From positions 1 through 64,000 of the IMG/VR virus record IMGVR_UViG_3300042314_001187: 64,000 nt of DNA; one strand, written 5' to 3'. The translations under genes and the position numbers were made by a program. Below the pieces are notes generated by a model, which worked only from the letters and a program-made list of their open reading frames with translations, was not told the origin of the DNA and did not search any database. Position 1 is the first letter of the stretch. Each line of letters opens with the position of its first letter. This document shows positions 1-64,000 of this stretch, piece by piece. This DNA is from a virus.

Positions 1-1646
1 TCAAAATACTTAGTTAACTTGTCTTTCAAGTTTTTAATCTTCATATCCAAAGATTCAATAGTTAACTCATATTTTTCTTTGATTAACTTATTTTTCTCAT
101 ACTCATCAAACTCTTTTTTAAGTTTAATAAAACCTTGTTCTTTGCCGGTTAAATCCCGCATTAACCCCGAAATTTCGTCTTTATGCGTGTTTAACCCTGC
201 AAGTTCATTGATTTTTGCCTGAGTAATCGAAGCATTCATTAAATCAATTCCACAGTGTTCACAAATGATACCACCACTCACCGATGCCTGTAATTTTTGA
301 ATTGATTTTATTTCAGTTTCAACTCTAACAAACTCTTTATATTGAATGTCGTATTCTTTTTTAACCTCATCGTGTTTGTCTTCGTGGTAAAATTCAGTAG
401 GTTCAACAACGTTTAATTCCTTTAGTAATTTACGATTGTCATCAATTTGTTTCTCATAACCCTTAACTTCATTCTCAATTTTTTCAGGTGATAATTGACT
501 AATCTCTCGGTCAATATCCATATGTTTCTTGCTCGTTAAATCATCACGAAATTGTTGACCTCTGATAATTCTATCCTGAACATCTGTTAACTGTTTGTTT
601 AACTGAATACCACTTTCTTTCAACCCATCAATTGTTGATTTATAAGTTTCGATGTCAGTTTTTAATTTTTCAGAACTATATATGTTCGAAATCATTGATT
701 TTGAAAACTTGGAATACAAATCCTTACCGGCTTCCTCTTTTCGTTTTAAGAAATCAAGTCCCATAAAACGAGATAACACTTGACCTCTGGCAGTTGGTTT
801 AGAATCAATTAACTCTTCTAAGTTTGTTGCGGTAGTTAAGATTGTCATTAAGAAATCTTCTTTTGTTCCGATAGAATTCTTAATGAACGCTTCAGTCTCA
901 CGTCGTTGTTCACCCGTGAAATTCTGTAAACTACCATCAGCTAACTTCTTAAAGAAATCTAACTCAGTCTTAACCGTCCAATCACCACTCTTGGATAACT
1001 TACGAGTAATGTTTCTCTCAATAATATAATCATCCCCATCAATAACAATTTCACCCTTAACTGATACCTTATTCTTATCTGTAAATCTATTGAAGATTTC
1101 TTCTGCCTTAGTAGTTTTAGTTGTTTCGTTAAAGAATAAAAAGAATAGTAAGTCAACACTTAATACCGTTTTACCTCCAAAGTTAGGGGGATTAGATTCG
1201 ATTACTGAGATACCATTACATTTATCAAAATCTAACCTTTGGTTCTCACCATAAGATAAGAAGTTTGAGAACTCGATGTTTTTAATAAACCATTTTTTAA
1301 ATGGTGTTACCTCTGTTTGATTTAGAATTAATTCACTATCAACCTGTCTGTCCAATTCTAAAATCCTATCGGAATACTCTTGATTAGATTTTGATGATAA
1401 GAAAGATTCAACTAATGTTAATTGATAATTTTTGTCTAAGATATTAAAAGAGATATCAACATTATGATTTGTTGCTTCACTAACTTTTGTTTTAGTGATA
1501 ACATTAATATTGTTTGAGTTATATTTCTTTTGGAAATAATGTTTAACACTTTTAATTTTTTCCTGTGTAAAGTTTTCAGCAAAATCCTCCCATACTACTT
1601 GTATGTAGGGGTTTTCAACATTAGTTAAATCAACTTTATTACTCAT
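1..1646 (-). CDS. 46: gp46-like recombination endonuclease subunit (Rad50/SbcC family), partial
   Basis: This reading frame starts at 1646 and stays open to the window edge, so about 548 residues are visible and the C-terminal ATPase half is missing. Family role: with gp47 it forms the Mre11/Rad50-type nuclease that resects DNA ends for recombination-dependent replication. A P-loop-like NPPNFGGKT lies at residues 152-160, after the strand NIEFSNFLSYGE typical of SMC/Rad50 proteins. Long coiled coil follows, with a zinc-hook CEHC near residues 462-465 (bases 252-263). Two oddities stand out. About 115 residues precede the ATPase start, whereas T4 gp46 begins almost at it. The first Walker A glycine is replaced by proline. 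The start codon overlaps the stop of the 82-residue gene upstream (TAATG). Family assignment is strong; the role of the N-terminal extension is unknown. Confidence 0.88.
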   Translation of the reverse strand, partial: MSNKVDLTNVENPYIQVVWEDFAENFTQEKIKSVKHYFQKKYNSNNINVITKTKVSEATNHNVDISFNILDKNYQLTLVESFLSSKSNQEYSDRILELDRQVDSELILNQTEVTPFKKWFIKNIEFSNFLSYGENQRLDFDKCNGISVIESNPPNFGGKTVLSVDLLFFLFFNETTKTTKAEEIFNRFTDKNKVSVKGEIVIDGDDYIIERNITRKLSKSGDWTVKTELDFFKKLADGSLQNFTGEQRRETEAFIKNSIGTKEDFLMTILTTATNLEELIDSKPTARGQVLSRFMGLDFLKRKEEAGKDLYSKFSKSMISNIYSSEKLKTDIETYKSTIDGLKESGIQLNKQLTDVQDRIIRGQQFRDDLTSKKHMDIDREISQLSPEKIENEVKGYEKQIDDNRKLLKELNVVEPTEFYHEDKHDEVKKEYDIQYKEFVRVETEIKSIQKLQASVSGGIICEHCGIDLMNASITQAKINELAGLNTHKDEISGLMRDLTGKEQGFIKLKKEFDEYEKNKLIKEKYELTIESLDMKIKNLKDKLTKYF

Positions 1647-1894
1647 TATTTACCAGATTCTTCAGTTTGTGTTGTTTCTTCAATAATAGCATCAACAACT
1701 TCTTCAGCAATTGAGTCTGTGAATTCAGTAACTTTTTCGTCAGATATCTCAGCGTTAGCCAATTTCTCTTTTAATTCGTCAACTGAAAATTGCATAGCTT
1801 CACGATATAATTTATTCATTAAATTTTTCTCGTGTTGAATACGTGCGTTGCGTTTTTCAACTTTTCTTCTGTGTTCTTTAGTTTTTTTTCCCAT
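1646..1894 (-). CDS. Small charged protein of unknown function
   Basis: This 82-residue protein is not recognised. The N-terminal third is very basic (GKKTKEHRRKVEKR) and predicted helical. The C-terminal half is acidic, with many Glu and Thr. It has no cysteines and no membrane segment. A TTGACA promoter with a 17-base spacer lies directly upstream (1921-1949). Its TAA stop overlaps the ATG of the gp46-like gene, so the two are probably translated together. The position suggests an early gene linked to recombination nuclease expression; that is inference from context only. Confidence 0.75.
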   Translation of the reverse strand: MGKKTKEHRRKVEKRNARIQHEKNLMNKLYREAMQFSVDELKEKLANAEISDEKVTEFTDSIAEEVVDAIIEETTQTEESGK

Positions 1895-1920
1895 TTTATT
1901 TAATAATTAAGATTTGATTA

Positions 1921-1949
1921 AACATATACATTTTAAATTTTATTGTCAA
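1921..1949 (-). promoter_or_regulatory. Probable sigma70-type promoter for the 82-residue gene and gp46
   Basis: On the minus strand, TTGACA (1944-1949) is followed after exactly 17 bases by TATGTT (1921-1926). The start codon lies about 25 bases further on. TATGTTTA also fits the Bacteroidota -7 element TAnnTTTG at seven of eight positions, with a TTTG 20 bases upstream, so the site could be read by either type of sigma factor. The -35 sequence is the same as that of the promoter before gp32 at 49100-49128. Confidence 0.6.
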
Positions 1950-1950
1950 A

Positions 1951-2295
1951 CTATTTGGCCGGTCTATTTTCCTCAAACCATTCAACAATCGAATTAATTG
2001 CCCATACACACCCTGATGCAAATAACCCATCAAAAAACCAAGAGACGTGATTATCACATCCTAAAAATATCTTATTAGGTGAGTATAAAACTAATCCGAA
2101 GAAAAATCCAACCCAAGTACTTGTACACATCATACAAGATAACAAGTCAGAAAAAAACTTCCCAACAAACTGAAACGGAGTATAAGGATTTTCACCCCAA
2201 TTATGTAACCCATTTCTTAACCATCCAAAAATTGACCCATAAACTAGTATATTACTCATACCGTAAGCCATTAATACCCAAATAAAAATTTCCAT
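1951..2295 (-). CDS. Small membrane protein with CxxC-x3-W motif (DUF1360-like)
   Basis: This is a 114-residue hydrophobic protein with an N-terminal membrane segment (IFIWVLMAYGMSNILVYG) and at least one more around a conserved-looking CMMCTSTWVGFFFG. Small membrane proteins with a C-x2-C then W-x-G motif occur in bacteria and large phages (for example DUF1360), but a role is not established. I prefer the ATG at 2295 because it follows the upstream stop by one base (TAATATG, a junction used repeatedly here). An in-frame ATG at 2310 would add five residues and overlap the upstream gene by 14 bases. A host-envelope location is inferred from hydrophobicity. Confidence 0.72.
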   Translation of the reverse strand: MEIFIWVLMAYGMSNILVYGSIFGWLRNGLHNWGENPYTPFQFVGKFFSDLLSCMMCTSTWVGFFFGLVLYSPNKIFLGCDNHVSWFFDGLFASGCVWAINSIVEWFEENRPAK

Positions 2296-2296
2296 A

Positions 2297-3004
2297 TTAT
2301 ATTCTTTCATTTAAATTAGAACCTCTCAAATAAACTGCATTAGTCGGATTTAATTGTGATTCCAAAAGTTTATTTTTTTGAATTAACTCATCAATTGTTT
2401 GATTTTTTTGAGATAATTCTTTTCTTAAATTTTGTAATGTCATTTCTAACATCTTTTGTTTTGAATTGTCAGTAGTTACCTCTTTAACCACCTCAACCTC
2501 CTTGATAACCTCAACTTCTTTAATAATTTCAACAGGTGGTTTGTCTAAAACCTCGTCTAAATTACGTCTAAGTTCGTCTAAACTTTCATCTTTTTTAGAC
2601 ATTTCAGTTTCCAACTGTTGTATTTTTAACAACAGTTCATTTTCAGATTCTTTGTCACTAATATACTCTATTTTTGTGACGATTTTTTCGGTAGGAACTT
2701 CTCTAACAACTTCCTTAATAACTTCTCTATCCACATATTCAATTACTTTAACTTCAACGGGAATTTCAACTATTTTTTCAACTTCCTTAATTACCTCAAC
2801 CGGTATTTCTACACGTTTTTCAACAATTACCTCAGTTATTAAGTCTTTTTCACCTTCATTAAGTGAATTTCCCAAAAATCCGTACTTCTTAATATCAAAA
2901 CCTTGTTTGAAACATTGTGTAACAAACATTGAGACATCCTCAATATTGTTTATTTTACAATACTGTATGATGTCATATTCGTATTTAGGATTTACATTAA
3001 GCAT
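2297..3004 (-). CDS. EV-repeat / coiled-coil protein of unknown function
   Basis: This 235-residue protein has three parts. An N-terminal globular region of about 55 residues is followed by low-complexity repeats of the type VEIPVEVIKEVEKIVE and EVIKEVEVIKEVEVV (about residues 65-115 and 158-180), and then a C-terminal coiled coil rich in Gln, Lys and Leu. Similar EV/EIPVE repeats occur in structural or scaffold-like proteins of large viruses, but no function can be assigned. Its start overlaps the gp47 stop by 8 bases, so it is translated with gp47. It lies between the two halves of the gp46/gp47 nuclease system, which could suggest an accessory role. Confidence 0.75.
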   Translation of the reverse strand: MLNVNPKYEYDIIQYCKINNIEDVSMFVTQCFKQGFDIKKYGFLGNSLNEGEKDLITEVIVEKRVEIPVEVIKEVEKIVEIPVEVKVIEYVDREVIKEVVREVPTEKIVTKIEYISDKESENELLLKIQQLETEMSKKDESLDELRRNLDEVLDKPPVEIIKEVEVIKEVEVVKEVTTDNSKQKMLEMTLQNLRKELSQKNQTIDELIQKNKLLESQLNPTNAVYLRGSNLNERI

Positions 3005-3776
3005 TTGCTAAATATTCTTTTTCGTTTTCAATATCTTCATATGATGACAACTTAAACGATAAGAAAGGTCTTGGATTATGTAAATCAACAAACTCATAGT
3101 TATCGTTTTGAATATCATAAATTCCGAACCCGTGTTTATTAATTGTTTCACCGTAGTTTTGTTGGATTGTTGAACCAATCATATACGCTTTCTTACCACC
3201 AGGTATGTTGAAGATTTGTCGTTTATGGATATCTCCACATAATACTAAATCACAACCCGCAAACTTATCAGTTTCAAATCCTGACTCGAACTTATAACCA
3301 ATATCAGTAGTTAAACCCTGAACAGGTCCGTGAAACAAACCAATCTTAACCCTATCTGATTTACTGATATCAGGTGGAATATTGTGGTCCATTAATGAAT
3401 ATACAACCCAATCAATATTCTCATCAGTATACTCACCTCTATCTTTGTAATAAACAATATTCTCATTGTTTAATGAATCAATAATTGGGGTTAAAGCGTC
3501 CAATCTTGACATATTGTTTTCCAAGAAATCGTGGTTACCAATAATAAGAACCGTTTTAGCAATCTTGGAACATTCAGTTAAAACCCAAGACACCATTTCA
3601 ATAAGTTCAGGTGTCATCTGATTTTTAGAATGAACTAAGTCACCGGTAAACACAATCCTGTCAGGTTTTATTTCACTAAATTTAGATAACATATCCGTAA
3701 CAATATCACGATATAAATCGTGGTCTTTAAATAATCTGATATGTAAATCAGAAAAATGAACTAGTTTATTTACCAT
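2997..3776 (-). CDS. 47: gp47-like recombination nuclease subunit (Mre11/SbcD family)
   Basis: This is a 259-residue calcineurin-type metallophosphoesterase. All signature motifs are present in order: DLH at residues 10-12, GDLVH at 45-49, GNHD at 80-83, the FHG histidine at 149 and GDIH at 181-184. These are the metal ligands of Mre11/SbcD/gp47 nucleases. It is shorter than T4 gp47 (about 340 residues) and lacks most of the C-terminal capping region. It should pair with the gp46-like ATPase encoded 1.3 kb downstream, although three small genes separate them. Its start overlaps the upstream gene by 11 bases and its stop overlaps the next start by 8. Confidence 0.9.
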   Translation of the reverse strand: MVNKLVHFSDLHIRLFKDHDLYRDIVTDMLSKFSEIKPDRIVFTGDLVHSKNQMTPELIEMVSWVLTECSKIAKTVLIIGNHDFLENNMSRLDALTPIIDSLNNENIVYYKDRGEYTDENIDWVVYSLMDHNIPPDISKSDRVKIGLFHGPVQGLTTDIGYKFESGFETDKFAGCDLVLCGDIHKRQIFNIPGGKKAYMIGSTIQQNYGETINKHGFGIYDIQNDNYEFVDLHNPRPFLSFKLSSYEDIENEKEYLANA

Positions 3777-4713
3777 ATTTTGATTCTTTAATCATTTTTT
3801 TTACTTTACTATCGTGTTTCTCAATTTTAGAAATTCTATCCTCAACATCTTTATTTTTTGACAATATATCCCGTAATCTATTATTATCAAAAGGTTTTGG
3901 AACATCATTTTTTTCTAAAAATTCATCAATCATCTTTTCAGTAATTTTAGCCGGGTCAACACCAACCTCTGAAATGAACTTTTCTTTTAAATGTGGTGGG
4001 ATTACTCTTTTCTTAATTTCCAATTTAATTTCACCAGGTTTAACCACATTTTGTTCTAAATAATAAACCGTATAACCAACATCATCAGGTTTATTAGCGG
4101 TTAAATCAACATCGTAATGATTTGTAACAACTTCAGACCCATCATATTTATCAACTACCTCAAATAACCCTCTAACCAAAACATGTCTCGTACCTTTAGT
4201 TTTATATTCTTCAGGATTATCCAAAACATCATCCAATAATTTATGGATAACTTGTCTTTGTTCTTTCTCGGTGTCTAAACCGAGAATATCTTGAGTTATT
4301 TCAGGTGACCAAGTTAATAAAATATGTTTTCTTGGTTCAAATGTTAATGGGTCATACATTGTCGGACCCATAGCCGCACCATGCTTAACAGGTTTAATTA
4401 ATTGACTTGGGTCATACATTTCAGGAGTTAAAGATAATGATAATAAATAACATCTACCCTTAAATTCCATTAAATCGGATAATTTAATAGTTTCAGTCGT
4501 ATAAATCTTATCTTTTTTACCCTTAACTAACGGCATAGTTAAAATATCTAACGAATCACATTTATCAAATTCATCACATTCTTTAATGATGTTTTTATAC
4601 TTATCCAATTCTACACCATAAAGACAAGTTTCATCAACAAATGATGAATTAATTAAATTTAGGGTGTTCTTTTTACTTAATACCGCAACTTCTAAAAATT
4701 CTTTTAATTTCAT
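3766..4713 (-). CDS. Hypothetical protein
   Basis: This 315-residue soluble protein is not recognised. The N-terminal two thirds look globular, with a Met/Pro/Gly-rich stretch (KHGAAMGPTMYDP) near residue 115. The C-terminal 60 residues are Lys/Asp/Glu-rich and probably helical (KNKDVEDRISKIEKHDSKVKK). It has no cysteine metal sites, nucleotide motifs or membrane segments. It follows the 79-residue gene by a TAATATG junction and overlaps the gp47 start by 11 bases, so it sits inside the nuclease operon. A replication or recombination accessory role is only guilt by association. Confidence 0.75.
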   Translation of the reverse strand: MKLKEFLEVAVLSKKNTLNLINSSFVDETCLYGVELDKYKNIIKECDEFDKCDSLDILTMPLVKGKKDKIYTTETIKLSDLMEFKGRCYLLSLSLTPEMYDPSQLIKPVKHGAAMGPTMYDPLTFEPRKHILLTWSPEITQDILGLDTEKEQRQVIHKLLDDVLDNPEEYKTKGTRHVLVRGLFEVVDKYDGSEVVTNHYDVDLTANKPDDVGYTVYYLEQNVVKPGEIKLEIKKRVIPPHLKEKFISEVGVDPAKITEKMIDEFLEKNDVPKPFDNNRLRDILSKNKDVEDRISKIEKHDSKVKKMIKESKYGK

Positions 4714-4714
4714 A

Positions 4715-4954
4715 TTACATAACTATTTTTGGGGGATAACCTAAATCATCGTTAACCCCACCAATAATTGGGTTTATAGGATTAAATGGGTTTGACGATT
4801 TATGTCCTTTATATTTATCAATGTCAAAGTCTAACTCACCTTTAACACCTTTCATTTTTTCTTTAATCACATCAATATCAGACTCTTTAACTACCGTCCA
4901 ACTTCTATTAGTTAGAAATCCGTCCAACCAAATATAAAATTCTTTGTGTGTCAT
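4715..4954 (-). CDS. Hypothetical small phage protein
   Basis: This 79-residue protein begins MTHKEFYIWLDGFLTNR, a compact aromatic N-terminus seen in short unannotated proteins of T4-like phages; this is an impression only. The middle is helical and charged. The C-terminal 30 residues are Pro/Asn/Gly-rich (NPFNPINPIIGG) and probably disordered. Its start overlaps the stop of the zinc-ribbon gene (TAATG at 4952-4956), and its stop is one base from the next ATG (TAATATG). No function can be assigned. Confidence 0.7.
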   Translation of the reverse strand: MTHKEFYIWLDGFLTNRSWTVVKESDIDVIKEKMKGVKGELDFDIDKYKGHKSSNPFNPINPIIGGVNDDLGYPPKIVM

Positions 4955-5190
4955 TACTGAATTAGATTTGTTTTATTGTCCTCATCAAATAAGGCGAAAT
5001 CAGAATTTACGTGTCCACAATCATCACATTTATAAGTTGGGAATGGTACTAACGTATCTTCTTTACTACCCGTCATTAATGCCGGAACTTTTTTAATTAA
5101 TACGACTTCCTTGAAGTACATACTACCACACTTTTCACAAACAACAGTTGGTTGTTTTTTCAAGTCAATTCTTGGTTGATTTAATTCCAT
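4954..5190 (-). CDS. Small zinc-ribbon protein
   Basis: This 78-residue protein carries two CxxC knuckles, CEKCG near residue 18 and CDDCGH near residue 55. About 30 residues separate them, as expected for a single zinc-ribbon fold. Such ribbons serve in nucleic-acid binding or protein contacts, and several T4-like phages encode short examples of unknown role. The start follows the upstream stop by one base (TAATATG at 5188-5194). A DNA- or RNA-binding or transcription-related role is plausible but not shown. Confidence 0.75.
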   Translation of the reverse strand: MELNQPRIDLKKQPTVVCEKCGSMYFKEVVLIKKVPALMTGSKEDTLVPFPTYKCDDCGHVNSDFALFDEDNKTNLIQ

Positions 5191-5191
5191 A

Positions 5192-5449
5192 TTAATCTTC
5201 TTTTAGTAAGTGTATTGTTAACTCCTCATTCATAAATTTATCTTTAATTATGTCTCTATTAAATTCAAACTCAGACGCTAAAGAATCCTCACTCCCATCT
5301 TTAATTGAAAAATCCCACTTATTTTCATCCAAATAAGCAACCGCCTCCTCGTCAGTCATTCCTTCTAACTCAGGATAATCTTCTTTGTTAATCTCAATGG
5401 TGTCGTATACTTCATACACCGAATAACTTTTACTCATTCTAATTTTCAT
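5192..5449 (-). CDS. Hypothetical small acidic protein
   Basis: With the start at 5449 the protein has 85 residues (MKIRMSKSYSVYEVYD...), is rich in Asp/Glu and is not recognised. The frame is open to an ATG at 5515, but the added residues look unlike protein. The sequence just before 5449 (aaatatataataaa) is the A-rich leader seen before other genes here. A second in-frame Met at 5437 is also possible. Its TAA is one base from the next ATG (TAATATG), so it heads the small-gene run leading to gp47. Confidence 0.65.
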   Translation of the reverse strand: MKIRMSKSYSVYEVYDTIEINKEDYPELEGMTDEEAVAYLDENKWDFSIKDGSEDSLASEFEFNRDIIKDKFMNEELTIHLLKED

Positions 5450-5554
5450 TTTATTATATATTTGACGTTTATTTTTCCTAAACCAACAGTGTCCCAAGTT
5501 GTTGTATAATACCACACAGGACTAATTATTACATTATTCATATCTAAATATAAT

Positions 5555-6421
5555 TTATTTTCTTAACTTACTCAAGTATGGTTGTATATCCATATTTAAA
5601 ATTGTTGATTGAACTTCTCTCGGAATCCTAAACTCTTCGTATTCACCATCTTCTTTAATTAAAACAATGATACATCCATACAGTTTAATATTCTCATACT
5701 TTGTCCCTTCTAACATTTTCAAAATCAATTTACCATAGAATGGTAATTGTGTGAAATAGTGTCCTAACGCATTATTTGGTTGTGCTTGGAATGGATATTT
5801 CATTGGTTTTGTGAAATAACTAACCTCAAAATTCTTAGGTTTGTTAGTCTTCCAATCGGTAATAACCAAACCAAACTCAGTTTGTTCTTTATTCATTATT
5901 ATCCACACTTTATCGGGTTGACCGGTATAACCTAAGTCAGGGTCCCCCAACACAATCTCAGTATCTAATAATACCGCACCCCTTTCAATCATAATATTTA
6001 AAAAGTCTTTACCTGCGGTTATCATACTATCACTCTTCAATATCTGTTCAAAGTCACATTCGAATATTGGTTGTCGAACATCTTTGTAATCTCCAAATAA
6101 TTTAATAGTTTCCTGTTCCAAAAAATAGTGAGTTCTTGACCCCATATTTGTTGAGTACGTACCAGCATCCGCCCATTCTTTCAATAGTCGAGCCTTTTCA
6201 ACCGGGTCACCTTGTGCTTTTTTCTCAGCAATTTCATCGGCAGGAAATTCATCATAAAATATTTTCATTACCTTTGATACTGATGGCCAATCACTACGAG
6301 AAAACCCCAACCCATCAGTCATTGTGTACTTATGAGTTTCTTCCTCAAATGTTAACCCAATCGAACTCCTCTTAACTTCTAAGATATCTCTAATATCTTT
6401 AGCAATCTCTTTTAAATCCAT
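5555..6421 (-). CDS. PD-(D/E)XK superfamily nuclease (RecB/Cas4-like)
   Basis: This 288-residue protein has the full motif order of RecB-type nucleases: a His in GSRTHYFLE (H98), E155, the metal-binding Asp in GYTGQPDK (D170), the core DWK (D189, K191) and a QxxxY motif (Q225-Y229). These residues form the two-metal active site of PD-(D/E)XK exonucleases such as RecB, AddB and Cas4. It sits 11 bases after the primase stop and upstream of the gp47/gp46 operon, so a role in DNA end processing during replication or recombination fits. Degradation of host DNA is the alternative. The substrate cannot be read from the sequence. Confidence 0.82.
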   Translation of the reverse strand: MDLKEIAKDIRDILEVKRSSIGLTFEEETHKYTMTDGLGFSRSDWPSVSKVMKIFYDEFPADEIAEKKAQGDPVEKARLLKEWADAGTYSTNMGSRTHYFLEQETIKLFGDYKDVRQPIFECDFEQILKSDSMITAGKDFLNIMIERGAVLLDTEIVLGDPDLGYTGQPDKVWIIMNKEQTEFGLVITDWKTNKPKNFEVSYFTKPMKYPFQAQPNNALGHYFTQLPFYGKLILKMLEGTKYENIKLYGCIIVLIKEDGEYEEFRIPREVQSTILNMDIQPYLSKLRK

Positions 6422-6432
6422 TCATATTTTAA

Positions 6433-7335
6433 TTAATCTTTTATATTATAATAATAATCATTAATTTCACCTCTTAAATCACAAACGTCTTTATCATCAG
6501 GTAATTTCAATATTTTTATTTTACCATATAACCCACCACCATTAAGTTCGTGATACAATTTTACTGCATTATACCAAGCATCACCATCTAACGCAATTAT
6601 CACATTACCCATTGCTCTTTGATATATCGTATCAAATAACTTTTCAGACATATGTTTACCCAACATAGCTATACTATTAGGTAAAAAGAAACCATCAAAG
6701 ACCCCTTCAACTAAGAAGATATCTTGATTCCAATTAATTAAACTTTCATTGAAAATTATCTTATCCTTCTCAGCTTCGGGGTTTTTATATTTAGCTCTAG
6801 TGTTTGGTATCCAACTTCTTGCTATAAAATAGTTTAACTCACCTGATTCAGTATATGAGGGAACAATAACTCTCCCCCCAAATTCACCATTAGAACAAAA
6901 ACCTATTTTATATTTTTCAATAATTTCTTTGGTAATACCTCGACTAGTAAGGTAAGTATATGCTTGTCTTCTAATTGGGTGAGACTCACTTACGTCTTTA
7001 AATAATTTAAATTCATTAGGTAATCTCAGTTTTTCTTTCCTAACTTCTTTTGGTTTAAACTCTTCAGGTTGGAGAACATTATACACTTTCTTTTGACTCT
7101 TATTTCCGTATTTATCAAATAATTTACCCAAAGGTCCGTGAGTCCCATTAACGTCACCACAACTCCAACATTTATAAACATGTGAGAAATAATTCACCTC
7201 AAGATTACCTTTGTGTCTGTCATCATCACATTCAGGACAATCAAACGATATTTGACCTTTTGATTCATAATGAAGATGTTCATCCCCAAGAACATCACGT
7301 AATAAATCCACTAATATTTCACCATCATCTGACAT
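6433..7335 (-). CDS. 61: DNA primase (DnaG type, T4 gp61-like)
   Basis: This is a 300-residue primase that should make RNA primers for lagging-strand synthesis with the gp41-type helicase encoded at 44224-45636. The N-terminal zinc-binding domain has C33-x2-C36 and C56-x2-C59 (CPEC...CWSC). The catalytic TOPRIM domain shows FLVEG at about 207-211 and the metal-binding ALDGD at 248-252. It is close in length to T4 gp61 (342 residues). It is the first gene of the leftmost minus-strand run and is transcribed away from the plus-strand adhesin block, across an 86-base divergent region. Confidence 0.88.
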   Translation of the reverse strand: MSDDGEILVDLLRDVLGDEHLHYESKGQISFDCPECDDDRHKGNLEVNYFSHVYKCWSCGDVNGTHGPLGKLFDKYGNKSQKKVYNVLQPEEFKPKEVRKEKLRLPNEFKLFKDVSESHPIRRQAYTYLTSRGITKEIIEKYKIGFCSNGEFGGRVIVPSYTESGELNYFIARSWIPNTRAKYKNPEAEKDKIIFNESLINWNQDIFLVEGVFDGFFLPNSIAMLGKHMSEKLFDTIYQRAMGNVIIALDGDAWYNAVKLYHELNGGGLYGKIKILKLPDDKDVCDLRGEINDYYYNIKD

Positions 7336-7421
7336 AACACAAAAAATAATAATAATTAATCATTCAATCAATCTTCACAAGTTTTATCAACCCTTTATAT
7401 TTATTATATAAACACAAAAAA
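7336..7421. promoter_or_regulatory. Divergent intergenic region with candidate promoters
   Basis: These 86 bases separate the primase (leftward) from the first plus-strand adhesin-like gene (rightward), so both must start here. Leftward, TTGATA, a 17-base spacer and TTGAAT is a weak sigma70-like match. Rightward, TTCACA, 16 bases and TATATT is another. The rightward side also contains the recurring ATATTTAT box (7397-7404). The motif matches are read by eye and no transcription start is known. Confidence 0.4.
7397..7404 (+). promoter_or_regulatory. ATATTTAT box, putative late promoter element
   Basis: ATATTTAT lies 17 bases before the ATG of the 70-residue gene and is followed by TATATAAA. 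It belongs to the set of (A/C)TATTTAT boxes found 13-20 bases before starts at 13257, 28752, 38363, 45636, 50099 and 62646. Confidence 0.4.
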
Positions 7422-7634
7422 ATGCCCAAAGTAGTAACAATAAACAACATAACAGGTACAACACCTTATAATATATTTTTATGTGACAACCCTGTTACTT
7501 TATGTGTCTATATCGGCACAACTTCAACTCTACCGTATTCATTTGACATACCAAACGTATTAACAAATCAAGATGATTACACCCTAAAAGTTGAAGATGA
7601 AAATGGGTGTATTAACCAAACAATTATATCATAA
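7422..7634 (+). CDS. Small adhesin-type module, paralogue of the N-terminus of the 879-residue protein
   Basis: This 70-residue protein resembles a single beta-sandwich module. It shares the pattern I..ITG...PYNI..CD....C (here NNITGTTPYNIFLCD) with the first 70 residues of the Pro-Thr repeat protein at 13257, and ends with an SprB-like tail, KVEDENGC. It is the first gene of the plus-strand block and is preceded by the putative late promoter box. It has no signal peptide. It is probably a virion surface or tail-tip component, inferred from its relatives in the block. Confidence 0.65.
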   Translation: MPKVVTINNITGTTPYNIFLCDNPVTLCVYIGTTSTLPYSFDIPNVLTNQDDYTLKVEDENGCINQTIIS

Positions 7635-7639
7635 AATAA

Positions 7640-8767
7640 ATGAGTTGTCCATCTACATATTGTATAAGTAATACAAGTTTTTCAACATATAATGGTATAT
7701 ATAATTCTTCAGGAACTTACAACGGTCGTGATTCGTGGTCAGGTCAATCCAACGGATATTATATCTATTTTAACACAGGAACAACTCAATGGTGTTTATC
7801 AAATGTGCTAAACGGAACTTGTCTTTTATCTGGAAAATCACCTTGTAGCTCAAGTTGCCCCGATTTATTTAGTGGTTACTTATCATCAGGTACTTGTCCT
7901 ACACCAACACCAACACCAACTGTAAACTGTTCTGTTTTAGATTTTAATTCTTTTTTTGACTGTGTACCCGTTAATTTTGTCACACCTACACAAACACCTA
8001 CACAAACCAAAACACCAACACCAACACCAACAAGTACCGATTTTTGTGGTTTACTTAACGTTGATGTAACCGTAAATAATGTAACACCAAGTCCAACACA
8101 AACACCAACACAAACACCAACAACATCAAAACCTGTTAATAGAGATAACACATTTAACGGTGACGTAACATTTAACACAATCAACACTAACTTTAATTGT
8201 CCTACTAGTAAACAATTTAGTGATTGTAACGACCCTAACACAACTTACTCAACAACCGACGTTTTAATTGTTCCAAATGGAACACCAATAACTAAATATA
8301 TGGTATTTAACGCCCTTGTTGACGGTGATACTAAATGTATATCATATATTGGATTAACAACCGACATTATTGGGGGTAATTCGATAAGATTAAATTCAAA
8401 CTCATTAGGTTTTTCTAATCTAGGTGGTTGTAGTTTTTGTCAAACAACACCAATGCCAACCCCAACACAAACGATAACCCCATCAAAAACACCAACTCAA
8501 ACCCCAACACAAACGATAACCCCATCAAAAACACCAACTCAAACACCTACACAAACAAATACACAAACTCAAACACCTACACAAACACCTACACCAAGTT
8601 TTACTCCAACTCAAACACCTACACAAACAAATACACCAAGTTTTACCCCTACACAAACAAATACACCAAGTTTTACCCCTACACAAACACAAACACCAAC
8701 TTCAACCCCGTTACCGGGTAATTGTGACTCATCAGGTTATTCTTACATATATTCACCAGCAACTTAA
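7640..8767 (+). CDS. Cysteine-rich tail/adhesin-like protein with Pro-Thr linkers
   Basis: This 375-residue protein has modules joined by Pro-Thr repeats. A Cys-rich N-terminal domain (residues 1-90) carries the pattern YNGRDSW also seen as YNGKQSW in the 360-residue protein at 19050-20132. TPTPTPT linkers follow near residues 90-100, 115-135 and 150-165, then a beta-rich domain of about 100 residues, a long PTQTPTQT/PSKTPTQ block (about 270-360) and a short C-terminal end. Pro-Thr linkers of this sort extend binding domains away from a surface. It lies 5 bases after the previous stop. A role in host attachment is inferred; no catalytic motif is visible. Confidence 0.7.
   Translation: MSCPSTYCISNTSFSTYNGIYNSSGTYNGRDSWSGQSNGYYIYFNTGTTQWCLSNVLNGTCLLSGKSPCSSSCPDLFSGYLSSGTCPTPTPTPTVNCSVLDFNSFFDCVPVNFVTPTQTPTQTKTPTPTPTSTDFCGLLNVDVTVNNVTPSPTQTPTQTPTTSKPVNRDNTFNGDVTFNTINTNFNCPTSKQFSDCNDPNTTYSTTDVLIVPNGTPITKYMVFNALVDGDTKCISYIGLTTDIIGGNSIRLNSNSLGFSNLGGCSFCQTTPMPTPTQTITPSKTPTQTPTQTITPSKTPTQTPTQTNTQTQTPTQTPTPSFTPTQTPTQTNTPSFTPTQTNTPSFTPTQTQTPTSTPLPGNCDSSGYSYIYSPAT
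7900..8713 (+). repeat. Pro-Thr coding repeats in the 375-residue protein
   Basis: Short tandem repeats of ACA/ACT/ACC and CCA/CCT codons encode TPT, TQTPTQ and PSKTPTQ units in four blocks inside 7900-8713; the largest is about 8449-8713. One sub-repeat (acgataaccccatcaaaaac) is present twice nearly side by side at about 8472 and 8514. Synonymous codons vary along the array, so selection appears to act on the protein repeat rather than the DNA. Confidence 0.7.
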
Positions 8768-8794
8768 TTAAGATAAAATAAAAATAATAATATT

Positions 8795-11026
8795 ATGTCA
8801 TTTTCAGCATCAACATGTTTAAATTATGTAGGGTCATATACATTATCACCAACACTTTCCGTATACAGTAACCCAGTATCACCATCTAACTTAGGGGTGT
8901 TTGTAACAACAGTCCCAAGTTCAGAGATTACAGGTGGTAATTGTCCTTATATTTTAGTACTTCCTGATGGTACAACAACAATTAGATTATACGATATTGA
9001 TAATTTTTGTTATACCGACATACCCGTTAGTAATAATGATTTATGTGTTACTTGTGATTTAAATTTTAACAGTTACGTAACACCATCTGTTGGTAAAATT
9101 GTTGCCGGTGATATTACAGGTAGTTGTGATGCTAGTATATCCAACTATCTTATTAATTGGTATAATGTTTCAGACCCTTTAAATCCGATATTTAAATTTA
9201 GTTCAGGTAAAGGAACTATGTTTGCCCCATATCTATATACACACCCATTAGTTGGTACTTCATCACCTTTATCAACATCAGGAACTTTTGAACCAAGATT
9301 GGAAAAAATTGAACTTAACGGTGTTCTTTTCTCAAAAACTGAAATACCAGGATACATATTAGCCGAAATGGATTGTTTACCATCAATAGAAGTCACCGCT
9401 TTAAATTGTGATAATGGTGGTGATAGTTCTGATTTACCACAGTATGAACATAAATTCTTTTATTCAGCAACAACAGGTGGTATAACACCCGAACCGTTAA
9501 CCACCACCTTTGAGTTATCAGCAGGTACTAAGTATTTTCCGTGGAAATTTAAAGGTTTTTCAGTTCCAGATAAACTCAAATTAACATTTAGTGGTTCCGC
9601 ATACCCACAACCATTAATTTTAGAATATTGGGAAGTTGGTTCTGATTTAACATCAAATAATTTCAATTCAACAACGTTCCCTAAATCAGCCTCCACCGCC
9701 GAATATTTTGGTAAAGTCACAACTTTAAGTGGATTAACTGTAAATGCCGGTGACGCTATATTAATAGAAGTAACACCGTCAACCTCAACAACTCAAACAA
9801 GTTGGACATTTTATTGTGGTTGTTTGGACACAGTTAATTGCGATATATGTATACCAGATGAAGTCCCAACAGATTCAGGTAACACTTCCTACACTTGGAA
9901 AATCGTTGAGTCTACTATTTCCGTACTCGACACTAGTTGTGTTTCAATAATTGCAATGTCTCTTAGTGGTTGTAATATGTCTGAAATAACAGGAACAACA
10001 ATTTATCAATACGCCGGAAGTTTTTATAATAATGCCGGTTACGCACGAATTGATAGAACTAATAACTATATTAATTATAATGGTCCAACTCCTGATTGGG
10101 GGACAAATTCCATTTATTTCAACCAATTAACGTGTCAATATCCAACTTGGACTCAAAGCCGCTCATGTAACAACTTGGGTGAAGGTATAGATATAACATA
10201 TAATAAAACCCCAACACTATTTAAGGTAACTTCAAATAGTTTAACACCAATAACTATGATATACGATAATTATAAAAATTTTGTCGTACCATCTATATCA
10301 CCATTTTCAGGTGACAATACTAACATAGGATATTATAGATATTTTACGTTAGAATATACCACCGCAACAGGTATAACCCCTTGTGGTGACGGTATTCCTA
10401 ATAATTCGATTAATTTTCACCAAAGTTCTATAGTAACAACAGGTACAACTGGTAGTAATTACTTTATACAATTCACAATACCAATGATATCAGCAGGAAT
10501 CACATATGATGATTGTGATTTAAATTGTATCGGATACCAAAATCAATTGGTTGATTTTTACGTTAACACTTATTCAAGTTCAACATTTAATTATACAGGA
10601 ACAACAAATGTTGGTGCTATCAGAAATAACGGAATATATTTTTTTAGAAGTATGTCCTCATCTGTTTCCACACAAACAGGAGCAACCTTATCCGGTGGAT
10701 TCTATACCAGTTTCTATCAAAATTATACAATACCAGCATCGGGTACATCATACACCTTAATACCTTCGTTATCAGGAGTTACTTGCCCTAATCTTGGATT
10801 AATTACCAACAATGGTGATAGTTTAACCTCTCAAAATATTCAACGTAATTATAACTATTATTACGTATGGGAATTTTTTGACGAAACCGCAGTTGCTGAT
10901 AATTTTCGTATTTACGCACATCGAATTAATGAATCAGGAAATCTAGTTTTTCCGCGTGAAATTACTCTAGTTTACGAATACTTAAACGGAACTCTAAATT
11001 ACTCAAATTCAAACTATTTAATATAA
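8795..11026 (+). CDS. Large beta-rich adhesin-like protein, tandem paralogue A
   Basis: This 743-residue protein is rich in Ser, Thr, Asn, Gly and Cys and lacks long helices. It aligns along its N-terminal half with the next gene: both begin MSFS.S.CL, share TLSVYSNPVS and the Pro-Asp-Gly-Thr loop (LPDGT/VPDGT), then C-x2-C motifs near residue 88, a GKGT loop with YTHP, and a domain with SGSAYPQP or VGSSYPQP. No enzyme motif or signal peptide is visible. By context these are tail-fibre or receptor-binding type proteins. Beyond the paralogy I do not recognise the family. Confidence 0.7.
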   Translation: MSFSASTCLNYVGSYTLSPTLSVYSNPVSPSNLGVFVTTVPSSEITGGNCPYILVLPDGTTTIRLYDIDNFCYTDIPVSNNDLCVTCDLNFNSYVTPSVGKIVAGDITGSCDASISNYLINWYNVSDPLNPIFKFSSGKGTMFAPYLYTHPLVGTSSPLSTSGTFEPRLEKIELNGVLFSKTEIPGYILAEMDCLPSIEVTALNCDNGGDSSDLPQYEHKFFYSATTGGITPEPLTTTFELSAGTKYFPWKFKGFSVPDKLKLTFSGSAYPQPLILEYWEVGSDLTSNNFNSTTFPKSASTAEYFGKVTTLSGLTVNAGDAILIEVTPSTSTTQTSWTFYCGCLDTVNCDICIPDEVPTDSGNTSYTWKIVESTISVLDTSCVSIIAMSLSGCNMSEITGTTIYQYAGSFYNNAGYARIDRTNNYINYNGPTPDWGTNSIYFNQLTCQYPTWTQSRSCNNLGEGIDITYNKTPTLFKVTSNSLTPITMIYDNYKNFVVPSISPFSGDNTNIGYYRYFTLEYTTATGITPCGDGIPNNSINFHQSSIVTTGTTGSNYFIQFTIPMISAGITYDDCDLNCIGYQNQLVDFYVNTYSSSTFNYTGTTNVGAIRNNGIYFFRSMSSSVSTQTGATLSGGFYTSFYQNYTIPASGTSYTLIPSLSGVTCPNLGLITNNGDSLTSQNIQRNYNYYYVWEFFDETAVADNFRIYAHRINESGNLVFPREITLVYEYLNGTLNYSNSNYLI

Positions 11027-11044
11027 ATTTAAAATAATAACATT

Positions 11045-13213
11045 ATGTCATTTTCCGTATCGGCTTGTCTAAGTAACACGGGTACATCACCACTAGGTCC
11101 AACGTTAAGTGTTTATAGTAATCCTGTATCAACCCTAAATCCAGGAATCTTTGTTAGAACAATACCAACAACATCAATAACAGGTGCAAATTGTCCTTTC
11201 ACTTTTTTAGTTCCTGATGGTACTGAAAATATTCGTATTTTTGACCCTGTAAGTTTTTGTTATGTTGATATAGCTGTTAGTAATAATAATGTTTGTTACA
11301 CTTGTACATTAGGATTAAGTGGTGTTACCAATAACTTAACTTCACTTATTAACGTGAATGGTTTATCCGGAACTTGTGATAATGACATAAGTAACTTCGT
11401 AATTGATTGGTATGGCCCAGCCCCTTCAACTAGTTTAGCATTTACATCAGGTAAAGGTACGTTATTTTCAGGTGAATACCAATATACCCACCCTATAAAT
11501 AATGTAAACTCACCAATCTTAATTGACGGTACTTACACCTCAAGAATTAGAAAAGTCGAACTAAATGGTGTTAAATTTTCTTCAACGGGAGGTACAGGTA
11601 ACATAATTTCTTGTAATTTAACAGGTTGTTCGAGTAGTGTTATTGTTTCACCTTATAATTGTAATAACGGAACCGGAGGTCCTGACCCACTATATACTCA
11701 TTATAAAGAATTCGTATATACTGATAGTAGTATAGCACCTGATTCATTATCCGCAGTTTTCGTTATAAACTCAACAACAAAAGCATTTATTTGGAAATTT
11801 GAGGGTTTAAGTATATATGACACTCTTAAATTAACCTTTGTAGGTAGCTCTTACCCTCAACCAATTTTACTTGAGGAAATTAGGGTTGGTGATGACGCAG
11901 GAAGTGTCGATTTTACCCCAACTACTTGGCCTAAATTATATTATTACACTAATTTTAAAAAAATAACCGTATTAACAGGATTAACGGTAAATAATAACGA
12001 TAAAATAATTATTAATGTCACACCTAACCCAAGTAATAATTCAACTACTTGGAAATACTCCTTTGGTTGTTCAACGTTACCTACCGCAACTAAAACTTGT
12101 TTAGATTCATATCGAAACAAACCTTATAAAATTAAAGCATCAACTATTCAAATATTAGGACCTGATACTTGTGGTAAATACAAAGTCAATTATTCTGTCA
12201 GTGGTTGTAGTGTTAATGAAACTACAGGTTTTACCGAATCTACATTAGTTAAACTCAACACAAGTTCAATTTTTAATAACATAGCAACCGATAATACCAC
12301 CAAATTACTTGGTTTAGACACAGGTTATTCATTATATGACAATTTTAACGAAATAACAAGTTGTGGTCCGGGTCGTTCAGGTGTATGTGTTAACATTCCA
12401 GGTCAACAAATAAAAGTTGTTAAAACCGCAACAACAAAGGTTGAAATTTACTTTACTAGTTTGTCGGATTTAAACGTATATTACACTGATTGGTCGGCAG
12501 CTCAAGCATCAATAGTCGCGTCTTGTGGTGCATACTCAAGTAATAGTTTAACATACAGTTATTATAAATTCATAAGATTATCAGTCTATAACGGAACACC
12601 AACTTGTGGTGACTCAACACCAAGTTATGAAGAATTGGAATTCCATTATTCTTCAGTAATTAGTTCAGGTAACACAACTCCATACCCAGGATTTAATTAC
12701 TATATGTATATTACAACACCGTTAATTTCTAATAACTACGTTTGTCCTAACACTTGTTCTAATTGTAATAACCAAAACTTAGCCATCAACGCAAACGCAA
12801 CTAGAAATTTAACAGGTTACATTCGTAACGTAACAGGCTATAGACGAACAACACCATTTACTGACGTTAATGGTTTAAAATCACAAACAAGTACCAGAAC
12901 CAACTCATCATTTACAGGTAGTTTAGTTATTTACAATACTTATTCTAACCTCACATACCCAGCATCAGGTTTTACTAACACACTAATACCTTCGTTATCA
13001 GGTAGAACTTGGGATTGGGAAAATCATACATATCAATCAGGTAATAATTACGCACAAACAGTATTTTCACATAATGTTGTTGTTACAAGTTGGTCACCAT
13101 TACAATATAAAATACAAGCACAACAAATTTCAAATTTTGACACAACAGGTAATTATATTGATGTGTGGAGTAGTACTGCCGGTATTATAAATTCAACTTA
13201 TGTTTATCCTTAA
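11045..13213 (+). CDS. Large beta-rich adhesin-like protein, tandem paralogue B
   Basis: This 722-residue protein is homologous to the gene 18 bases upstream, though the copies have diverged widely at the DNA level, so the duplication is old. Shared blocks include the N-terminal MSFS start, TLSVYSNPVS, SITGANCPF against EITGGNCPY, paired cysteines near residue 90, the GKGT/YTHP loop near 135-150, and an LKLTF...YPQPI region near 260. The C-terminal third differs more (several aromatic/Asn-rich strands), as expected if it contacts variable host targets. Possible function: surface-exposed virion fibre. This is not proven. Confidence 0.7.
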   Translation: MSFSVSACLSNTGTSPLGPTLSVYSNPVSTLNPGIFVRTIPTTSITGANCPFTFLVPDGTENIRIFDPVSFCYVDIAVSNNNVCYTCTLGLSGVTNNLTSLINVNGLSGTCDNDISNFVIDWYGPAPSTSLAFTSGKGTLFSGEYQYTHPINNVNSPILIDGTYTSRIRKVELNGVKFSSTGGTGNIISCNLTGCSSSVIVSPYNCNNGTGGPDPLYTHYKEFVYTDSSIAPDSLSAVFVINSTTKAFIWKFEGLSIYDTLKLTFVGSSYPQPILLEEIRVGDDAGSVDFTPTTWPKLYYYTNFKKITVLTGLTVNNNDKIIINVTPNPSNNSTTWKYSFGCSTLPTATKTCLDSYRNKPYKIKASTIQILGPDTCGKYKVNYSVSGCSVNETTGFTESTLVKLNTSSIFNNIATDNTTKLLGLDTGYSLYDNFNEITSCGPGRSGVCVNIPGQQIKVVKTATTKVEIYFTSLSDLNVYYTDWSAAQASIVASCGAYSSNSLTYSYYKFIRLSVYNGTPTCGDSTPSYEELEFHYSSVISSGNTTPYPGFNYYMYITTPLISNNYVCPNTCSNCNNQNLAINANATRNLTGYIRNVTGYRRTTPFTDVNGLKSQTSTRTNSSFTGSLVIYNTYSNLTYPASGFTNTLIPSLSGRTWDWENHTYQSGNNYAQTVFSHNVVVTSWSPLQYKIQAQQISNFDTTGNYIDVWSSTAGIINSTYVYP

Positions 13214-13235
13214 TTTTAAATAAATCAACTTTGAA

Positions 13236-13243
13236 ATATTTAT
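13236..13243 (+). promoter_or_regulatory. ATATTTAT box, putative late promoter element
   Basis: ATATTTAT is followed by TATTAAAT and lies 13 bases before the ATG at 13257, within a 43-base intergenic gap. It has the same form as the boxes before six other genes in the window. Confidence 0.4.
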
Positions 13244-13256
13244 TATTAAATATATT

Positions 13257-15896
13257 ATGACATCAATTCAGATTACAGATATTACAGGATTATCATTCCC
13301 ATATAATATATATGTATGTGACGTATTCGGTAATCAATGTATCTTAGTTGCAACAGTTGACACAAACATACCTCCGACTAATCAAATATATTTACCCCCA
13401 TTATTTAACACCGCACCTGCCGTTGGTGTTAGAATAATTTCACACGATTGTGAAAGATTTGAAATAGTTTATTGTTACTTAGTATTAACCAAAACACCAA
13501 CCCCTACCCCAACAATCACTCCTACAGTTACACCATCAAATACTCAAACACCAACAGTTACACCTACGTATACACAAACACCAACAGTTACACCTACGTA
13601 TACACAAACACCAACTCAAACCAATACTATTACACCAACTAATACGGAGACACCAACACAAACACCAACCCCAACTAACACAATTACACCGACTAATACT
13701 GAAACTCAAACACAAACTCCTACTCAAACTAATACTATCACACCAACTAATACTGAAACTCCAACACAAACCCCTACACCAACTAATACTATCACACCAA
13801 CTAATACGGAGACACCAACACAAACACCAACGAATACTATTACACCTACGAACACAGAAACACCAACACAAACTCCGACCAACACAATTACCCCAACAAA
13901 TACAATTACACCTACGAACACTGAAACACCAACTCAAACTCCAACTAACACAATTACCCCAACAAATACAATTACACCTACGAACACAGAAACACCAACT
14001 CAAACGCCGACTAACACAATAACATCAACTAACACTGAAACTCCAACACAAACTCCAACAGTAACTGAAACACCAACTCAAACTCCAACAAATACGATAA
14101 CATCAACTAATACTGAAACACCAACTCAAACTCCAACAAATACGATAACATCAACTAATACTGAAACACCAACTCAAACTCCAACTAACACAATAACCCC
14201 AACTGTTACTGAAACTCCAACTCAAACACCAACAAATACAATAACATCAACTAATACTGAGACACCAACACAAACACCAACAAATACAATAACATCAACT
14301 AATACTGAGACACCAACACAAACTCCGACCAACACAATTACCCCAACAAATACAATTACACCTACGAACACTGAAACCCCAACACAAACGCCGACTAACA
14401 CTGAAACTCCAACACAAACGCCTACAAATACAATTACACCTACGAACACTGAAACCCCAACTCAAACACCGACTAATACGATAACATCAACTAATACTGA
14501 GACACCAACACAAACCCCAACGAATACTATAACTCCAACGAATACTATTACACCCACGAACACTGAAACACCAACTCAAACACCAACAAATACAATTACA
14601 CCTACGAACACTGAAACCCCAACTCAAACACCAACTAATACGATAACATCAACTAATACTGAAACCCCAACACAAACACCAACTAACACAATTACACCTA
14701 CGAACACAGAAACCCCAACTCAAACACCAACTAACACAATTACACCTACGAACACAGAAACCCCAACTCAAACACCAACAAATACAATTACACCAACTAA
14801 TACAGAAACCCCAACACAAACACCAACGAATACTATTACACCAACGAATACAGAAACTCCAACCCAAACTCCAACAAATACAATTACACCAACGAATACA
14901 GAAACTCCAACCCAAACACCAACTAACACAATAACATCAACTGTTACGGAAACTCCAACCCAAACACCAACTAACACAATTACACCAACTAACACTGAAA
15001 CACCTACAAATACCCCAACACCAACTAACACAATTACACCAACTAACACCGAAACACCCACAAATACCCCTACACCAACTAACACAATTACCCCTACTAA
15101 TACTATCACCCAAACCCCTACTAATACTATCACTCAAACACCTACAAATACTATCACCCAAACACCAACAAACACAGAAACTCCGACTCAAACGCCAACA
15201 AATACAATAACACCGACAAATACAATAACATCAACAGTAACTAAAACACCTACCCAAACGCCAACAAATACAATAACACCAACACCAACAACTATTTATG
15301 TTATTGCCGAAGCATACCCTTGTTGTGGGACATACGTCACATATGATGTTATTAGTATTCCTATCACATATGCCGGAGTTGACGCTAATTATGTTGTTGT
15401 CGCAACTAATGGATATTGTTATAAAGTTGGGACATATCCAGCAATAGGTTCACCAACCATTGTTTGGGATAACACTAAACCTGTTTACCCTCAAGTTGAT
15501 GGTGATTTTGATTGCTTATCTTGTACTTCATCAAACCCTTGTCCAACACCGACACCAACACCAACAACAACCAATACTCAAACACCGACAAGAACTGTAA
15601 CTCCGACTAACACCATCACACCAACTAACACCATCACACCAACTAACACTGTTACCCCAACAAATAGTATTACACCAACAAATAGTATTACACCAACTAA
15701 CACACAAACCCCAACAAATAGTATAACACCAACTAACACACAAACCCCATCATACACACCAAGTCAAACCCCATCATACACACCTTCAAGTACACCAACA
15801 CCAACACCTACAACATTGACAGGTAATTTATTATTACTACAGACAGGTGATTACATTATACTACAAGACGGTACAGGATTTATAGAATTACAATAA
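13257..15896 (+). CDS. Giant Pro-Thr repeat (stalk-like) protein
   Basis: This 879-residue protein has three domains separated by repeats. The N-terminal module (about residues 1-77) is paralogous to the 70-residue protein at 7422. About 600 residues of near-perfect TETPTQTPTNTITPTN repeats follow (16-residue period, with some units carrying an extra TITPTN). Then comes a Cys-rich domain (about 680-760, AEAYPCCGTYVTYD), a second Pro-Thr block, and a short hydrophobic C-terminal end (LLLLQTGDYIILQDG) that could be a docking strand. Such Thr/Pro arrays are extended and often O-glycosylated; a glycosyltransferase-like gene lies 5 kb away. It is probably a long, flexible virion fibre. It ends at a strong terminator. 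Confidence 0.72.
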   Translation: MTSIQITDITGLSFPYNIYVCDVFGNQCILVATVDTNIPPTNQIYLPPLFNTAPAVGVRIISHDCERFEIVYCYLVLTKTPTPTPTITPTVTPSNTQTPTVTPTYTQTPTVTPTYTQTPTQTNTITPTNTETPTQTPTPTNTITPTNTETQTQTPTQTNTITPTNTETPTQTPTPTNTITPTNTETPTQTPTNTITPTNTETPTQTPTNTITPTNTITPTNTETPTQTPTNTITPTNTITPTNTETPTQTPTNTITSTNTETPTQTPTVTETPTQTPTNTITSTNTETPTQTPTNTITSTNTETPTQTPTNTITPTVTETPTQTPTNTITSTNTETPTQTPTNTITSTNTETPTQTPTNTITPTNTITPTNTETPTQTPTNTETPTQTPTNTITPTNTETPTQTPTNTITSTNTETPTQTPTNTITPTNTITPTNTETPTQTPTNTITPTNTETPTQTPTNTITSTNTETPTQTPTNTITPTNTETPTQTPTNTITPTNTETPTQTPTNTITPTNTETPTQTPTNTITPTNTETPTQTPTNTITPTNTETPTQTPTNTITSTVTETPTQTPTNTITPTNTETPTNTPTPTNTITPTNTETPTNTPTPTNTITPTNTITQTPTNTITQTPTNTITQTPTNTETPTQTPTNTITPTNTITSTVTKTPTQTPTNTITPTPTTIYVIAEAYPCCGTYVTYDVISIPITYAGVDANYVVVATNGYCYKVGTYPAIGSPTIVWDNTKPVYPQVDGDFDCLSCTSSNPCPTPTPTPTTTNTQTPTRTVTPTNTITPTNTITPTNTVTPTNSITPTNSITPTNTQTPTNSITPTNTQTPSYTPSQTPSYTPSSTPTPTPTTLTGNLLLLQTGDYIILQDGTGFIELQ
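13494..15293 (+). repeat. Tandem Pro-Thr coding array, 48-base unit
   Basis: About 1.8 kb encodes repeats of the consensus TETPTQTPTNTITPTN (16 residues, 48 bases), with 60-66-base variants that duplicate the TNTITPTN part. Identical blocks recur with small codon changes (for example acaccaactcaaactccaac many times), consistent with repeated expansion by recombination followed by synonymous drift. The array may vary in length between phage isolates. Its reverse strand gives spurious open frames. Confidence 0.85.
15545..15815 (+). repeat. Second Pro-Thr coding block
   Basis: About 270 bases encode TPTPTPTTTNTQTPT, then TPTNTITPTN and TPTNSITPTN repeats, ending in QTPSYTPSSTPTPTPT. It lies between the Cys-rich domain and the C-terminal end of the 879-residue protein. 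Thr and Pro codons vary among units as in the larger array. Confidence 0.75.
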
Positions 15897-15951
15897 TTTT
15901 TTATTATATTTGTTATGTAAAACATTTCCTAATTACAAAACAAAAGGGCAT

Positions 15952-15983
15952 AAAAAAAGGGAAGTTTTATCTTCCCTTTTTTT
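15952..15983. terminator. Bidirectional intrinsic terminator
   Basis: A 13-base perfect stem (AAAAAAAGGGAAG, 15952-15964, pairing with CTTCCCTTTTTTT, 15971-15983) has a 6-base loop. Seven T follow the GC core on both strands. It lies between the convergent Pro-Thr repeat gene (plus, stop 15896) and the RuvC-like gene (minus, stop 15998) and should end both transcripts. Confidence 0.9.
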
Positions 15984-15997
15984 ATTATTAAAATAAT

Positions 15998-16597
15998 TTA
16001 CCAAATTTTAAGTTGTTTCATAAATCCTAAAACACAACAATAAGCATCTGTTTGGTCAAAATTTTCTTTTTTCAATGTATTATTTTTAGTATATAACCAC
16101 TGTATCTGTGGTTCTCGTTTTGCAACCTTTTCCCAAACAATCATTTTCTTATCAATATCTTTAGGTAACCCACCAAATAGAACAAATTTACCTTTATCAT
16201 TTTCTTGAACTAATTCAGGAAAAGCATTTTTTCTTGACTCATATGTTGAAATGAAATCCGGTATAATACCTAATGTGTCGTAAATTACTTTACAAACAAA
16301 ACTATTAAATCTTAATAACGTTTGAACTGTTCGGATATTATTTGAATTTAATAATGGTTCTTCTATTATTATTTTAGTAATTCCTAATCCTTTATATTGT
16401 TCTAACTTTGTTTTAAAAATGTCACTTTTAAGTAACAATTCCTTAATTTTACACTCTTCTTTTGGTTTTGGGACTGGCGATATGTGTGTCAATTCTAACA
16501 AATCACCACTTTTAATTTCGAACAACGCCCATCCAATAGTTTTTGTTGAGATATCAAGTCCCAATACTTTGGGACTTTCTTTTAAAGTTTTTCTCAT
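15998..16597 (-). CDS. RuvC-like Holliday junction resolvase
   Basis: This 199-residue protein has an RNase H fold. Acidic catalytic positions appear in the expected order: D15 in VLGLDISTKTIGW, E79/E80 in KIIIEEPL, and D181 and D184 in NFDQTDAYC near the C-terminus. This matches RuvC-type resolvases, which cut four-way junctions to release branched replication products before packaging. T4 itself uses the unrelated endonuclease VII. I chose the ATG at 16597 because it follows the upstream stop by one base (TAATATG); the frame extends four codons further to 16609, into the upstream gene. It is the last gene of the long minus-strand tail run. Confidence 0.82.
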   Translation of the reverse strand: MRKTLKESPKVLGLDISTKTIGWALFEIKSGDLLELTHISPVPKPKEECKIKELLLKSDIFKTKLEQYKGLGITKIIIEEPLLNSNNIRTVQTLLRFNSFVCKVIYDTLGIIPDFISTYESRKNAFPELVQENDKGKFVLFGGLPKDIDKKMIVWEKVAKREPQIQWLYTKNNTLKKENFDQTDAYCCVLGFMKQLKIW

Positions 16598-16598
16598 A

Positions 16599-19031
16599 TT
16601 AAAAATCAAATTTAATTAAAAACTGTTGAATCCCTTGTCTTAAAACGGGAGACTGTAGTTTTGATACAATCATAAGATTTTTATCAGAATCGTAAAGACC
16701 AAGTTCAGTAATATATGGTTTTGTTCCCGTATTCCACGTAGGATTTGATGAGGTCTGAAATTCAGAGTTAGATAAATTCAGTTTATAGACCATTTCATAT
16801 ATGGTCGCTTGTATATCAGTTTCTAAAGACCCATAGAAATAATATTCATCACCAAAGTTTAATTGTAGTCCCGTAGAACCTTCCTGTGTAATATCAATAT
16901 AATCACCTAAATCATAAATATCATTTACCGCAGCATCATACAATTCTTTAGTAATAACAAATGTACTACCAGTAATTGCATCCTGAGTAATGTAACCATT
17001 GATTGTATTTGCACTTAAAACATCAGTCATATCAATAACCCTCCAACTATCAGATTGTGGTCGATTACCTGTTGTAACTTTTTGACAAATAATTTCAATT
17101 TTTTCAGCAAAAAATCCTTGTTTAAACGTATCTTCGTAATAATCCAAACAAGGGAAACCTGTACTAAATCTAACACCAACATTCTCAGAGTTTGAAGGGT
17201 TACAAACAACATCAGGTCCGGTTATTTTTGTATAATAATTACAATGTAATGAATTTGTAAATGCCGTTGTATTTGTAAACCTATACGTAACAAACATAGT
17301 CTCATTTGAATTTGTTAAAACACCTAATGAACTACCTAAACTATTACAAGTGTTAGGTGTTGATAAAAATAATTTAGGTGCCGGTAAAGTCCAATTTCGA
17401 TTTGATTTATAAGACATTGCAGCCAATAATTCTTCGTCATCTATAATGATAATCCTATCATCAGGGAAGACTTTTCCAACTCTGTTAGGATAACCATCAG
17501 GATTTATATTTGTATCCCATAAATGATAATATCTAATACCCGGTGAATTCATATCCTCATTCTTAGTTGATTGTATATATCGTTCTTGAAATAACACAAC
17601 ACTAGGGTCTTCAAACCCTGGAGGGTCAACCCAAAAAGTTTCACCCATACAACATTCAGGATTTTTATGCCACATTAACCAAGGCAAATGTAATTTAAAA
17701 TTCCTTGCTTGTCCCGTAGTATCATAAGGAGCCGTTGGGTCATATGGTTGTAACGCGAATTTTTCCCCATAGAATAAATCAATTGTTTGATTTGTATAAT
17801 GAATTATACCAATCGCCTTTTGTTCTTCAGGTTCAACTTTAACAATTTCCGCAAATGAATTGTAATAATACGTATCCGTAGTTTCTGCACTAAATTGATT
17901 ACTTATGAAAAAAGTTTGTCCACTATTTGACATATAACCCAAATATTCTTTAGTTCCCAAATAATTAACCGAACCAAATTGTGGGTAATCTTTATAAACA
18001 CCCGAATCTAATCCAGCTAAATTTTCAGACCAAGGAATATTCATATTCCAAACTTTAACGTCAAACTCATCTTGAGAACAAACCGATTCAAAATTAATGA
18101 TATCATCATTATAATGATTCAATGGAGTTATACTATCATATAAATCAGTCATTTTTTTAGGATAAACCAACGCCCTCGCATAACAACTCACGAATGTAAT
18201 ATTTGAAAAGTCAGGAGTAGTTCTATCTAACGTTATTTTATTACCACACACATCAACTATCCTATACGTTAATATTGAATAACAAGACGCCATTGACATC
18301 ACACATTCAGTTTTTAATGGTGCCGGTGTTGGGTCGGGACAATAAGATGCCGAAGGTGATGGTGTAGGTGTAGGTGACGCACAAGGACTACCTGGTGATG
18401 GTGGTGCCGATGGGGTTGGTGTTGGTGTTGAGTACATACTCGGTGTTGGTGTTGGTGTTGGTAAATTTTCACACCCACAATTTGACGCACCTAAATTATC
18501 TATGTATAACGTAATAAAATCACCCCTTTCAAATTGAGTATACTGAACGGGATTACAAGAGTCATTTAATAATTGTAGTGTCGTCCCACCTGTAAAACTA
18601 GACATATTAACAACATAATTTGATGTTTTAACATAATCATTACCAGTTGATGCACTCCAACTAGTTGGTAAAACACTTGTATCACCTGTGAAAAAACCTC
18701 TCATAGCCGCAGTATTATAAATTGGACTTATAACAGAATCCATATATGGTATACCATAAGTGTTTCCATTATTACCATCAACATAATACGGATATTTAAC
18801 GTTTTGTTTATTCGATTCAGGAACACCACTAGAATTCTGAGCGTTAAAACCTGATTCTAATATCATAGTATTACTGATTAAATAATTCGAGGGTAATGTG
18901 TTATACAACATTTCACTATCCCCTACTTGGAAAAAACTAATATTAAACTTACCTTGTGACAACATTTGTCTTGCGGTATCTGTTAATTTACTATTTATTA
19001 ATCCTGTTGTATTTTTTAAAATATATCCCAT
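16599..19031 (-). CDS. Virion structural protein (tail/fibre type) with Pro-Ser-Thr linker
   Basis: This 810-residue protein begins with a region typical of phage tail or neck proteins (GLINSKLTDTARQMLSQGKF... then FQVGDSE). A linker near residues 190-235 (TPTPTPS, APPSPGSPC, PTPTPSPS) resembles the linkers of the plus-strand adhesins. Several Cys-containing beta domains follow. The C-terminus (ITELGLYDSDKNLMIVSKL) resembles the N-terminal domain of tail-collar fibre proteins. It is separated by 18 bases from the upstream gene and coupled to the RuvC-like gene. A fibre or fibre-attachment role is likely; its exact place in the virion is unknown. Confidence 0.7.
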   Translation of the reverse strand: MGYILKNTTGLINSKLTDTARQMLSQGKFNISFFQVGDSEMLYNTLPSNYLISNTMILESGFNAQNSSGVPESNKQNVKYPYYVDGNNGNTYGIPYMDSVISPIYNTAAMRGFFTGDTSVLPTSWSASTGNDYVKTSNYVVNMSSFTGGTTLQLLNDSCNPVQYTQFERGDFITLYIDNLGASNCGCENLPTPTPTPSMYSTPTPTPSAPPSPGSPCASPTPTPSPSASYCPDPTPAPLKTECVMSMASCYSILTYRIVDVCGNKITLDRTTPDFSNITFVSCYARALVYPKKMTDLYDSITPLNHYNDDIINFESVCSQDEFDVKVWNMNIPWSENLAGLDSGVYKDYPQFGSVNYLGTKEYLGYMSNSGQTFFISNQFSAETTDTYYYNSFAEIVKVEPEEQKAIGIIHYTNQTIDLFYGEKFALQPYDPTAPYDTTGQARNFKLHLPWLMWHKNPECCMGETFWVDPPGFEDPSVVLFQERYIQSTKNEDMNSPGIRYYHLWDTNINPDGYPNRVGKVFPDDRIIIIDDEELLAAMSYKSNRNWTLPAPKLFLSTPNTCNSLGSSLGVLTNSNETMFVTYRFTNTTAFTNSLHCNYYTKITGPDVVCNPSNSENVGVRFSTGFPCLDYYEDTFKQGFFAEKIEIICQKVTTGNRPQSDSWRVIDMTDVLSANTINGYITQDAITGSTFVITKELYDAAVNDIYDLGDYIDITQEGSTGLQLNFGDEYYFYGSLETDIQATIYEMVYKLNLSNSEFQTSSNPTWNTGTKPYITELGLYDSDKNLMIVSKLQSPVLRQGIQQFLIKFDF

Positions 19032-19049
19032 TTTTTATTTTTTTTATTT

Positions 19050-20132
19050 TTAACTTCTAGTATAGAAGTATTCCCAATTTGATACCGAACAACAAATACA
19101 ACCTTCAATATTTAGACCTGTAAGACTATATTTATTTGTTGTTGAGAAATAAGCATTACAACAATTTAAAGCAGTATTCGACTGTTGAAAACTTAAAGGA
19201 CCTAACGATAATGTCGATGGTGCAGGATTACTACAGGTTAATTGATATGTTGGTATTACCGTAATTTCATAGGTATCTGAATTAGTATACGATAAATTAG
19301 TATAATTATACTCATATTCAGTAGTATATAATTGAAATTCTTGACACGATGGTGAGGTATTTGTTGTTGTTGTTGTTGCAGTATTATCCGTATAGTTTGT
19401 TATTACAACACCATTCTTTTTAACTTGAGGATTAAATGACGATGTTGCCGAATTCGAATACGGTGATTTAACAAATGTACCTCCAAGATTTAAGTTAAAA
19501 TTAATACTAACACCATTAGGTAATGGTGGTGTCACAGTAACACTATATTTAAATTCTTCAACTCGTGGATTATTTACAGTTATCACTGTTGAACTTATTT
19601 CTGTTAACTTAATAACGTAATTAACTGATTCTATTAGAGCCGGAATTTCAACTAATTTACTAAAAATTGTACCTTCACTATCCTTAATCTTAACTGTTAA
19701 ACTTAAATCACCACACAAACCATCTTTAAATGGTGAATTACCATATGTAACACCATTATCGAATGAATACTGATACGGTGGTTGACCCCCTTCACCATAA
19801 AGAGTGATATTAGCATCACATTCACAAGACGGGTTATTTTTAACAACAATCATTGTTAATTCTTCATTATCTGAACATTCACCCTGTGTTGCAGTTATTT
19901 CATATTCCCTACCAACCCAAGTCCAATTCCCATTAATTGGTGGACTAGCGGGATTAATATTTATTACAGTATCAAACAAATTATATGTTGTACTAGAAAA
20001 TCTCCAACAATTTGGTGTTAATGTTGTATCCCAAATTATTTTAATTTGAGTATCATCCGATAACCACGATTGTTTACCATTATAATACCCATCACAATTA
20101 AAATGGAACTTATCTAAATCAAAAAAATACAT
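19050..20132 (-). CDS. Tail adhesin-like protein with SprB-like module
   Basis: This 360-residue protein starts MYFFDLDK, sharing its first six residues with the 339-residue protein two genes upstream. Residues about 14-60 contain YNGKQSW, matching a domain of the 375-residue plus-strand protein. A Cys-flanked module near residues 108-165 contains GGQPPYQYSFDNG and a KDSEG turn, the pattern of Bacteroidota SprB adhesin repeats. The C-terminal half is beta-rich with a Thr-rich loop (TATTTTTNTS) and seven cysteines near the end. No enzyme motif is visible. It is probably a fibre or host-contact protein. Confidence 0.68.
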   Translation of the reverse strand: MYFFDLDKFHFNCDGYYNGKQSWLSDDTQIKIIWDTTLTPNCWRFSSTTYNLFDTVININPASPPINGNWTWVGREYEITATQGECSDNEELTMIVVKNNPSCECDANITLYGEGGQPPYQYSFDNGVTYGNSPFKDGLCGDLSLTVKIKDSEGTIFSKLVEIPALIESVNYVIKLTEISSTVITVNNPRVEEFKYSVTVTPPLPNGVSINFNLNLGGTFVKSPYSNSATSSFNPQVKKNGVVITNYTDNTATTTTTNTSPSCQEFQLYTTEYEYNYTNLSYTNSDTYEITVIPTYQLTCSNPAPSTLSLGPLSFQQSNTALNCCNAYFSTTNKYSLTGLNIEGCICCSVSNWEYFYTRS

Positions 20133-20172
20133 TTATATTTAAATCTTATTTATCATTTATCGTCGTCTATTA

Positions 20173-20541
20173 TCAATAATATCCACCCGTATCAATGGGT
20201 GTAAAATCCAAACAGAAATCAACACAAGGTGGTAATGTTGTTGTTGTTGTGGTTGATGTTGTTGTCGTGGTTACACTTAACACACAAGTACTTTTAATGA
20301 CATAATCACCATTTGAATCTGTAACAGTTGCGGTATATGACCCAACACTTAAATTAGTAATTGTTTGTGTTAGACTACCATTAGCCCAAGTTATTGAATA
20401 TGGCGGCGTACCACCATTGATAACTAAACTAGCAATACCATCTGACGCAGTTATTGTCGACGGATTTGTCGAATTACAAGTAACAGACATTGGGAATATT
20501 GTTAATACCCCACATTGATTCCTATTTGTTGATTCTGGCAT
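20173..20541 (-). CDS. Small SprB-repeat protein with poly-Thr linker
   Basis: This 122-residue protein contains one nearly canonical SprB-type repeat (GGTPPYSITWANGSLTQT, then NLSVGSYTATVTDSNG; about residues 38-80), followed by a linker of some fifteen Thr/Ser residues and a Cys-rich C-terminus (CVDFCLDF). SprB repeats are characteristic of Bacteroidota gliding and adhesion proteins. The gene lies between the glycosyltransferase-like gene and the 360-residue adhesin. A TTATTTAT box precedes the start by 17 bases. It is probably a minor virion decoration or fibre component. Confidence 0.68.
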   Translation of the reverse strand: MPESTNRNQCGVLTIFPMSVTCNSTNPSTITASDGIASLVINGGTPPYSITWANGSLTQTITNLSVGSYTATVTDSNGDYVIKSTCVLSVTTTTTSTTTTTTLPPCVDFCLDFTPIDTGGYY

Positions 20542-20553
20542 AAATTATATTAT

Positions 20554-21543
20554 TTATAATAAATAATCAGTTTTTTGGTTTTTTATCAATGATTTCATAA
20601 CATCCACATACTTTTTTGTTGAACTATTATCTTCTATGTAGTCAAAATAATTATCATCCTCACTTAAAAGTTTAAGTGGGTTAACATTTATAAATTCACC
20701 TTTATAAAATTTGGTTTTACTTAAATCGTAAGTAACTCCAGCCATATGTAATATCGGTTTATTTTCATATTGTTCTATGGTGTCCGTAGCCCAAGAAAAC
20801 GATAATTTTTTAGTGACACGTGTTTCATTACCTCTTAACCAAAGATTCCATAATACCGCCCACATATCTGAAGTCCACATTTGAATCTCGTGCTGAATGG
20901 GATGAGTTTTATGAAAGTTAAATAACATTTTGTACAAATTTTCACTATCTTCAAAAACTTTCTCCCAATACAAATAATCAGTATTTTTAATTAGATATTG
21001 AGCACCTCCAGAATTAAGTTGATTTTCTTTAACAATCTCAGGTGATATTCCAATAACGTTACACATCCTGTCTAATAATTCACCTTCATATAATTGAATA
21101 TGGTTATCCTCATAACGTTTTGAACATTCTTTAATGTAATCATACCCAATGTATGAGATAGTGTCCGACAAATAACTAAAATCGTCATTTAATAGACTCT
21201 CAAAATCCGGTAACTCCCTAAAAATAATATCAGAATCGTGATAAAAATAACATTTACCTAATTCAGGGTATTCTTTTAACCATTTAGATAAAATTAAAGG
21301 TCTTAAAGTCGGGATATATCGTTTATCAATTCGAGTATCTTCATAATGATGAACATTAACCCCTAATTGTTTTAACATTAAAGATTCTTCACTAGGTTGA
21401 GAACCATTTAAAATAACAAACAAAACATGAATTTGATGAGGTTTAACCCCATTACTAATAAAATTATATATGTAAATTTTAGTTTGCCAATGAAAATACG
21501 AAATGTCAGGTTGTGCAGATACAAAAACTAATTCATCAATCAT
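20554..21543 (-). CDS. Glycosyltransferase-like protein
   Basis: This 329-residue soluble protein shows a GT-A-like layout: an N-terminal alternating strand/helix region, a DxD-type metal/nucleotide-sugar motif in YFYHDSDIIF (D103-S-D105), and a later NSGGAQYLIKN segment typical of sugar-binding loops. GT-A enzymes transfer sugars from nucleotide donors. The gene is inside the tail/adhesin cluster, flanked by SprB-repeat proteins and near Thr-rich proteins, so modification of virion proteins is an attractive but unproven role. Modification of host surface glycans is an alternative. The exact GT family is not recognised. Confidence 0.6.
   Translation of the reverse strand: MIDELVFVSAQPDISYFHWQTKIYIYNFISNGVKPHQIHVLFVILNGSQPSEESLMLKQLGVNVHHYEDTRIDKRYIPTLRPLILSKWLKEYPELGKCYFYHDSDIIFRELPDFESLLNDDFSYLSDTISYIGYDYIKECSKRYEDNHIQLYEGELLDRMCNVIGISPEIVKENQLNSGGAQYLIKNTDYLYWEKVFEDSENLYKMLFNFHKTHPIQHEIQMWTSDMWAVLWNLWLRGNETRVTKKLSFSWATDTIEQYENKPILHMAGVTYDLSKTKFYKGEFINVNPLKLLSEDDNYFDYIEDNSSTKKYVDVMKSLIKNQKTDYLL
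20559..20566 (-). promoter_or_regulatory. TTATTTAT box, variant of putative late promoter element
   Basis: On the minus strand, TTATTTAT followed by TATAAATAA lies 17 bases before the ATG at 20541. It differs from the (A/C)TATTTAT set at the first base and overlaps the 3' end of the glycosyltransferase-like gene. The adjacent TATAAATA equals the T4 late promoter box, but it lies only about 10 bases from the ATG. Confidence 0.3.
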
Positions 21544-21582
21544 AATATTTTTTATTTAAAAAATATTAAATATATTTGATAA

Positions 21583-22602
21583 TTAAATATCAAACGTTGG
21601 AAACGTATCTCCATCAACACATTTTATTAACTGTTTTAATAAACATTGTTGGTGATACATATTTTGCACAAAAGTATTAAAATTAGCTTGTGTAGTATTT
21701 GCAAAATTATTTCCAGCATCAACCCAAAAATTCGACACACTTTGAGTTGTTGTTATAAATTGATTATAATACGTATCACATTGAGGACAAGCTTTTGGTG
21801 ATGTTACACTACCAGTACCCATAAATTGCCAATTTTGACCGTTTAAATCACCTCTCCATACTTTACTAGTTGTTGATGACGATTGAGCAACATTAGTTAC
21901 ATTATATGGTCCTGCACTACCTCTTAGGTTTGATTTTGCTCTAGTTTCAAACCATTGATATTGACTATCTCTATAAAAGTTAGCTAACCAAGACGATGAG
22001 GTTGTTGTTGAACCAGCAATACCACCTTCAACTAAAATTTTAGTATAACGTTTTGCACCACCTATAGTGTCATTGTCTGATTTAACGTAAAGATTTTGTG
22101 TACTACCGTCAGTATTAGTTAGTCCAGGTTCTAACCAATTATCGCCAGGATTTCCACACAAAATTGCCGGTAAAGGTGAATTAGTTGGTGTAGTAACCAC
22201 ATTTCCACGACCACTACCTAACATAATATAACCATTAGTACTTACATAAAGAGCATTGGATGCTACACCCGCCATTTTATATGTTGTTGATAATCCTATT
22301 GGTGTGTCAGTCCAACCATTGTCAAACGTCGAAACAGTTCCATTTGTAAACCCACCATAATATGTATCATAATTATCATAATTTGAGGGCCAAACTAAAT
22401 TTAGACTTGAGTCATATTGATACGTAAATGATGTAGTATTGGAATTTTCATACCAATCCGTAACAGCATCTAATAACGCATCTTTAAACGTCATAAATGA
22501 AATACCAAAATCCTGCCAACCAAGAGGTTCTCCAAATAAATCTATAGAATCAGACCCAATTGCCTGTTTAATACACCAATCTTCTAAATCAAAAAAATAC
22601 AT
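21583..22602 (-). CDS. Tail protein sharing the MYFFDL N-terminus
   Basis: This 339-residue protein begins MYFFDLEDW, matching the first six residues of the 360-residue adhesin. A 20-base stretch over this start (tctaaatcaaaaaaatacat on the plus strand) is identical in both genes. The rest is Ser, Thr, Asn, Gly and Trp-rich with a beta-sheet character, for example STNGYIMLGSGRG near residue 125, and ends in a Cys-containing segment (CPQCDTYYN, QQCLLKQLIKCVDGD). It may be a fibre or lectin-like protein anchored through the common N-terminus. No catalytic motif is recognised. Confidence 0.65.
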   Translation of the reverse strand: MYFFDLEDWCIKQAIGSDSIDLFGEPLGWQDFGISFMTFKDALLDAVTDWYENSNTTSFTYQYDSSLNLVWPSNYDNYDTYYGGFTNGTVSTFDNGWTDTPIGLSTTYKMAGVASNALYVSTNGYIMLGSGRGNVVTTPTNSPLPAILCGNPGDNWLEPGLTNTDGSTQNLYVKSDNDTIGGAKRYTKILVEGGIAGSTTTSSSWLANFYRDSQYQWFETRAKSNLRGSAGPYNVTNVAQSSSTTSKVWRGDLNGQNWQFMGTGSVTSPKACPQCDTYYNQFITTTQSVSNFWVDAGNNFANTTQANFNTFVQNMYHQQCLLKQLIKCVDGDTFPTFDI

Positions 22603-22625
22603 ATTTTAGTTTATTTAAAATTTTA

Positions 22626-24770
22626 TTAACTTGTCTCACAAGATATTTCGTAATTGATTTTTAATTTAACTAAGATATTAGAATCTAATAAATTAACATC
22701 TGAACCACAATCAGATGTGATAGTAATTTTATTGGTGTTTGTATTAATTGTAACATTACCAATACCATCATAACCCAACAATAAATTTCTAACAGTAGTT
22801 GCAAATAATGTCTCACTTGGTGCGTCCGTTAATGATGTAGTCGTATAAAATATTAAACTTTCAGTTACCTCATTAACAATTGTAATTGCTTCAAAAGTAG
22901 CTTCATTTAAAATACAATTATTTTCATCAACAGTTAAATCCACATAACCTTCATTTAACATTAATATCGGTGTTTTTTCAAGTAATTCACCATTATTCAT
23001 AAATTCACTATCACATAAATTATAAATACCATAAGTAATTGCACAATTTACACCAACTAACACTATAGTCCTAATTTTAATACAACCATTATTATCAGTT
23101 ACTTTAGCCGTATATGTTCCCGCTGACAAACTTGTTACAAGTAAACCCGTCTGACCGTTAACATTATCACTCCATTCTATAGTGTAAGGAGCTTTACCTT
23201 TTGTTATAAACAATTGAATATAACCATTATTTGATGAATTCGCATTACCAGAATTATAAATGAAATCAACACCCTCTGAACTATTAACTAACACTGTTGA
23301 AGACTGAATACAATTTTCACCTGTATCTGTAACATTAACGGTGTAACTACCTGAAGGTAATGAACTAAATGTTGCGGTAGTTAAATTTGTCTCTATACTC
23401 TCACCATTCAATTCATACACATATGGGCCTGAACCACCAACAACATTAATTTTTACAATACCATCATTTTTAGAACAAGTTGTACCCGTTACTACAAAAG
23501 TAAATGTGAATACTTCTTCATTTAATATTTCATATTGATTAACATATTGACATCCACTACCGTCCGTAATTGAAAAAGTGTATGTATCGGAAGCCAATTG
23601 TGTAAAAGTGTATGTTGGTAGTGTCGTACTAATTGAATTCTCAACACCCGTTGTGTTAACTAACTTGTACACATATGGTGGTGTTCCTGATGAAATATTA
23701 ACATTTAATGTCCCTTGATTATTACCACACGATGAATTAGTTGTAGTTATTGACACAATATTAAATGATGATGGTGTGATTAACGCAACACTACTAATAA
23801 ACGAACATAATCCAGCATCCTGAACAAAATAATTAAAGTTACCAGCACCCAATCCATTAAAACTAATTGTCCTATCAAAAGTTACTGAGGTAGTACCGTT
23901 TGAACCCGAATAGAAAAATGGTGGAGTTCCACCTGAAAGTATTATTTCAATTGACCCATTATTACCAAAACAAGATGGTTGAGTCACAAAAAGACCCGCT
24001 TGTCCAACTAACGGAACTTTTAACACATCCGCAGTTTTAACAACAACACAACCTGAATTGTCACTAACAGTTACACTATAAGACCCCTGAGTTAAACCAC
24101 TTATTGACGATGTTGTTTTACCATTCGACCATAAATAAGTGTAAGGTGGTGAACCATTAATATTATTAATAAAAATTTTACCCGAATTAACGTTACAACC
24201 GGCATCATTAACAACATACAAATCATAATCTAAATTTGTCGAATCTTGGATAATAACACTATTTGTTGTTGCAGTACAACCACCATTATCAACAACTTTC
24301 ATATAATACGTTCCGGCACTTAACCCTTGAAATGAACGTCCTGACACTAAATTCGTTGTTCCCGATGTAATATAACCTAAAGTTGTGTGATATAGATAAT
24401 ATAAATTACTACCATAATCATATTGCGTGTAAGCACTTAGTGAACCATTGTTTAAATCACAAACAGTGTTAGTCACACCTGTTATTGTTGTACATAACCC
24501 ACTTGACACATAAATTGACGCTATCTGACTTTGATTTTCAGGGTCAATACAACTATCTTTAATTAAAAATGAGTACGTTCCAGCGGTTAAAGATGTTGCA
24601 GTGTACGCTGTAACTCCCGGTCCTAAAAAAACAGTACTTAAAGGTGGATTTACCCACTCAATTCTATAATCAGGAGCACTTCCTGTAATTGTAATACTGA
24701 ACGAACCACCACTAATATTACTACAGTCACCTGTTACACCAACAAGACTATAATTTAAACTACAACTCAT
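22626..24770 (-). CDS. SprB-repeat adhesin-like tail protein
   Basis: This 714-residue protein consists of about seven consecutive modules of some 75-85 residues. Each has a Cys near the start, the turn GGTPPY, NGSPPY or SGTPPYVY, a W/Y-S-N-G hairpin, L-x-x-GTYS and a V-x-D-x-x-GC end. Examples are NGSPPYTYLWSNG and LTQGSYSVTVSDNSGC. This is the SprB repeat pattern known from gliding adhesins of Flavobacterium. A distinct C-terminal domain of about 140 residues follows (from CAITYGIYNLC). Its start overlaps the stop of the 1024-residue gene (TAATG). A host-contact fibre is the likely role; a decoy or receptor mimic is an alternative. Confidence 0.75.
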   Translation of the reverse strand: MSCSLNYSLVGVTGDCSNISGGSFSITITGSAPDYRIEWVNPPLSTVFLGPGVTAYTATSLTAGTYSFLIKDSCIDPENQSQIASIYVSSGLCTTITGVTNTVCDLNNGSLSAYTQYDYGSNLYYLYHTTLGYITSGTTNLVSGRSFQGLSAGTYYMKVVDNGGCTATTNSVIIQDSTNLDYDLYVVNDAGCNVNSGKIFINNINGSPPYTYLWSNGKTTSSISGLTQGSYSVTVSDNSGCVVVKTADVLKVPLVGQAGLFVTQPSCFGNNGSIEIILSGGTPPFFYSGSNGTTSVTFDRTISFNGLGAGNFNYFVQDAGLCSFISSVALITPSSFNIVSITTTNSSCGNNQGTLNVNISSGTPPYVYKLVNTTGVENSISTTLPTYTFTQLASDTYTFSITDGSGCQYVNQYEILNEEVFTFTFVVTGTTCSKNDGIVKINVVGGSGPYVYELNGESIETNLTTATFSSLPSGSYTVNVTDTGENCIQSSTVLVNSSEGVDFIYNSGNANSSNNGYIQLFITKGKAPYTIEWSDNVNGQTGLLVTSLSAGTYTAKVTDNNGCIKIRTIVLVGVNCAITYGIYNLCDSEFMNNGELLEKTPILMLNEGYVDLTVDENNCILNEATFEAITIVNEVTESLIFYTTTSLTDAPSETLFATTVRNLLLGYDGIGNVTINTNTNKITITSDCGSDVNLLDSNILVKLKINYEISCETS

Positions 24771-27700
24771 TAATTACAACATAAATTTAAATTTATTCCA
24801 ACATTAATTTTAAAATTCAACCCCTGACTGTTTTCAGAACATATTGAATTATATATAATTACCTTACCATCATTAGTTAATGTATAACTATATCCATCAC
24901 TCTCTAAATCATCTAAGGCAACAACTAAAGCGTTATACCATTGAGTATTAGTTGGTGAACTAAACGCCAATACGTTATAACCAGAACCATTAAAAAACTT
25001 ATTTTGTATTATAATAGAGTCATTTAATCGTAAGTCAACATACCATTCAGTTTGAAGTGCGTTTAAATTACAATTATCAGCCGTTTTATCAATTGAGGTT
25101 AAATAATCATTAATCACTTTACCTAAAACACCTGAAAACGTCGTAATAGTATTACTTGTTCCTGATGGATATATAGAACACTCAACACTTTGGATAGGAC
25201 AATCTATCGGTAAAAAGTTACTAACGGTAGCACAAGGTTTACAAGGTACTGGCACTATTATACAACCTCTTTGTCTTCTCCAAGCATGTTTTTGTCTATG
25301 AAAAACTGAATTTTCGTATTTAACACCTGTTGTCCATATTGTTGTTGCCGGTATCATTTGTTCAACTAACCTAATCCAATAATCACCTAAACCATTTACA
25401 TATTGTATCATTGTATCATATGTAAAATTATTATTGGTTACCCCAATTGCCTTCTCAGATAGTAAATATTTCCAATAAATCGACTCTAAAGTTGGATAAC
25501 CCATTGATTTACCGTTAGTCATATATTGTCTATTTCTAACGTTAATCATATTTTTCCAAAATGATTGAGCAAATTCAAAAAACGTTTGTCTTTTTGGTTT
25601 TGGGTCGATTTCAGTCCAATCAACACCACCCTTCATTGGATATTGAACATTAGGAAATGACGATTGAAATTGAGTATTACTCATTTTCATATTATTGGTT
25701 GAGTATGGCGTTGGATTACAATGTGTCGGAGCAATGTAGAATAACCCCTCATTCGGTATAGGATAATTCACCTCTCTTGACATATACCACACGTCATAAA
25801 CCAAACCTTGAGCCGGATTCATATGTAAATCAATATTCTTAACATTTAAAACTAATTTTTCATCGTCAACAATATATTTTGAGTTGTAACCCCCATCTAA
25901 ATTAGCTCTAGTACCAACTTCGTTGATTACCCAACTTTTATTATTATCAATAGTTTTAGTTAAATTATACCCTAATGACATAAAAGGAAATCTTCTAAAT
26001 CTATCAAGATAAACTTGACCGTAAGTATAAGGAATTAATGAAGTTTGATAGTCAGGATTTGACCCAACAAAAGTATTACTTGTTCTCTTAATATCTTCCG
26101 GAGCTCTATGAGCCGGTGTTTGTTCAAACCATCCACTACCAATTTGGAAATAATAACTTTCACTATCATCAGGAGCTATCGGATAACCATAGTCATCCAT
26201 CGGAAATTCATTTCTCGTTAATGACACGTCTTTTATCGAAAATTCTGTGGTAACACCTGTATATGTAACACCTTGAAATGTGAACACGTCATTAGCATCT
26301 AACACAATTTTTTGTTCAACATAAGTACCACCTGAAATTTGAGCAAATTGTGAATTAAATTGACGTAAATTAATTGGTCTATCAACTAAATAAACATGTT
26401 CGTTAAATTCAACTAAAGCATCAGGAGCACCAATCAATCTCATTAAAGTCTCAACGGATTTACGAGTACCTTTTGATTTAAACAAATAAGCAGAATTTAA
26501 TATTAAATTTCTGAAATATTGATAATTTAACTCATCAGGTGTTAACGCGGTTTTAACTCCCGAAAATTGAGATTTATCTTGATTTTTTTCACCAAATACT
26601 GACTTTAAAAAATCCTCTTTAGTAATTGGGGATATATTAGTATTCCAACCTAATGTTTGGGCTAAATTTTTAAGTAATTGTGAAGGTATATCATTACCCA
26701 CATTATAATTAACTGAATTCATATACGCCAAAGCGTCTATGAATTTTTTAGTTTCATCAAAACTTCTACCGTATATCTGTAAAGTCTTTTCAGTTTTTTG
26801 CCCTATGGTATCAAACTCTTTAAATGAACCCGTAGTTAAAAACCTTGATATTAAATTTGTTTTATACCCGTCAATATTTTCAACAACATCATTTAGTTGT
26901 GTCAAATATAAATTAAAAGAACCTGTCATAATATCAATATTCCAAGTTCCATTTAAAGGCCAAGTCAATTTTTGTTTTGTTGAGATATAAGTACCATCGT
27001 CATTTTCAACAGGAACAGTAAAATTACTAGTGTATATTGGAGTACTCTGTCTATTCAATAAAAATTTCTCAACCTCATCAAAATTTTCATTAAAAACTTT
27101 ACTAACCTCATAATCGTTAGGTCTAATAACTATATTCTGAAATACCTCAGTATTATCACCAAATGGTTTACCACTTACCGAAACAGTTAACGTTCCGGTT
27201 GTTAATGAGTTTGTTGGTTGGATAAAGATAATATCACAAACTTCATTTTGGTAATACATCAAATATTTACTATATTCAACAGTTAAATTCCTTAATGGTG
27301 ATACAGGTATTTCTCTTAACTCTAAGTTTCTAGTCGACTCATTTGTAAAATCAATATCAAACTGATTTCGTATTCTTGTAATATCTAAATCAAATGTGGT
27401 AGTATTGTTTAACTTATTATAAACTATGTTACTAGCCGTTTTACCTGTAACATAATTAACCCCCACAAATGTTGACTCAATTGCTGCTGGGAAATAACTT
27501 ATTATTTTTTGAACTGATACCGAAATTCTTTTAGTTAAAGAACCATACATCGTAAAGTTAGTAACTTGACTTAAATCAAAATTTGGATATACCTTGAAGT
27601 TGGCTTCAAATACTTGTTTTGATTGTGCAATATCACTTAAACCTAAATTAGTTAGATTTATTGGTTCAGAAAATGTTCCCGTAATAAAATTACGGTTTCT

Positions 27701-27844
27701 CTTTTCTGTAATTGATGTTACAAAATTAAAATTCCCCTGTGTTAATCCACCACCCTGAACTAATTGGAATCCAACTAAATCGTCAGAGAATGTACCAGCT
27801 CCTGAAGCTGGTGTTGGGGGACAAGTATATTTTTTAATCGCCAT
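24770..27844 (-). CDS. Large baseplate/tail protein, gpI-like region
   Basis: This is a 1024-residue structural protein. Around residues 440-475 it contains YFRNLILNSAYLFKSKGTRK followed by SVETLMRLIGAPD, resembling the P2 gpI / tail protein I signature in which a KGT helix joins the wedge to the next layer. The C-terminal 130 residues include a Cys-rich segment (CIIVPVPCKPC) and a separate beta domain ending NLNLCCN. Both ends overlap neighbouring genes by TAATG junctions. It is probably a baseplate wedge or fibre-connector protein made from the gp25-gp6 transcript. The gpI resemblance is by eye and needs a profile search. Confidence 0.6.
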   Translation of the reverse strand: MAIKKYTCPPTPASGAGTFSDDLVGFQLVQGGGLTQGNFNFVTSITEKRNRNFITGTFSEPINLTNLGLSDIAQSKQVFEANFKVYPNFDLSQVTNFTMYGSLTKRISVSVQKIISYFPAAIESTFVGVNYVTGKTASNIVYNKLNNTTTFDLDITRIRNQFDIDFTNESTRNLELREIPVSPLRNLTVEYSKYLMYYQNEVCDIIFIQPTNSLTTGTLTVSVSGKPFGDNTEVFQNIVIRPNDYEVSKVFNENFDEVEKFLLNRQSTPIYTSNFTVPVENDDGTYISTKQKLTWPLNGTWNIDIMTGSFNLYLTQLNDVVENIDGYKTNLISRFLTTGSFKEFDTIGQKTEKTLQIYGRSFDETKKFIDALAYMNSVNYNVGNDIPSQLLKNLAQTLGWNTNISPITKEDFLKSVFGEKNQDKSQFSGVKTALTPDELNYQYFRNLILNSAYLFKSKGTRKSVETLMRLIGAPDALVEFNEHVYLVDRPINLRQFNSQFAQISGGTYVEQKIVLDANDVFTFQGVTYTGVTTEFSIKDVSLTRNEFPMDDYGYPIAPDDSESYYFQIGSGWFEQTPAHRAPEDIKRTSNTFVGSNPDYQTSLIPYTYGQVYLDRFRRFPFMSLGYNLTKTIDNNKSWVINEVGTRANLDGGYNSKYIVDDEKLVLNVKNIDLHMNPAQGLVYDVWYMSREVNYPIPNEGLFYIAPTHCNPTPYSTNNMKMSNTQFQSSFPNVQYPMKGGVDWTEIDPKPKRQTFFEFAQSFWKNMINVRNRQYMTNGKSMGYPTLESIYWKYLLSEKAIGVTNNNFTYDTMIQYVNGLGDYWIRLVEQMIPATTIWTTGVKYENSVFHRQKHAWRRQRGCIIVPVPCKPCATVSNFLPIDCPIQSVECSIYPSGTSNTITTFSGVLGKVINDYLTSIDKTADNCNLNALQTEWYVDLRLNDSIIIQNKFFNGSGYNVLAFSSPTNTQWYNALVVALDDLESDGYSYTLTNDGKVIIYNSICSENSQGLNFKINVGINLNLCCN

Positions 27845-28752
27845 TATTGTGTTATATTTGTGAAGTTTTTACTGAAATCAATATTATCATTTCTATCTTG
27901 TCTAACTTCATATAATAATTTATTAAATTGGTCTCTAATTTCGTATAAGTTATATTGTCTGTAAATGTTGTTGTCATTATCGTACATCGTGTAAATACCA
28001 TCATCCATAGACTTAGTTTGGTTACCAAATAGAGCAATTGCCAATGTAGAAAAGTCGTGTTCCGCAATTTCAATATCTAATGTCAAAGGATTAAAAAACG
28101 TATTTGAAATAATTACGTTTTGGTTTGGTTGTCCTATATATGGTATAGATGTTGGTTTATTAGTTGGTGATGTTGATGGTGATAAAGTACAGAACATAAT
28201 GTTAGTAACAGTATCGGTATATCTATATCGAATTGATTTTTGTGATGTATTAGTTAAATTCTCAATCACCGGCTCACAATAAAATGATGAGGTTATTAAC
28301 CTAAAGAAATTTGGTATTTTAGTACCGTCAGAATTTAAGTATTCAACTCTAAATCCAACCAATCCTTGAGTTACAAATTTGTTTCTATACGCTGAAGGAA
28401 CTTGATTTAAATCAAATATAATACCTCTAACATTTGGTAATGCTGATAACACCCCACAATCTAAAATTTGTGTTCTTATTTCTGCCGGTCTAATAAATAA
28501 AGTATAGATACCTATTTTATTAAATTGTTCTGCTGGTAATCTTAAATTATATAAACCACCTAAAATTTCAACATTATTATTACCTCCCGTTTCATTATTA
28601 TGAAAATAAGGTCTTAAAACCGCAGTTGAATCTAACTTGGTTAATAAAAAATTATCCGTTTCATCTCTAGATGGTGTATAATTTAAAATTATATCAACAT
28701 CTTCAGGTGATACATCAGCCGGTCTTATTGTTCCATACGTTCCTGTAGCCAT
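27844..28752 (-). CDS. Virion structural protein of unknown role
   Basis: This 302-residue protein is mostly beta-stranded and has no enzyme motif. The N-terminus (MATGTYGTIRPADVSPEDVDI) precedes a Tyr/Asn/Ile-rich body. Near residue 200 there is a short Pro-Thr-Ser stretch (SPSTSPTNKPTS) resembling the linkers in neighbouring genes. It has an ATATTTAT box 17 bases before its start and overlaps the next start by TAATG. By position it belongs to the baseplate/tail set; I cannot name a T4 counterpart. Confidence 0.6.
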   Translation of the reverse strand: MATGTYGTIRPADVSPEDVDIILNYTPSRDETDNFLLTKLDSTAVLRPYFHNNETGGNNNVEILGGLYNLRLPAEQFNKIGIYTLFIRPAEIRTQILDCGVLSALPNVRGIIFDLNQVPSAYRNKFVTQGLVGFRVEYLNSDGTKIPNFFRLITSSFYCEPVIENLTNTSQKSIRYRYTDTVTNIMFCTLSPSTSPTNKPTSIPYIGQPNQNVIISNTFFNPLTLDIEIAEHDFSTLAIALFGNQTKSMDDGIYTMYDNDNNIYRQYNLYEIRDQFNKLLYEVRQDRNDNIDFSKNFTNITQ

Positions 28753-28769
28753 TATTTAATCTCTTTTAA

Positions 28770-28777
28770 ATAAATAT
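28770..28777 (-). promoter_or_regulatory. ATATTTAT box, putative late promoter element
   Basis: On the minus strand, ATATTTAT followed by TTAAAAGA lies 17 bases before the ATG at 28752, inside a 39-base intergenic gap between two tail genes. Confidence 0.4.
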
Positions 28778-28791
28778 CAATTTTATGTTTT

Positions 28792-30036
28792 TTATTGGAT
28801 TTCATTAACTTTAAAAAACCCATAACCGTATTTTTCAAGGTCACCCACATTATCCACCTCGCCAATTCTCATTAAAGCTTCAAGACCTGATTGTTTACCT
28901 CTTTCGATAAATATATCCGACTGTGTTACGGGTTCATCAATAACGTTAAGTAATAACTCATTTTTTGTTATTCCTGAACAAACTATCATATCTGACGTTA
29001 CACCTGAAGATTCAACAACAAAAATCGTTGTCCCATCAAAGAAGTCATAATAATCAATATCATTAATTGTGTATGCAGTGTACACACCACCATTTACTAC
29101 ACCCAAAGGACCAACATATGATGGATTGTCTGATGGACCCCAAAAAGTACCAATGGTATTTGTGTCAGCAGTTATTTGAATACCCATTTTGAATCTACCG
29201 TCATATAACGATGGATTAAATTTACTACCATAGACTTCCAAATCATTTATTGTCGAATTAGTATACCCTGTTACTAAAAATGGTACGTTTGTAAAATTTC
29301 CGCTAGTCTGTAATTCGACATCACACACCGAATCACCACTGAATATATAATCATAACTCAACGATGTTGCCGACCAACTACCACCTGCGGGTATAAAATG
29401 AGCAACACCTTTAGGATTTGTTATTGTCACCACACTGTATGGTACTGTTACATCTTTCTTAACTAAATTTACACCCCAAGGACTCATACCTGACATAGTA
29501 ATAGTGAATTCACCTTGTTGGGTATATGTATGTGAATAGTTATTAGGTAGAACATTATTAACAGTCATTTGAGGTGAACCATCCCCCCAATCTATTTTAT
29601 ATTCAGAAAATGATAAATATTTTTTAAATTCAGTGTCTGAGGTGTTATAGAAATAATACGTGTTGGGGTTTGTGGTTGTTGAAGAAAAGATAAAATTAGT
29701 CATCGTTTCTTGTTGCAACACCATCCCATCAAAAACGGTATAAATACCAATATCAGTTGTATTTTCAGTGATGAAAATAGGTATTGTTAGACCCGTTAAA
29801 ATTGAATTGTACTGTTTTGTATTTGTATTGAAACTACCTCCTGACAAAATTTGAGTCATTGATGAATAAGCATACGTTTGACCACTAAAATATTTAGTCA
29901 CCGCACTTGTGTAAATGTCACAACAATAAACGTATTCGGCATTTGTTGTATCACTATTACCCGTATAATTCACTAAGAATAAATCATTCTTAATGACTTC
30001 AGGGGATATTTTATAATGAAATATTCTTTCTTCCAT
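28792..30036 (-). CDS. Tail protein with PKD-like domain
   Basis: This 414-residue protein has a PKD-type beta-sandwich near residues 145-205: KIDWGDGSPQ, then NYSHTYTQQGEFTITMSG. The WGDG and HTY...G..TV features are diagnostic of PKD domains, which act as spacers or binding modules on extracellular proteins. The flanking regions are beta-rich. The C-terminal 45 residues look helical and charged (FIERGKQSGLEALMRIGEVD), perhaps an attachment segment. The gene starts 2 bases after the upstream stop. It is probably a fibre or wedge-associated protein. Confidence 0.68.
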   Translation of the reverse strand: MEERIFHYKISPEVIKNDLFLVNYTGNSDTTNAEYVYCCDIYTSAVTKYFSGQTYAYSSMTQILSGGSFNTNTKQYNSILTGLTIPIFITENTTDIGIYTVFDGMVLQQETMTNFIFSSTTTNPNTYYFYNTSDTEFKKYLSFSEYKIDWGDGSPQMTVNNVLPNNYSHTYTQQGEFTITMSGMSPWGVNLVKKDVTVPYSVVTITNPKGVAHFIPAGGSWSATSLSYDYIFSGDSVCDVELQTSGNFTNVPFLVTGYTNSTINDLEVYGSKFNPSLYDGRFKMGIQITADTNTIGTFWGPSDNPSYVGPLGVVNGGVYTAYTINDIDYYDFFDGTTIFVVESSGVTSDMIVCSGITKNELLLNVIDEPVTQSDIFIERGKQSGLEALMRIGEVDNVGDLEKYGYGFFKVNEIQ

Positions 30037-30038
30037 TT

Positions 30039-30851
30039 TTAAGGTTGGTTAACGTACTCATACCATTTTATGGAACTAGTTGTTCCAACTCTATTATTAG
30101 TCAGATTGTATATTGAATACGTGTATTTATCATAATCTAATACCACTTTTTGATAGAAGTATTTAGATTCATCAAATAAAAACTTATTTGGTAAATTAGA
30201 TTGGGGTGTTGTCATCATTCTCATAAACCCACCAAGTCTACCGTTAAAAAACTTAGCACTCATATAAAATGTTGAAATGTCAATTGTTTTTTTGTCTCTA
30301 ATCCAATAAATAAAAAACCCTTCTTTATCACCAACAAAATCAAGTTTGAAAATCGGAGTTTTTATATTAACATTAGGAATAATTGGTGATATACTTGCGG
30401 ATTCCGTCGCCCCTTGTTGTGTTGGTATTATTATAGTAAAATACAGTGTTTGATTCGCAGATTGATTAGTATCATAAAAATCCAATTTAAAAAATGATTT
30501 GGTAAATGGATTTTCGTAATAATAAATCTGAGAGGACGTAAACCCTTCATTAAGATAAGTAGGTGCCCAATCAGTCGATGTTGCCACTAAAATATCACTT
30601 CCTGTTCCCGGATTATTATCAAAAAAATTAAACTCGTAATTAAGTTCAGTTTTGGTATTATTGGTATGAAAATCGTGCGAAAATCTTATAATTTCATAAT
30701 CTCTTGGACCACCGATTATCTGTTCAATAACATCTTCTTCATATAATTCAATACTCTCATCTCTACCTAAGAAATCCCATTTAATTTCTATTGGTATATT
30801 AATATACCCATCATTTTCAGGTATGGTAAATCTATAACTATTCACAGGCAT
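30039..30851 (-). CDS. Virion structural protein of unknown role
   Basis: With the start at 30851 the protein has 270 residues (MPVNSYRFTIPENDG...). It is beta-rich and acidic in its first third and has no recognised motif. The frame extends to ATGs at 30866 and 30869, but these would overlap the upstream gene by about 30 bases instead of 14, so the shorter form is preferred with moderate confidence. It is part of the uninterrupted run of tail genes after gp6. Confidence 0.6.
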   Translation of the reverse strand: MPVNSYRFTIPENDGYINIPIEIKWDFLGRDESIELYEEDVIEQIIGGPRDYEIIRFSHDFHTNNTKTELNYEFNFFDNNPGTGSDILVATSTDWAPTYLNEGFTSSQIYYYENPFTKSFFKLDFYDTNQSANQTLYFTIIIPTQQGATESASISPIIPNVNIKTPIFKLDFVGDKEGFFIYWIRDKKTIDISTFYMSAKFFNGRLGGFMRMMTTPQSNLPNKFLFDESKYFYQKVVLDYDKYTYSIYNLTNNRVGTTSSIKWYEYVNQP

Positions 30852-32601
30852 CAATTGTTGGGTCATCAATTAAATTATCACTAACAAAATTAGTTCCTTC
30901 AGGTATTATCCTAAATACATAGTTTTTATAAGGATAATGTTTACCATTTAAAAATGGGTAATCAACACCTCTACCATCTTGGTCTAAAAACCCATAAGTA
31001 TATATGTCCCTCCAAACAAACGAATCACTATATATTGAATAATATGAGTAATCCGGTAAATTACCCGTATTAAGACCTCCTTCCTCAACGTAATCTGAAT
31101 ATACTCTAATTGTTAATTTATGATGTGGTTGATAATAATAACCCATCATATTATTATAATTTTGGTTAGGTCTTTCTTTAATATCAAAAACATTATTGTT
31201 ATAAACAAACTTATGATATAATGTTGACACTGTTCTTTCCATTTGGTCAAAATCATTCCACTCGCATAAATCACCATCAATCACATCCCCTTTTTTTAAA
31301 GAATTCACATAATTAAAAATGTCTGTCACAGGATTATTTCCAACATTAGTTGTTCTAGAATAAAATCCCATAGTAACAGGCATTGACGAGTCCACATTTG
31401 TTTTATCCCACCAAGAATCAGGATTACCATTAACCAAAGGTAAGTTAAATTCATACCCTTGCTTTAATTTATAACCTGTATTAAACATCCAACCAAAATA
31501 ACCTTTCCAAATAACAGTAAAAAATAATTCAGTTATTGGTCTTTTTTGATTATCTCTTAATGGTTTTATATCAAAATCACAATTAAATGTTAATGAGTAT
31601 GACTGAGAACCTTCCTTAACTGAAACTCTCTCAATTTTATTTGGTGTGAAACCACTACTTTCAAATTTTTTTGTTTTACCAAACACATTTTGTTCAAAAC
31701 CCGATTTAACCAAAACCGCATCTTCAGGATTTGATAATATTTTTAATTCTTTAACATAGTATTTTGATATTGTATCAACAGGGTTATTAATATCAATAAC
31801 TCTTTTAAATGTCCCTTTTTGTCCGTTAAAAAAAACATTACCGGTAAATCCATAATTAAATATGTTGAATATGTATTCATTACTTCCTACAGTACCATCA
31901 CCAAATGAATAGATTTCAAAGTAATCATTACCTAAATAACTAAAACTAAGTTTTACATATTCACCTTCATTCAATCCGTGTTTAACAAAACATTTAAAAC
32001 TAACCAAATTATTACCACTATCCACAATATTTGTAATAACAAATGGAATACCATCACCTGACACCCAATTAAACACACCATTAGAATTCGTACACACTAA
32101 ATTTTTACTGTAATTATTATTAAACGGATAAGTTAAAAAATGATTCCAATTGTACGTACTAGCACTTTTAGTGACAAAATCTATATGATTATTTGGTGGT
32201 ATTGTATATCCAGAAGTATTATAATCAGTTCTAATAAAATCAAACTCATTATATTGGGGAAAACCTTTCCACCATATTGATTGTGGGTCACTTAAACATT
32301 GTTGTTTCGCCAATTCTTTAACATCCACATAGTACAAATTATTTTCAAATGGTTCATAATTAGTTTTACCTGTGTAAGCATTTTTAAATAAAATAGAAAA
32401 CTTACTTGTTGGTCTAAATGTACTTGATTTCTGTCTTTCATTATCAAAAACTTGTTCTAAACTTACATTAGCACTTCTATCATATTCAACAATTTCTTTT
32501 ACACTTTGTACTAAAGGTATCTGTATCGCAGATGATAACTCAGGTGCTGATTTGTACCTTAAAGTACTTAAAACTATTCTTATGTCTTTATTATTCCCCA
32601 T
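30838..32601 (-). CDS. Virion structural protein of unknown role
   Basis: This 587-residue protein is rich in Tyr, Asn, Phe and Asp. The N-terminal 70 residues (IRIVLSTLRYKSAPELSS...) look like an interaction segment, followed by a long beta-rich body with many aromatic residues. No transmembrane region or catalytic motif is apparent. It starts 2 bases after the stop of the 1919-residue gene and ends in TAG, whereas almost all other genes here end in TAA. It probably belongs to the baseplate or fibre network. Confidence 0.6.
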   Translation of the reverse strand: MGNNKDIRIVLSTLRYKSAPELSSAIQIPLVQSVKEIVEYDRSANVSLEQVFDNERQKSSTFRPTSKFSILFKNAYTGKTNYEPFENNLYYVDVKELAKQQCLSDPQSIWWKGFPQYNEFDFIRTDYNTSGYTIPPNNHIDFVTKSASTYNWNHFLTYPFNNNYSKNLVCTNSNGVFNWVSGDGIPFVITNIVDSGNNLVSFKCFVKHGLNEGEYVKLSFSYLGNDYFEIYSFGDGTVGSNEYIFNIFNYGFTGNVFFNGQKGTFKRVIDINNPVDTISKYYVKELKILSNPEDAVLVKSGFEQNVFGKTKKFESSGFTPNKIERVSVKEGSQSYSLTFNCDFDIKPLRDNQKRPITELFFTVIWKGYFGWMFNTGYKLKQGYEFNLPLVNGNPDSWWDKTNVDSSMPVTMGFYSRTTNVGNNPVTDIFNYVNSLKKGDVIDGDLCEWNDFDQMERTVSTLYHKFVYNNNVFDIKERPNQNYNNMMGYYYQPHHKLTIRVYSDYVEEGGLNTGNLPDYSYYSIYSDSFVWRDIYTYGFLDQDGRGVDYPFLNGKHYPYKNYVFRIIPEGTNFVSDNLIDDPTIDACE

Positions 32602-32603
32602 TT

Positions 32604-35600
32604 TTAATCTGTAAATATGTCACTATCTATCCATTTTCTAGTAAATCTATCAAACGCAGATTTACCTTGTGTTAATCCAAAATAAAAATAGAACGGTGCT
32701 CCTGTGTTAATTACTCTCTCAGAATATGGCACATTATCACCTGGTGAGTTTGTATCCCAATATAATGTGTCAGCATTTTGGACAGGTGGCGTCGAACCAT
32801 CTACAGAATAAATATTACCTCTATAGTATTTTGTAATCGTACTACCTTTAGTTCTAAAGTATCTTGAACTTCTTAATAACCTATCAAGGTTCTGATAACC
32901 GTAACTAAAGAATGTTGTTGCCGAAAAAGGTTCAGTATGCCATTCATTTAATTGATTACCAAAAATACTATCAGGTTTATAAGGACCAAATAATGCTGAT
33001 GGGTTTGGGTCTTCACCATCTGAATTAGGGTTAAAATTTTTCTTAATATACCACTGATAATATGGAACAACTTGTGTTTTAACATTAAAATATTCAAATG
33101 CACAATTTGCATTATTAATTGTACTTTCATCAGTAATAATAGTTCGTTTAGGTGTAATATAATCCCTAATTTGTGTGTTAGATGAGAAATACACACCAAT
33201 AATCGCATCATTAGAATTAGCACCATTATAAAAGACATCGGTACAACTATTATAATTCTCATCACTAAAACCAATAGTTCCTAACTCAGAGTTAATACTG
33301 TTCATTTGAGCATAATCACCATCAATTTTCAAATTTTCACGACTAAAGTAGGTTAGAATTTGACCAACACCCAAAATACCCAATATCTTATCTAACGAAC
33401 TCTTATTTATCAATCTCGAAATTATGAAAGTATTTAACAAATCACTCACATCTTTAAATGTTGTCGTATCTAAGTTTTTCATAACGTACCCGTCATAATC
33501 ATTTGAAAAAACAATCTCTTGAGTGTAAATGTCTCTAGGACCTAAATCCGTGATAGTAGTCGGAAACATTAAATTTTTCTGATTACCCCCAAAACTTTTA
33601 TTTGTAAACCAATTTTTTGGACTTTGACGACCAATAAATGTTTTATCGGTTGAATTATACGGACTACTTCTATAATAGAAATTATTAGATTCAGTGTTAA
33701 AATAAACCATATTTTTACAAAAACAATTATATGGTTTATTCCTCAACTTAGGATTAGGTTCAGTCGGACTTGTGAATCGTCGTGAATTAACGAATGAAAA
33801 CGAGTACAATGTACCATTTATCCAATTATTTGTAAAATAATGTGAGAAAACATTTCGACAAGCCCCAAATGTAATCACCATTCTTGCCCTCCATTCAGTT
33901 AATAACTTATAATCAAAAATTAACGTTTCAAATGGTACTGTACACGTTATATAACAACCTTGATTAAATATCTCTTCAGGTTGTGGTACACCAAATCTAG
34001 CGTTAGTTCCTTTAGGAATTCTATTACCCCAACAAGAACCAGGTCCTGATTGTGGTATTGGTTGTGTTTTATCACGAGGGTAATATGTGAAATTATTATT
34101 TTGATTAACATAATAACAATCTAAAGGTATCATACCTTCACAATTAAACGTACCTAAGATATCCGCACAAGCTCCTGTTTCAGCGTTAGCCGCTTTTGAA
34201 TCACCCGCACCACCAACACCTGAAACTGAGTTAACACCCCCATTTTGAATAACACCCCCGTCATCAGTTATTGTAAAATATGTGAAGTTATTGTTAGACA
34301 TTAAAGTATAACTTAGTTCTCTAAGTGCCGGATTTTCATTAAGTTCCTCTACCGATGATGATGGTAATCTATCTGACCTCATAACCATTCGAGCATCACC
34401 ATTACTTAAATTAATATTAACTTCAGGTAATGGTACTTGATTCTTAATAGCAACACTATTATATGTCATACTAATGAACCAACTAGCTTGTGTCCAACCA
34501 CGACCTGTTTCTAATAATGAAATTAATCGTCGATAATATGTTAGTTGTACGTTTTGTCCTGGAAACCAATTTGGATAACAACAAACCGGAAATCCAGCAA
34601 TAGTACACGCCGGAATACAATCACCATTCTCATAAGTTATATAGAAAAAATTGTTGTCTCGTTGACTTATATTAAGTGATGCTAAATTACCCCCTTCAAT
34701 AATCTCATTTGGGTAATAACCCCTATTATTATTAGTTCCAGGAACATTAGGGTACAACCAAATCATTTTATTACCCCAACCTCTAAACCAAGGTGCTAAA
34801 CCATTATCTTGATTGTTATAATCAGGTTGTACATCAATATAACCACCTAAAGCATTACCTTCAGGACCACCCCAATTCACATTACCATTATAGTTAATTC
34901 TAAGACCTTTACCTGTTGAGGTTGCTGAATTTTGAGTACCTTTACCATAATTATTAAAACAATTATCAGCCATACTTTCATCCAACATTGAATAATAGGT
35001 GTGTGCCGTCGTTGAGAATGGTCTAAAACACGCATAATCAGCCGGTCGATAAAATGGGTCTCTTCCCGGTGGATTATATGGTTGACAATTTATTGGGTCA
35101 CCATTAGCATCATAAGTACAAGTTGTCGGGTCATCTTGAGGACCAATTGCCAAACTAGTTAACGCTGGTTTCCACATAAAAGTTGAGTGAAACAAATATT
35201 GATTACTGTACGTATCTATAAGATTATTGTCAGTGATTGTATGTTTAACACATCTAATACCACCTTGAACCGGAATGTTCATTCTCATTTTATCCAATGT
35301 AACAATTTTCTTACCCCAATCCTTTTGACTATATAATTTACTCAAATCATACGAAATTGTCGTTTTTGGTGAATTAGGGTCAACACCTCTAACAAAAAAC
35401 ACAACCCTTAAACTATCTGATTTATCAATATAACCCCTAATATATGGTTTTGGTGGCGGAGCACTATAAGTTGCATGATAATGTTGTATATCACTAAGAC
35501 CATGCGGCATATTTATACTCAACAGACTAGGAGTTACTTGTACTCTTTGAGTTGAAACAATTGAGTAATTAGCGTTAATAACTCTTTCATAAAACGAATC

Positions 35601-38363
35601 CGGTAAATTAGAACCTAATGCAGTTACCGCATCAACATAATCTTTTACTGAGACATTCTCAATTACTTGAAGATACTCCAAGTCCATCGCAAATTTATGA
35701 TAACTGTCTTCTGAACCACCGGTAATAGTATATACAGTTTGTAAATTCACACCTTGACCATTAGAAACTTCACCTTGATTCGGGTCAGCGTATGTTACAG
35801 TAACCTGTGCAACATTAATTTTTTTACTACCATTATATGGGACACCAATAGTTTTACCTGTAATACTATTAGTTCCTAAATCATTAGATGGTAAGACATT
35901 TGATAAATTAACATCTTTAGTTTTTGATGGGTCAACAGTTGTTAACATACCCCCAATTGGGAAATTTGAACTTTCAGTAGAATCAACTAATACCGCAATG
36001 ACATTATCTAAATGGTATGACCCATTAAATTGATTATTACTAACAGTTAAAGGACCACCATTCATATCAGCATTAAATCTAACACCAATTTGATTCACAC
36101 CACCACCAGGATTATCCGAAGTTTGATTAAAATATTTAGCTTTAACATTAAACAAATTGAATCGTTCATGCCAAGGTAAATCTGTTGATTGTAATATTTT
36201 TTGGTCATTACCATAATTAAAAATACCCATACTTGGTGCTACACCTTTGTCATTGTCTTTACCATTAGTCGGTAAACCTGTTATAAAATAAACATCATTA
36301 CTTGCATATGGTGTAAAGGCACCTGGAGTATCAGGGATAGGATAAGGTCTTTTTGAAAACGCCCCGTCTATTACAAGGTCAGCATTAGGTGAGTTACCTT
36401 CTTCAACAGGGTCATTAGGGTCAGGTGGTACTGTTTTAGGTGCCGCTGGGTCACAAACACATAATTCACAATCAGGAAAAGTCATATTAGGTAATGGTAA
36501 ATAGGTATCTTTACATTTCCCTTCAATTGATTTCTCTCTATCCGTAAAATTATTACACTTATCTCCCGCAAAACGTTTAAATGGATACCAACTTATCGCA
36601 GTAATAGAAAACCCCCTATCTTTTAACCAACACCAAAAAGACTTTAATGCACTTACAATTGGTAGAATAATATTACATAAAACCCAAAGATATAAATGAT
36701 ATACAAAAATAACAAGAAATAAAATAACATAAGCAATAATCATTAATATTTGGAATAGAATGTAAATAATATCAATCCTAAACATCGCATCATTTGACGG
36801 AAACTTATTATTTGTCGATTCACAAGTATCGTCAAGAATGTTTTTAATCGCAATAATTCTGTTATTCGAATCACCTTTACGATATTCACTAATTAATTGA
36901 GATATTGTATATACTTTATTATATCTCATTTCATAGAATCTATCTTGACAATTGATAGCTTCTAATATCATTTCATCACCTAATGTAGTTACAGTACCAT
37001 TATTAGATTTTTCACCATAATCATCCCAATCTAAACTAAACGCATATGATGCTTTAGCTGCACGACCATTATCTGTTGTTGGAACTGTACTACCATAATC
37101 ACAAGGGTTGTCAAACCTACCAAAATTAGCCCTACTACCCGTCATTTTACCCGTTAACGGGTCAATACCGGATGATGTTGTCCATCCATACTCTTTAATA
37201 TTTGGAACTAAATAATTTGCTCGTTTAACTCTTGCACCTAAATCTGTTGATTGATTCCACATCACCTTAAATCTATATTTACCTTTAGTCGGTATACCTT
37301 TTTTAGGGTCATTAGAAATAACTTGTTCACCAAACTCATTAGTTACGACATAATCCAAATTCATTGGTACGTCAAACATCCAAGTACCATTATCATCAAT
37401 TACTTGACCACCCTCTTCCAATTCAGCTACCTCTAACGAAGGTCTTCCTTTCGAATCCATTTTTATAGTTTGTCTAATCGCCTGTATTTGACCAGGCCCT
37501 GTAATTAAACTACATAAACTACCGGATTTTAACGTTGGTTTACAATTTCTTTTTAATGCAAGGTCTTCGTCTGTTGATATTAACGACCCCATAAAAATAG
37601 CCGTTGGTCGTATTGTTATATTTTTTTCAGCTGACAAATCAAAATCGGTTCTTGTAATACCCACCTCACAAACATTTTCATCACCCCAAAATGGTTCAAC
37701 CGCAATATTCCTATTAATAGTAATAATTTGAGGTAATTCATTTAAATTGCTCGATGATTTAAATTTAGTACCATCAACTTGTTGTGGTGTTGCAACACCC
37801 ATTCGTATCATATCTTGAGGTGACAATGAAAACTCACCAATATCTGATAAGTCAATATTAACAACAACTGTTTGGACCCCAAGAGGTACTCCCAATATCA
37901 TATAATCACCACTTTCATTTGTAACTGAATTATACTTATAATATTTGTCGTAAATTTCTATTTTAGTTGGATTAGTTAGAACATCTTGTCGTGTAAAAAA
38001 AGACCCTGTTGGTACGTGATTACTGTATGATGGTTCTGTTGGTAATAAATTATAAAGGAATCCATCACCATTTAACTTTGTTAAATTTTTATAAGGATAC
38101 AAATCCGCAATTATCGGATTATTAATTTCGTCATCATCTGATAATGGGACGAACACTGAAACTTTAGCGTTTGGAACACCAAACCCATTATTAATACTTA
38201 CTCTACCAATTATGACACCATAATCTGAGCATCTCCTGTTATACACATCACTTTGAAGGACCTTTATAGATAATACTTCAAGTGATTCGAAATCTTGGTC
38301 TAACTTAACTCTAATTGATTTATCGACACCAACCGTTGTTCTTATTCTGTATGAATTTGACAT
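32604..38363 (-). CDS. Very large (1919-residue) baseplate/tail protein with internal hydrophobic segment
   Basis: The N-terminal 200 residues contain a carboxypeptidase-regulatory-like beta-sandwich: YGVIIGRVSINNGFGVPNAK then, after an insertion, NESGDYMILGVPLGV. About residues 526-580 form a long hydrophobic stretch (IDIIYILFQILMIIAYVILF, then IFVYHLYLWVLCNIILPIV) that looks like two membrane helices. This is odd for a baseplate protein and could act at the host membrane. Just after come several Cys (CELCVCD). The remaining 1300 residues are Asn/Tyr-rich beta regions. It lies directly after gp6 with a CTATTTAT box and an inverted repeat in the gap. It has no T4 counterpart that I recognise. 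Confidence 0.7.
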   Translation of the reverse strand: MSNSYRIRTTVGVDKSIRVKLDQDFESLEVLSIKVLQSDVYNRRCSDYGVIIGRVSINNGFGVPNAKVSVFVPLSDDDEINNPIIADLYPYKNLTKLNGDGFLYNLLPTEPSYSNHVPTGSFFTRQDVLTNPTKIEIYDKYYKYNSVTNESGDYMILGVPLGVQTVVVNIDLSDIGEFSLSPQDMIRMGVATPQQVDGTKFKSSSNLNELPQIITINRNIAVEPFWGDENVCEVGITRTDFDLSAEKNITIRPTAIFMGSLISTDEDLALKRNCKPTLKSGSLCSLITGPGQIQAIRQTIKMDSKGRPSLEVAELEEGGQVIDDNGTWMFDVPMNLDYVVTNEFGEQVISNDPKKGIPTKGKYRFKVMWNQSTDLGARVKRANYLVPNIKEYGWTTSSGIDPLTGKMTGSRANFGRFDNPCDYGSTVPTTDNGRAAKASYAFSLDWDDYGEKSNNGTVTTLGDEMILEAINCQDRFYEMRYNKVYTISQLISEYRKGDSNNRIIAIKNILDDTCESTNNKFPSNDAMFRIDIIYILFQILMIIAYVILFLVIFVYHLYLWVLCNIILPIVSALKSFWCWLKDRGFSITAISWYPFKRFAGDKCNNFTDREKSIEGKCKDTYLPLPNMTFPDCELCVCDPAAPKTVPPDPNDPVEEGNSPNADLVIDGAFSKRPYPIPDTPGAFTPYASNDVYFITGLPTNGKDNDKGVAPSMGIFNYGNDQKILQSTDLPWHERFNLFNVKAKYFNQTSDNPGGGVNQIGVRFNADMNGGPLTVSNNQFNGSYHLDNVIAVLVDSTESSNFPIGGMLTTVDPSKTKDVNLSNVLPSNDLGTNSITGKTIGVPYNGSKKINVAQVTVTYADPNQGEVSNGQGVNLQTVYTITGGSEDSYHKFAMDLEYLQVIENVSVKDYVDAVTALGSNLPDSFYERVINANYSIVSTQRVQVTPSLLSINMPHGLSDIQHYHATYSAPPPKPYIRGYIDKSDSLRVVFFVRGVDPNSPKTTISYDLSKLYSQKDWGKKIVTLDKMRMNIPVQGGIRCVKHTITDNNLIDTYSNQYLFHSTFMWKPALTSLAIGPQDDPTTCTYDANGDPINCQPYNPPGRDPFYRPADYACFRPFSTTAHTYYSMLDESMADNCFNNYGKGTQNSATSTGKGLRINYNGNVNWGGPEGNALGGYIDVQPDYNNQDNGLAPWFRGWGNKMIWLYPNVPGTNNNRGYYPNEIIEGGNLASLNISQRDNNFFYITYENGDCIPACTIAGFPVCCYPNWFPGQNVQLTYYRRLISLLETGRGWTQASWFISMTYNSVAIKNQVPLPEVNINLSNGDARMVMRSDRLPSSSVEELNENPALRELSYTLMSNNNFTYFTITDDGGVIQNGGVNSVSGVGGAGDSKAANAETGACADILGTFNCEGMIPLDCYYVNQNNNFTYYPRDKTQPIPQSGPGSCWGNRIPKGTNARFGVPQPEEIFNQGCYITCTVPFETLIFDYKLLTEWRARMVITFGACRNVFSHYFTNNWINGTLYSFSFVNSRRFTSPTEPNPKLRNKPYNCFCKNMVYFNTESNNFYYRSSPYNSTDKTFIGRQSPKNWFTNKSFGGNQKNLMFPTTITDLGPRDIYTQEIVFSNDYDGYVMKNLDTTTFKDVSDLLNTFIISRLINKSSLDKILGILGVGQILTYFSRENLKIDGDYAQMNSINSELGTIGFSDENYNSCTDVFYNGANSNDAIIGVYFSSNTQIRDYITPKRTIITDESTINNANCAFEYFNVKTQVVPYYQWYIKKNFNPNSDGEDPNPSALFGPYKPDSIFGNQLNEWHTEPFSATTFFSYGYQNLDRLLRSSRYFRTKGSTITKYYRGNIYSVDGSTPPVQNADTLYWDTNSPGDNVPYSERVINTGAPFYFYFGLTQGKSAFDRFTRKWIDSDIFTD

Positions 38364-38369
38364 TATTTT

Positions 38370-38406
38370 CTTTTAAAATAAATAGTTTATATACTATTTT
38401 TAAAAG
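38370..38406. repeat. Imperfect inverted repeat before the 1919-residue gene
   Basis: CTTTTAAAATAAATAG (38370-38385) and CTATTTTTAAAAG (38394-38406) form arms with a 3-base bulge around an 8-base loop. One arm contains the CTATTTAT box. It could be an operator or a weak attenuator between gp6 and the next gene. The arms are purely A/T-rich apart from their ends, so chance symmetry is possible. Confidence 0.35.
38378..38385 (-). promoter_or_regulatory. CTATTTAT box, putative late promoter element
   Basis: On the minus strand, CTATTTAT followed by TTTAAAAG lies 14 bases before the ATG at 38363 in a 71-base intergenic gap. Confidence 0.4.
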
Positions 38407-38434
38407 ATAATTGATAAATTTTCAAAATAAATCA

Positions 38435-40273
38435 TCAACTAAAATTAGTTACTGATAGATTCTTAACTCGAATATTAATATCGTTATTTGGATATCTAAT
38501 TTGGTACGTTTGACTTGGTTCTGCAAATATAGTTTCATCAATTAATTCAATTTCTCTAGTGTCTTTATCAAGATATCTTTGTGATGTTTGAGATGATGAG
38601 TATTGACCACCAACTTTATTAAATACTGATATACCAGCAACACTAACAACACCGTTAGTTGCTTGAATTAATCGTCTAATTTCAGAGACATTAACATTTT
38701 CACCCATTTGTCTATTACCTGGTTCAAAATAATCAGATACTATATTAATTACTTGAGTAATTAATGAACCTTGGTTTTGACTACTCTCCAAAACAACATC
38801 AATAGTAAAAGACAAATCAATAACATTAGCCACCTGAACCGAAATATAATCATTCATCATTCGATAGTTAGATAAGTAATTAGCCACATTATTTTTTAAT
38901 GTGTCAGAAACAATTTCAGTTAACTTACCATTCTCATCATATGATAACATTTTAATAACAACTTTGTTGTTTTCTTCCGTAATCGCAACTTTAGCAGGAG
39001 CACCAAATTGTGATGGCATTGTTCTAATTAAAGAATCATAATCGTTAACCGTAACTGCCCTGTTTTGAGCTGAGAAGTTAAACGCCACTAAGTTTCTAAC
39101 CTCTTCAATTGTTGGATAATCAGCTCCACCAATAGCCGCAGTTACGTTATTACAAGACAATGAGTTAACAACATTCGTGTTTACTGACTCAGATGGTCCG
39201 TTAACGAAAAATGATACAGTCCCAATTTGTGTAATAACATTAACACCCAAATTACTAACTTGACCTCCACCAACTCTATACTGAACGAATAGTGTTGTAT
39301 TTGATTTTAATGTACTACCTAACGCAAAGTTATTTGAATATTTGTATAAATTTAGATTATATCCGTTTCTAGCAAACTCTCTTAATTGTTCATCAGCAGA
39401 TTGATTACCACCTCCAAATGTCATTTTAAAATAACCTTCAGGTGTGAATTCAGTTATAAATTTATCATTTACCGACAAATATTTACCAACTTTAATACCA
39501 GGACTATCAGACACTTTAGTTGGGTCTTCAACGAATACTCTGTCTTCCGCCAACGCTTTAACCTCATACCATCTATTATCAAGCCCCAAAAACTCTTGGT
39601 TTGAAGGGACATTACCATATTGTGTTCCGTCTTTTAATAAAACACTTGTGACCCCCAAAACATTTTTGTCAGGTAAAAACACTTCATAGAAAGGTTTAAC
39701 ATCATTAGGTGTTATAACTTTTTTATATACTTTTGTAACTCCATTAACTACCGTCTCTCTTTTAACAATCGTATAATTTATTAACTTATTATTAGAGTCG
39801 AAATTAGGTATTTTTAAACGATTAGGAAAACCATCACCACTAATTGGTGATGCAAAATCAATATCATACACAGTTTCAAAAGCTTGTCCAGCACCATTCA
39901 CCTGAGAACCTCGTCTTAATATACCACAGTATCTTAAATCTTCTTTATCTCCGTAAGCCGGCACTGTAATTGATAAATCCACCAACGCAACTGAGGGTCT
40001 TTGACCCGGTATTTTTAAACCATAAGTTCTTGCGATATTATATATTGAAGACCTTTGTTGTGCAAATTGTAAAACCGTTTCTTGAATACTTCTATCAATA
40101 TTGAAGTGTAAGTTATCAGTAACTGCCGCGTTCAAATCTAAGAACACCGAGAAAATCGCCGCGTCATTAACGTTCTCAATTAAATCAGGATAATACGTTC
40201 TTGTAAAATTAATTAACTCAGTTCTTATTGACTGAAAATCTCTTGTAGTATACGAAATCTTTTTATTAGCCAT
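38435..40273 (-). CDS. 6: Baseplate wedge protein gp6-like (baseplate J family)
   Basis: This 612-residue protein resembles gp6/baseplate J proteins, which form the wedge ring that triggers sheath contraction. Recognisable parts: the N-terminal YTTRDFQSIRTELINFTRTY with YPDLIENVNDAAIFSVFLD, a helical SIYNIARTYGLKIPG segment, a central beta domain, and the C-terminal half with RAVTVNDYDSLIRTMPSQFG, the J-family signature near residue 405. It is close in length to T4 gp6 (660 residues). It follows gp25 through a TAATATG junction, and the gp25-gp6 order is conserved in many contractile systems. Confidence 0.88.
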   Translation of the reverse strand: MANKKISYTTRDFQSIRTELINFTRTYYPDLIENVNDAAIFSVFLDLNAAVTDNLHFNIDRSIQETVLQFAQQRSSIYNIARTYGLKIPGQRPSVALVDLSITVPAYGDKEDLRYCGILRRGSQVNGAGQAFETVYDIDFASPISGDGFPNRLKIPNFDSNNKLINYTIVKRETVVNGVTKVYKKVITPNDVKPFYEVFLPDKNVLGVTSVLLKDGTQYGNVPSNQEFLGLDNRWYEVKALAEDRVFVEDPTKVSDSPGIKVGKYLSVNDKFITEFTPEGYFKMTFGGGNQSADEQLREFARNGYNLNLYKYSNNFALGSTLKSNTTLFVQYRVGGGQVSNLGVNVITQIGTVSFFVNGPSESVNTNVVNSLSCNNVTAAIGGADYPTIEEVRNLVAFNFSAQNRAVTVNDYDSLIRTMPSQFGAPAKVAITEENNKVVIKMLSYDENGKLTEIVSDTLKNNVANYLSNYRMMNDYISVQVANVIDLSFTIDVVLESSQNQGSLITQVINIVSDYFEPGNRQMGENVNVSEIRRLIQATNGVVSVAGISVFNKVGGQYSSSQTSQRYLDKDTREIELIDETIFAEPSQTYQIRYPNNDINIRVKNLSVTNFS

Positions 40274-40274
40274 A

Positions 40275-40733
40275 TTATAAATTTATAATAACAAAATCAC
40301 TTGAGTTGAACGCGTCATCGTTTAACAAGTAATCAATTTTAATTTTTGCAGTGTGTTCTTTTGTCCCGATACCTGGCACTCTAAAAACTCGTTCATCATT
40401 ACCATTAACAAACGTTCCTTTATCTTCCTCACCCTCTGACGCTGGTGTTACCTCTAATTTAGTAATTGTAATACCGGGAATATATTCTTTAACAGAATCC
40501 CTAATTTCAGATTCTATTTGTGAAAAAGTTGGTCCATCTAATGGTTCAAATAAATACTCATATAATCTTGTCCCAAAATCAGGTAAATAATATCTAGTAC
40601 CTTTTCTCGTTAGTAATAAATGAATTAGATTTGAACGTATTTCTTCCCTATTCGTGTTTGATAAATCAAGATATTTACCATCATACGAATCCCTAAAGGG
40701 AAAATTAATACCATATGTTAATCCTTCTGCCAT
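40275..40733 (-). CDS. 25: Baseplate wedge protein gp25-like
   Basis: This 152-residue protein of the GPW/gp25 family forms the inner baseplate wedge with gp6 and gp53. It begins MAEGLTYGINFPFRDSYDGK and shows the family core: NREEIRSNLIHLLLTRKGTR, then YYLPDFGTRLYEYLFEPLD (about residues 28-70), followed by the beta-rich C-terminal part. The frame is open to 40799, but a start there would lie inside the nrdA terminator hairpin and adds unconvincing residues, so 40733 is chosen. An ATATTTAT sequence lies only 5 bases before this ATG. Confidence 0.9.
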   Translation of the reverse strand: MAEGLTYGINFPFRDSYDGKYLDLSNTNREEIRSNLIHLLLTRKGTRYYLPDFGTRLYEYLFEPLDGPTFSQIESEIRDSVKEYIPGITITKLEVTPASEGEEDKGTFVNGNDERVFRVPGIGTKEHTAKIKIDYLLNDDAFNSSDFVIINL

Positions 40734-40784
40734 ATAACATAAATATAATGTCGTTATGAATTTTTTGTATAACGTTCTAAAATA

Positions 40785-40813
40785 AAAAACTCTCGACATT
40801 GCCGAGAGTTTTT
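40785..40813 (-). terminator. Intrinsic terminator after nrdA
   Basis: An 11-base perfect stem (AAAAACTCTCG, 40785-40795, with CGAGAGTTTTT, 40803-40813) has a 7-base loop. On the minus strand it is followed by a T-run. It lies 17 bases past the nrdA stop and just before gp25, ending the helicase-nrdB-nrdA transcript. Confidence 0.88.
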
Positions 40814-40829
40814 ATGATTTACGGTTTTT

Positions 40830-43244
40830 TTAAGATGAACACCCAAAACATTCAAATTCTGAATCTTGAGGTTTTTGTGGTATCACATCAACTGTTGGTT
40901 TTTCTTTTACAGGTTTTTCTCTTTTCGAGATATCCACCGCTAAGTGTTTAGCCCCCGTCGAAATCGCTTTAGTTCGGATATAGTAACTTAATGTTTTTAA
41001 TCCTCTCTCCCAACCGTGAAAGTGAGATGAGGTAATTTTTGACAACGTTGGGTTACTCATATAGATGTTCATTGATTGAGATTGGTCAATATAAGGAGCT
41101 CTGTCAGCTGCCATATCAATCAATTCTCTTTGTGAAATCTCCCAAATCGTTTTATATTTAGACATTAAGTGTTCTATTCGTTTAACTTTCTTGTTGTAAT
41201 TTTTGTCCTCAACATCAAGATAATGATTGAAATTAACGTTCTGAATTGAACCTTCATTTAGTATGATATCATTTTTCAAATCCTCAGACCAAATCCCTAA
41301 TTTTTCAAAATCTTGTATTAAGTATTTATTTACTATCAAAATCTCACCACCTACAACTCGTCTGTTAAACAACGCCGAATGAGCGGGTTCTGTCATTTCA
41401 AATGAACCTGTAATTTTTGCTGAAGACGCAACAGGCATTTGAGCCGTGAATAATGAATTACATACACCATATTTCATTACCCTTTCTTTTAATGAAGTCC
41501 AATCCCACATTCCTGATAAATCATCCTCAGTCATTCCCCACATATCAAATTGGAATTCTCCTTTTGACATTGGCGAACCTTTGAAGTATTCATAAGGTGA
41601 GTATTTTTCTTCAATACATAATTGATTACTCTCAGTGATTGCGGCAAAGTAGATAGTTTCGAAAATTTGTTTGTTTAATTTTCTCGCCTCCTCAGATGTG
41701 AATACGTAATCTAATAAATAAAATACGTCAGCCAATCCTTGAACTCCAATAGCAATAGCTCTTTGTTCTAAACCACCTTTTCTACCCTTCTCAGTTGAGT
41801 AACTATTAATGTTAATTACTTTGTTTAAAGTTCTTGTAACCTTTCTTACCTCATCAAACAATAGTTTAAAATCAAATTTACCTTCAACGATAAAGTTTTT
41901 CAATACCATTGATGATAACGTACAAATAGCCGTAGTTTCTTCATCAGTATATTGGAAAATCTCCGCACATAAGTTAGATTGATGTATAACCCCAATGTTT
42001 TGGTGGTTAGTTTTTCTATTAGCATTATCTTTAGAACATAAGTAAGGAACACCTGTTTCAATTTGAGACTCAATAATCTTAGTCCAAATTTCAGTTGCAC
42101 TTACTTTTTTACCAAGACCTAACTCAACCGCTTTCACATAAGTTTCTTCATACTCAGAACCGTAAGACTCTTGTAAAGGTTTTAATCCCGCCTTCTTAAT
42201 ATCATTAGGACAGAACAAATACCAATCAGAATTATTTCTAACCGCTTTCATAAAGTTATCAGGAATCCACAATGCCGTAAACAAGTCTCTAGCTCTCAAT
42301 TCATCTTTACCTGTATTCTTTTTAATATCCAATAAATCAAAGATATCTTTATGCCAAGGTTCGATGTAGATAGCTGCACTACCAGGTCTTCTACCTTGTT
42401 GATTAAAGAATCTTAATGATTCGTTAACAATTTTAAGATACTTTAATAATCCACCCGCAAAACCACCTGATGTAGTAATACGACTTTCTTTACTTCTTTG
42501 GTTTGACATACATAATCCAATACCCGCAGCGTCCGATGAGTAAGTAGAAATATCATTCAATGTACCCAACAAACCTTGTCTTGAATCTGAATTATTATAA
42601 TGTAATACACAAGACGCTAACTGAGGGATTAATGTCCCTGAGTTAATCATAATTGGGGTTGCCTTAGAAATTCTTTGTTCTGACAATGACTTATAATAAT
42701 CAACCGCCTCTTCGTAACTATCAGTTACCCACAACGCAATTCTCATATACATATGTTGTGGTCTTTCAACAACCTTACCATTCGGTAATTTCAACAAATA
42801 CATTTCTTGTAATGCTTTCCACGCAAAAAAGTCAAAGTTATAATCATTCTCGTGATTAATAATTGAATCAATCTTACTTGGTCCATATTTCTCGATAATA
42901 CTCATTAGATTATCGTGAACAACACCTTCAGTGTGTAATGTGTGCATAGTTTCACTAAAACTATCAACCGTATCTTTGTGATATGATGAGATAGCAACTG
43001 AAGACGCCAATCGTGAATAATCGTGATGACTACCAGTGTATGAGGACGCAATCTCATACACCAATTTATCTAATTCTTTTGTTGTGATGTAACCCTCAGT
43101 TGGTAGAGAAGTTGTCACTTTAATAAAAATCTCATCAAAGTTAACATTAAGACCTTTAGCTGCTCTTTTAACTCTGTTGTAAATTTTTTGAGGATTAAAT
43201 GATTGTTTCTCCCCGTTTCTTTTTTTAATTTTTAATGACATCAT
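40830..43244 (-). CDS. nrdA: Ribonucleoside-diphosphate reductase class Ia, alpha subunit
   Basis: This 804-residue enzyme reduces ribonucleotides to deoxyribonucleotides with NrdB. An N-terminal ATP cone (IKKRNGEKQSFNPQKI, about residues 4-90) gives allosteric control. Catalytic residues are present: the cysteines in LASCVLHY and CTLSSMV (redox pair), NLCAE (thiyl radical), the ALT-type loop PVASSAKITGSFE, and the paired tyrosines in LSYYIRTKA for radical transfer. The C-terminus ECFGCSS supplies the CxxC that is re-reduced by thioredoxin or glutaredoxin. Length is normal. Two adjacent Met codons (43244 and 43241) are possible starts. It lies 18 bases after nrdB. Confidence 0.95.
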   Translation of the reverse strand: MMSLKIKKRNGEKQSFNPQKIYNRVKRAAKGLNVNFDEIFIKVTTSLPTEGYITTKELDKLVYEIASSYTGSHHDYSRLASSVAISSYHKDTVDSFSETMHTLHTEGVVHDNLMSIIEKYGPSKIDSIINHENDYNFDFFAWKALQEMYLLKLPNGKVVERPQHMYMRIALWVTDSYEEAVDYYKSLSEQRISKATPIMINSGTLIPQLASCVLHYNNSDSRQGLLGTLNDISTYSSDAAGIGLCMSNQRSKESRITTSGGFAGGLLKYLKIVNESLRFFNQQGRRPGSAAIYIEPWHKDIFDLLDIKKNTGKDELRARDLFTALWIPDNFMKAVRNNSDWYLFCPNDIKKAGLKPLQESYGSEYEETYVKAVELGLGKKVSATEIWTKIIESQIETGVPYLCSKDNANRKTNHQNIGVIHQSNLCAEIFQYTDEETTAICTLSSMVLKNFIVEGKFDFKLLFDEVRKVTRTLNKVININSYSTEKGRKGGLEQRAIAIGVQGLADVFYLLDYVFTSEEARKLNKQIFETIYFAAITESNQLCIEEKYSPYEYFKGSPMSKGEFQFDMWGMTEDDLSGMWDWTSLKERVMKYGVCNSLFTAQMPVASSAKITGSFEMTEPAHSALFNRRVVGGEILIVNKYLIQDFEKLGIWSEDLKNDIILNEGSIQNVNFNHYLDVEDKNYNKKVKRIEHLMSKYKTIWEISQRELIDMAADRAPYIDQSQSMNIYMSNPTLSKITSSHFHGWERGLKTLSYYIRTKAISTGAKHLAVDISKREKPVKEKPTVDVIPQKPQDSEFECFGCSS

Positions 43245-43262
43245 AATGATTATAATATTTTA

Positions 43263-44222
43263 TTAAAACTCATCAGTAAAAGAAATTGTTTCATTCAATT
43301 TCGCCTTTTGATATTCAAGTGTTCTATTTTCAAAGAAATTACCTTTAGTTTCAACCGCAATCTGTTCCATAAACTTGAAAGGTTGTTCTACATTAAATTC
43401 TTTACTACAACCTAACTTATATAATAAACCATCAACAACGAACTCTAAATATTGTTTCATTAAATTAGAATTCATCCCAATTAATGATACTGGTAGTGAT
43501 TCAGTTATAAACTCCTTTTCAATCTCTAAAGCTGAAAGTAATATTTCTTTAATTCTTTTCTCACTTGGTTTGTTAACAATATGGTTATTTAACAAGTGAA
43601 TTGCGAAATCACAATGAAGATTCTCATCTTTAAAAATTAATGAGTTAGCGTCACATAATCCTTGCATAATTCCTCTCGATTTTAACCAAAATATTGAACA
43701 GAACGAACCTGAAAAAAAGATTCCTTCAACAGCAACAAACGCTATCAATCGTTCTTGAAACGATGCGTTTTCAATCCAATCTAAAGCCCATTTAGCTTTT
43801 TTCTGAACTGCCGGTAGTCTGTCAATCGCGTGGAAACAATCATCCTTTTCTTTTGAGTCTGTGATATAAGTATCAATTAATAAAGAATAAGTTAAAGAAT
43901 GTTCATTCTCCATAGCAACTTGGAATCCATAGAAAAACTTAGCTTCCGGAAACTGTACCTCCCTTGCGAAGTTCTCAGCAATGTTTTCATTAACAATACC
44001 ATCAGATGCTGCAAAAAATGCTAAAATATTTTTAATGAAATATTTTTCATTATCTGATAAATTACTCCAATCTCTGATATCATCACTTAAATCAAATTCT
44101 TCTGCCGTCCAAAACGCCGCCTTGTGTTGTGCATAAAATTCCCAAATATCGTGATATTGGATAGGGAATACTACAAATCTATCAGGATTTGTTTCTAAAA
44201 TTGGTTCTACTTTATTTTCCAT
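43263..44222 (-). CDS. nrdB: Ribonucleoside-diphosphate reductase class Ia, beta subunit
   Basis: This 319-residue radical-generating subunit has all diiron and radical positions: Asp in [11 protein letters not shown]-x-x-H-x-x-x-Y in MENEHSLTY (with the radical tyrosine), Glu in [11 protein letters not shown], and E-x-x-H in KDENLHCDF. The C-terminal SFTDEF tail is the usual anchor to NrdA. The frame is open to 44339, which would overlap the helicase gene by about 115 bases. The ATG at 44222, one base after the helicase stop (TAATATG), is clearly preferable and gives the usual family N-terminus. Confidence 0.94.
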
Positions 44223-44223
44223 A

Positions 44224-45636
44224 TTATTGTTCATCTTTTTTATTTTCATCATCTTTTTTCTTCTGTGCGTCACGTTCTTTACGTCTTTCCAATAACTCAC
44301 GAACTTTATCACGTTGTTTTTGGTCGTTTTGTTCTTCAAGACCTAAGAATGTTACTGAAGATTCAGTATCAATTTCTAACATACCATTGTCGAACTTACA
44401 GTTTTCAAACACAACACCATCATCACCAATACGTGACTTAGTAATTGCGATAGTTGCTAATTTCATTTCTTTTTGTTGTAATGACTTAGCCACCGATATG
44501 ATAACGTGACCTACTTGAGCTTTCTTAATAGAACCCCCCATTTGGTCAGTTGTTACAACTTCAGAAGAAATAGATTGTCTATTACCTTGTGTTGCTGTCC
44601 ATCCAACTAAATTTAACTCGTGACACATTGCTTCAAACGCTCTCATTACAGAACCTTCCGATTTCCATTCATCACCTAAGTTTCTATCAGGTAATACACA
44701 GTCAATGTAATCTAACGATATCATATCAAGTTTAACACCATCAGCAATCATCTTTCTAACCTGATTCTTGATTTGTAACATCGTCATAGTATCTGACGGT
44801 AACTTTTTCAAGATTAATTGATTTTGCATTGATGTTTTGATATCAGTTACACGTTTCAATACCTCATCTTTCTTCAAAGTTAATTCGTCAGGATGAACCT
44901 TAGTCCACAAAACTATATGTTTTCGTTGAATAATCTTAGGATTATCTTCAAAAAATATTTGTAGGACGTTATAACCTAAGTTAAATGCGTGATTTGTAAT
45001 CTTAGTCATTAGAGTTGTTTTACCAACCCCTGTTGGTGCCAATACAACACCAATCTCACCTTTAGCCAACCCACCTTTTAAGAGTCTATCAATCCCTGAA
45101 ATACCCATTGGTATCGGATGTCTATAATCCTCGTTTAAAACGTCGTCTAAGTTAGAGAAAACGTTAGTCATACCGTCTTCTCTTTCCCCAACTTGTAGTG
45201 CACTTCTTACTAACTGTTCTACTTTGTCGTAGTTTTCGAACTCACCACCATCAATAATTTTTTGGGCTTTACCCATTACTTTTTGAAGTTCTTGTTGTTT
45301 ACAAAACTTCATTGCTTTTTCTTGAACGAACTCAGCACCTTCTATTGGTGCCTCTTTAATTTTACCAATTGTGTCAATAACTATTTTTGAAGCGGTCTCT
45401 TGTTGTAATTCCGACTTAGTTATTTGTTCCAAAGTATCAAACGTTGGTGTGTGTTCGTATTTTACATAGTATTCTTTAATCATCTGAATGATTAGTTTGA
45501 AATACTTGTTTTCAAAATAAGTCACATCAATCACGTCGATAATTGACCTAGAAAAGTCTTTATCTAAGATAATTTGGTTTAATAACTGTATTTGGAAACC
45601 ACTTCCTAAGTACTCAAAATTTTTATTTTTACTCAT
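44224..45636 (-). CDS. 41: Replicative DNA helicase (DnaB/T4 gp41 family)
   Basis: This 470-residue hexameric 5'-3' helicase is the partner of the gp61-like primase. The N-terminal 150 residues are the helical primase-interaction domain. The RecA-type motor follows: Walker [10 protein letters not shown] (200-208), Walker B in [10 protein letters not shown] (about 305-315), the sensor TATQGNRQ (about 345) and an arginine-finger region at KSRIGDDG. The extreme C-terminus is a highly charged Lys/Asp/Glu tail ([12 protein letters not shown]), common for regulated contacts with other replication proteins. It is coupled to nrdB by TAATATG. An ATATTTAT box lies 20 bases before the ATG. Confidence 0.92.
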
Positions 45637-45656
45637 ATATCTTTTTGTATTTTTAG

Positions 45657-45664
45657 ATAAATAT
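45657..45664 (-). promoter_or_regulatory. ATATTTAT box upstream of helicase
   Basis: On the minus strand, ATATTTAT followed by CTAAAAAT lies 20 bases before the ATG at 45636 and overlaps the stop of the preceding gene by one base. Because this gene encodes a replication protein, the motif, if functional, may not be restricted to late genes. Confidence 0.35.
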
Positions 45665-46119
45665 TACGCCTCTAAACTAACTTCAGCATATTCAAAAGAT
45701 AAATTTTTTGATGAAAAAATGTCAGTTAATGATAAAAGTAAGTTTTTTAGGTGTGGTCTTACATCCACGGTATATCTTATTTTTGGTGGATAGATTTTAG
45801 CGTCGATTTGTCTATGACAAATTGTCACATCACCTTGTTTGATAAATACGTTAAAATACTCAGGACCTTCAGTATATGATGTATCCATAACCGCAGGATT
45901 ATTAACTATCTCATACATATTATCTAACATATATGTAACTGTTTTCATTTTTAATTGACGTTCTAAATCGTGCTTAAAATCTTTAATTAAGTCGTATAAG
46001 TCAACCGAACTTTTAGCTTTTGGGTTAAAATCTTTCACGTTAAAAAAACGTTGTACAATGATGTTATCGTTAACCATCATTAAAAACTCTAACTTTGTTG
46101 ATTCGTTTTGCTCTTTCAT
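45664..46119 (-). CDS. Hypothetical protein between FEN nuclease and helicase
   Basis: This 151-residue protein is not recognised. It has an N-terminal strand/helix region (LEFLMMVNDNIIVQRFFNV), a basic helix near residue 50 and beta strands in the C-terminal half, ending acidic. It has one cysteine and no metal or nucleotide motif. It lies 4 bases after the FEN/RNase H stop and 27 bases before the helicase start, so it is expressed with the replisome genes. It may be a replisome accessory or loader; T4 gp59-type features are not visible. Confidence 0.72.
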   Translation of the reverse strand: MKEQNESTKLEFLMMVNDNIIVQRFFNVKDFNPKAKSSVDLYDLIKDFKHDLERQLKMKTVTYMLDNMYEIVNNPAVMDTSYTEGPEYFNVFIKQGDVTICHRQIDAKIYPPKIRYTVDVRPHLKNLLLSLTDIFSSKNLSFEYAEVSLEA

Positions 46120-46123
46120 AATT

Positions 46124-47125
46124 TTACTTTTTAAACTTTCGTTTTTCTTTTCTTGTTAATTTTAAAAAGGGTGTTAAAAAATTCACCCAAGAATTATCAT
46201 TTTTTGGTAGGAACTTGAAGAATCCATCTTCCATCATCATTTTAATTACGTTCCTGTGACCTCGACCATCCGGGTCTAAGGTTTCTGAATAATATTCATT
46301 TACTACGTTTTTCCCATCTTCAGTTATTAAAGGGTTTGACAAATCAACTATTTTCTCATTTATAACAAAAAACTCATCACCAAATATACCACTCTTAGTC
46401 TTACCCGTCAAAAGATTCTGTAAAACTTTATTGTCTTTATCCTCTTTGTGTAAAAGTTCGGCTTTTTCTAAAATATCGGTGAATTTTATTTCTCGGTCAA
46501 GTAGCTCAGGGAATAATTTCGCTAACGTCTTATCCCCAAGGTAATAGATACCATCAATATTATCCGATTTATCACCGGCTATTATCTTGTAAGTCTTAAC
46601 GTTATAGTGAGGAATTTCAATATCCTTAAACTTAATAGTATCACCAAGTTTGTAATATTGTTTTAAATCAGGTAAATAAACTCTTACCTTATCCGAAATC
46701 AATTGGGTTAAATCACGGTCACCTGAGAATATCGTTTTATCTTCATCAGGAGAGATTTGACAATAGTAAGCAATCAAATCATCAGCTTCGTTATTATCAA
46801 CCAACACCTGTCTTATAAACAACTCTTCCAAGTATTGTTTAACACGTTCCTTTTGTTCGGTAATAGAATCTTCTTTGGTTAAATCAAAAGGGGTCTTTCG
46901 ATTCGCTTTGTATTGGGGGTATAATATTTTTCGTGACAGTGAATTCTCATCACCATCCCAAAATACAACAACTTTATCAAAACCTTCTGTTTCAATAAAT
47001 CGTCGTAATGTGTTTATAAAGTGCCACACACCACCTATGTGTTTTCCGGAGTGAAAGAAATCTTTCACCCCGTGAACACCAATTTTAATTAGGTTGTTTC
47101 CATCAACCAATAAGGTTTTAGTCAT
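46124..47125 (-). CDS. rnh: 5'-3' exonuclease / RNase H (FEN family, T4 Rnh-like)
   Basis: This 333-residue flap endonuclease type nuclease removes RNA primers and flaps from Okazaki fragments. Acidic metal ligands of the PIN/FEN fold appear in order: D8 in LLVDGNN, VVFWDGD (about 52-58), NNEADDLIAYY (about 108-118), IFSGDRDLTQ (about 132-141) and AGDKSDNIDG with a helix-hairpin-helix region (about 182-205). It is comparable in length to T4 RNase H (305 residues). It lies 25 bases after uvsX and is part of the replisome run. Confidence 0.9.
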   Translation of the reverse strand: MTKTLLVDGNNLIKIGVHGVKDFFHSGKHIGGVWHFINTLRRFIETEGFDKVVVFWDGDENSLSRKILYPQYKANRKTPFDLTKEDSITEQKERVKQYLEELFIRQVLVDNNEADDLIAYYCQISPDEDKTIFSGDRDLTQLISDKVRVYLPDLKQYYKLGDTIKFKDIEIPHYNVKTYKIIAGDKSDNIDGIYYLGDKTLAKLFPELLDREIKFTDILEKAELLHKEDKDNKVLQNLLTGKTKSGIFGDEFFVINEKIVDLSNPLITEDGKNVVNEYYSETLDPDGRGHRNVIKMMMEDGFFKFLPKNDNSWVNFLTPFLKLTRKEKRKFKK

Positions 47126-47150
47126 TTTTTACCATTAAATGGTTCTACAA

Positions 47151-48152
47151 TCAATCTTCGAATTCTTCTTCCTCTGTTGGGACAAATACTTCACTAAGTT
47201 TAAAGTCACCCTCACCACCTAATTTCTTATTCCAATAATCGGAAAATTCTTTTTTGTATTTCTCAATCGCAGATTTATCATCTTTGATATAACCTTGAGG
47301 AACCGCTAATATCTTACCATCTTTATATGATAATCCATTTACGTGGTTCTTCAATATTGAGATTTTTGTTCTTGTCGCATAAACAACTGTTCTACCGTTT
47401 TTAGTTGCGGTAATATGATTGATACCGGCTTTCTTTTGATTACCAAATAAGAACACTAATGAAGATGCTAACCAAATCGCCTCACCACCTTTTGCTTTAA
47501 TCTCAGGTTGACCAAATGGGTTGTCAGGTAATTCAACCCAAGGTTGATTAATTACAACCATACTTGCCCAATATGGAACATCCTCTTTTTTAGTTTTAGA
47601 TATTCTCGCAGAAATACCCATACCAATTTTATCAGCAAAAGTCGCGGCGTTATGTTGTTTACCACCTTTACCGTCAAATGTCATTTTACAAGGTATTGAA
47701 CCAACAGAATCCCATAAGAATAAAATGTTGTAAGGAATTTCACCTTTATCTTGAGCGTCCAATATTTGATTAATAAAATCTGTTGCTTGTTCAATGTAAT
47801 CAAAACTATCGTTGAAGATAAAGTTACCATCCCATTCACCTTCTGAGTTTTGTTCAGCCTGAAGACCTAATTCAACTGCGTGTTCCCAATTCCATTTCCT
47901 TTCAGTGATAATGAAAACAGGTAAGTCACCTTGTTTTTGTGCGTTTGCCGCTGCCAAAATCATTGCGGTAGTTTTAGATGAGTTAGAGTGACCTAAGAAC
48001 ATATTGATATGTCCTTTACTTGGACCAGGTAGACCACAAGCGTCGGCAAACTCTTCACCACAATCATAAAAACTATCAGCTTTATACTTTGTTTTCGTTG
48101 AAAACTTCCCTTTAATCGAATCTAAAGAGAAATCCTTTTTCTTTACTGCCAT
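47151..48152 (-). CDS. uvsX: UvsX-like recombinase (RecA family)
   Basis: This 333-residue strand-exchange protein is needed for recombination-dependent replication and repair. The Walker A motif is GHSNSSKT (residues 54-61), with Ser in place of the usual second Gly, as in T4 UvsX (GPSKSFKS). Walker B is NILFLWDSVG (D148). The VINQPW element near residue 190 and a C-terminal acidic tail (PTEEEEFED) match the family. It is shorter than T4 UvsX (391 residues). It has its own 71-base leader after the gp32 terminator, so it may depend on readthrough or on a promoter I could not recognise. Confidence 0.92.
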   Translation of the reverse strand: MAVKKKDFSLDSIKGKFSTKTKYKADSFYDCGEEFADACGLPGPSKGHINMFLGHSNSSKTTAMILAAANAQKQGDLPVFIITERKWNWEHAVELGLQAEQNSEGEWDGNFIFNDSFDYIEQATDFINQILDAQDKGEIPYNILFLWDSVGSIPCKMTFDGKGGKQHNAATFADKIGMGISARISKTKKEDVPYWASMVVINQPWVELPDNPFGQPEIKAKGGEAIWLASSLVFLFGNQKKAGINHITATKNGRTVVYATRTKISILKNHVNGLSYKDGKILAVPQGYIKDDKSAIEKYKKEFSDYWNKKLGGEGDFKLSEVFVPTEEEEFED

Positions 48153-48176
48153 ATATTGTGTTTTTAAATAAAAGAT

Positions 48177-48209
48177 AAAAAAAGGTAGTGACTTTGTAAA
48201 TCACTACCT
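48177..48209 (-). terminator. Intrinsic terminator between gp32 and uvsX
   Basis: A 9-base perfect stem (AGGTAGTGA, 48183-48191, with TCACTACCT, 48201-48209) has a 9-base loop, followed on the minus strand by seven T (48177-48183, the last overlapping the stem). It lies 14 bases after the gp32 stop. It should allow gp32 to be made in excess of the downstream replication genes. Confidence 0.88.
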
Positions 48210-48223
48210 ATCTATAGGTTAGG

Positions 48224-49069
48224 TTAGAATGGTAAATCTTCGTCGATTTCATCATTAACTTGTGGGTCAGCATAAACTTCAGTTTTAGCTTTAGAACCAC
48301 CAAATGATTCTTCACTTTCAGTTGAGTCACCGTAAGTGTATTTACCCAATTCAGTATTCCATTTTGGAGTTTCTCCACGAGCGATTGCTTCAAGATACTC
48401 AACAGGTTTTTTAGAGTAAACGTCTCTCCAAGTTAACTCATCGTTAGCCCAAGATTTTTTAGTTTCCTCATCTTCGTGTAAAGGAGCTGGGTCATCATAC
48501 ATAATTGTTTGAATAACAGTGTACTCTTTACCTTTAGGAGTTTTAGCTTTAGCCAATTCAAGGATTAAATCACGACCTTTTTCAGAATCAGTAACATCAC
48601 CCTTATTTCTCCAAATAGGAATGATTTTATCTAAAATCCCTTCATTTTTATAGTTGTGTTTAAAACGCCAGAATTTAGGACCATCTTGTTCGTTATCACG
48701 GTCAATAACTTTAACGATGTAGAACTTACGAGATTTATATTCTGAAGCCAATTTTTTATCACCTTCAATTAATAATTCTTCATACACCTCATTTAACGGT
48801 GAACGTTCATTATCCATCGCTGGGTCGTATAATTTAATATACTTACCATCAATCAACATTTCGTGAAACATTGCCTCTTTAAAAGGTGAGGAACCGTCTG
48901 TCGTTGGGAGAATTCTAAGTCTTTTTTGACCTTGTTTTTCATTATCACCTAAGATAGCCGCAAAGTATCTTTTCATTCTCTCTTCTTGAGACATTTTTGG
49001 GGTAAAGTTACCCGTTTGTTGTGCTTTCTCGTACTGAGCTAACACCGCATCTAAACTGTTTGTCGCCAT
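48224..49069 (-). CDS. 32: Single-stranded DNA-binding protein gp32-like
   Basis: This 281-residue protein coats single-stranded DNA and organises replication and recombination proteins. The core has RYFAAILGDNEKQGQKRLRI, then a family-typical region with FHEMLIDGKYIKLYDP and SRKFYIVKVIDRDN with PKFWRFKH (about residues 85-140). The C-terminal tail is acidic and ends DEIDEDLPF, close to the DxIPF tip of bacterial SSB. Notably, no cysteine is present, so the zinc site of T4 gp32 (His plus three Cys) is absent. It has its own consensus promoter and is closed by a terminator, consistent with the high expression needed for a stoichiometric protein. Confidence 0.88.
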   Translation of the reverse strand: MATNSLDAVLAQYEKAQQTGNFTPKMSQEERMKRYFAAILGDNEKQGQKRLRILPTTDGSSPFKEAMFHEMLIDGKYIKLYDPAMDNERSPLNEVYEELLIEGDKKLASEYKSRKFYIVKVIDRDNEQDGPKFWRFKHNYKNEGILDKIIPIWRNKGDVTDSEKGRDLILELAKAKTPKGKEYTVIQTIMYDDPAPLHEDEETKKSWANDELTWRDVYSKKPVEYLEAIARGETPKWNTELGKYTYGDSTESEESFGGSKAKTEVYADPQVNDEIDEDLPF

Positions 49070-49099
49070 AAATTTTAATTTATTTTATTTGTTTATCTA

Positions 49100-49128
49100 A
49101 TTATAAGTCCGCCATATTGTATTGTCAA
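49100..49128 (-). promoter_or_regulatory. Consensus sigma70-type promoter for gp32
   Basis: On the minus strand, TTGACA (49123-49128) is followed after exactly 17 bases by TATAAT (49100-49105), a perfect match to the bacterial sigma70 consensus at both boxes. The gp32 ATG is 30 bases past the -10 box. The terminator of the preceding genes lies immediately upstream. Confidence 0.8.
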
Positions 49129-49131
49129 ATC

Positions 49132-49178
49132 GTAAGGGAAAAAAAACTTGTTTTTTTATAACAAGTTTTTTCTCTTAC
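49132..49178 (-). terminator. Intrinsic terminator upstream of gp32
   Basis: A core 10-base stem (AAAAAACTTG, 49141-49150, with CAAGTTTTTT, 49162-49171) has an 11-base loop and is extended by outer GTAAG/CTTAC pairs (49132-49136 and 49174-49178) across a small bulge. Eight T follow on the minus strand. It lies 7 bases after the stop of the 228-residue gene and ends the large tail-gene transcript. Confidence 0.82.
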
Positions 49179-49185
49179 TTATAGA

Positions 49186-49872
49186 TTAGTATTTTGTTTT
49201 AAAAACATTATCCTCTTCACCGTCACCGGTAAAATCACTAAATGTTTTTTGTATTTCTTTAGGTGAAAAATCTTCAACATCATCTTTAGTTAAGATATAT
49301 TCATCTCTACCTAATTTTTCAAAATCCTCTTCTTTATCTTCAAAATATTGAGATAATTTTTGATTAAATGGTCCAGAATCTAAAGTTCTAAGTTCCATTT
49401 TTTCTTCAGGTGATTTTTGTCTATATTTTTCAACTTTAGCCTCTAAACTATTTAATTGATTAACGATATTATCCATCTCACCTAATTTACTTTCCAAATT
49501 TTCTAAGTGAGAAAATAATTGTTGGAAGTACTCTTCTTGTTTTTCCTCAACATTCTTTTGACTATTAACTAATTCAGTAACGTCTAATTCTTTTTTATTA
49601 TCACTTTTTTCATCGTCACCAACTTTTTCAACATCAGGGTCATTTTCAATATCTACAGGTTGAGGTACATCACCTGTTGGTGCTGCGGGTGCTGGTGGTG
49701 CTCCTGCCGCTAATGGGTCCGCAGGTGGTGCTCCTGCCGCTAATGGGTCCGCAGGTGGTGCCGCCGCTAATGGGTCTTCCACAGGTGGTGGAGGTAATTC
49801 TTGTTCGTTAATATATCTATTAATCGAATTAAATCGTGTAATCTCTTCTAATATTTTTTTATCTACGCTCAT
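49186..49872 (-). CDS. Acidic coiled-coil protein with Pro-Ala repeats
   Basis: This 228-residue protein has an N-terminal 25-residue segment, then a Pro/Ala block with three copies of a PPADPLAAGA-type decapeptide (about residues 27-65), a very acidic stretch (DIENDPDVEKVGDDEKSDNKK), a coiled coil (about 110-155, LESKLGEMDNIVNQLNSLEAKV) and an acidic C-terminal region. No function is recognised. It lies 2 bases after the 74-residue gene and just before a terminator, so it ends the transcript of the giant tail genes. It may be a scaffold, chaperone or minor virion protein; this is speculation. Confidence 0.72.
   Translation of the reverse strand: MSVDKKILEEITRFNSINRYINEQELPPPPVEDPLAAAPPADPLAAGAPPADPLAAGAPPAPAAPTGDVPQPVDIENDPDVEKVGDDEKSDNKKELDVTELVNSQKNVEEKQEEYFQQLFSHLENLESKLGEMDNIVNQLNSLEAKVEKYRQKSPEEKMELRTLDSGPFNQKLSQYFEDKEEDFEKLGRDEYILTKDDVEDFSPKEIQKTFSDFTGDGEEDNVFKTKY
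49694..49777 (-). repeat. 30-base tandem repeat encoding PPADPLAAGA
   Basis: Two identical 30-base units (49694-49723 and 49724-49753) and a degenerate third copy encode the Pro-Ala decapeptide of the 228-residue protein. The block is visibly more GC-rich than the surrounding sequence, and the exact identity of the first two units suggests recent duplication. Confidence 0.8.
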
Positions 49873-49874
49873 TT

Positions 49875-50099
49875 TTACCCGTTTAATAATTGTTTAACTC
49901 CATTATGTGTTTCCACTTGAACTCTTCTGTTAGTTGCCATAGTATTGTCAACTCTTTCAATAAGCCCGTCTTTCATTCTAATTGTATAACAATCACCTGT
50001 TTCTAAATCACATACTTGTTTAAATCCGTTTCCGGCATCCTTTTCAGAATATTTGGTATTCTTACCCAAATAATTATCTAATATTAATTTTGTATTCAT
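49875..50099 (-). CDS. Hypothetical small protein
   Basis: This 74-residue protein is not recognised. The sequence looks like a small beta-hairpin domain (CDLETGDCYTIRMKDGLIERVD), with two cysteines five residues apart, and ends in a polar helix. It lies 2 bases before the 228-residue gene and 41 bases after the 2366-residue gene, with an ATATTTAT box 16 bases before the start. By position it may be a minor tail or assembly protein. Confidence 0.68.
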   Translation of the reverse strand: MNTKLILDNYLGKNTKYSEKDAGNGFKQVCDLETGDCYTIRMKDGLIERVDNTMATNRRVQVETHNGVKQLLNG

Positions 50100-50115
50100 A
50101 ACTTTTAGTTTATTA

Positions 50116-50123
50116 ATAAATAT
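50116..50123 (-). promoter_or_regulatory. ATATTTAT box, putative late promoter element
   Basis: On the minus strand, ATATTTAT followed by TAATAAAC lies 16 bases before the ATG at 50099, in the 41-base gap after the 2366-residue gene. Confidence 0.4.
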
Positions 50124-50140
50124 CTTTTACTGTGAAAAAA

Positions 50141-53100
50141 TTATAAGGTAAAAGTTATTGGGTAACTTTTATAAAAATCAGCTCTTGCATTATCTTTTGT
50201 CCCATCAGGTTTAAGAGGGGTTGTATAAATCGACACTTTGAATTTATAAGTTCCTTTTGAATCCTTTGACGGTACGTTAGAACAATCCAAATCATCTAAT
50301 AAGTCTTGAAGCTCAATTATAACCTGTTGTTTATTATTTGAGATTAAGTTAGTATTAAACTGTTGTCCCGTTCCTCTTCCCGCGGCACAATTAGCGTCAG
50401 TTTCATAATCAAAGTTAATACTAAAAATTTCTCTTGGACCATCAATTTTTGGGTCGACTGTAATCGTTAAACTTTCAAATAATGGTGGTGTTGTTTGAGC
50501 ATACTTATACACATCAACTAACGGATTTAGTTTTGGTGGTGGTGAACTAACATTACCTGATGTCGGATTAAACAATTTAATTGACTCTTCAACTTTAGTT
50601 TGAATATTTAATAATTGTGTTTTATCCATCTGACTATATACCGTTTCAGGTTTGTCATTAGAGTCATTCAATATAATAAATTTAGTAATTTCTTCCTTTG
50701 AATTGTCTTTAACCGTCACCATTCTACCCTTATATCTTTCAATTAAAAAATCAATATTTTCATCAATACTTTTAAAAACCATAAATGGTTGTGAAACAGA
50801 ATTCATTGTTTTACAGAAAAATTTCGTACTTGGTGTACTAGACCATTTACTAATTAATGTAAGATTAGTGAAATTATTTTCATACGCTTTAAATGATGAC
50901 CCATAATATGATGACAAATATAAAGACGCAAATATCACATACTTTAATTTATTATCATCAGTAATATTCTTATTAAGAATTCTTGAAACCACTTTAGTTT
51001 GAACATCTTTAACAGTTATTGATGTTTCCGTAGGACTATCCACAGGTGTGTATTTTTTATAATCTTCATACAATGTTTCTTTACAAGCATCCGATTCTTC
51101 AATTTTATTTTGAGTAGATAACGTTGATTGTGTTTGTGTTTGTATGTTTTGATTAGTACCTGTACTATTCTCAAGGTTTGTCGATGGACTTGATTCTTTT
51201 TGAGTTTCAATAACTGACTTTAATAAACTTGTTTTTAATGTTTGGATGAAATCATCAATCTTTAACACAGATGCTGTTGGTTGTCTAATACCTTCAATAG
51301 TTGTTTCAAAAACACCTGGACTTATAACGTGATTTACTTGGGTTATCATATAAGGACCGTAAAACATTGGGACGTATCTTAAATTAAAATACATTGTAGG
51401 TTGTATTAATGCGTTACCCATCATAGACACAGTACAAGTATAACTTCTGTTTTTGTAGATATTATATAATGAAATACTTTGTGTTGCAGAATTTTTACCT
51501 GAACTCATATTCGCCATCATATTTTCAACTTCAAGAGATTCCGCAGTTGCAGTTCCTGATTCTTGGCCAACACTAAAATTAAAAAATATTGATTGATTTT
51601 CAGGACCGATATCAACATTAAACCCGACAACTCTATTTGATGTTGCCCAATCTTCTTTATTTTTTTGGTCTTCCAATAACGGATTGTCAGACGCTTTAGT
51701 AATATCAAAAGCATCGTCCCTAAATTTAAAATCAACATTTTTAATTGCTAAGTACTCACTAGGTTTACCGGCATAAGTACAAACCATTTTAGCTGACGAT
51801 TGTCTAACATCAACATTTAAAAATGTACCAAACAAATTATTAGCAAATTCTAAAGTCCCCTCCAATTTTGGTGTTGGTTTTTTAACTACTTCTTGTACGT
51901 TATAAAAATTAACGTATGACGGTAAGTTCATCACAACAAAATTGTTTTCTATTAAAATTGATTCAACAAATGATAACATATCAATAGTAGGTTCACTCGA
52001 AAATAGATTATCAAGTCGAGTTTTTAACTTATAGATATCAACTAAAATTTTATCACCAATATTTCTTGATGCCCTGTCTAATAATAACACATCTTCAAAC
52101 AATGTTTTATTATTAAATTCATAACCAGCAATCCATTTATCATTTAACGATTTAAAACACTCCCAATGTTCTAATTTACCAATAGTATCAGTTATCTTAG
52201 AATTAGTTATTTGTTCGGGTGTCTGAGTAATTGACGGTAAAGCAGTTTGTAAACGTAACATTAAATTATTCATTGCTTTATCTTGAAAATTACTTAAAGT
52301 ATCTATATACTCATCAACCAACCCTTTAAAATTTTGCATGTTAAAATTTGATTTAAATGGTACATCCAATTTTAAACCTTTAGGTCTTATATATTTTGTC
52401 ACTATAGGGTTGTCTTGTAACCCAAATGGACCATAATAATCAGTAATTGTATCTTCAAATAATTCTTCCTCACTATACAAAAACATAACTCTTGAAGGTC
52501 CAGCATATAGTAGTTGTTTATTTGGGTCATACAATACAGGCGTTAATCTATTATTAGTCGTAGGTAATAATTCTATTTTATTACCGTCAGTTAATATAGC
52601 GTATGAATTAACATTTGGTTCATTTGACGGTATAATAGCACTATCAACATAATCTTGTAATTTCTGAGTAGCATATATTTTTATAATCGGGGAATATGTT
52701 TTAATATTGTCCACAGTAAACGCAACATTCATATCAACAAAGAAATCCGTTATATAAGAACCGTTGTTTGAATATTTTAATTTATTAATCTCTGAAAACC
52801 CAATATAAGTTTCTAACGCTTTCCACTCATTTGGGTAATTAGTTTTTGAAGTTGATAATGTAACACCACCGTTATTAGTTGGTAAAGCATTTGGCGTTAT
52901 TGATTGATATTTAGTCCATTCATATGGGTCAGTTATTTGGTAATTAGAAAAACTTAAAAATAATTTTCTGTCATAGTTACCAGGGTTACCATATTTAACA
53001 TACATTGATGTTTCAATAAACTTAGTTAAATTTTGATTAATATTATTTAATTGTTTTGTTTGAACATCATTAACAATATCATTTGATGTTGTACCTGTAG

Positions 53101-56100
53101 GTTTTGGTATCTTCATCATCTCAACCATTAATTTTTGAAAATTTAAACCATAATCAACTTCGGTATTAATGTCATACATTGATTTACTAAAATTTAAAAA
53201 TTTCTCTTCAAATAAATCCAAAATGTCTTTTTCAAAAACAGAAAACAATTCACTAATGTCAGCGTATTTGGAACTATCTCCTTTAATACCAAAATTTTCT
53301 TGTACCGTTTTTTCATTTGAAGTATCGGGTTTTCCGACTTTCATTTCTTTAAGATATTCTTTTGGGTTATTTTTGAAAACTTTACTATTATCAAAATAAC
53401 CATAAGTCGGTAATGCCCAAAAATTTCTCACAGTACCGTTATATAATGAGGTGTTACTCATTAACTCAATATTCATAGTTTTACCACTAAAACATTCATT
53501 GTACGCCTGATTCATAATACTTCCCATTGATGGAAGCGGGTATACAAATTGACTATCGGTAGTTTCAACATACACACTCCAAGGGATAACTTTTAAATCC
53601 CTTTTCGGATTTGCCTTATCAAAACCTTTATCACCTCTAATTAATGTTTCAGGAACATATTTTAACGATACTTTAAAATCATCAATACCACTTTGTATTC
53701 CAGTATTTGTATAAGCCGAAAAAACTTCAAACCCTTGATAAAACACATTCATATCATTTATTAATTTAGGGTAAAAACCTGTATTAATAAGTGTTGACGT
53801 GTCAGTCCCAAATGTTGAGTTTTTTTGTAATATAATATCAATCACACCACCATCAACAGTAAGTGTATAGTTTTTAGCTGCATTACTTGTTACCGGGTCA
53901 TAATTGGTTAAATAATCAAAGTTTTTCCAAGCGTCCTGTAAGATATCTACACCATTATTTACAAATCTTTTATAACGATGCCATATCGAACCTAACTTAA
54001 CAATAAGTGGGTATGGTAATTTATGTGTAGCCCCAAATTTTTTAAGTGTTGCAAATATATAATCTAATTCTGTATTAATACCTGAATCATATATTTTGTA
54101 TTTTTCACGTAATGTTGAGATTGGTAAACTATTCAAAAACAAATAAGCGGCACTAACAAATGGAGTTTTATCAAAGTTTCTAAATTTAACAATACCTTCT
54201 TGAATTGCATTAACAAAATAAGGGGTGTTTAACATTGATATTGTTTGGTTATTTGATACCCCACCACTATAATTAACATAATTTAAATTACCTTCAGTTA
54301 TTAATTGTTTATCAGGTGTTCTCATATTATAGAACATCTTTAACTGAGTTAAGTAATCTTCAGGTGTTGGGATTGTTAAATCACCTTTATAAACAAAGTT
54401 AGTAATTGGAATGATATTATTATTTAAACTAAAATTAGTTAATGTTTTTAATTGTTTATCAAACGATACTGTTTTTGTCGTATTATACACCTCAATAGCT
54501 TTACTAACATTTTTCCCACCAGGTAATTGATTTTTAATCCAAGAAATATCCATAAACGGATAAACATCTAACAAATCAAAATTGTTAGTTTTTGAATCTC
54601 CGGTTAAAGTCTCAATAAACCCATCTTCATTATCTAAACTAACTGTTGGTCTAACAAATGGATTTTGAATCACTAATTCATCCAAAAATAAAAATTTATT
54701 AGTACTATTTAATTCTTTGATATATGGGGTGTTATAAATCCCTCTAATATAATTCTGCCAATTAACACCAACACCTTGATTTGAAACGTGTCGTAACACA
54801 TTCACAAAATTGTTAGATGAAAACGCATAATCACTTAATGTCTTAATTAAAAATGGATTATCATTTGATAAACTTTCTTTAATGTTAATAACCTCACTTT
54901 GAGCCACAATACTTGCTACAATATCAATCACTTCAGACGTTGATGAAATCCTATTAAGTCGAGATGTTGTTGAGATGAACAACAATCTTTCGAATATTTC
55001 ATAAAAATATTTTACCTCTTCTTTACTTTGAAAGACTTGATTTGATATTGGGAATTCAATCGGGTTTAAACTTATTCTTTTAACATCCAAAATCTCATTA
55101 GATACCGATTTATTAACACCATCACTTTTACCTCTATCGGTAAATCCTTTAATAAACTCTTCAACAAATTCAACTTCAGGCCACATTGTATAATCATAAC
55201 CTTTAGTTAATTGAATAATCTTACTATCGCCAGGATATTTGGGTTCGAACTTTTCGTGACCATCTTCACCCATAGTTGCTTGTAAAAATGTTGGCCAAGG
55301 ATAAACAGGAACTTTTTCATTAACACCTGATGTTATCGCGTCAGGATTGGCATTGGCAACTGAACTATTAAAAATAGCATTTTTCCTGACTTTTTCATCT
55401 CTAACATCCCAAGATTTCTTATGAACTTCATCTAATAACCTAATAAACCCCTCACCACTTGCAAAAATAACCGCTAACACATTTCTAATTGTTGGAATAA
55501 ACCCAATACCATTATTAGTACTTTTTAATTGGTCGTACAACGCATTTGTTAGGTCTTCTTCAATTTCTCTTTTTTTCTTTTTAAGTTGATTTTCAATATC
55601 ATCTAACTTATCAGTAAAACTAAGTTTTCCTTCATAATAATAATATTCATTAACAGGAACACGTTCACCATCCTTTAAAGTGTACGTTGTCGTTAATTCA
55701 TTTTTTAAAATACCTTTATTTATTAAATCAGCCTTAAACTTTACTAATTCTTCATTAGTTGGTTCTATCTTAGTATTTTTTGTAACAAAATAAGTTTGTT
55801 CCAAATCAACATCATCACTAGTAAATTCAGCGTTAAACTTAAAATCCGTATCTTTAATATTAATCGCAGATTCTTTTGTTTTGTTATTTACGGTGTATTT
55901 CCCATTTGAACCTAATGTTCTATTTTCATTTAATTTTTTAACCGCAGTTTTTACAATTTTATCTAATTCGGTTTTGGCATTTTCCCTTTCACCAAATGTT
56001 TTAATTTCAGGTTTAAATGTATATATTTTTTTAGGGTCGTATTGTTTACCTCTACCGAAAGGTATCTGATTTAAAGCGTTTTGTGCCGATGCCGGAAATA

Positions 56101-57241
56101 ACGATTTTACATTACCAAAATTGGATTCTTTTAATACTAAGTAATTTTTAGTATCCATATATTTTTCAAACCACGAAACTGATTGTGTTATATAAATTTC
56201 TTTACGTAAATTTATTAAAATATTTTCGTATTCTGTAATATCATTTAAGGGGGTTAAATTTTGTTTAGTAAAGTTATCCAAAACATTTTTAACAAAATTC
56301 TCAAGACTATAACGTAATTGAGCAATTGTTATTTCAGGGAAATTTTCAGGTATAAGTCCTTTAGTCTTATATTCCGCATACATTTCTTTTATTTTTTCAT
56401 AACCCTTATAAGCATTTTGATTAGTAACTTGAACCAAATTACTTTGAGTCCCTGTTTTAGGATTAACCGAAAATTTAGATTGATACATATATGGTGTCGC
56501 CAATAAATAACCCATAGATACCTCAGAAATGACACCATATTGATAAGTATGGAAAATTAAATCAACTATAAAATTACCACTTGAATAATCATATCTAGCA
56601 TTGAATGACCTAAGCATTAATTTATACCTAACACCTTTACCATAAAACCCTTTTAATGTTAATTCAAACATTGGGTATGGCATATTAAAAAAGGCGGCAT
56701 ATGGTGAACTATTACCAGCTTCAAACAATGCACGTCCTTTAACGTCTTCAAGACTAATATTAAATGTCGGCATAAAATCTAACCCTTGTCTAATGTCAAT
56801 TTTGGTAATACCTAACAAACCATTGTCAGTCGCTTTATCTTCACCATTTGAACGGACATTTTGTCTGTAATAAACATCATCAGGGTTTTTAGGGTTAGTT
56901 ACCTTAGTTTTATTAGGCTGATTTAAAGCCTGACCCTGTAAACTACCTTTACCTGTAATTTCATCCACATATCTATTATTAAGATATGTTTCACCACCAG
57001 GACTTAAAAAGTTGATTGACGCTATCGAAATTGTTTGTATCGCGTCATTAATCGCAACACCTAATGCTAATTTAGTTCTTGGGAATACTTGACAAGTAAG
57101 ATTAGCATACATAACTAAATCTTCTTGTTTAACATATCTATCTCTAACAACACCATTATCATCAATAACCCTATTCGGGTCAACAATTACTATGTTATTA
57201 CTGTCGAAGTCTACTAATATATTTTCTGTTTTACCTACCAT
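50141..57241 (-). CDS. Giant (2366-residue) baseplate hub/tail protein
   Basis: This is the longest protein of the window. The N-terminal 250 residues contain beta-rich segments such as MPYPMFELTLKGFYGKG and SGNFIVDLIFHTYQYG, resembling baseplate hub/tube-like domains. Near residues 1940-1990, YVPMFYGPYMITQVNHVISPG followed by FETTIEGIRQP is the kind of strand pair found at the end of hub domains in contractile tails. A C-terminal region (about 2100-2190, ASLYLSSYYGSSFKAYENNF then FKSIDENIDFLIERYKGRM) faintly resembles glucosaminidase/lysozyme modules but lacks the expected catalytic Glu. It overlaps the gp53-like gene by 11 bases. A hub or spike-base role is likely. Confidence 0.7.
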   Translation of the reverse strand: MVGKTENILVDFDSNNIVIVDPNRVIDDNGVVRDRYVKQEDLVMYANLTCQVFPRTKLALGVAINDAIQTISIASINFLSPGGETYLNNRYVDEITGKGSLQGQALNQPNKTKVTNPKNPDDVYYRQNVRSNGEDKATDNGLLGITKIDIRQGLDFMPTFNISLEDVKGRALFEAGNSSPYAAFFNMPYPMFELTLKGFYGKGVRYKLMLRSFNARYDYSSGNFIVDLIFHTYQYGVISEVSMGYLLATPYMYQSKFSVNPKTGTQSNLVQVTNQNAYKGYEKIKEMYAEYKTKGLIPENFPEITIAQLRYSLENFVKNVLDNFTKQNLTPLNDITEYENILINLRKEIYITQSVSWFEKYMDTKNYLVLKESNFGNVKSLFPASAQNALNQIPFGRGKQYDPKKIYTFKPEIKTFGERENAKTELDKIVKTAVKKLNENRTLGSNGKYTVNNKTKESAINIKDTDFKFNAEFTSDDVDLEQTYFVTKNTKIEPTNEELVKFKADLINKGILKNELTTTYTLKDGERVPVNEYYYYEGKLSFTDKLDDIENQLKKKKREIEEDLTNALYDQLKSTNNGIGFIPTIRNVLAVIFASGEGFIRLLDEVHKKSWDVRDEKVRKNAIFNSSVANANPDAITSGVNEKVPVYPWPTFLQATMGEDGHEKFEPKYPGDSKIIQLTKGYDYTMWPEVEFVEEFIKGFTDRGKSDGVNKSVSNEILDVKRISLNPIEFPISNQVFQSKEEVKYFYEIFERLLFISTTSRLNRISSTSEVIDIVASIVAQSEVINIKESLSNDNPFLIKTLSDYAFSSNNFVNVLRHVSNQGVGVNWQNYIRGIYNTPYIKELNSTNKFLFLDELVIQNPFVRPTVSLDNEDGFIETLTGDSKTNNFDLLDVYPFMDISWIKNQLPGGKNVSKAIEVYNTTKTVSFDKQLKTLTNFSLNNNIIPITNFVYKGDLTIPTPEDYLTQLKMFYNMRTPDKQLITEGNLNYVNYSGGVSNNQTISMLNTPYFVNAIQEGIVKFRNFDKTPFVSAAYLFLNSLPISTLREKYKIYDSGINTELDYIFATLKKFGATHKLPYPLIVKLGSIWHRYKRFVNNGVDILQDAWKNFDYLTNYDPVTSNAAKNYTLTVDGGVIDIILQKNSTFGTDTSTLINTGFYPKLINDMNVFYQGFEVFSAYTNTGIQSGIDDFKVSLKYVPETLIRGDKGFDKANPKRDLKVIPWSVYVETTDSQFVYPLPSMGSIMNQAYNECFSGKTMNIELMSNTSLYNGTVRNFWALPTYGYFDNSKVFKNNPKEYLKEMKVGKPDTSNEKTVQENFGIKGDSSKYADISELFSVFEKDILDLFEEKFLNFSKSMYDINTEVDYGLNFQKLMVEMMKIPKPTGTTSNDIVNDVQTKQLNNINQNLTKFIETSMYVKYGNPGNYDRKLFLSFSNYQITDPYEWTKYQSITPNALPTNNGGVTLSTSKTNYPNEWKALETYIGFSEINKLKYSNNGSYITDFFVDMNVAFTVDNIKTYSPIIKIYATQKLQDYVDSAIIPSNEPNVNSYAILTDGNKIELLPTTNNRLTPVLYDPNKQLLYAGPSRVMFLYSEEELFEDTITDYYGPFGLQDNPIVTKYIRPKGLKLDVPFKSNFNMQNFKGLVDEYIDTLSNFQDKAMNNLMLRLQTALPSITQTPEQITNSKITDTIGKLEHWECFKSLNDKWIAGYEFNNKTLFEDVLLLDRASRNIGDKILVDIYKLKTRLDNLFSSEPTIDMLSFVESILIENNFVVMNLPSYVNFYNVQEVVKKPTPKLEGTLEFANNLFGTFLNVDVRQSSAKMVCTYAGKPSEYLAIKNVDFKFRDDAFDITKASDNPLLEDQKNKEDWATSNRVVGFNVDIGPENQSIFFNFSVGQESGTATAESLEVENMMANMSSGKNSATQSISLYNIYKNRSYTCTVSMMGNALIQPTMYFNLRYVPMFYGPYMITQVNHVISPGVFETTIEGIRQPTASVLKIDDFIQTLKTSLLKSVIETQKESSPSTNLENSTGTNQNIQTQTQSTLSTQNKIEESDACKETLYEDYKKYTPVDSPTETSITVKDVQTKVVSRILNKNITDDNKLKYVIFASLYLSSYYGSSFKAYENNFTNLTLISKWSSTPSTKFFCKTMNSVSQPFMVFKSIDENIDFLIERYKGRMVTVKDNSKEEITKFIILNDSNDKPETVYSQMDKTQLLNIQTKVEESIKLFNPTSGNVSSPPPKLNPLVDVYKYAQTTPPLFESLTITVDPKIDGPREIFSINFDYETDANCAAGRGTGQQFNTNLISNNKQQVIIELQDLLDDLDCSNVPSKDSKGTYKFKVSIYTTPLKPDGTKDNARADFYKSYPITFTL

Positions 57242-57554
57242 AATAAAAGAAATGATTTTCTAATTGATTGTTATAATCTTGTAATGAAGCTATTAAAGGA
57301 AATGGAATTGTCAAGATTGCACCATCATTTATATACCATTCTTGTCCCCCATATTTAGGGTTAGCAATTAAAATCAACCAACCAAAATAAGGAGTACCAT
57401 AATATTGTTGTGATATTTTATCTAATCTTGACTGACCTACTCGATATATATATCTTTTATCAGAACTCTTACTTGGTAAATTAACATAAGGGACAACCGT
57501 TTGTTGTCCATTAATCACAAAATTATTATATCTGTTATAGTACTTACCACCCAT
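57231..57554 (-). CDS. Baseplate protein with LysM-like fold (gp53-like)
   Basis: This 107-residue protein contains YIYRVGQSRLDKISQQYYG then PYFGWLILIANPKYGG and a closing DGAILTIP (about residues 35-85). This is the LysM-like fold of T4 gp53, which clamps neighbouring baseplate wedges, and of tail proteins such as P2 gpX. It is shorter than T4 gp53 (196 residues), so it could alternatively be a tail-tube LysM connector. It lies one base after the 1696-residue gene and overlaps the 2366-residue start by 11 bases. Both giant neighbours are probably baseplate parts. Confidence 0.72.
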   Translation of the reverse strand: MGGKYYNRYNNFVINGQQTVVPYVNLPSKSSDKRYIYRVGQSRLDKISQQYYGTPYFGWLILIANPKYGGQEWYINDGAILTIPFPLIASLQDYNNQLENHFFYYGR

Positions 57555-57555
57555 T

Positions 57556-60500
57556 TCAATTAAATTTTATTTTACCATCAAAAATTTCAAAATTATTTAT
57601 TTTTGATGGGTCACCTTTATACAAATAAGTTAAATTTGTTTCTTTAGTTGCTTGTTCAGTTGGATTAGGTTCAGTTGTAAACTTTACAATTCTTGCTTTA
57701 CCTTTTTTATACAATACCTCATCTAAACCATTAATGTATTTATCATAAGTACTTTTTTTCTTGAACTTTTCAAACGCTTTTAATTCATTTTTAAGTTCAT
57801 CTTTATATGTATCAACTAAATCATCAACAATATTTTCAAATACCCTAGATAAGTTTTTAGGTTTTTTCACATCCTTAATATTTGGGGTGATTATTTTGTC
57901 AATAAAATCTTTTACTTTATTTTTGTCTTCAAATGTTCGACCCATTATGATATAGAATCGTTTGTTTTCAATTGTTTTAAAATCTTCTTTACTAACGTAT
58001 GCGAAATCATCTTTAACTTTATCAGGGATTATCTTATAATCATAATCCGTACTTGTTAATAATGAATAGAAATCATTTAATTGTTTTTTGAATATAGTAT
58101 AATCAGCAACTAATTCATCAAAACCAGGACTACTTAGTAAGTTGTAGATTTTTAAACCACCACTATCCAATATTTTACCGTCAGTTTTTGAATTGACAAA
58201 ACTCACTTTTCTAATTGTTTGAACAAAATCTTGTTGTGGTAATCCAATTTTATTATTAACGATAGTCCCTATATCACTCGACATTGGTCCTTTTAGACTT
58301 TTAACGTATTTTACTAAATTTGTTTTAATTATATTTAATGTTGTATCACTACTACCAACAGTAAACCCTTTATCTACCAACCCAACTAATATTGGATTAC
58401 TACCATTATTAATATCATCAATAACTTTACTAAATAATTTATCAATATTATCTTGATAAACCGGTTTACCTAATATTTTCACATCATTACCTGATTCAAC
58501 CCCACCTAAGTTTAATGTTCCTTTCATAAAATCTCTTTTACTACACACAACACTTAACATACCATAATTAGTTTTAGCTCTAATCTCATCCATAGAATTA
58601 TAAGTGTTTGTAAAATACGTTTTACTATTATCGTATAAAACATCCATAATTTTCATATAACTCATTTCACCTGTCTCACCACTAGGTGTTAATGGTGTTG
58701 TTGTTTTGATTTCACCAATAGTTTGTCCAGCATCATTTGTTTGTTGTTGTGCGGCATCATTACTAACACTCACAGGTGGTTGTTTAGCAACTATAGCATC
58801 AACTACCATTTTATCTAACGCTGAGGTATCTTCAGTCCAAGTAGCTCTTTCGTCATATATTTCAGTATTAGCATAATAATTAAACGATAACGCGTTTTGT
58901 AATTGGTCAACAGGTTCTTTTAAACCCATACCCCCAATTATCTTAAAACTAAGTGTAACATTAGCAATCATTGGTTGAAGTCCAATACCTTCGGGATTCA
59001 TATCTAACACTAATGGGTCATACGTGAACGCGACACTATCAGGAATAATCTTCGTATTATAGAAGTCACCAATTCTAAGTACTAATACAGGAGGAGCCCC
59101 AAATGATGTATTAACCGCATCCAAACTTTTAACAGTATTATCACTAATAACAGGTATTGTTTCACCAGGTCTAACACATTGATTTAAGAATGTTAAACGA
59201 GCATTTAACCCTTCAGGTGTCATCGAGTGAAATGTTGGGTTAAAGTATTTAATCTTCTCTTTAAATGAATCATATATCATTGGTGAACTTTCTTTAATTA
59301 CTTGGAAGTAATCACACTCAGTTAATAAGTTTCTTAATATTTTTTTAGATATACCTTCTTTTATTTTTTTAACAATATTAACTTGTTGTTCAGGTTTTTT
59401 CACCGGAATTGTTTGAGTATTACCTGCCGTTGAAGTAACATCAACCGGTCTTGCAGTTGTTGTTGTGGTTGTTGTTTCGTTAGGTTTTACCGTTATTGAT
59501 TTAATTTTAACCCTACGACAAGCCATTGCCGTTGTCGAGTTTATTTCAGCTATATTTTTATTTTGAGTAGTCTTAGGTACACCAGCCTTACTTGGTTCTT
59601 GATTCTCTGTACACTTAACATCAGTTCCTGTACCCGAATCAGTTGTAGTTCCTGTAGTACCATTAGCACCTGTTTCAACATTTGTTTTAGGGATAACAAT
59701 TTCTTCACCTTTACCCGTTTCATTAACTATCGTAATCAAGTTCTTATCAAAAAATTCACCTAAACTTTTTGTCCCAATAATTTTACTTTTTAAAAACTTT
59801 TTAACTGTATCAATACGTCTATCGGATAGTTTTTTATTATAACTAGGTGATGCCTTAGCTGACGCAGAACCTTCCATCGTAATACTTATAGTACCCAATC
59901 CTTTTGATAAAATATCATAAGCATCAGTAATAAAGTTTTTATCACCACCAGCAATTTTATTAAAGTTACCTTTAACTACACTATCAAAAAACCCACCAAC
60001 GTGAATGTTTACATCATCTGATTTAAATACACTCTCAGCATTTTTTTTATATTTTTCAATATTTGTCGAACTAACATACGTATTATAAATTGACTCGTAT
60101 TCTTCAGATGTTGTCGTATCCGGATTTTTACCAGGTATGTCGTTTTCAAAATAAAACGCAAAATCCAAATAATTATTTTCAAAATCTTTAATTGAACTAT
60201 CGGGTTCAGTTTGAGATTGTTGATTATTAGTACTAACATCAGCCCCCGCAGTTCCTGAGTTATCAGACGGTAATTTTGGTATTTCTTTATTTATTTGAGA
60301 TACTGTTTCAACATCTGTTAATCGAGGATTACTTAAAATTTCTTGATAGGTATACAAATCACTAACACTTAAAGTATTAAATTTAATAGCTAGTTCATAG
60401 ATATCGTATTTAACACATCCAGCAAAAAATGAATCAATAATAGATTCAATTCGTTCTTTAGACGCACCTTTTAATTGTTTTTCAACAACTGTATTCATAA

Positions 60501-62646
60501 CAGACGGGTGGTCTACAATTATTTTCCAACTTAACGAACCCGTTCTACTTGTACTTTTATACGTATAAATTGGTTCAGGTCTACCTAAGAAAACCGCTTG
60601 TCCCCAATCCGCCTGACTAGTGTCATTAAATTGTAAACTATACGGTGGGAACCACATAACTCTACCCCCATTTGGCCCTCTTTCACAAACAGGTAAATCA
60701 TCATAAGTTAAACCAGGTTTACTTGATGTTCTCCAAGCTAAGTTCTCAATCGAGAACATATATTTTTTAACGTGACCTCCCTTACCACTAGCATCATCAG
60801 GTATGATGTTTGTTGAATCAACACCTTTTAATGGTGCAATATTAAGATTATATGTATTATCTAATACTGAATATGTGAAACGTCTTCCCGATGTTGTTAT
60901 ACCATCAGTTTTTTGTAAATCCGCGTAAGTGTAATATGGAGTGTCTTTTGTAAATACGCGACAATACTCCATACCTTGTTGAGAACCATCAGTGTTATCT
61001 TTATATGACAACACCATTGAACCTTTTGTCATTTCTTTATAACCATCATTAAAGACTTTACTCACTTGATTCATCGCATTACCAACGTGTTTTAATCTGT
61101 TGACACCTGACACGTTATCCGCAGAATCAATTAATCTTTGAGTATTGTCTAATATTGAATTCTCCTTGAAATCAATCGCTGATGATTCGGCTTTTTGAAA
61201 GTTACTTGATATCTCATTGAATTGTTCGTCTTTAGAACCTGAACCACCACCCGGTGTCGCTTTGAACCCTGCGTTTGATTTGTATTTTGGGGAAACCCAA
61301 ACTAAACCACCATCAATACCACCCCCATCAGTTAATGATTTACCCGCAAACCCAAAATTTAAATCATTTTGATTACCTTCAAACAATATACCTAACTCTG
61401 AAGGCCCATAAACAGGACTTTCAACTTGTTCCCCATAAGGATTGACAGGTATTGCATCTGAAGGTGATGTTATAGTACTAGGTTCTGAATTAACACTACC
61501 AACATAGTAACCTCCCGATAACGTACCATTATCATTAATTAGACTCGCAGCTAAATTAACTATCGCTTGTGCAATACCTAATATACCACCAAAGTCTTTT
61601 TTATAACCCGGTTGATATCTATTTAAATCAATATTGTTAAACAATACCGACCTTTGACCGTTACCTGTGTTTGCTAAAAATATTTGTGAAGGATTTCTTT
61701 TAATATTTAATATCGGACCTAAAAACCCCCCCGTTAATTGATTAATAACATTTAACGCGTTTGAGGTTTGTTGAGTTTGAAGACCTCCACTAGTATTTTC
61801 ATCAAAATAATCACCAGGTATAAAAGAAACAGGCCAATAAGCACCTGACAATCTTGTAGCAAAATCAAAGGCTGCTGTCACAGGTGATTCAGGAACTGTA
61901 ATTCTCCAATTACGATAAATTAAAGGTTCTTTACCTGAAGCCAATAAACTCGCCTCAAATGGGTCTGATAATGATTGTAAATTAACCGCACCAACAGTAT
62001 TCTGATAAATTTCAAAATTAACTCTTTCTTGAAATAAGAAGTTTAATTGTTTAGCACCAATTCTGGCTAAGTAAGAATCATTAGATAATTTACCATCACT
62101 ACCTGTTGGGTCAGTAGATATTAATATTTCATACGGTGAATATAATGACGCTATGTAAGTTGCTGGTGTTACTGTATTATCTAAAACATATGGTAAAAAT
62201 AATTTATTATTATTTTGTATGTCATTAACATTTATAACATATTGATAATTCCCTGTAAGTGGTATAAATTTGTTTTGTATTAATGGTGATGTTGGTAAAA
62301 TATTTAAATATAAACCACCACTACTTAACACAGTACTTTGAAGTGGAGCGTAAGGTCCTTGATTTGGAATAATAGGTAACAATGGTCCGTTAAAACCAAT
62401 AGTCTTATCAAAACCACCATCAGGCCCAAATTGATTTAAAGTATATAATTTATCAGCGAATGGGTCATTAGCAATTAAATCATTAGGGGAATCAACCACT
62501 GCTGATTGATTCAAAATAATTTCATAATTTAGTGGACCTGCAGGTGGTGTATACACACCTGTCACACTGTATGTGGCTAAATTTTTAGCCATTAACGCAT
62601 CTCTAAATGATGAAGATGAAGCAAATGATAGTGTACTATTCGGCAT
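57556..62646 (-). CDS. Large (1696-residue) tail/baseplate protein with OmpA-like domain
   Basis: The middle of this protein (about residues 880-985) has an OmpA-type domain: ISITMEGSASAKASP followed by YNKKLSDRRIDTVKKFL, matching the peptidoglycan-binding pattern in which a strand, N-x-x-L-S-x-x-R and a long helix hold the diaminopimelate contact. A Thr-rich linker (TTTTTTARPVDVTST, about 1060) and then a conserved-looking region (TPEGLNARLTFLNQCVRPGE, APPVLVLRIGDFYNTKIIPD) follow. The N-terminal 850 residues are beta-rich structural sequence. It lies directly after the probable tape measure gene. A hub/spike protein that engages the cell wall during infection is a reasonable inference. Confidence 0.7.
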   Translation of the reverse strand: MPNSTLSFASSSSFRDALMAKNLATYSVTGVYTPPAGPLNYEIILNQSAVVDSPNDLIANDPFADKLYTLNQFGPDGGFDKTIGFNGPLLPIIPNQGPYAPLQSTVLSSGGLYLNILPTSPLIQNKFIPLTGNYQYVINVNDIQNNNKLFLPYVLDNTVTPATYIASLYSPYEILISTDPTGSDGKLSNDSYLARIGAKQLNFLFQERVNFEIYQNTVGAVNLQSLSDPFEASLLASGKEPLIYRNWRITVPESPVTAAFDFATRLSGAYWPVSFIPGDYFDENTSGGLQTQQTSNALNVINQLTGGFLGPILNIKRNPSQIFLANTGNGQRSVLFNNIDLNRYQPGYKKDFGGILGIAQAIVNLAASLINDNGTLSGGYYVGSVNSEPSTITSPSDAIPVNPYGEQVESPVYGPSELGILFEGNQNDLNFGFAGKSLTDGGGIDGGLVWVSPKYKSNAGFKATPGGGSGSKDEQFNEISSNFQKAESSAIDFKENSILDNTQRLIDSADNVSGVNRLKHVGNAMNQVSKVFNDGYKEMTKGSMVLSYKDNTDGSQQGMEYCRVFTKDTPYYTYADLQKTDGITTSGRRFTYSVLDNTYNLNIAPLKGVDSTNIIPDDASGKGGHVKKYMFSIENLAWRTSSKPGLTYDDLPVCERGPNGGRVMWFPPYSLQFNDTSQADWGQAVFLGRPEPIYTYKSTSRTGSLSWKIIVDHPSVMNTVVEKQLKGASKERIESIIDSFFAGCVKYDIYELAIKFNTLSVSDLYTYQEILSNPRLTDVETVSQINKEIPKLPSDNSGTAGADVSTNNQQSQTEPDSSIKDFENNYLDFAFYFENDIPGKNPDTTTSEEYESIYNTYVSSTNIEKYKKNAESVFKSDDVNIHVGGFFDSVVKGNFNKIAGGDKNFITDAYDILSKGLGTISITMEGSASAKASPSYNKKLSDRRIDTVKKFLKSKIIGTKSLGEFFDKNLITIVNETGKGEEIVIPKTNVETGANGTTGTTTDSGTGTDVKCTENQEPSKAGVPKTTQNKNIAEINSTTAMACRRVKIKSITVKPNETTTTTTTARPVDVTSTAGNTQTIPVKKPEQQVNIVKKIKEGISKKILRNLLTECDYFQVIKESSPMIYDSFKEKIKYFNPTFHSMTPEGLNARLTFLNQCVRPGETIPVISDNTVKSLDAVNTSFGAPPVLVLRIGDFYNTKIIPDSVAFTYDPLVLDMNPEGIGLQPMIANVTLSFKIIGGMGLKEPVDQLQNALSFNYYANTEIYDERATWTEDTSALDKMVVDAIVAKQPPVSVSNDAAQQQTNDAGQTIGEIKTTTPLTPSGETGEMSYMKIMDVLYDNSKTYFTNTYNSMDEIRAKTNYGMLSVVCSKRDFMKGTLNLGGVESGNDVKILGKPVYQDNIDKLFSKVIDDINNGSNPILVGLVDKGFTVGSSDTTLNIIKTNLVKYVKSLKGPMSSDIGTIVNNKIGLPQQDFVQTIRKVSFVNSKTDGKILDSGGLKIYNLLSSPGFDELVADYTIFKKQLNDFYSLLTSTDYDYKIIPDKVKDDFAYVSKEDFKTIENKRFYIIMGRTFEDKNKVKDFIDKIITPNIKDVKKPKNLSRVFENIVDDLVDTYKDELKNELKAFEKFKKKSTYDKYINGLDEVLYKKGKARIVKFTTEPNPTEQATKETNLTYLYKGDPSKINNFEIFDGKIKFN

Positions 62647-62665
62647 TACTTATTTCTTTTATATT

Positions 62666-62673
62666 ATAAATAG
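62666..62673 (-). promoter_or_regulatory. CTATTTAT box, putative late promoter element
   Basis: On the minus strand, CTATTTAT followed by AATATAAAAG lies 19 bases before the ATG at 62646, in the 35-base gap after the tape-measure-like gene. Confidence 0.4.
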
Positions 62674-62681
62674 AATGTTTT

Positions 62682-64000
62682 TTATTTTCTTCCCATATAT
62701 CCTTTAGCACCGTCATTAGTTTTAGCCGCGTGTATCGCATTTATAACCGCAGTACGAACTTTAGGGTCTTTTAACATAATTTCTAATTGTTTAACATCCA
62801 TACCTGGAGGTGCATTAACATCTAATTTAAGAGTTATTTCACCGTTAATGTTATTAGTCTTACTTTCAACATCCAATATTTTCTCTAACTGTTGTTGACT
62901 AATACCTGAACCAATAGAAACGTCTTTTAAAACATCAGTTGACGTTGTGGGATTTATTTTAGTTAATGTCGGTTCGGAAATTTCTTTTATGGTTTCTTTT
63001 TTTTTATTATCAATTAAATCAACATCAACTTTTTCAACTTTACCTGCGTACTCTACAAATTTATCTAAAATGGTAACAACCGCTTTAGCGTACTCATTTT
63101 TACCACCCATAATTTTTTCAGTCTCTTCAGTACCAAATTTTTTAACATCATCATATACTTTAGTAAGACCTTCACCAGTTTTTGTGGCAGCGTCCTTAAA
63201 TGCGTTTGCAACATCAGTCATAGAACCTTCACCTGTTGCTAATTTAGCTAAAGCTGTACTTATACCACCAACATTATCATCAAATCCTTTTCTGATACTC
63301 GATATATTTAACGCCTTATCGAATGTATTTGCAACACCCAAAACTAATTGATTTTCAGCTTCTAAAAATTTACCTGTTGTACTACTTGAAGCAATAGCTT
63401 TACCTGTTTTACCTCTTAATGCGTTTAAAGCATTAAGTTGTTCTTTTTCATAAGTATTTGACTCTCTTAACAACTCTTCAGTAGTCTTTGGTGTATTGGC
63501 TTCAAGTAATTCATTTAATTTGTTTTTATCACCACCAATATCCTGAAGAACTTTATTTAAGTCTTGCATTTGACCATTAACATTAATTTTCACTTCACCA
63601 TCTTTTAGTTGTGAAACATTAGTTAATAATTGTTTTTGTTCTTCAGAAATTCCTAAATCACTTGGGAATTGAATTTTCTGCATTTTAATCTCAGCCTCTT
63701 TCGCTGCTTTAGACATTTTAGATAACTCTCCTGTTGAAATACCCATTTCCTGAGCCAATTGTCTCATTTTTCGAATACTACCAGGTGCAATTCTAACATT
63801 ACCTTTAGCGTCTAACTCAGTCAAAGATTTACCCATTTCACCAAGTGACTTAGCAAATTGTTCAGGGTCATTCATTGACATATTCATCAATTTAAGTGGG
63901 TCTAACAATTCACTTTGGGTAACTCCTAATCTTTGGAATGCTGACGCCATTTTAATAGCACCTTCAGGGTCAAATGCTTTTTCAACAACACCCATTATCG
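62682..64000 (-). CDS. Probable tape measure protein, C-terminal part (5' end outside window)
   Basis: The frame is open to the right-hand window edge, so the true start lies beyond 64000; the Met at 63995 is probably internal. At least 437 residues are visible. They are mainly helical, Ala/Leu/Lys/Glu-rich, with MASAFQRLGVTQSELLDPLK, AQEMGISTGELSKMSKAAKEAE and repeated helix-loop segments typical of tail length-determining proteins. The end contains ITLKLDVNAPPGMDVKQLE and a basic tail (KGYMGRK). It lies immediately upstream of the large hub-type genes, the usual place for a tape measure gene. Identity is inferred from composition and position. Confidence 0.65.
   Translation of the reverse strand, partial: IMGVVEKAFDPEGAIKMASAFQRLGVTQSELLDPLKLMNMSMNDPEQFAKSLGEMGKSLTELDAKGNVRIAPGSIRKMRQLAQEMGISTGELSKMSKAAKEAEIKMQKIQFPSDLGISEEQKQLLTNVSQLKDGEVKINVNGQMQDLNKVLQDIGGDKNKLNELLEANTPKTTEELLRESNTYEKEQLNALNALRGKTGKAIASSSTTGKFLEAENQLVLGVANTFDKALNISSIRKGFDDNVGGISTALAKLATGEGSMTDVANAFKDAATKTGEGLTKVYDDVKKFGTEETEKIMGGKNEYAKAVVTILDKFVEYAGKVEKVDVDLIDNKKKETIKEISEPTLTKINPTTSTDVLKDVSIGSGISQQQLEKILDVESKTNNINGEITLKLDVNAPPGMDVKQLEIMLKDPKVRTAVINAIHAAKTNDGAKGYMGRK

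Follow-up and report, generated by a model that had tools for sequence, protein, structure and literature searches.

The SprB proteins of Bacteroidota are exported T9SS adhesins, and the locus described here raises the question of what modules of this type do in a phage, encoded directly behind baseplate genes. The window, meaning the whole analyzed stretch of 64,000 nucleotides (positions 1 to 64,000 of the IMG/VR virus record IMGVR_UViG_3300042314_001187), belongs to a record of 131,650 bases that probably represents only part of a jumbo-phage genome. The original prediction, made from the sequence alone, recognized SprB-like modules in proteins of 714, 122, and 360 aa next to baseplate genes and suggested that the phage either took host adhesin modules for its fibres or imitates or binds the gliding machinery.

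Modules of the 714-aa protein and their origin

The 714-aa protein, a putative SprB-repeat fibre protein, is encoded on the minus strand (22626..24770) and consists of seven modules and a C-terminal domain. Judged by its profile match, it is a bona fide SprB-repeat protein, as PF13573 scores 88.9 bits (E=1.5e-25) and thereby lies above the curated cut-off of 28 bits. A search of the whole virus record yielded seven SprB matches, five of which fall separately into the 714-aa protein (24.7 to 42.6 bits) and one each into the 360-aa and the 122-aa protein; none was found in the genome-wide PF13573 search of 14 control genomes. The module count is nevertheless set at seven, since both an alignment of 17 sequences and the AlphaFold2 (AF2) model show seven, in agreement with the “about seven” initially proposed. 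Modules 1 and 2 have diverged too far for Pfam detection, but are alignable across 17 relatives and Ig-like in the structure prediction, which was computed for monomers only and returned seven Ig-like modules at a mean pLDDT of 81.

All modules lie on the minus strand. Module 1 (24501..24761; AF2 strands 5-88) begins with a conserved TGDCSN motif and is followed by module 2 (24237..24497). Module 3 (24018..24230; 31.6 bits) is a canonical SprB repeat containing PPYTYLWSNG and is nearest to the bacterial modules, module 4 (23766..24008; 42.6 bits) is likewise canonical, and modules 5 (23520..23765; 27.5 bits), 6 (23277..23516; 27.9 bits), and 7 (23049..23270; 24.7 bits) complete the array. A conserved alpha/beta domain, delineated by hhalign and AF2, forms the C-terminus (22629..23048), behind which the variable tips of relatives are attached; the window protein has no such extension. 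Among PDB structures, the model is closest in fold to pieces of GhpA, the grappling-hook protein of Aureispira (E 5.5e-19), which shares the Ig-like fold.

The presumed Bacteroidota affinity of the repeats was borne out by a bacterial search with a one-module alignment and phage-derived patterns, in which all 80 of the best 80 matches kept for module 3 belong to Bacteroidota. The phage core thus resembles the SprB adhesins of this phylum in its PF13573 modules and in its nearest bacterial modules among the best 80 listed; it differs in that it holds seven fixed modules in ~713 aa, while bacterial frames contain up to 38. A phylogeny built from 119 modules of phages and 80 of bacteria places positions 1-5 and 7 in pure clades (support 0.90-0.99) apart from the 80 bacterial modules, whereas position 6 is split and the phage modules together do not form one clade. 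With few exceptions, a phage module resembles its counterparts at the same array position in distant phages more than it resembles modules from other positions or from bacteria. Given this grouping by position, which extends across distant phages, the seven-module array is old and has been inherited vertically and as a whole across a large phage family. A recent capture from the host was considered and rejected, as the modules cluster by position and not with bacterial ones.

Neighbourhood of the fibre gene and the extent of the family

The baseplate-gene neighbourhood that was initially claimed holds on closer inspection: a gp25-like baseplate wedge gene (40275..40799, minus strand; PF04965, E 6e-12) and a gp6/J-like wedge gene (38435..40273, minus strand; PF04865 and phrog_219) lie upstream on the same strand, followed by five more genes, the gene for a 1024-aa protein and then the SprB gene. 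The SprB gene is therefore distal to the gp25/gp6(J) baseplate genes, as expected of a phage tail fibre. The 1024-aa baseplate-operon protein (24770..27844, minus strand) is encoded directly upstream of the SprB gene in all of the 80 best relatives. Its C-terminal domain (24773..25132, minus strand) is homologous to that of the 714-aa protein (hhalign probability 96.1, E 3.6e-9), with direct profile matches down to 4e-7 and a common H-E-E-H-E-E-E order in both AF2 models. Apart from this domain, where pLDDT is about 80 locally, the model of the 1024-aa protein is poor. In a distant relative (L142), a 2038-aa homolog of the protein itself contains an SprB-like module at its C-terminus (residues 1908-1990, E 1.3e-10). 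Pfam and PHROGs offered no identification of the 1024-aa protein; comparisons with T4 gp7 and P2 gpI were not significant and revealed no detectable relationship. A weak profile match (E 3.1e-5, probability 73) connects it to a 1265-aa protein encoded downstream of gp6 in Flavobacterium phage immuto.

Relatives were collected with the gp6/J-like protein as bait, giving 80 loci, and 50 records were searched with PF13573. Matches over the cut-off were obtained in 25 of these 50 records, and the contigs that lacked one are mostly truncated. Among contigs that continue for about 16 kb or more beyond gp6, SprB modules are present in all 11 with a gp6 at least 61% identical and in 11 of the 13 with a gp6 53-58% identical, two with a single module. 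Phage immuto, which is distantly related and has the same gp25-gp6 order, gave no SprB match in the PF13573 search. An alignment-based search places relatives of the 714-aa protein in at least 407 IMG/VR viral contigs; the detailed family counts refer to the best 80 of these, which have full length and of which about 56 are non-redundant. The SprB proteins of relatives are 35-52% identical to the window copy, and their 1024-aa neighbours 44-74%. A search of 50,697 GenBank phage records revealed no ortholog of the 714-aa protein. A fold search retrieved the UniProt entry A0A6J5LD72 (714 aa, 34% identity, E 4.5e-61), which probably belongs to the same family; it and A0A6J5LDA4 are named “SprB repeat [uncultured Caudovirales phage],” these being database names only. 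Four contigs of relatives (L187, G021, L165, and L229) measure 318, 296, 282, and 272 kb. The 296-kb contig shows no exact terminal overlap that would establish circular closure, circularity being suggested only by a gene split across its ends.

Constant core, variable tips and the downstream fibre block

In all of the 80 best relatives, the seven modules and the C-terminal domain form a core of ~713 residues (710-737 aa). Behind this core, 55 of the 75 complete relatives carry an extension of at least 20 residues (range 20-788), which is missing in the remaining 20. These tips have no BLAST similarity to each other in many pairs whose cores are 72-85% identical, so that the SprB protein family displays the combination of a conserved part and a variable distal part which is expected of tail fibres. 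Even the closest relatives of the window protein (L154 and L155; 81-82% core identity) have tips of 286-292 residues. P/T-rich linkers were recognized by a simple pattern in 36 of 60 extensions, and the tips match DUF285 (leucine-rich repeats), Fib_succ_major, and beta-propeller domains. One tip (L163:10001-13186) resembles by eye a Hint/intein-type domain (CFIKGTKITLASG...), possibly self-processing, and was not reported by Pfam.

Fib_succ_major tips occur in some relatives (L178, L213). In phages of Bacteroides uniformis, variation linked to host range is directed at this domain, and the proteins concerned are varied by a diversity-generating retroelement (PMC8143477). Unlike in those phages, no reverse transcriptase was found in any of 48 records, many of them fragments, nor in G000, and retroelement-driven tip variation was rejected as an explanation on this ground.

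Further SprB modules are found in the genes that follow. The 122-aa protein (20173..20541, minus strand) comprises one module and a T-rich linker; its PF13573 score of 15-17 bits (16.8 in the whole-record search) is under the Pfam cut-off, and the assignment is backed by a comparison within a set of 12 proteins, in which 47 aa align to module 3 of the 714-aa protein at 47% identity (E about 3e-10). The 360-aa protein (19050..20132, minus strand) combines a W-rich domain, one module (match at 19746-19844; 21.5 bits, E=3.6e-5 in the whole-record search, again under the cut-off), and a C-terminal beta region; hmmscan reported nothing for it at E<=1. In several relatives the pair is represented by one ORF (e.g., 442, 473, or 561 aa), with the 122-aa protein corresponding to its N-terminal and the 360-aa protein to its C-terminal part, and these single-ORF counterparts reach 35-42 bits and exceed the cut-off. 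The single repeats originally read in both proteins are thereby corroborated.

The same cluster encodes an 810-aa putative tail-fibre protein (16599..19031, minus strand), whose C-terminus matches proteins of phage immuto (25.6 bits) that adjoin the immuto tail fibre/spike genes. A 329-aa protein (20554-21543, minus strand; phrog_4417), conserved in the fibre cluster, contains an HDSDIIF motif which by eye is glycosyltransferase-like and could serve to modify T/P-rich linkers; no profile or PDB match confirmed this identity. The fibre block ends with a gene for a RuvC-like Holliday junction resolvase (15998-16609, minus strand; phrog_159, E 2.3e-5). Beyond it, a block of five ORFs on the opposite strand (7422-15896, plus strand) probably holds additional fibre or tip genes, including one for an 879-aa protein (13257-15896, plus strand) made mostly of (PTNT)n-type repeats.

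Among the relatives (L154-L231), the downstream fibre block as a whole (15998-21543, with the genes for the 329-, 360-, and 810-aa proteins and a ~200-aa protein) runs parallel to the SprB gene in 31 cases and is inverted in 31. Its orientation looks like a stable lineage trait, because the closest relatives with opposite orientations share only 62% core identity; rapid inversion of the block was discarded for the same reason.

A tail-fibre stalk and its alternatives

Taken together, the 714-aa protein is quite probably the stalk of a tail fibre whose relatives bear exchangeable receptor-binding tips, the window copy being one without a tip. The seven Ig-like modules would form a rod, and the C-terminal domain, which recurs in the adjacent 1024-aa protein, would close the core and serve as a hub. 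Most relatives would contact the host through an exchangeable tip fused behind this hub, often via the P/T-rich linkers; in the present phage, this role would presumably be taken by neighbouring proteins of 339, 122 plus 360, and 810 aa. We infer that the fibre is part of the virion, that it has the corresponding polarity on the particle, that it binds a receptor, and that its host is a member of the Bacteroidota, the phylum which is probably also host to the phage family. The use of Bacteroidota-type adhesin modules for fibres appears well supported owing to the affinity of the modules, the position behind the baseplate genes, the domain shared with the baseplate-operon protein, and the combination of constant core and variable tip. 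This part of the original proposal stands, while the phage does not seem to have taken the modules recently from its current host, given the age and vertical inheritance of the array.

The main rival reading is prompted by the best named sequence matches of the 714-aa protein, which are Hoc-like and neck-whisker Ig proteins: its best PHROGs Ig matches are labelled “Hoc-like head decoration” and its best PDB sequence match is the neck whiskers protein gp24 (22.9 bits). As a Hoc-like or whisker-like decoration of the head or neck, it would promote attachment of particles to surfaces or to glycans of the host. Such matches may, however, reflect the Ig fold alone, and a decoration is rather unlikely in view of the invariable position of the gene directly after that of the 1024-aa protein (80/80 relatives), the C-terminal domain common to both proteins, and the SprB module fused to the 1024-aa homolog of L142. 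An adhesin exported to the surface of the infected cell, where it would mediate aggregation or superinfection exclusion instead of joining the virion, would follow the precedent of the bacterial SprB proteins and of two “huge phage” assemblies. In the latter, LR756502 (L011:10849-15861) and LR745206 (L012:9077-11275), the SprB proteins possess CHU_C and signal-peptide-like hydrophobic N-termini and are, by these features, exported host-type adhesins. The window protein and its relatives, in contrast, have no signal peptide according to hydropathy and inspection without a dedicated predictor (a hydrophobic start in four relatives reads as the first beta strand), and Pfam scans detected no CHU_C as T9SS C-terminal sorting domain in any of them, Por_Secre_tail giving only a sub-threshold match inside the repeats. 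Unlike the gliding adhesin SprB, the phage protein is moreover locked into a structural operon, that of the baseplate, and secretion as a surface adhesin is accordingly very unlikely.

The gliding machinery itself, whose imitation or binding by the phage gained no support from this analysis, enters the remaining alternatives. In some flavobacteria, mutants in gliding motility resist phages (PMC13288928, PMC7345892), and this resistance, together with the identity of the modules, would fit SprB modules acting as functional mimics, by which the fibre engages host gliding adhesins or their track, allowing the phage to dock on the moving machinery of the cell surface or to ride on it. Against such mimicry, which is highly improbable, stand the divergence of the modules by position from the bacterial ones, the lack of any link between the modules and Gld/Spr proteins, and the fact that exchange happens in the tips and not in the modules. 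Hardly less doubtful, and still very unlikely, is a variant in which a stalk built from the gliding-adhesin array of the host phylum interacts with the moving SprB/T9SS machinery by docking or riding, while the tips give strain specificity.

In the open literature that was searched, no paper describing SprB repeats in phage tail proteins was found. The closest precedent that came to light is an array of BACON repeats in crAss-like phages, whose tail-associated proteins contain tandem BACON domains proposed for host binding (PMC6949934). In both cases, tandem repeats of Ig-like type that are associated with Bacteroidota occur next to phage tail genes, but the two cases differ in domain family and phage family, the present one having contractile-tail-type baseplate genes and contigs of up to 318 kb; no BACON domain was matched in Pfam scans of the window protein and its relatives. 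The constant core with interchangeable C-terminal tips further sets the SprB proteins apart from the BACON repeat proteins.

These findings suggest that an old adhesin array has become a tail fibre whose tips can be exchanged, and they define a likely receptor-binding fibre for a large family of uncultured phages. A bacterial adhesin module would thus have become fixed as a probable structural part of a phage, constant in its stalk and interchangeable in its tips, providing a second case, beside the BACON proteins of crAssphage, of Bacteroidota phages with Bacteroidota-type Ig repeats in tail-associated proteins. The conserved core may serve as a marker gene for such phages in metagenomes, and the tip as a readable candidate element of host range.
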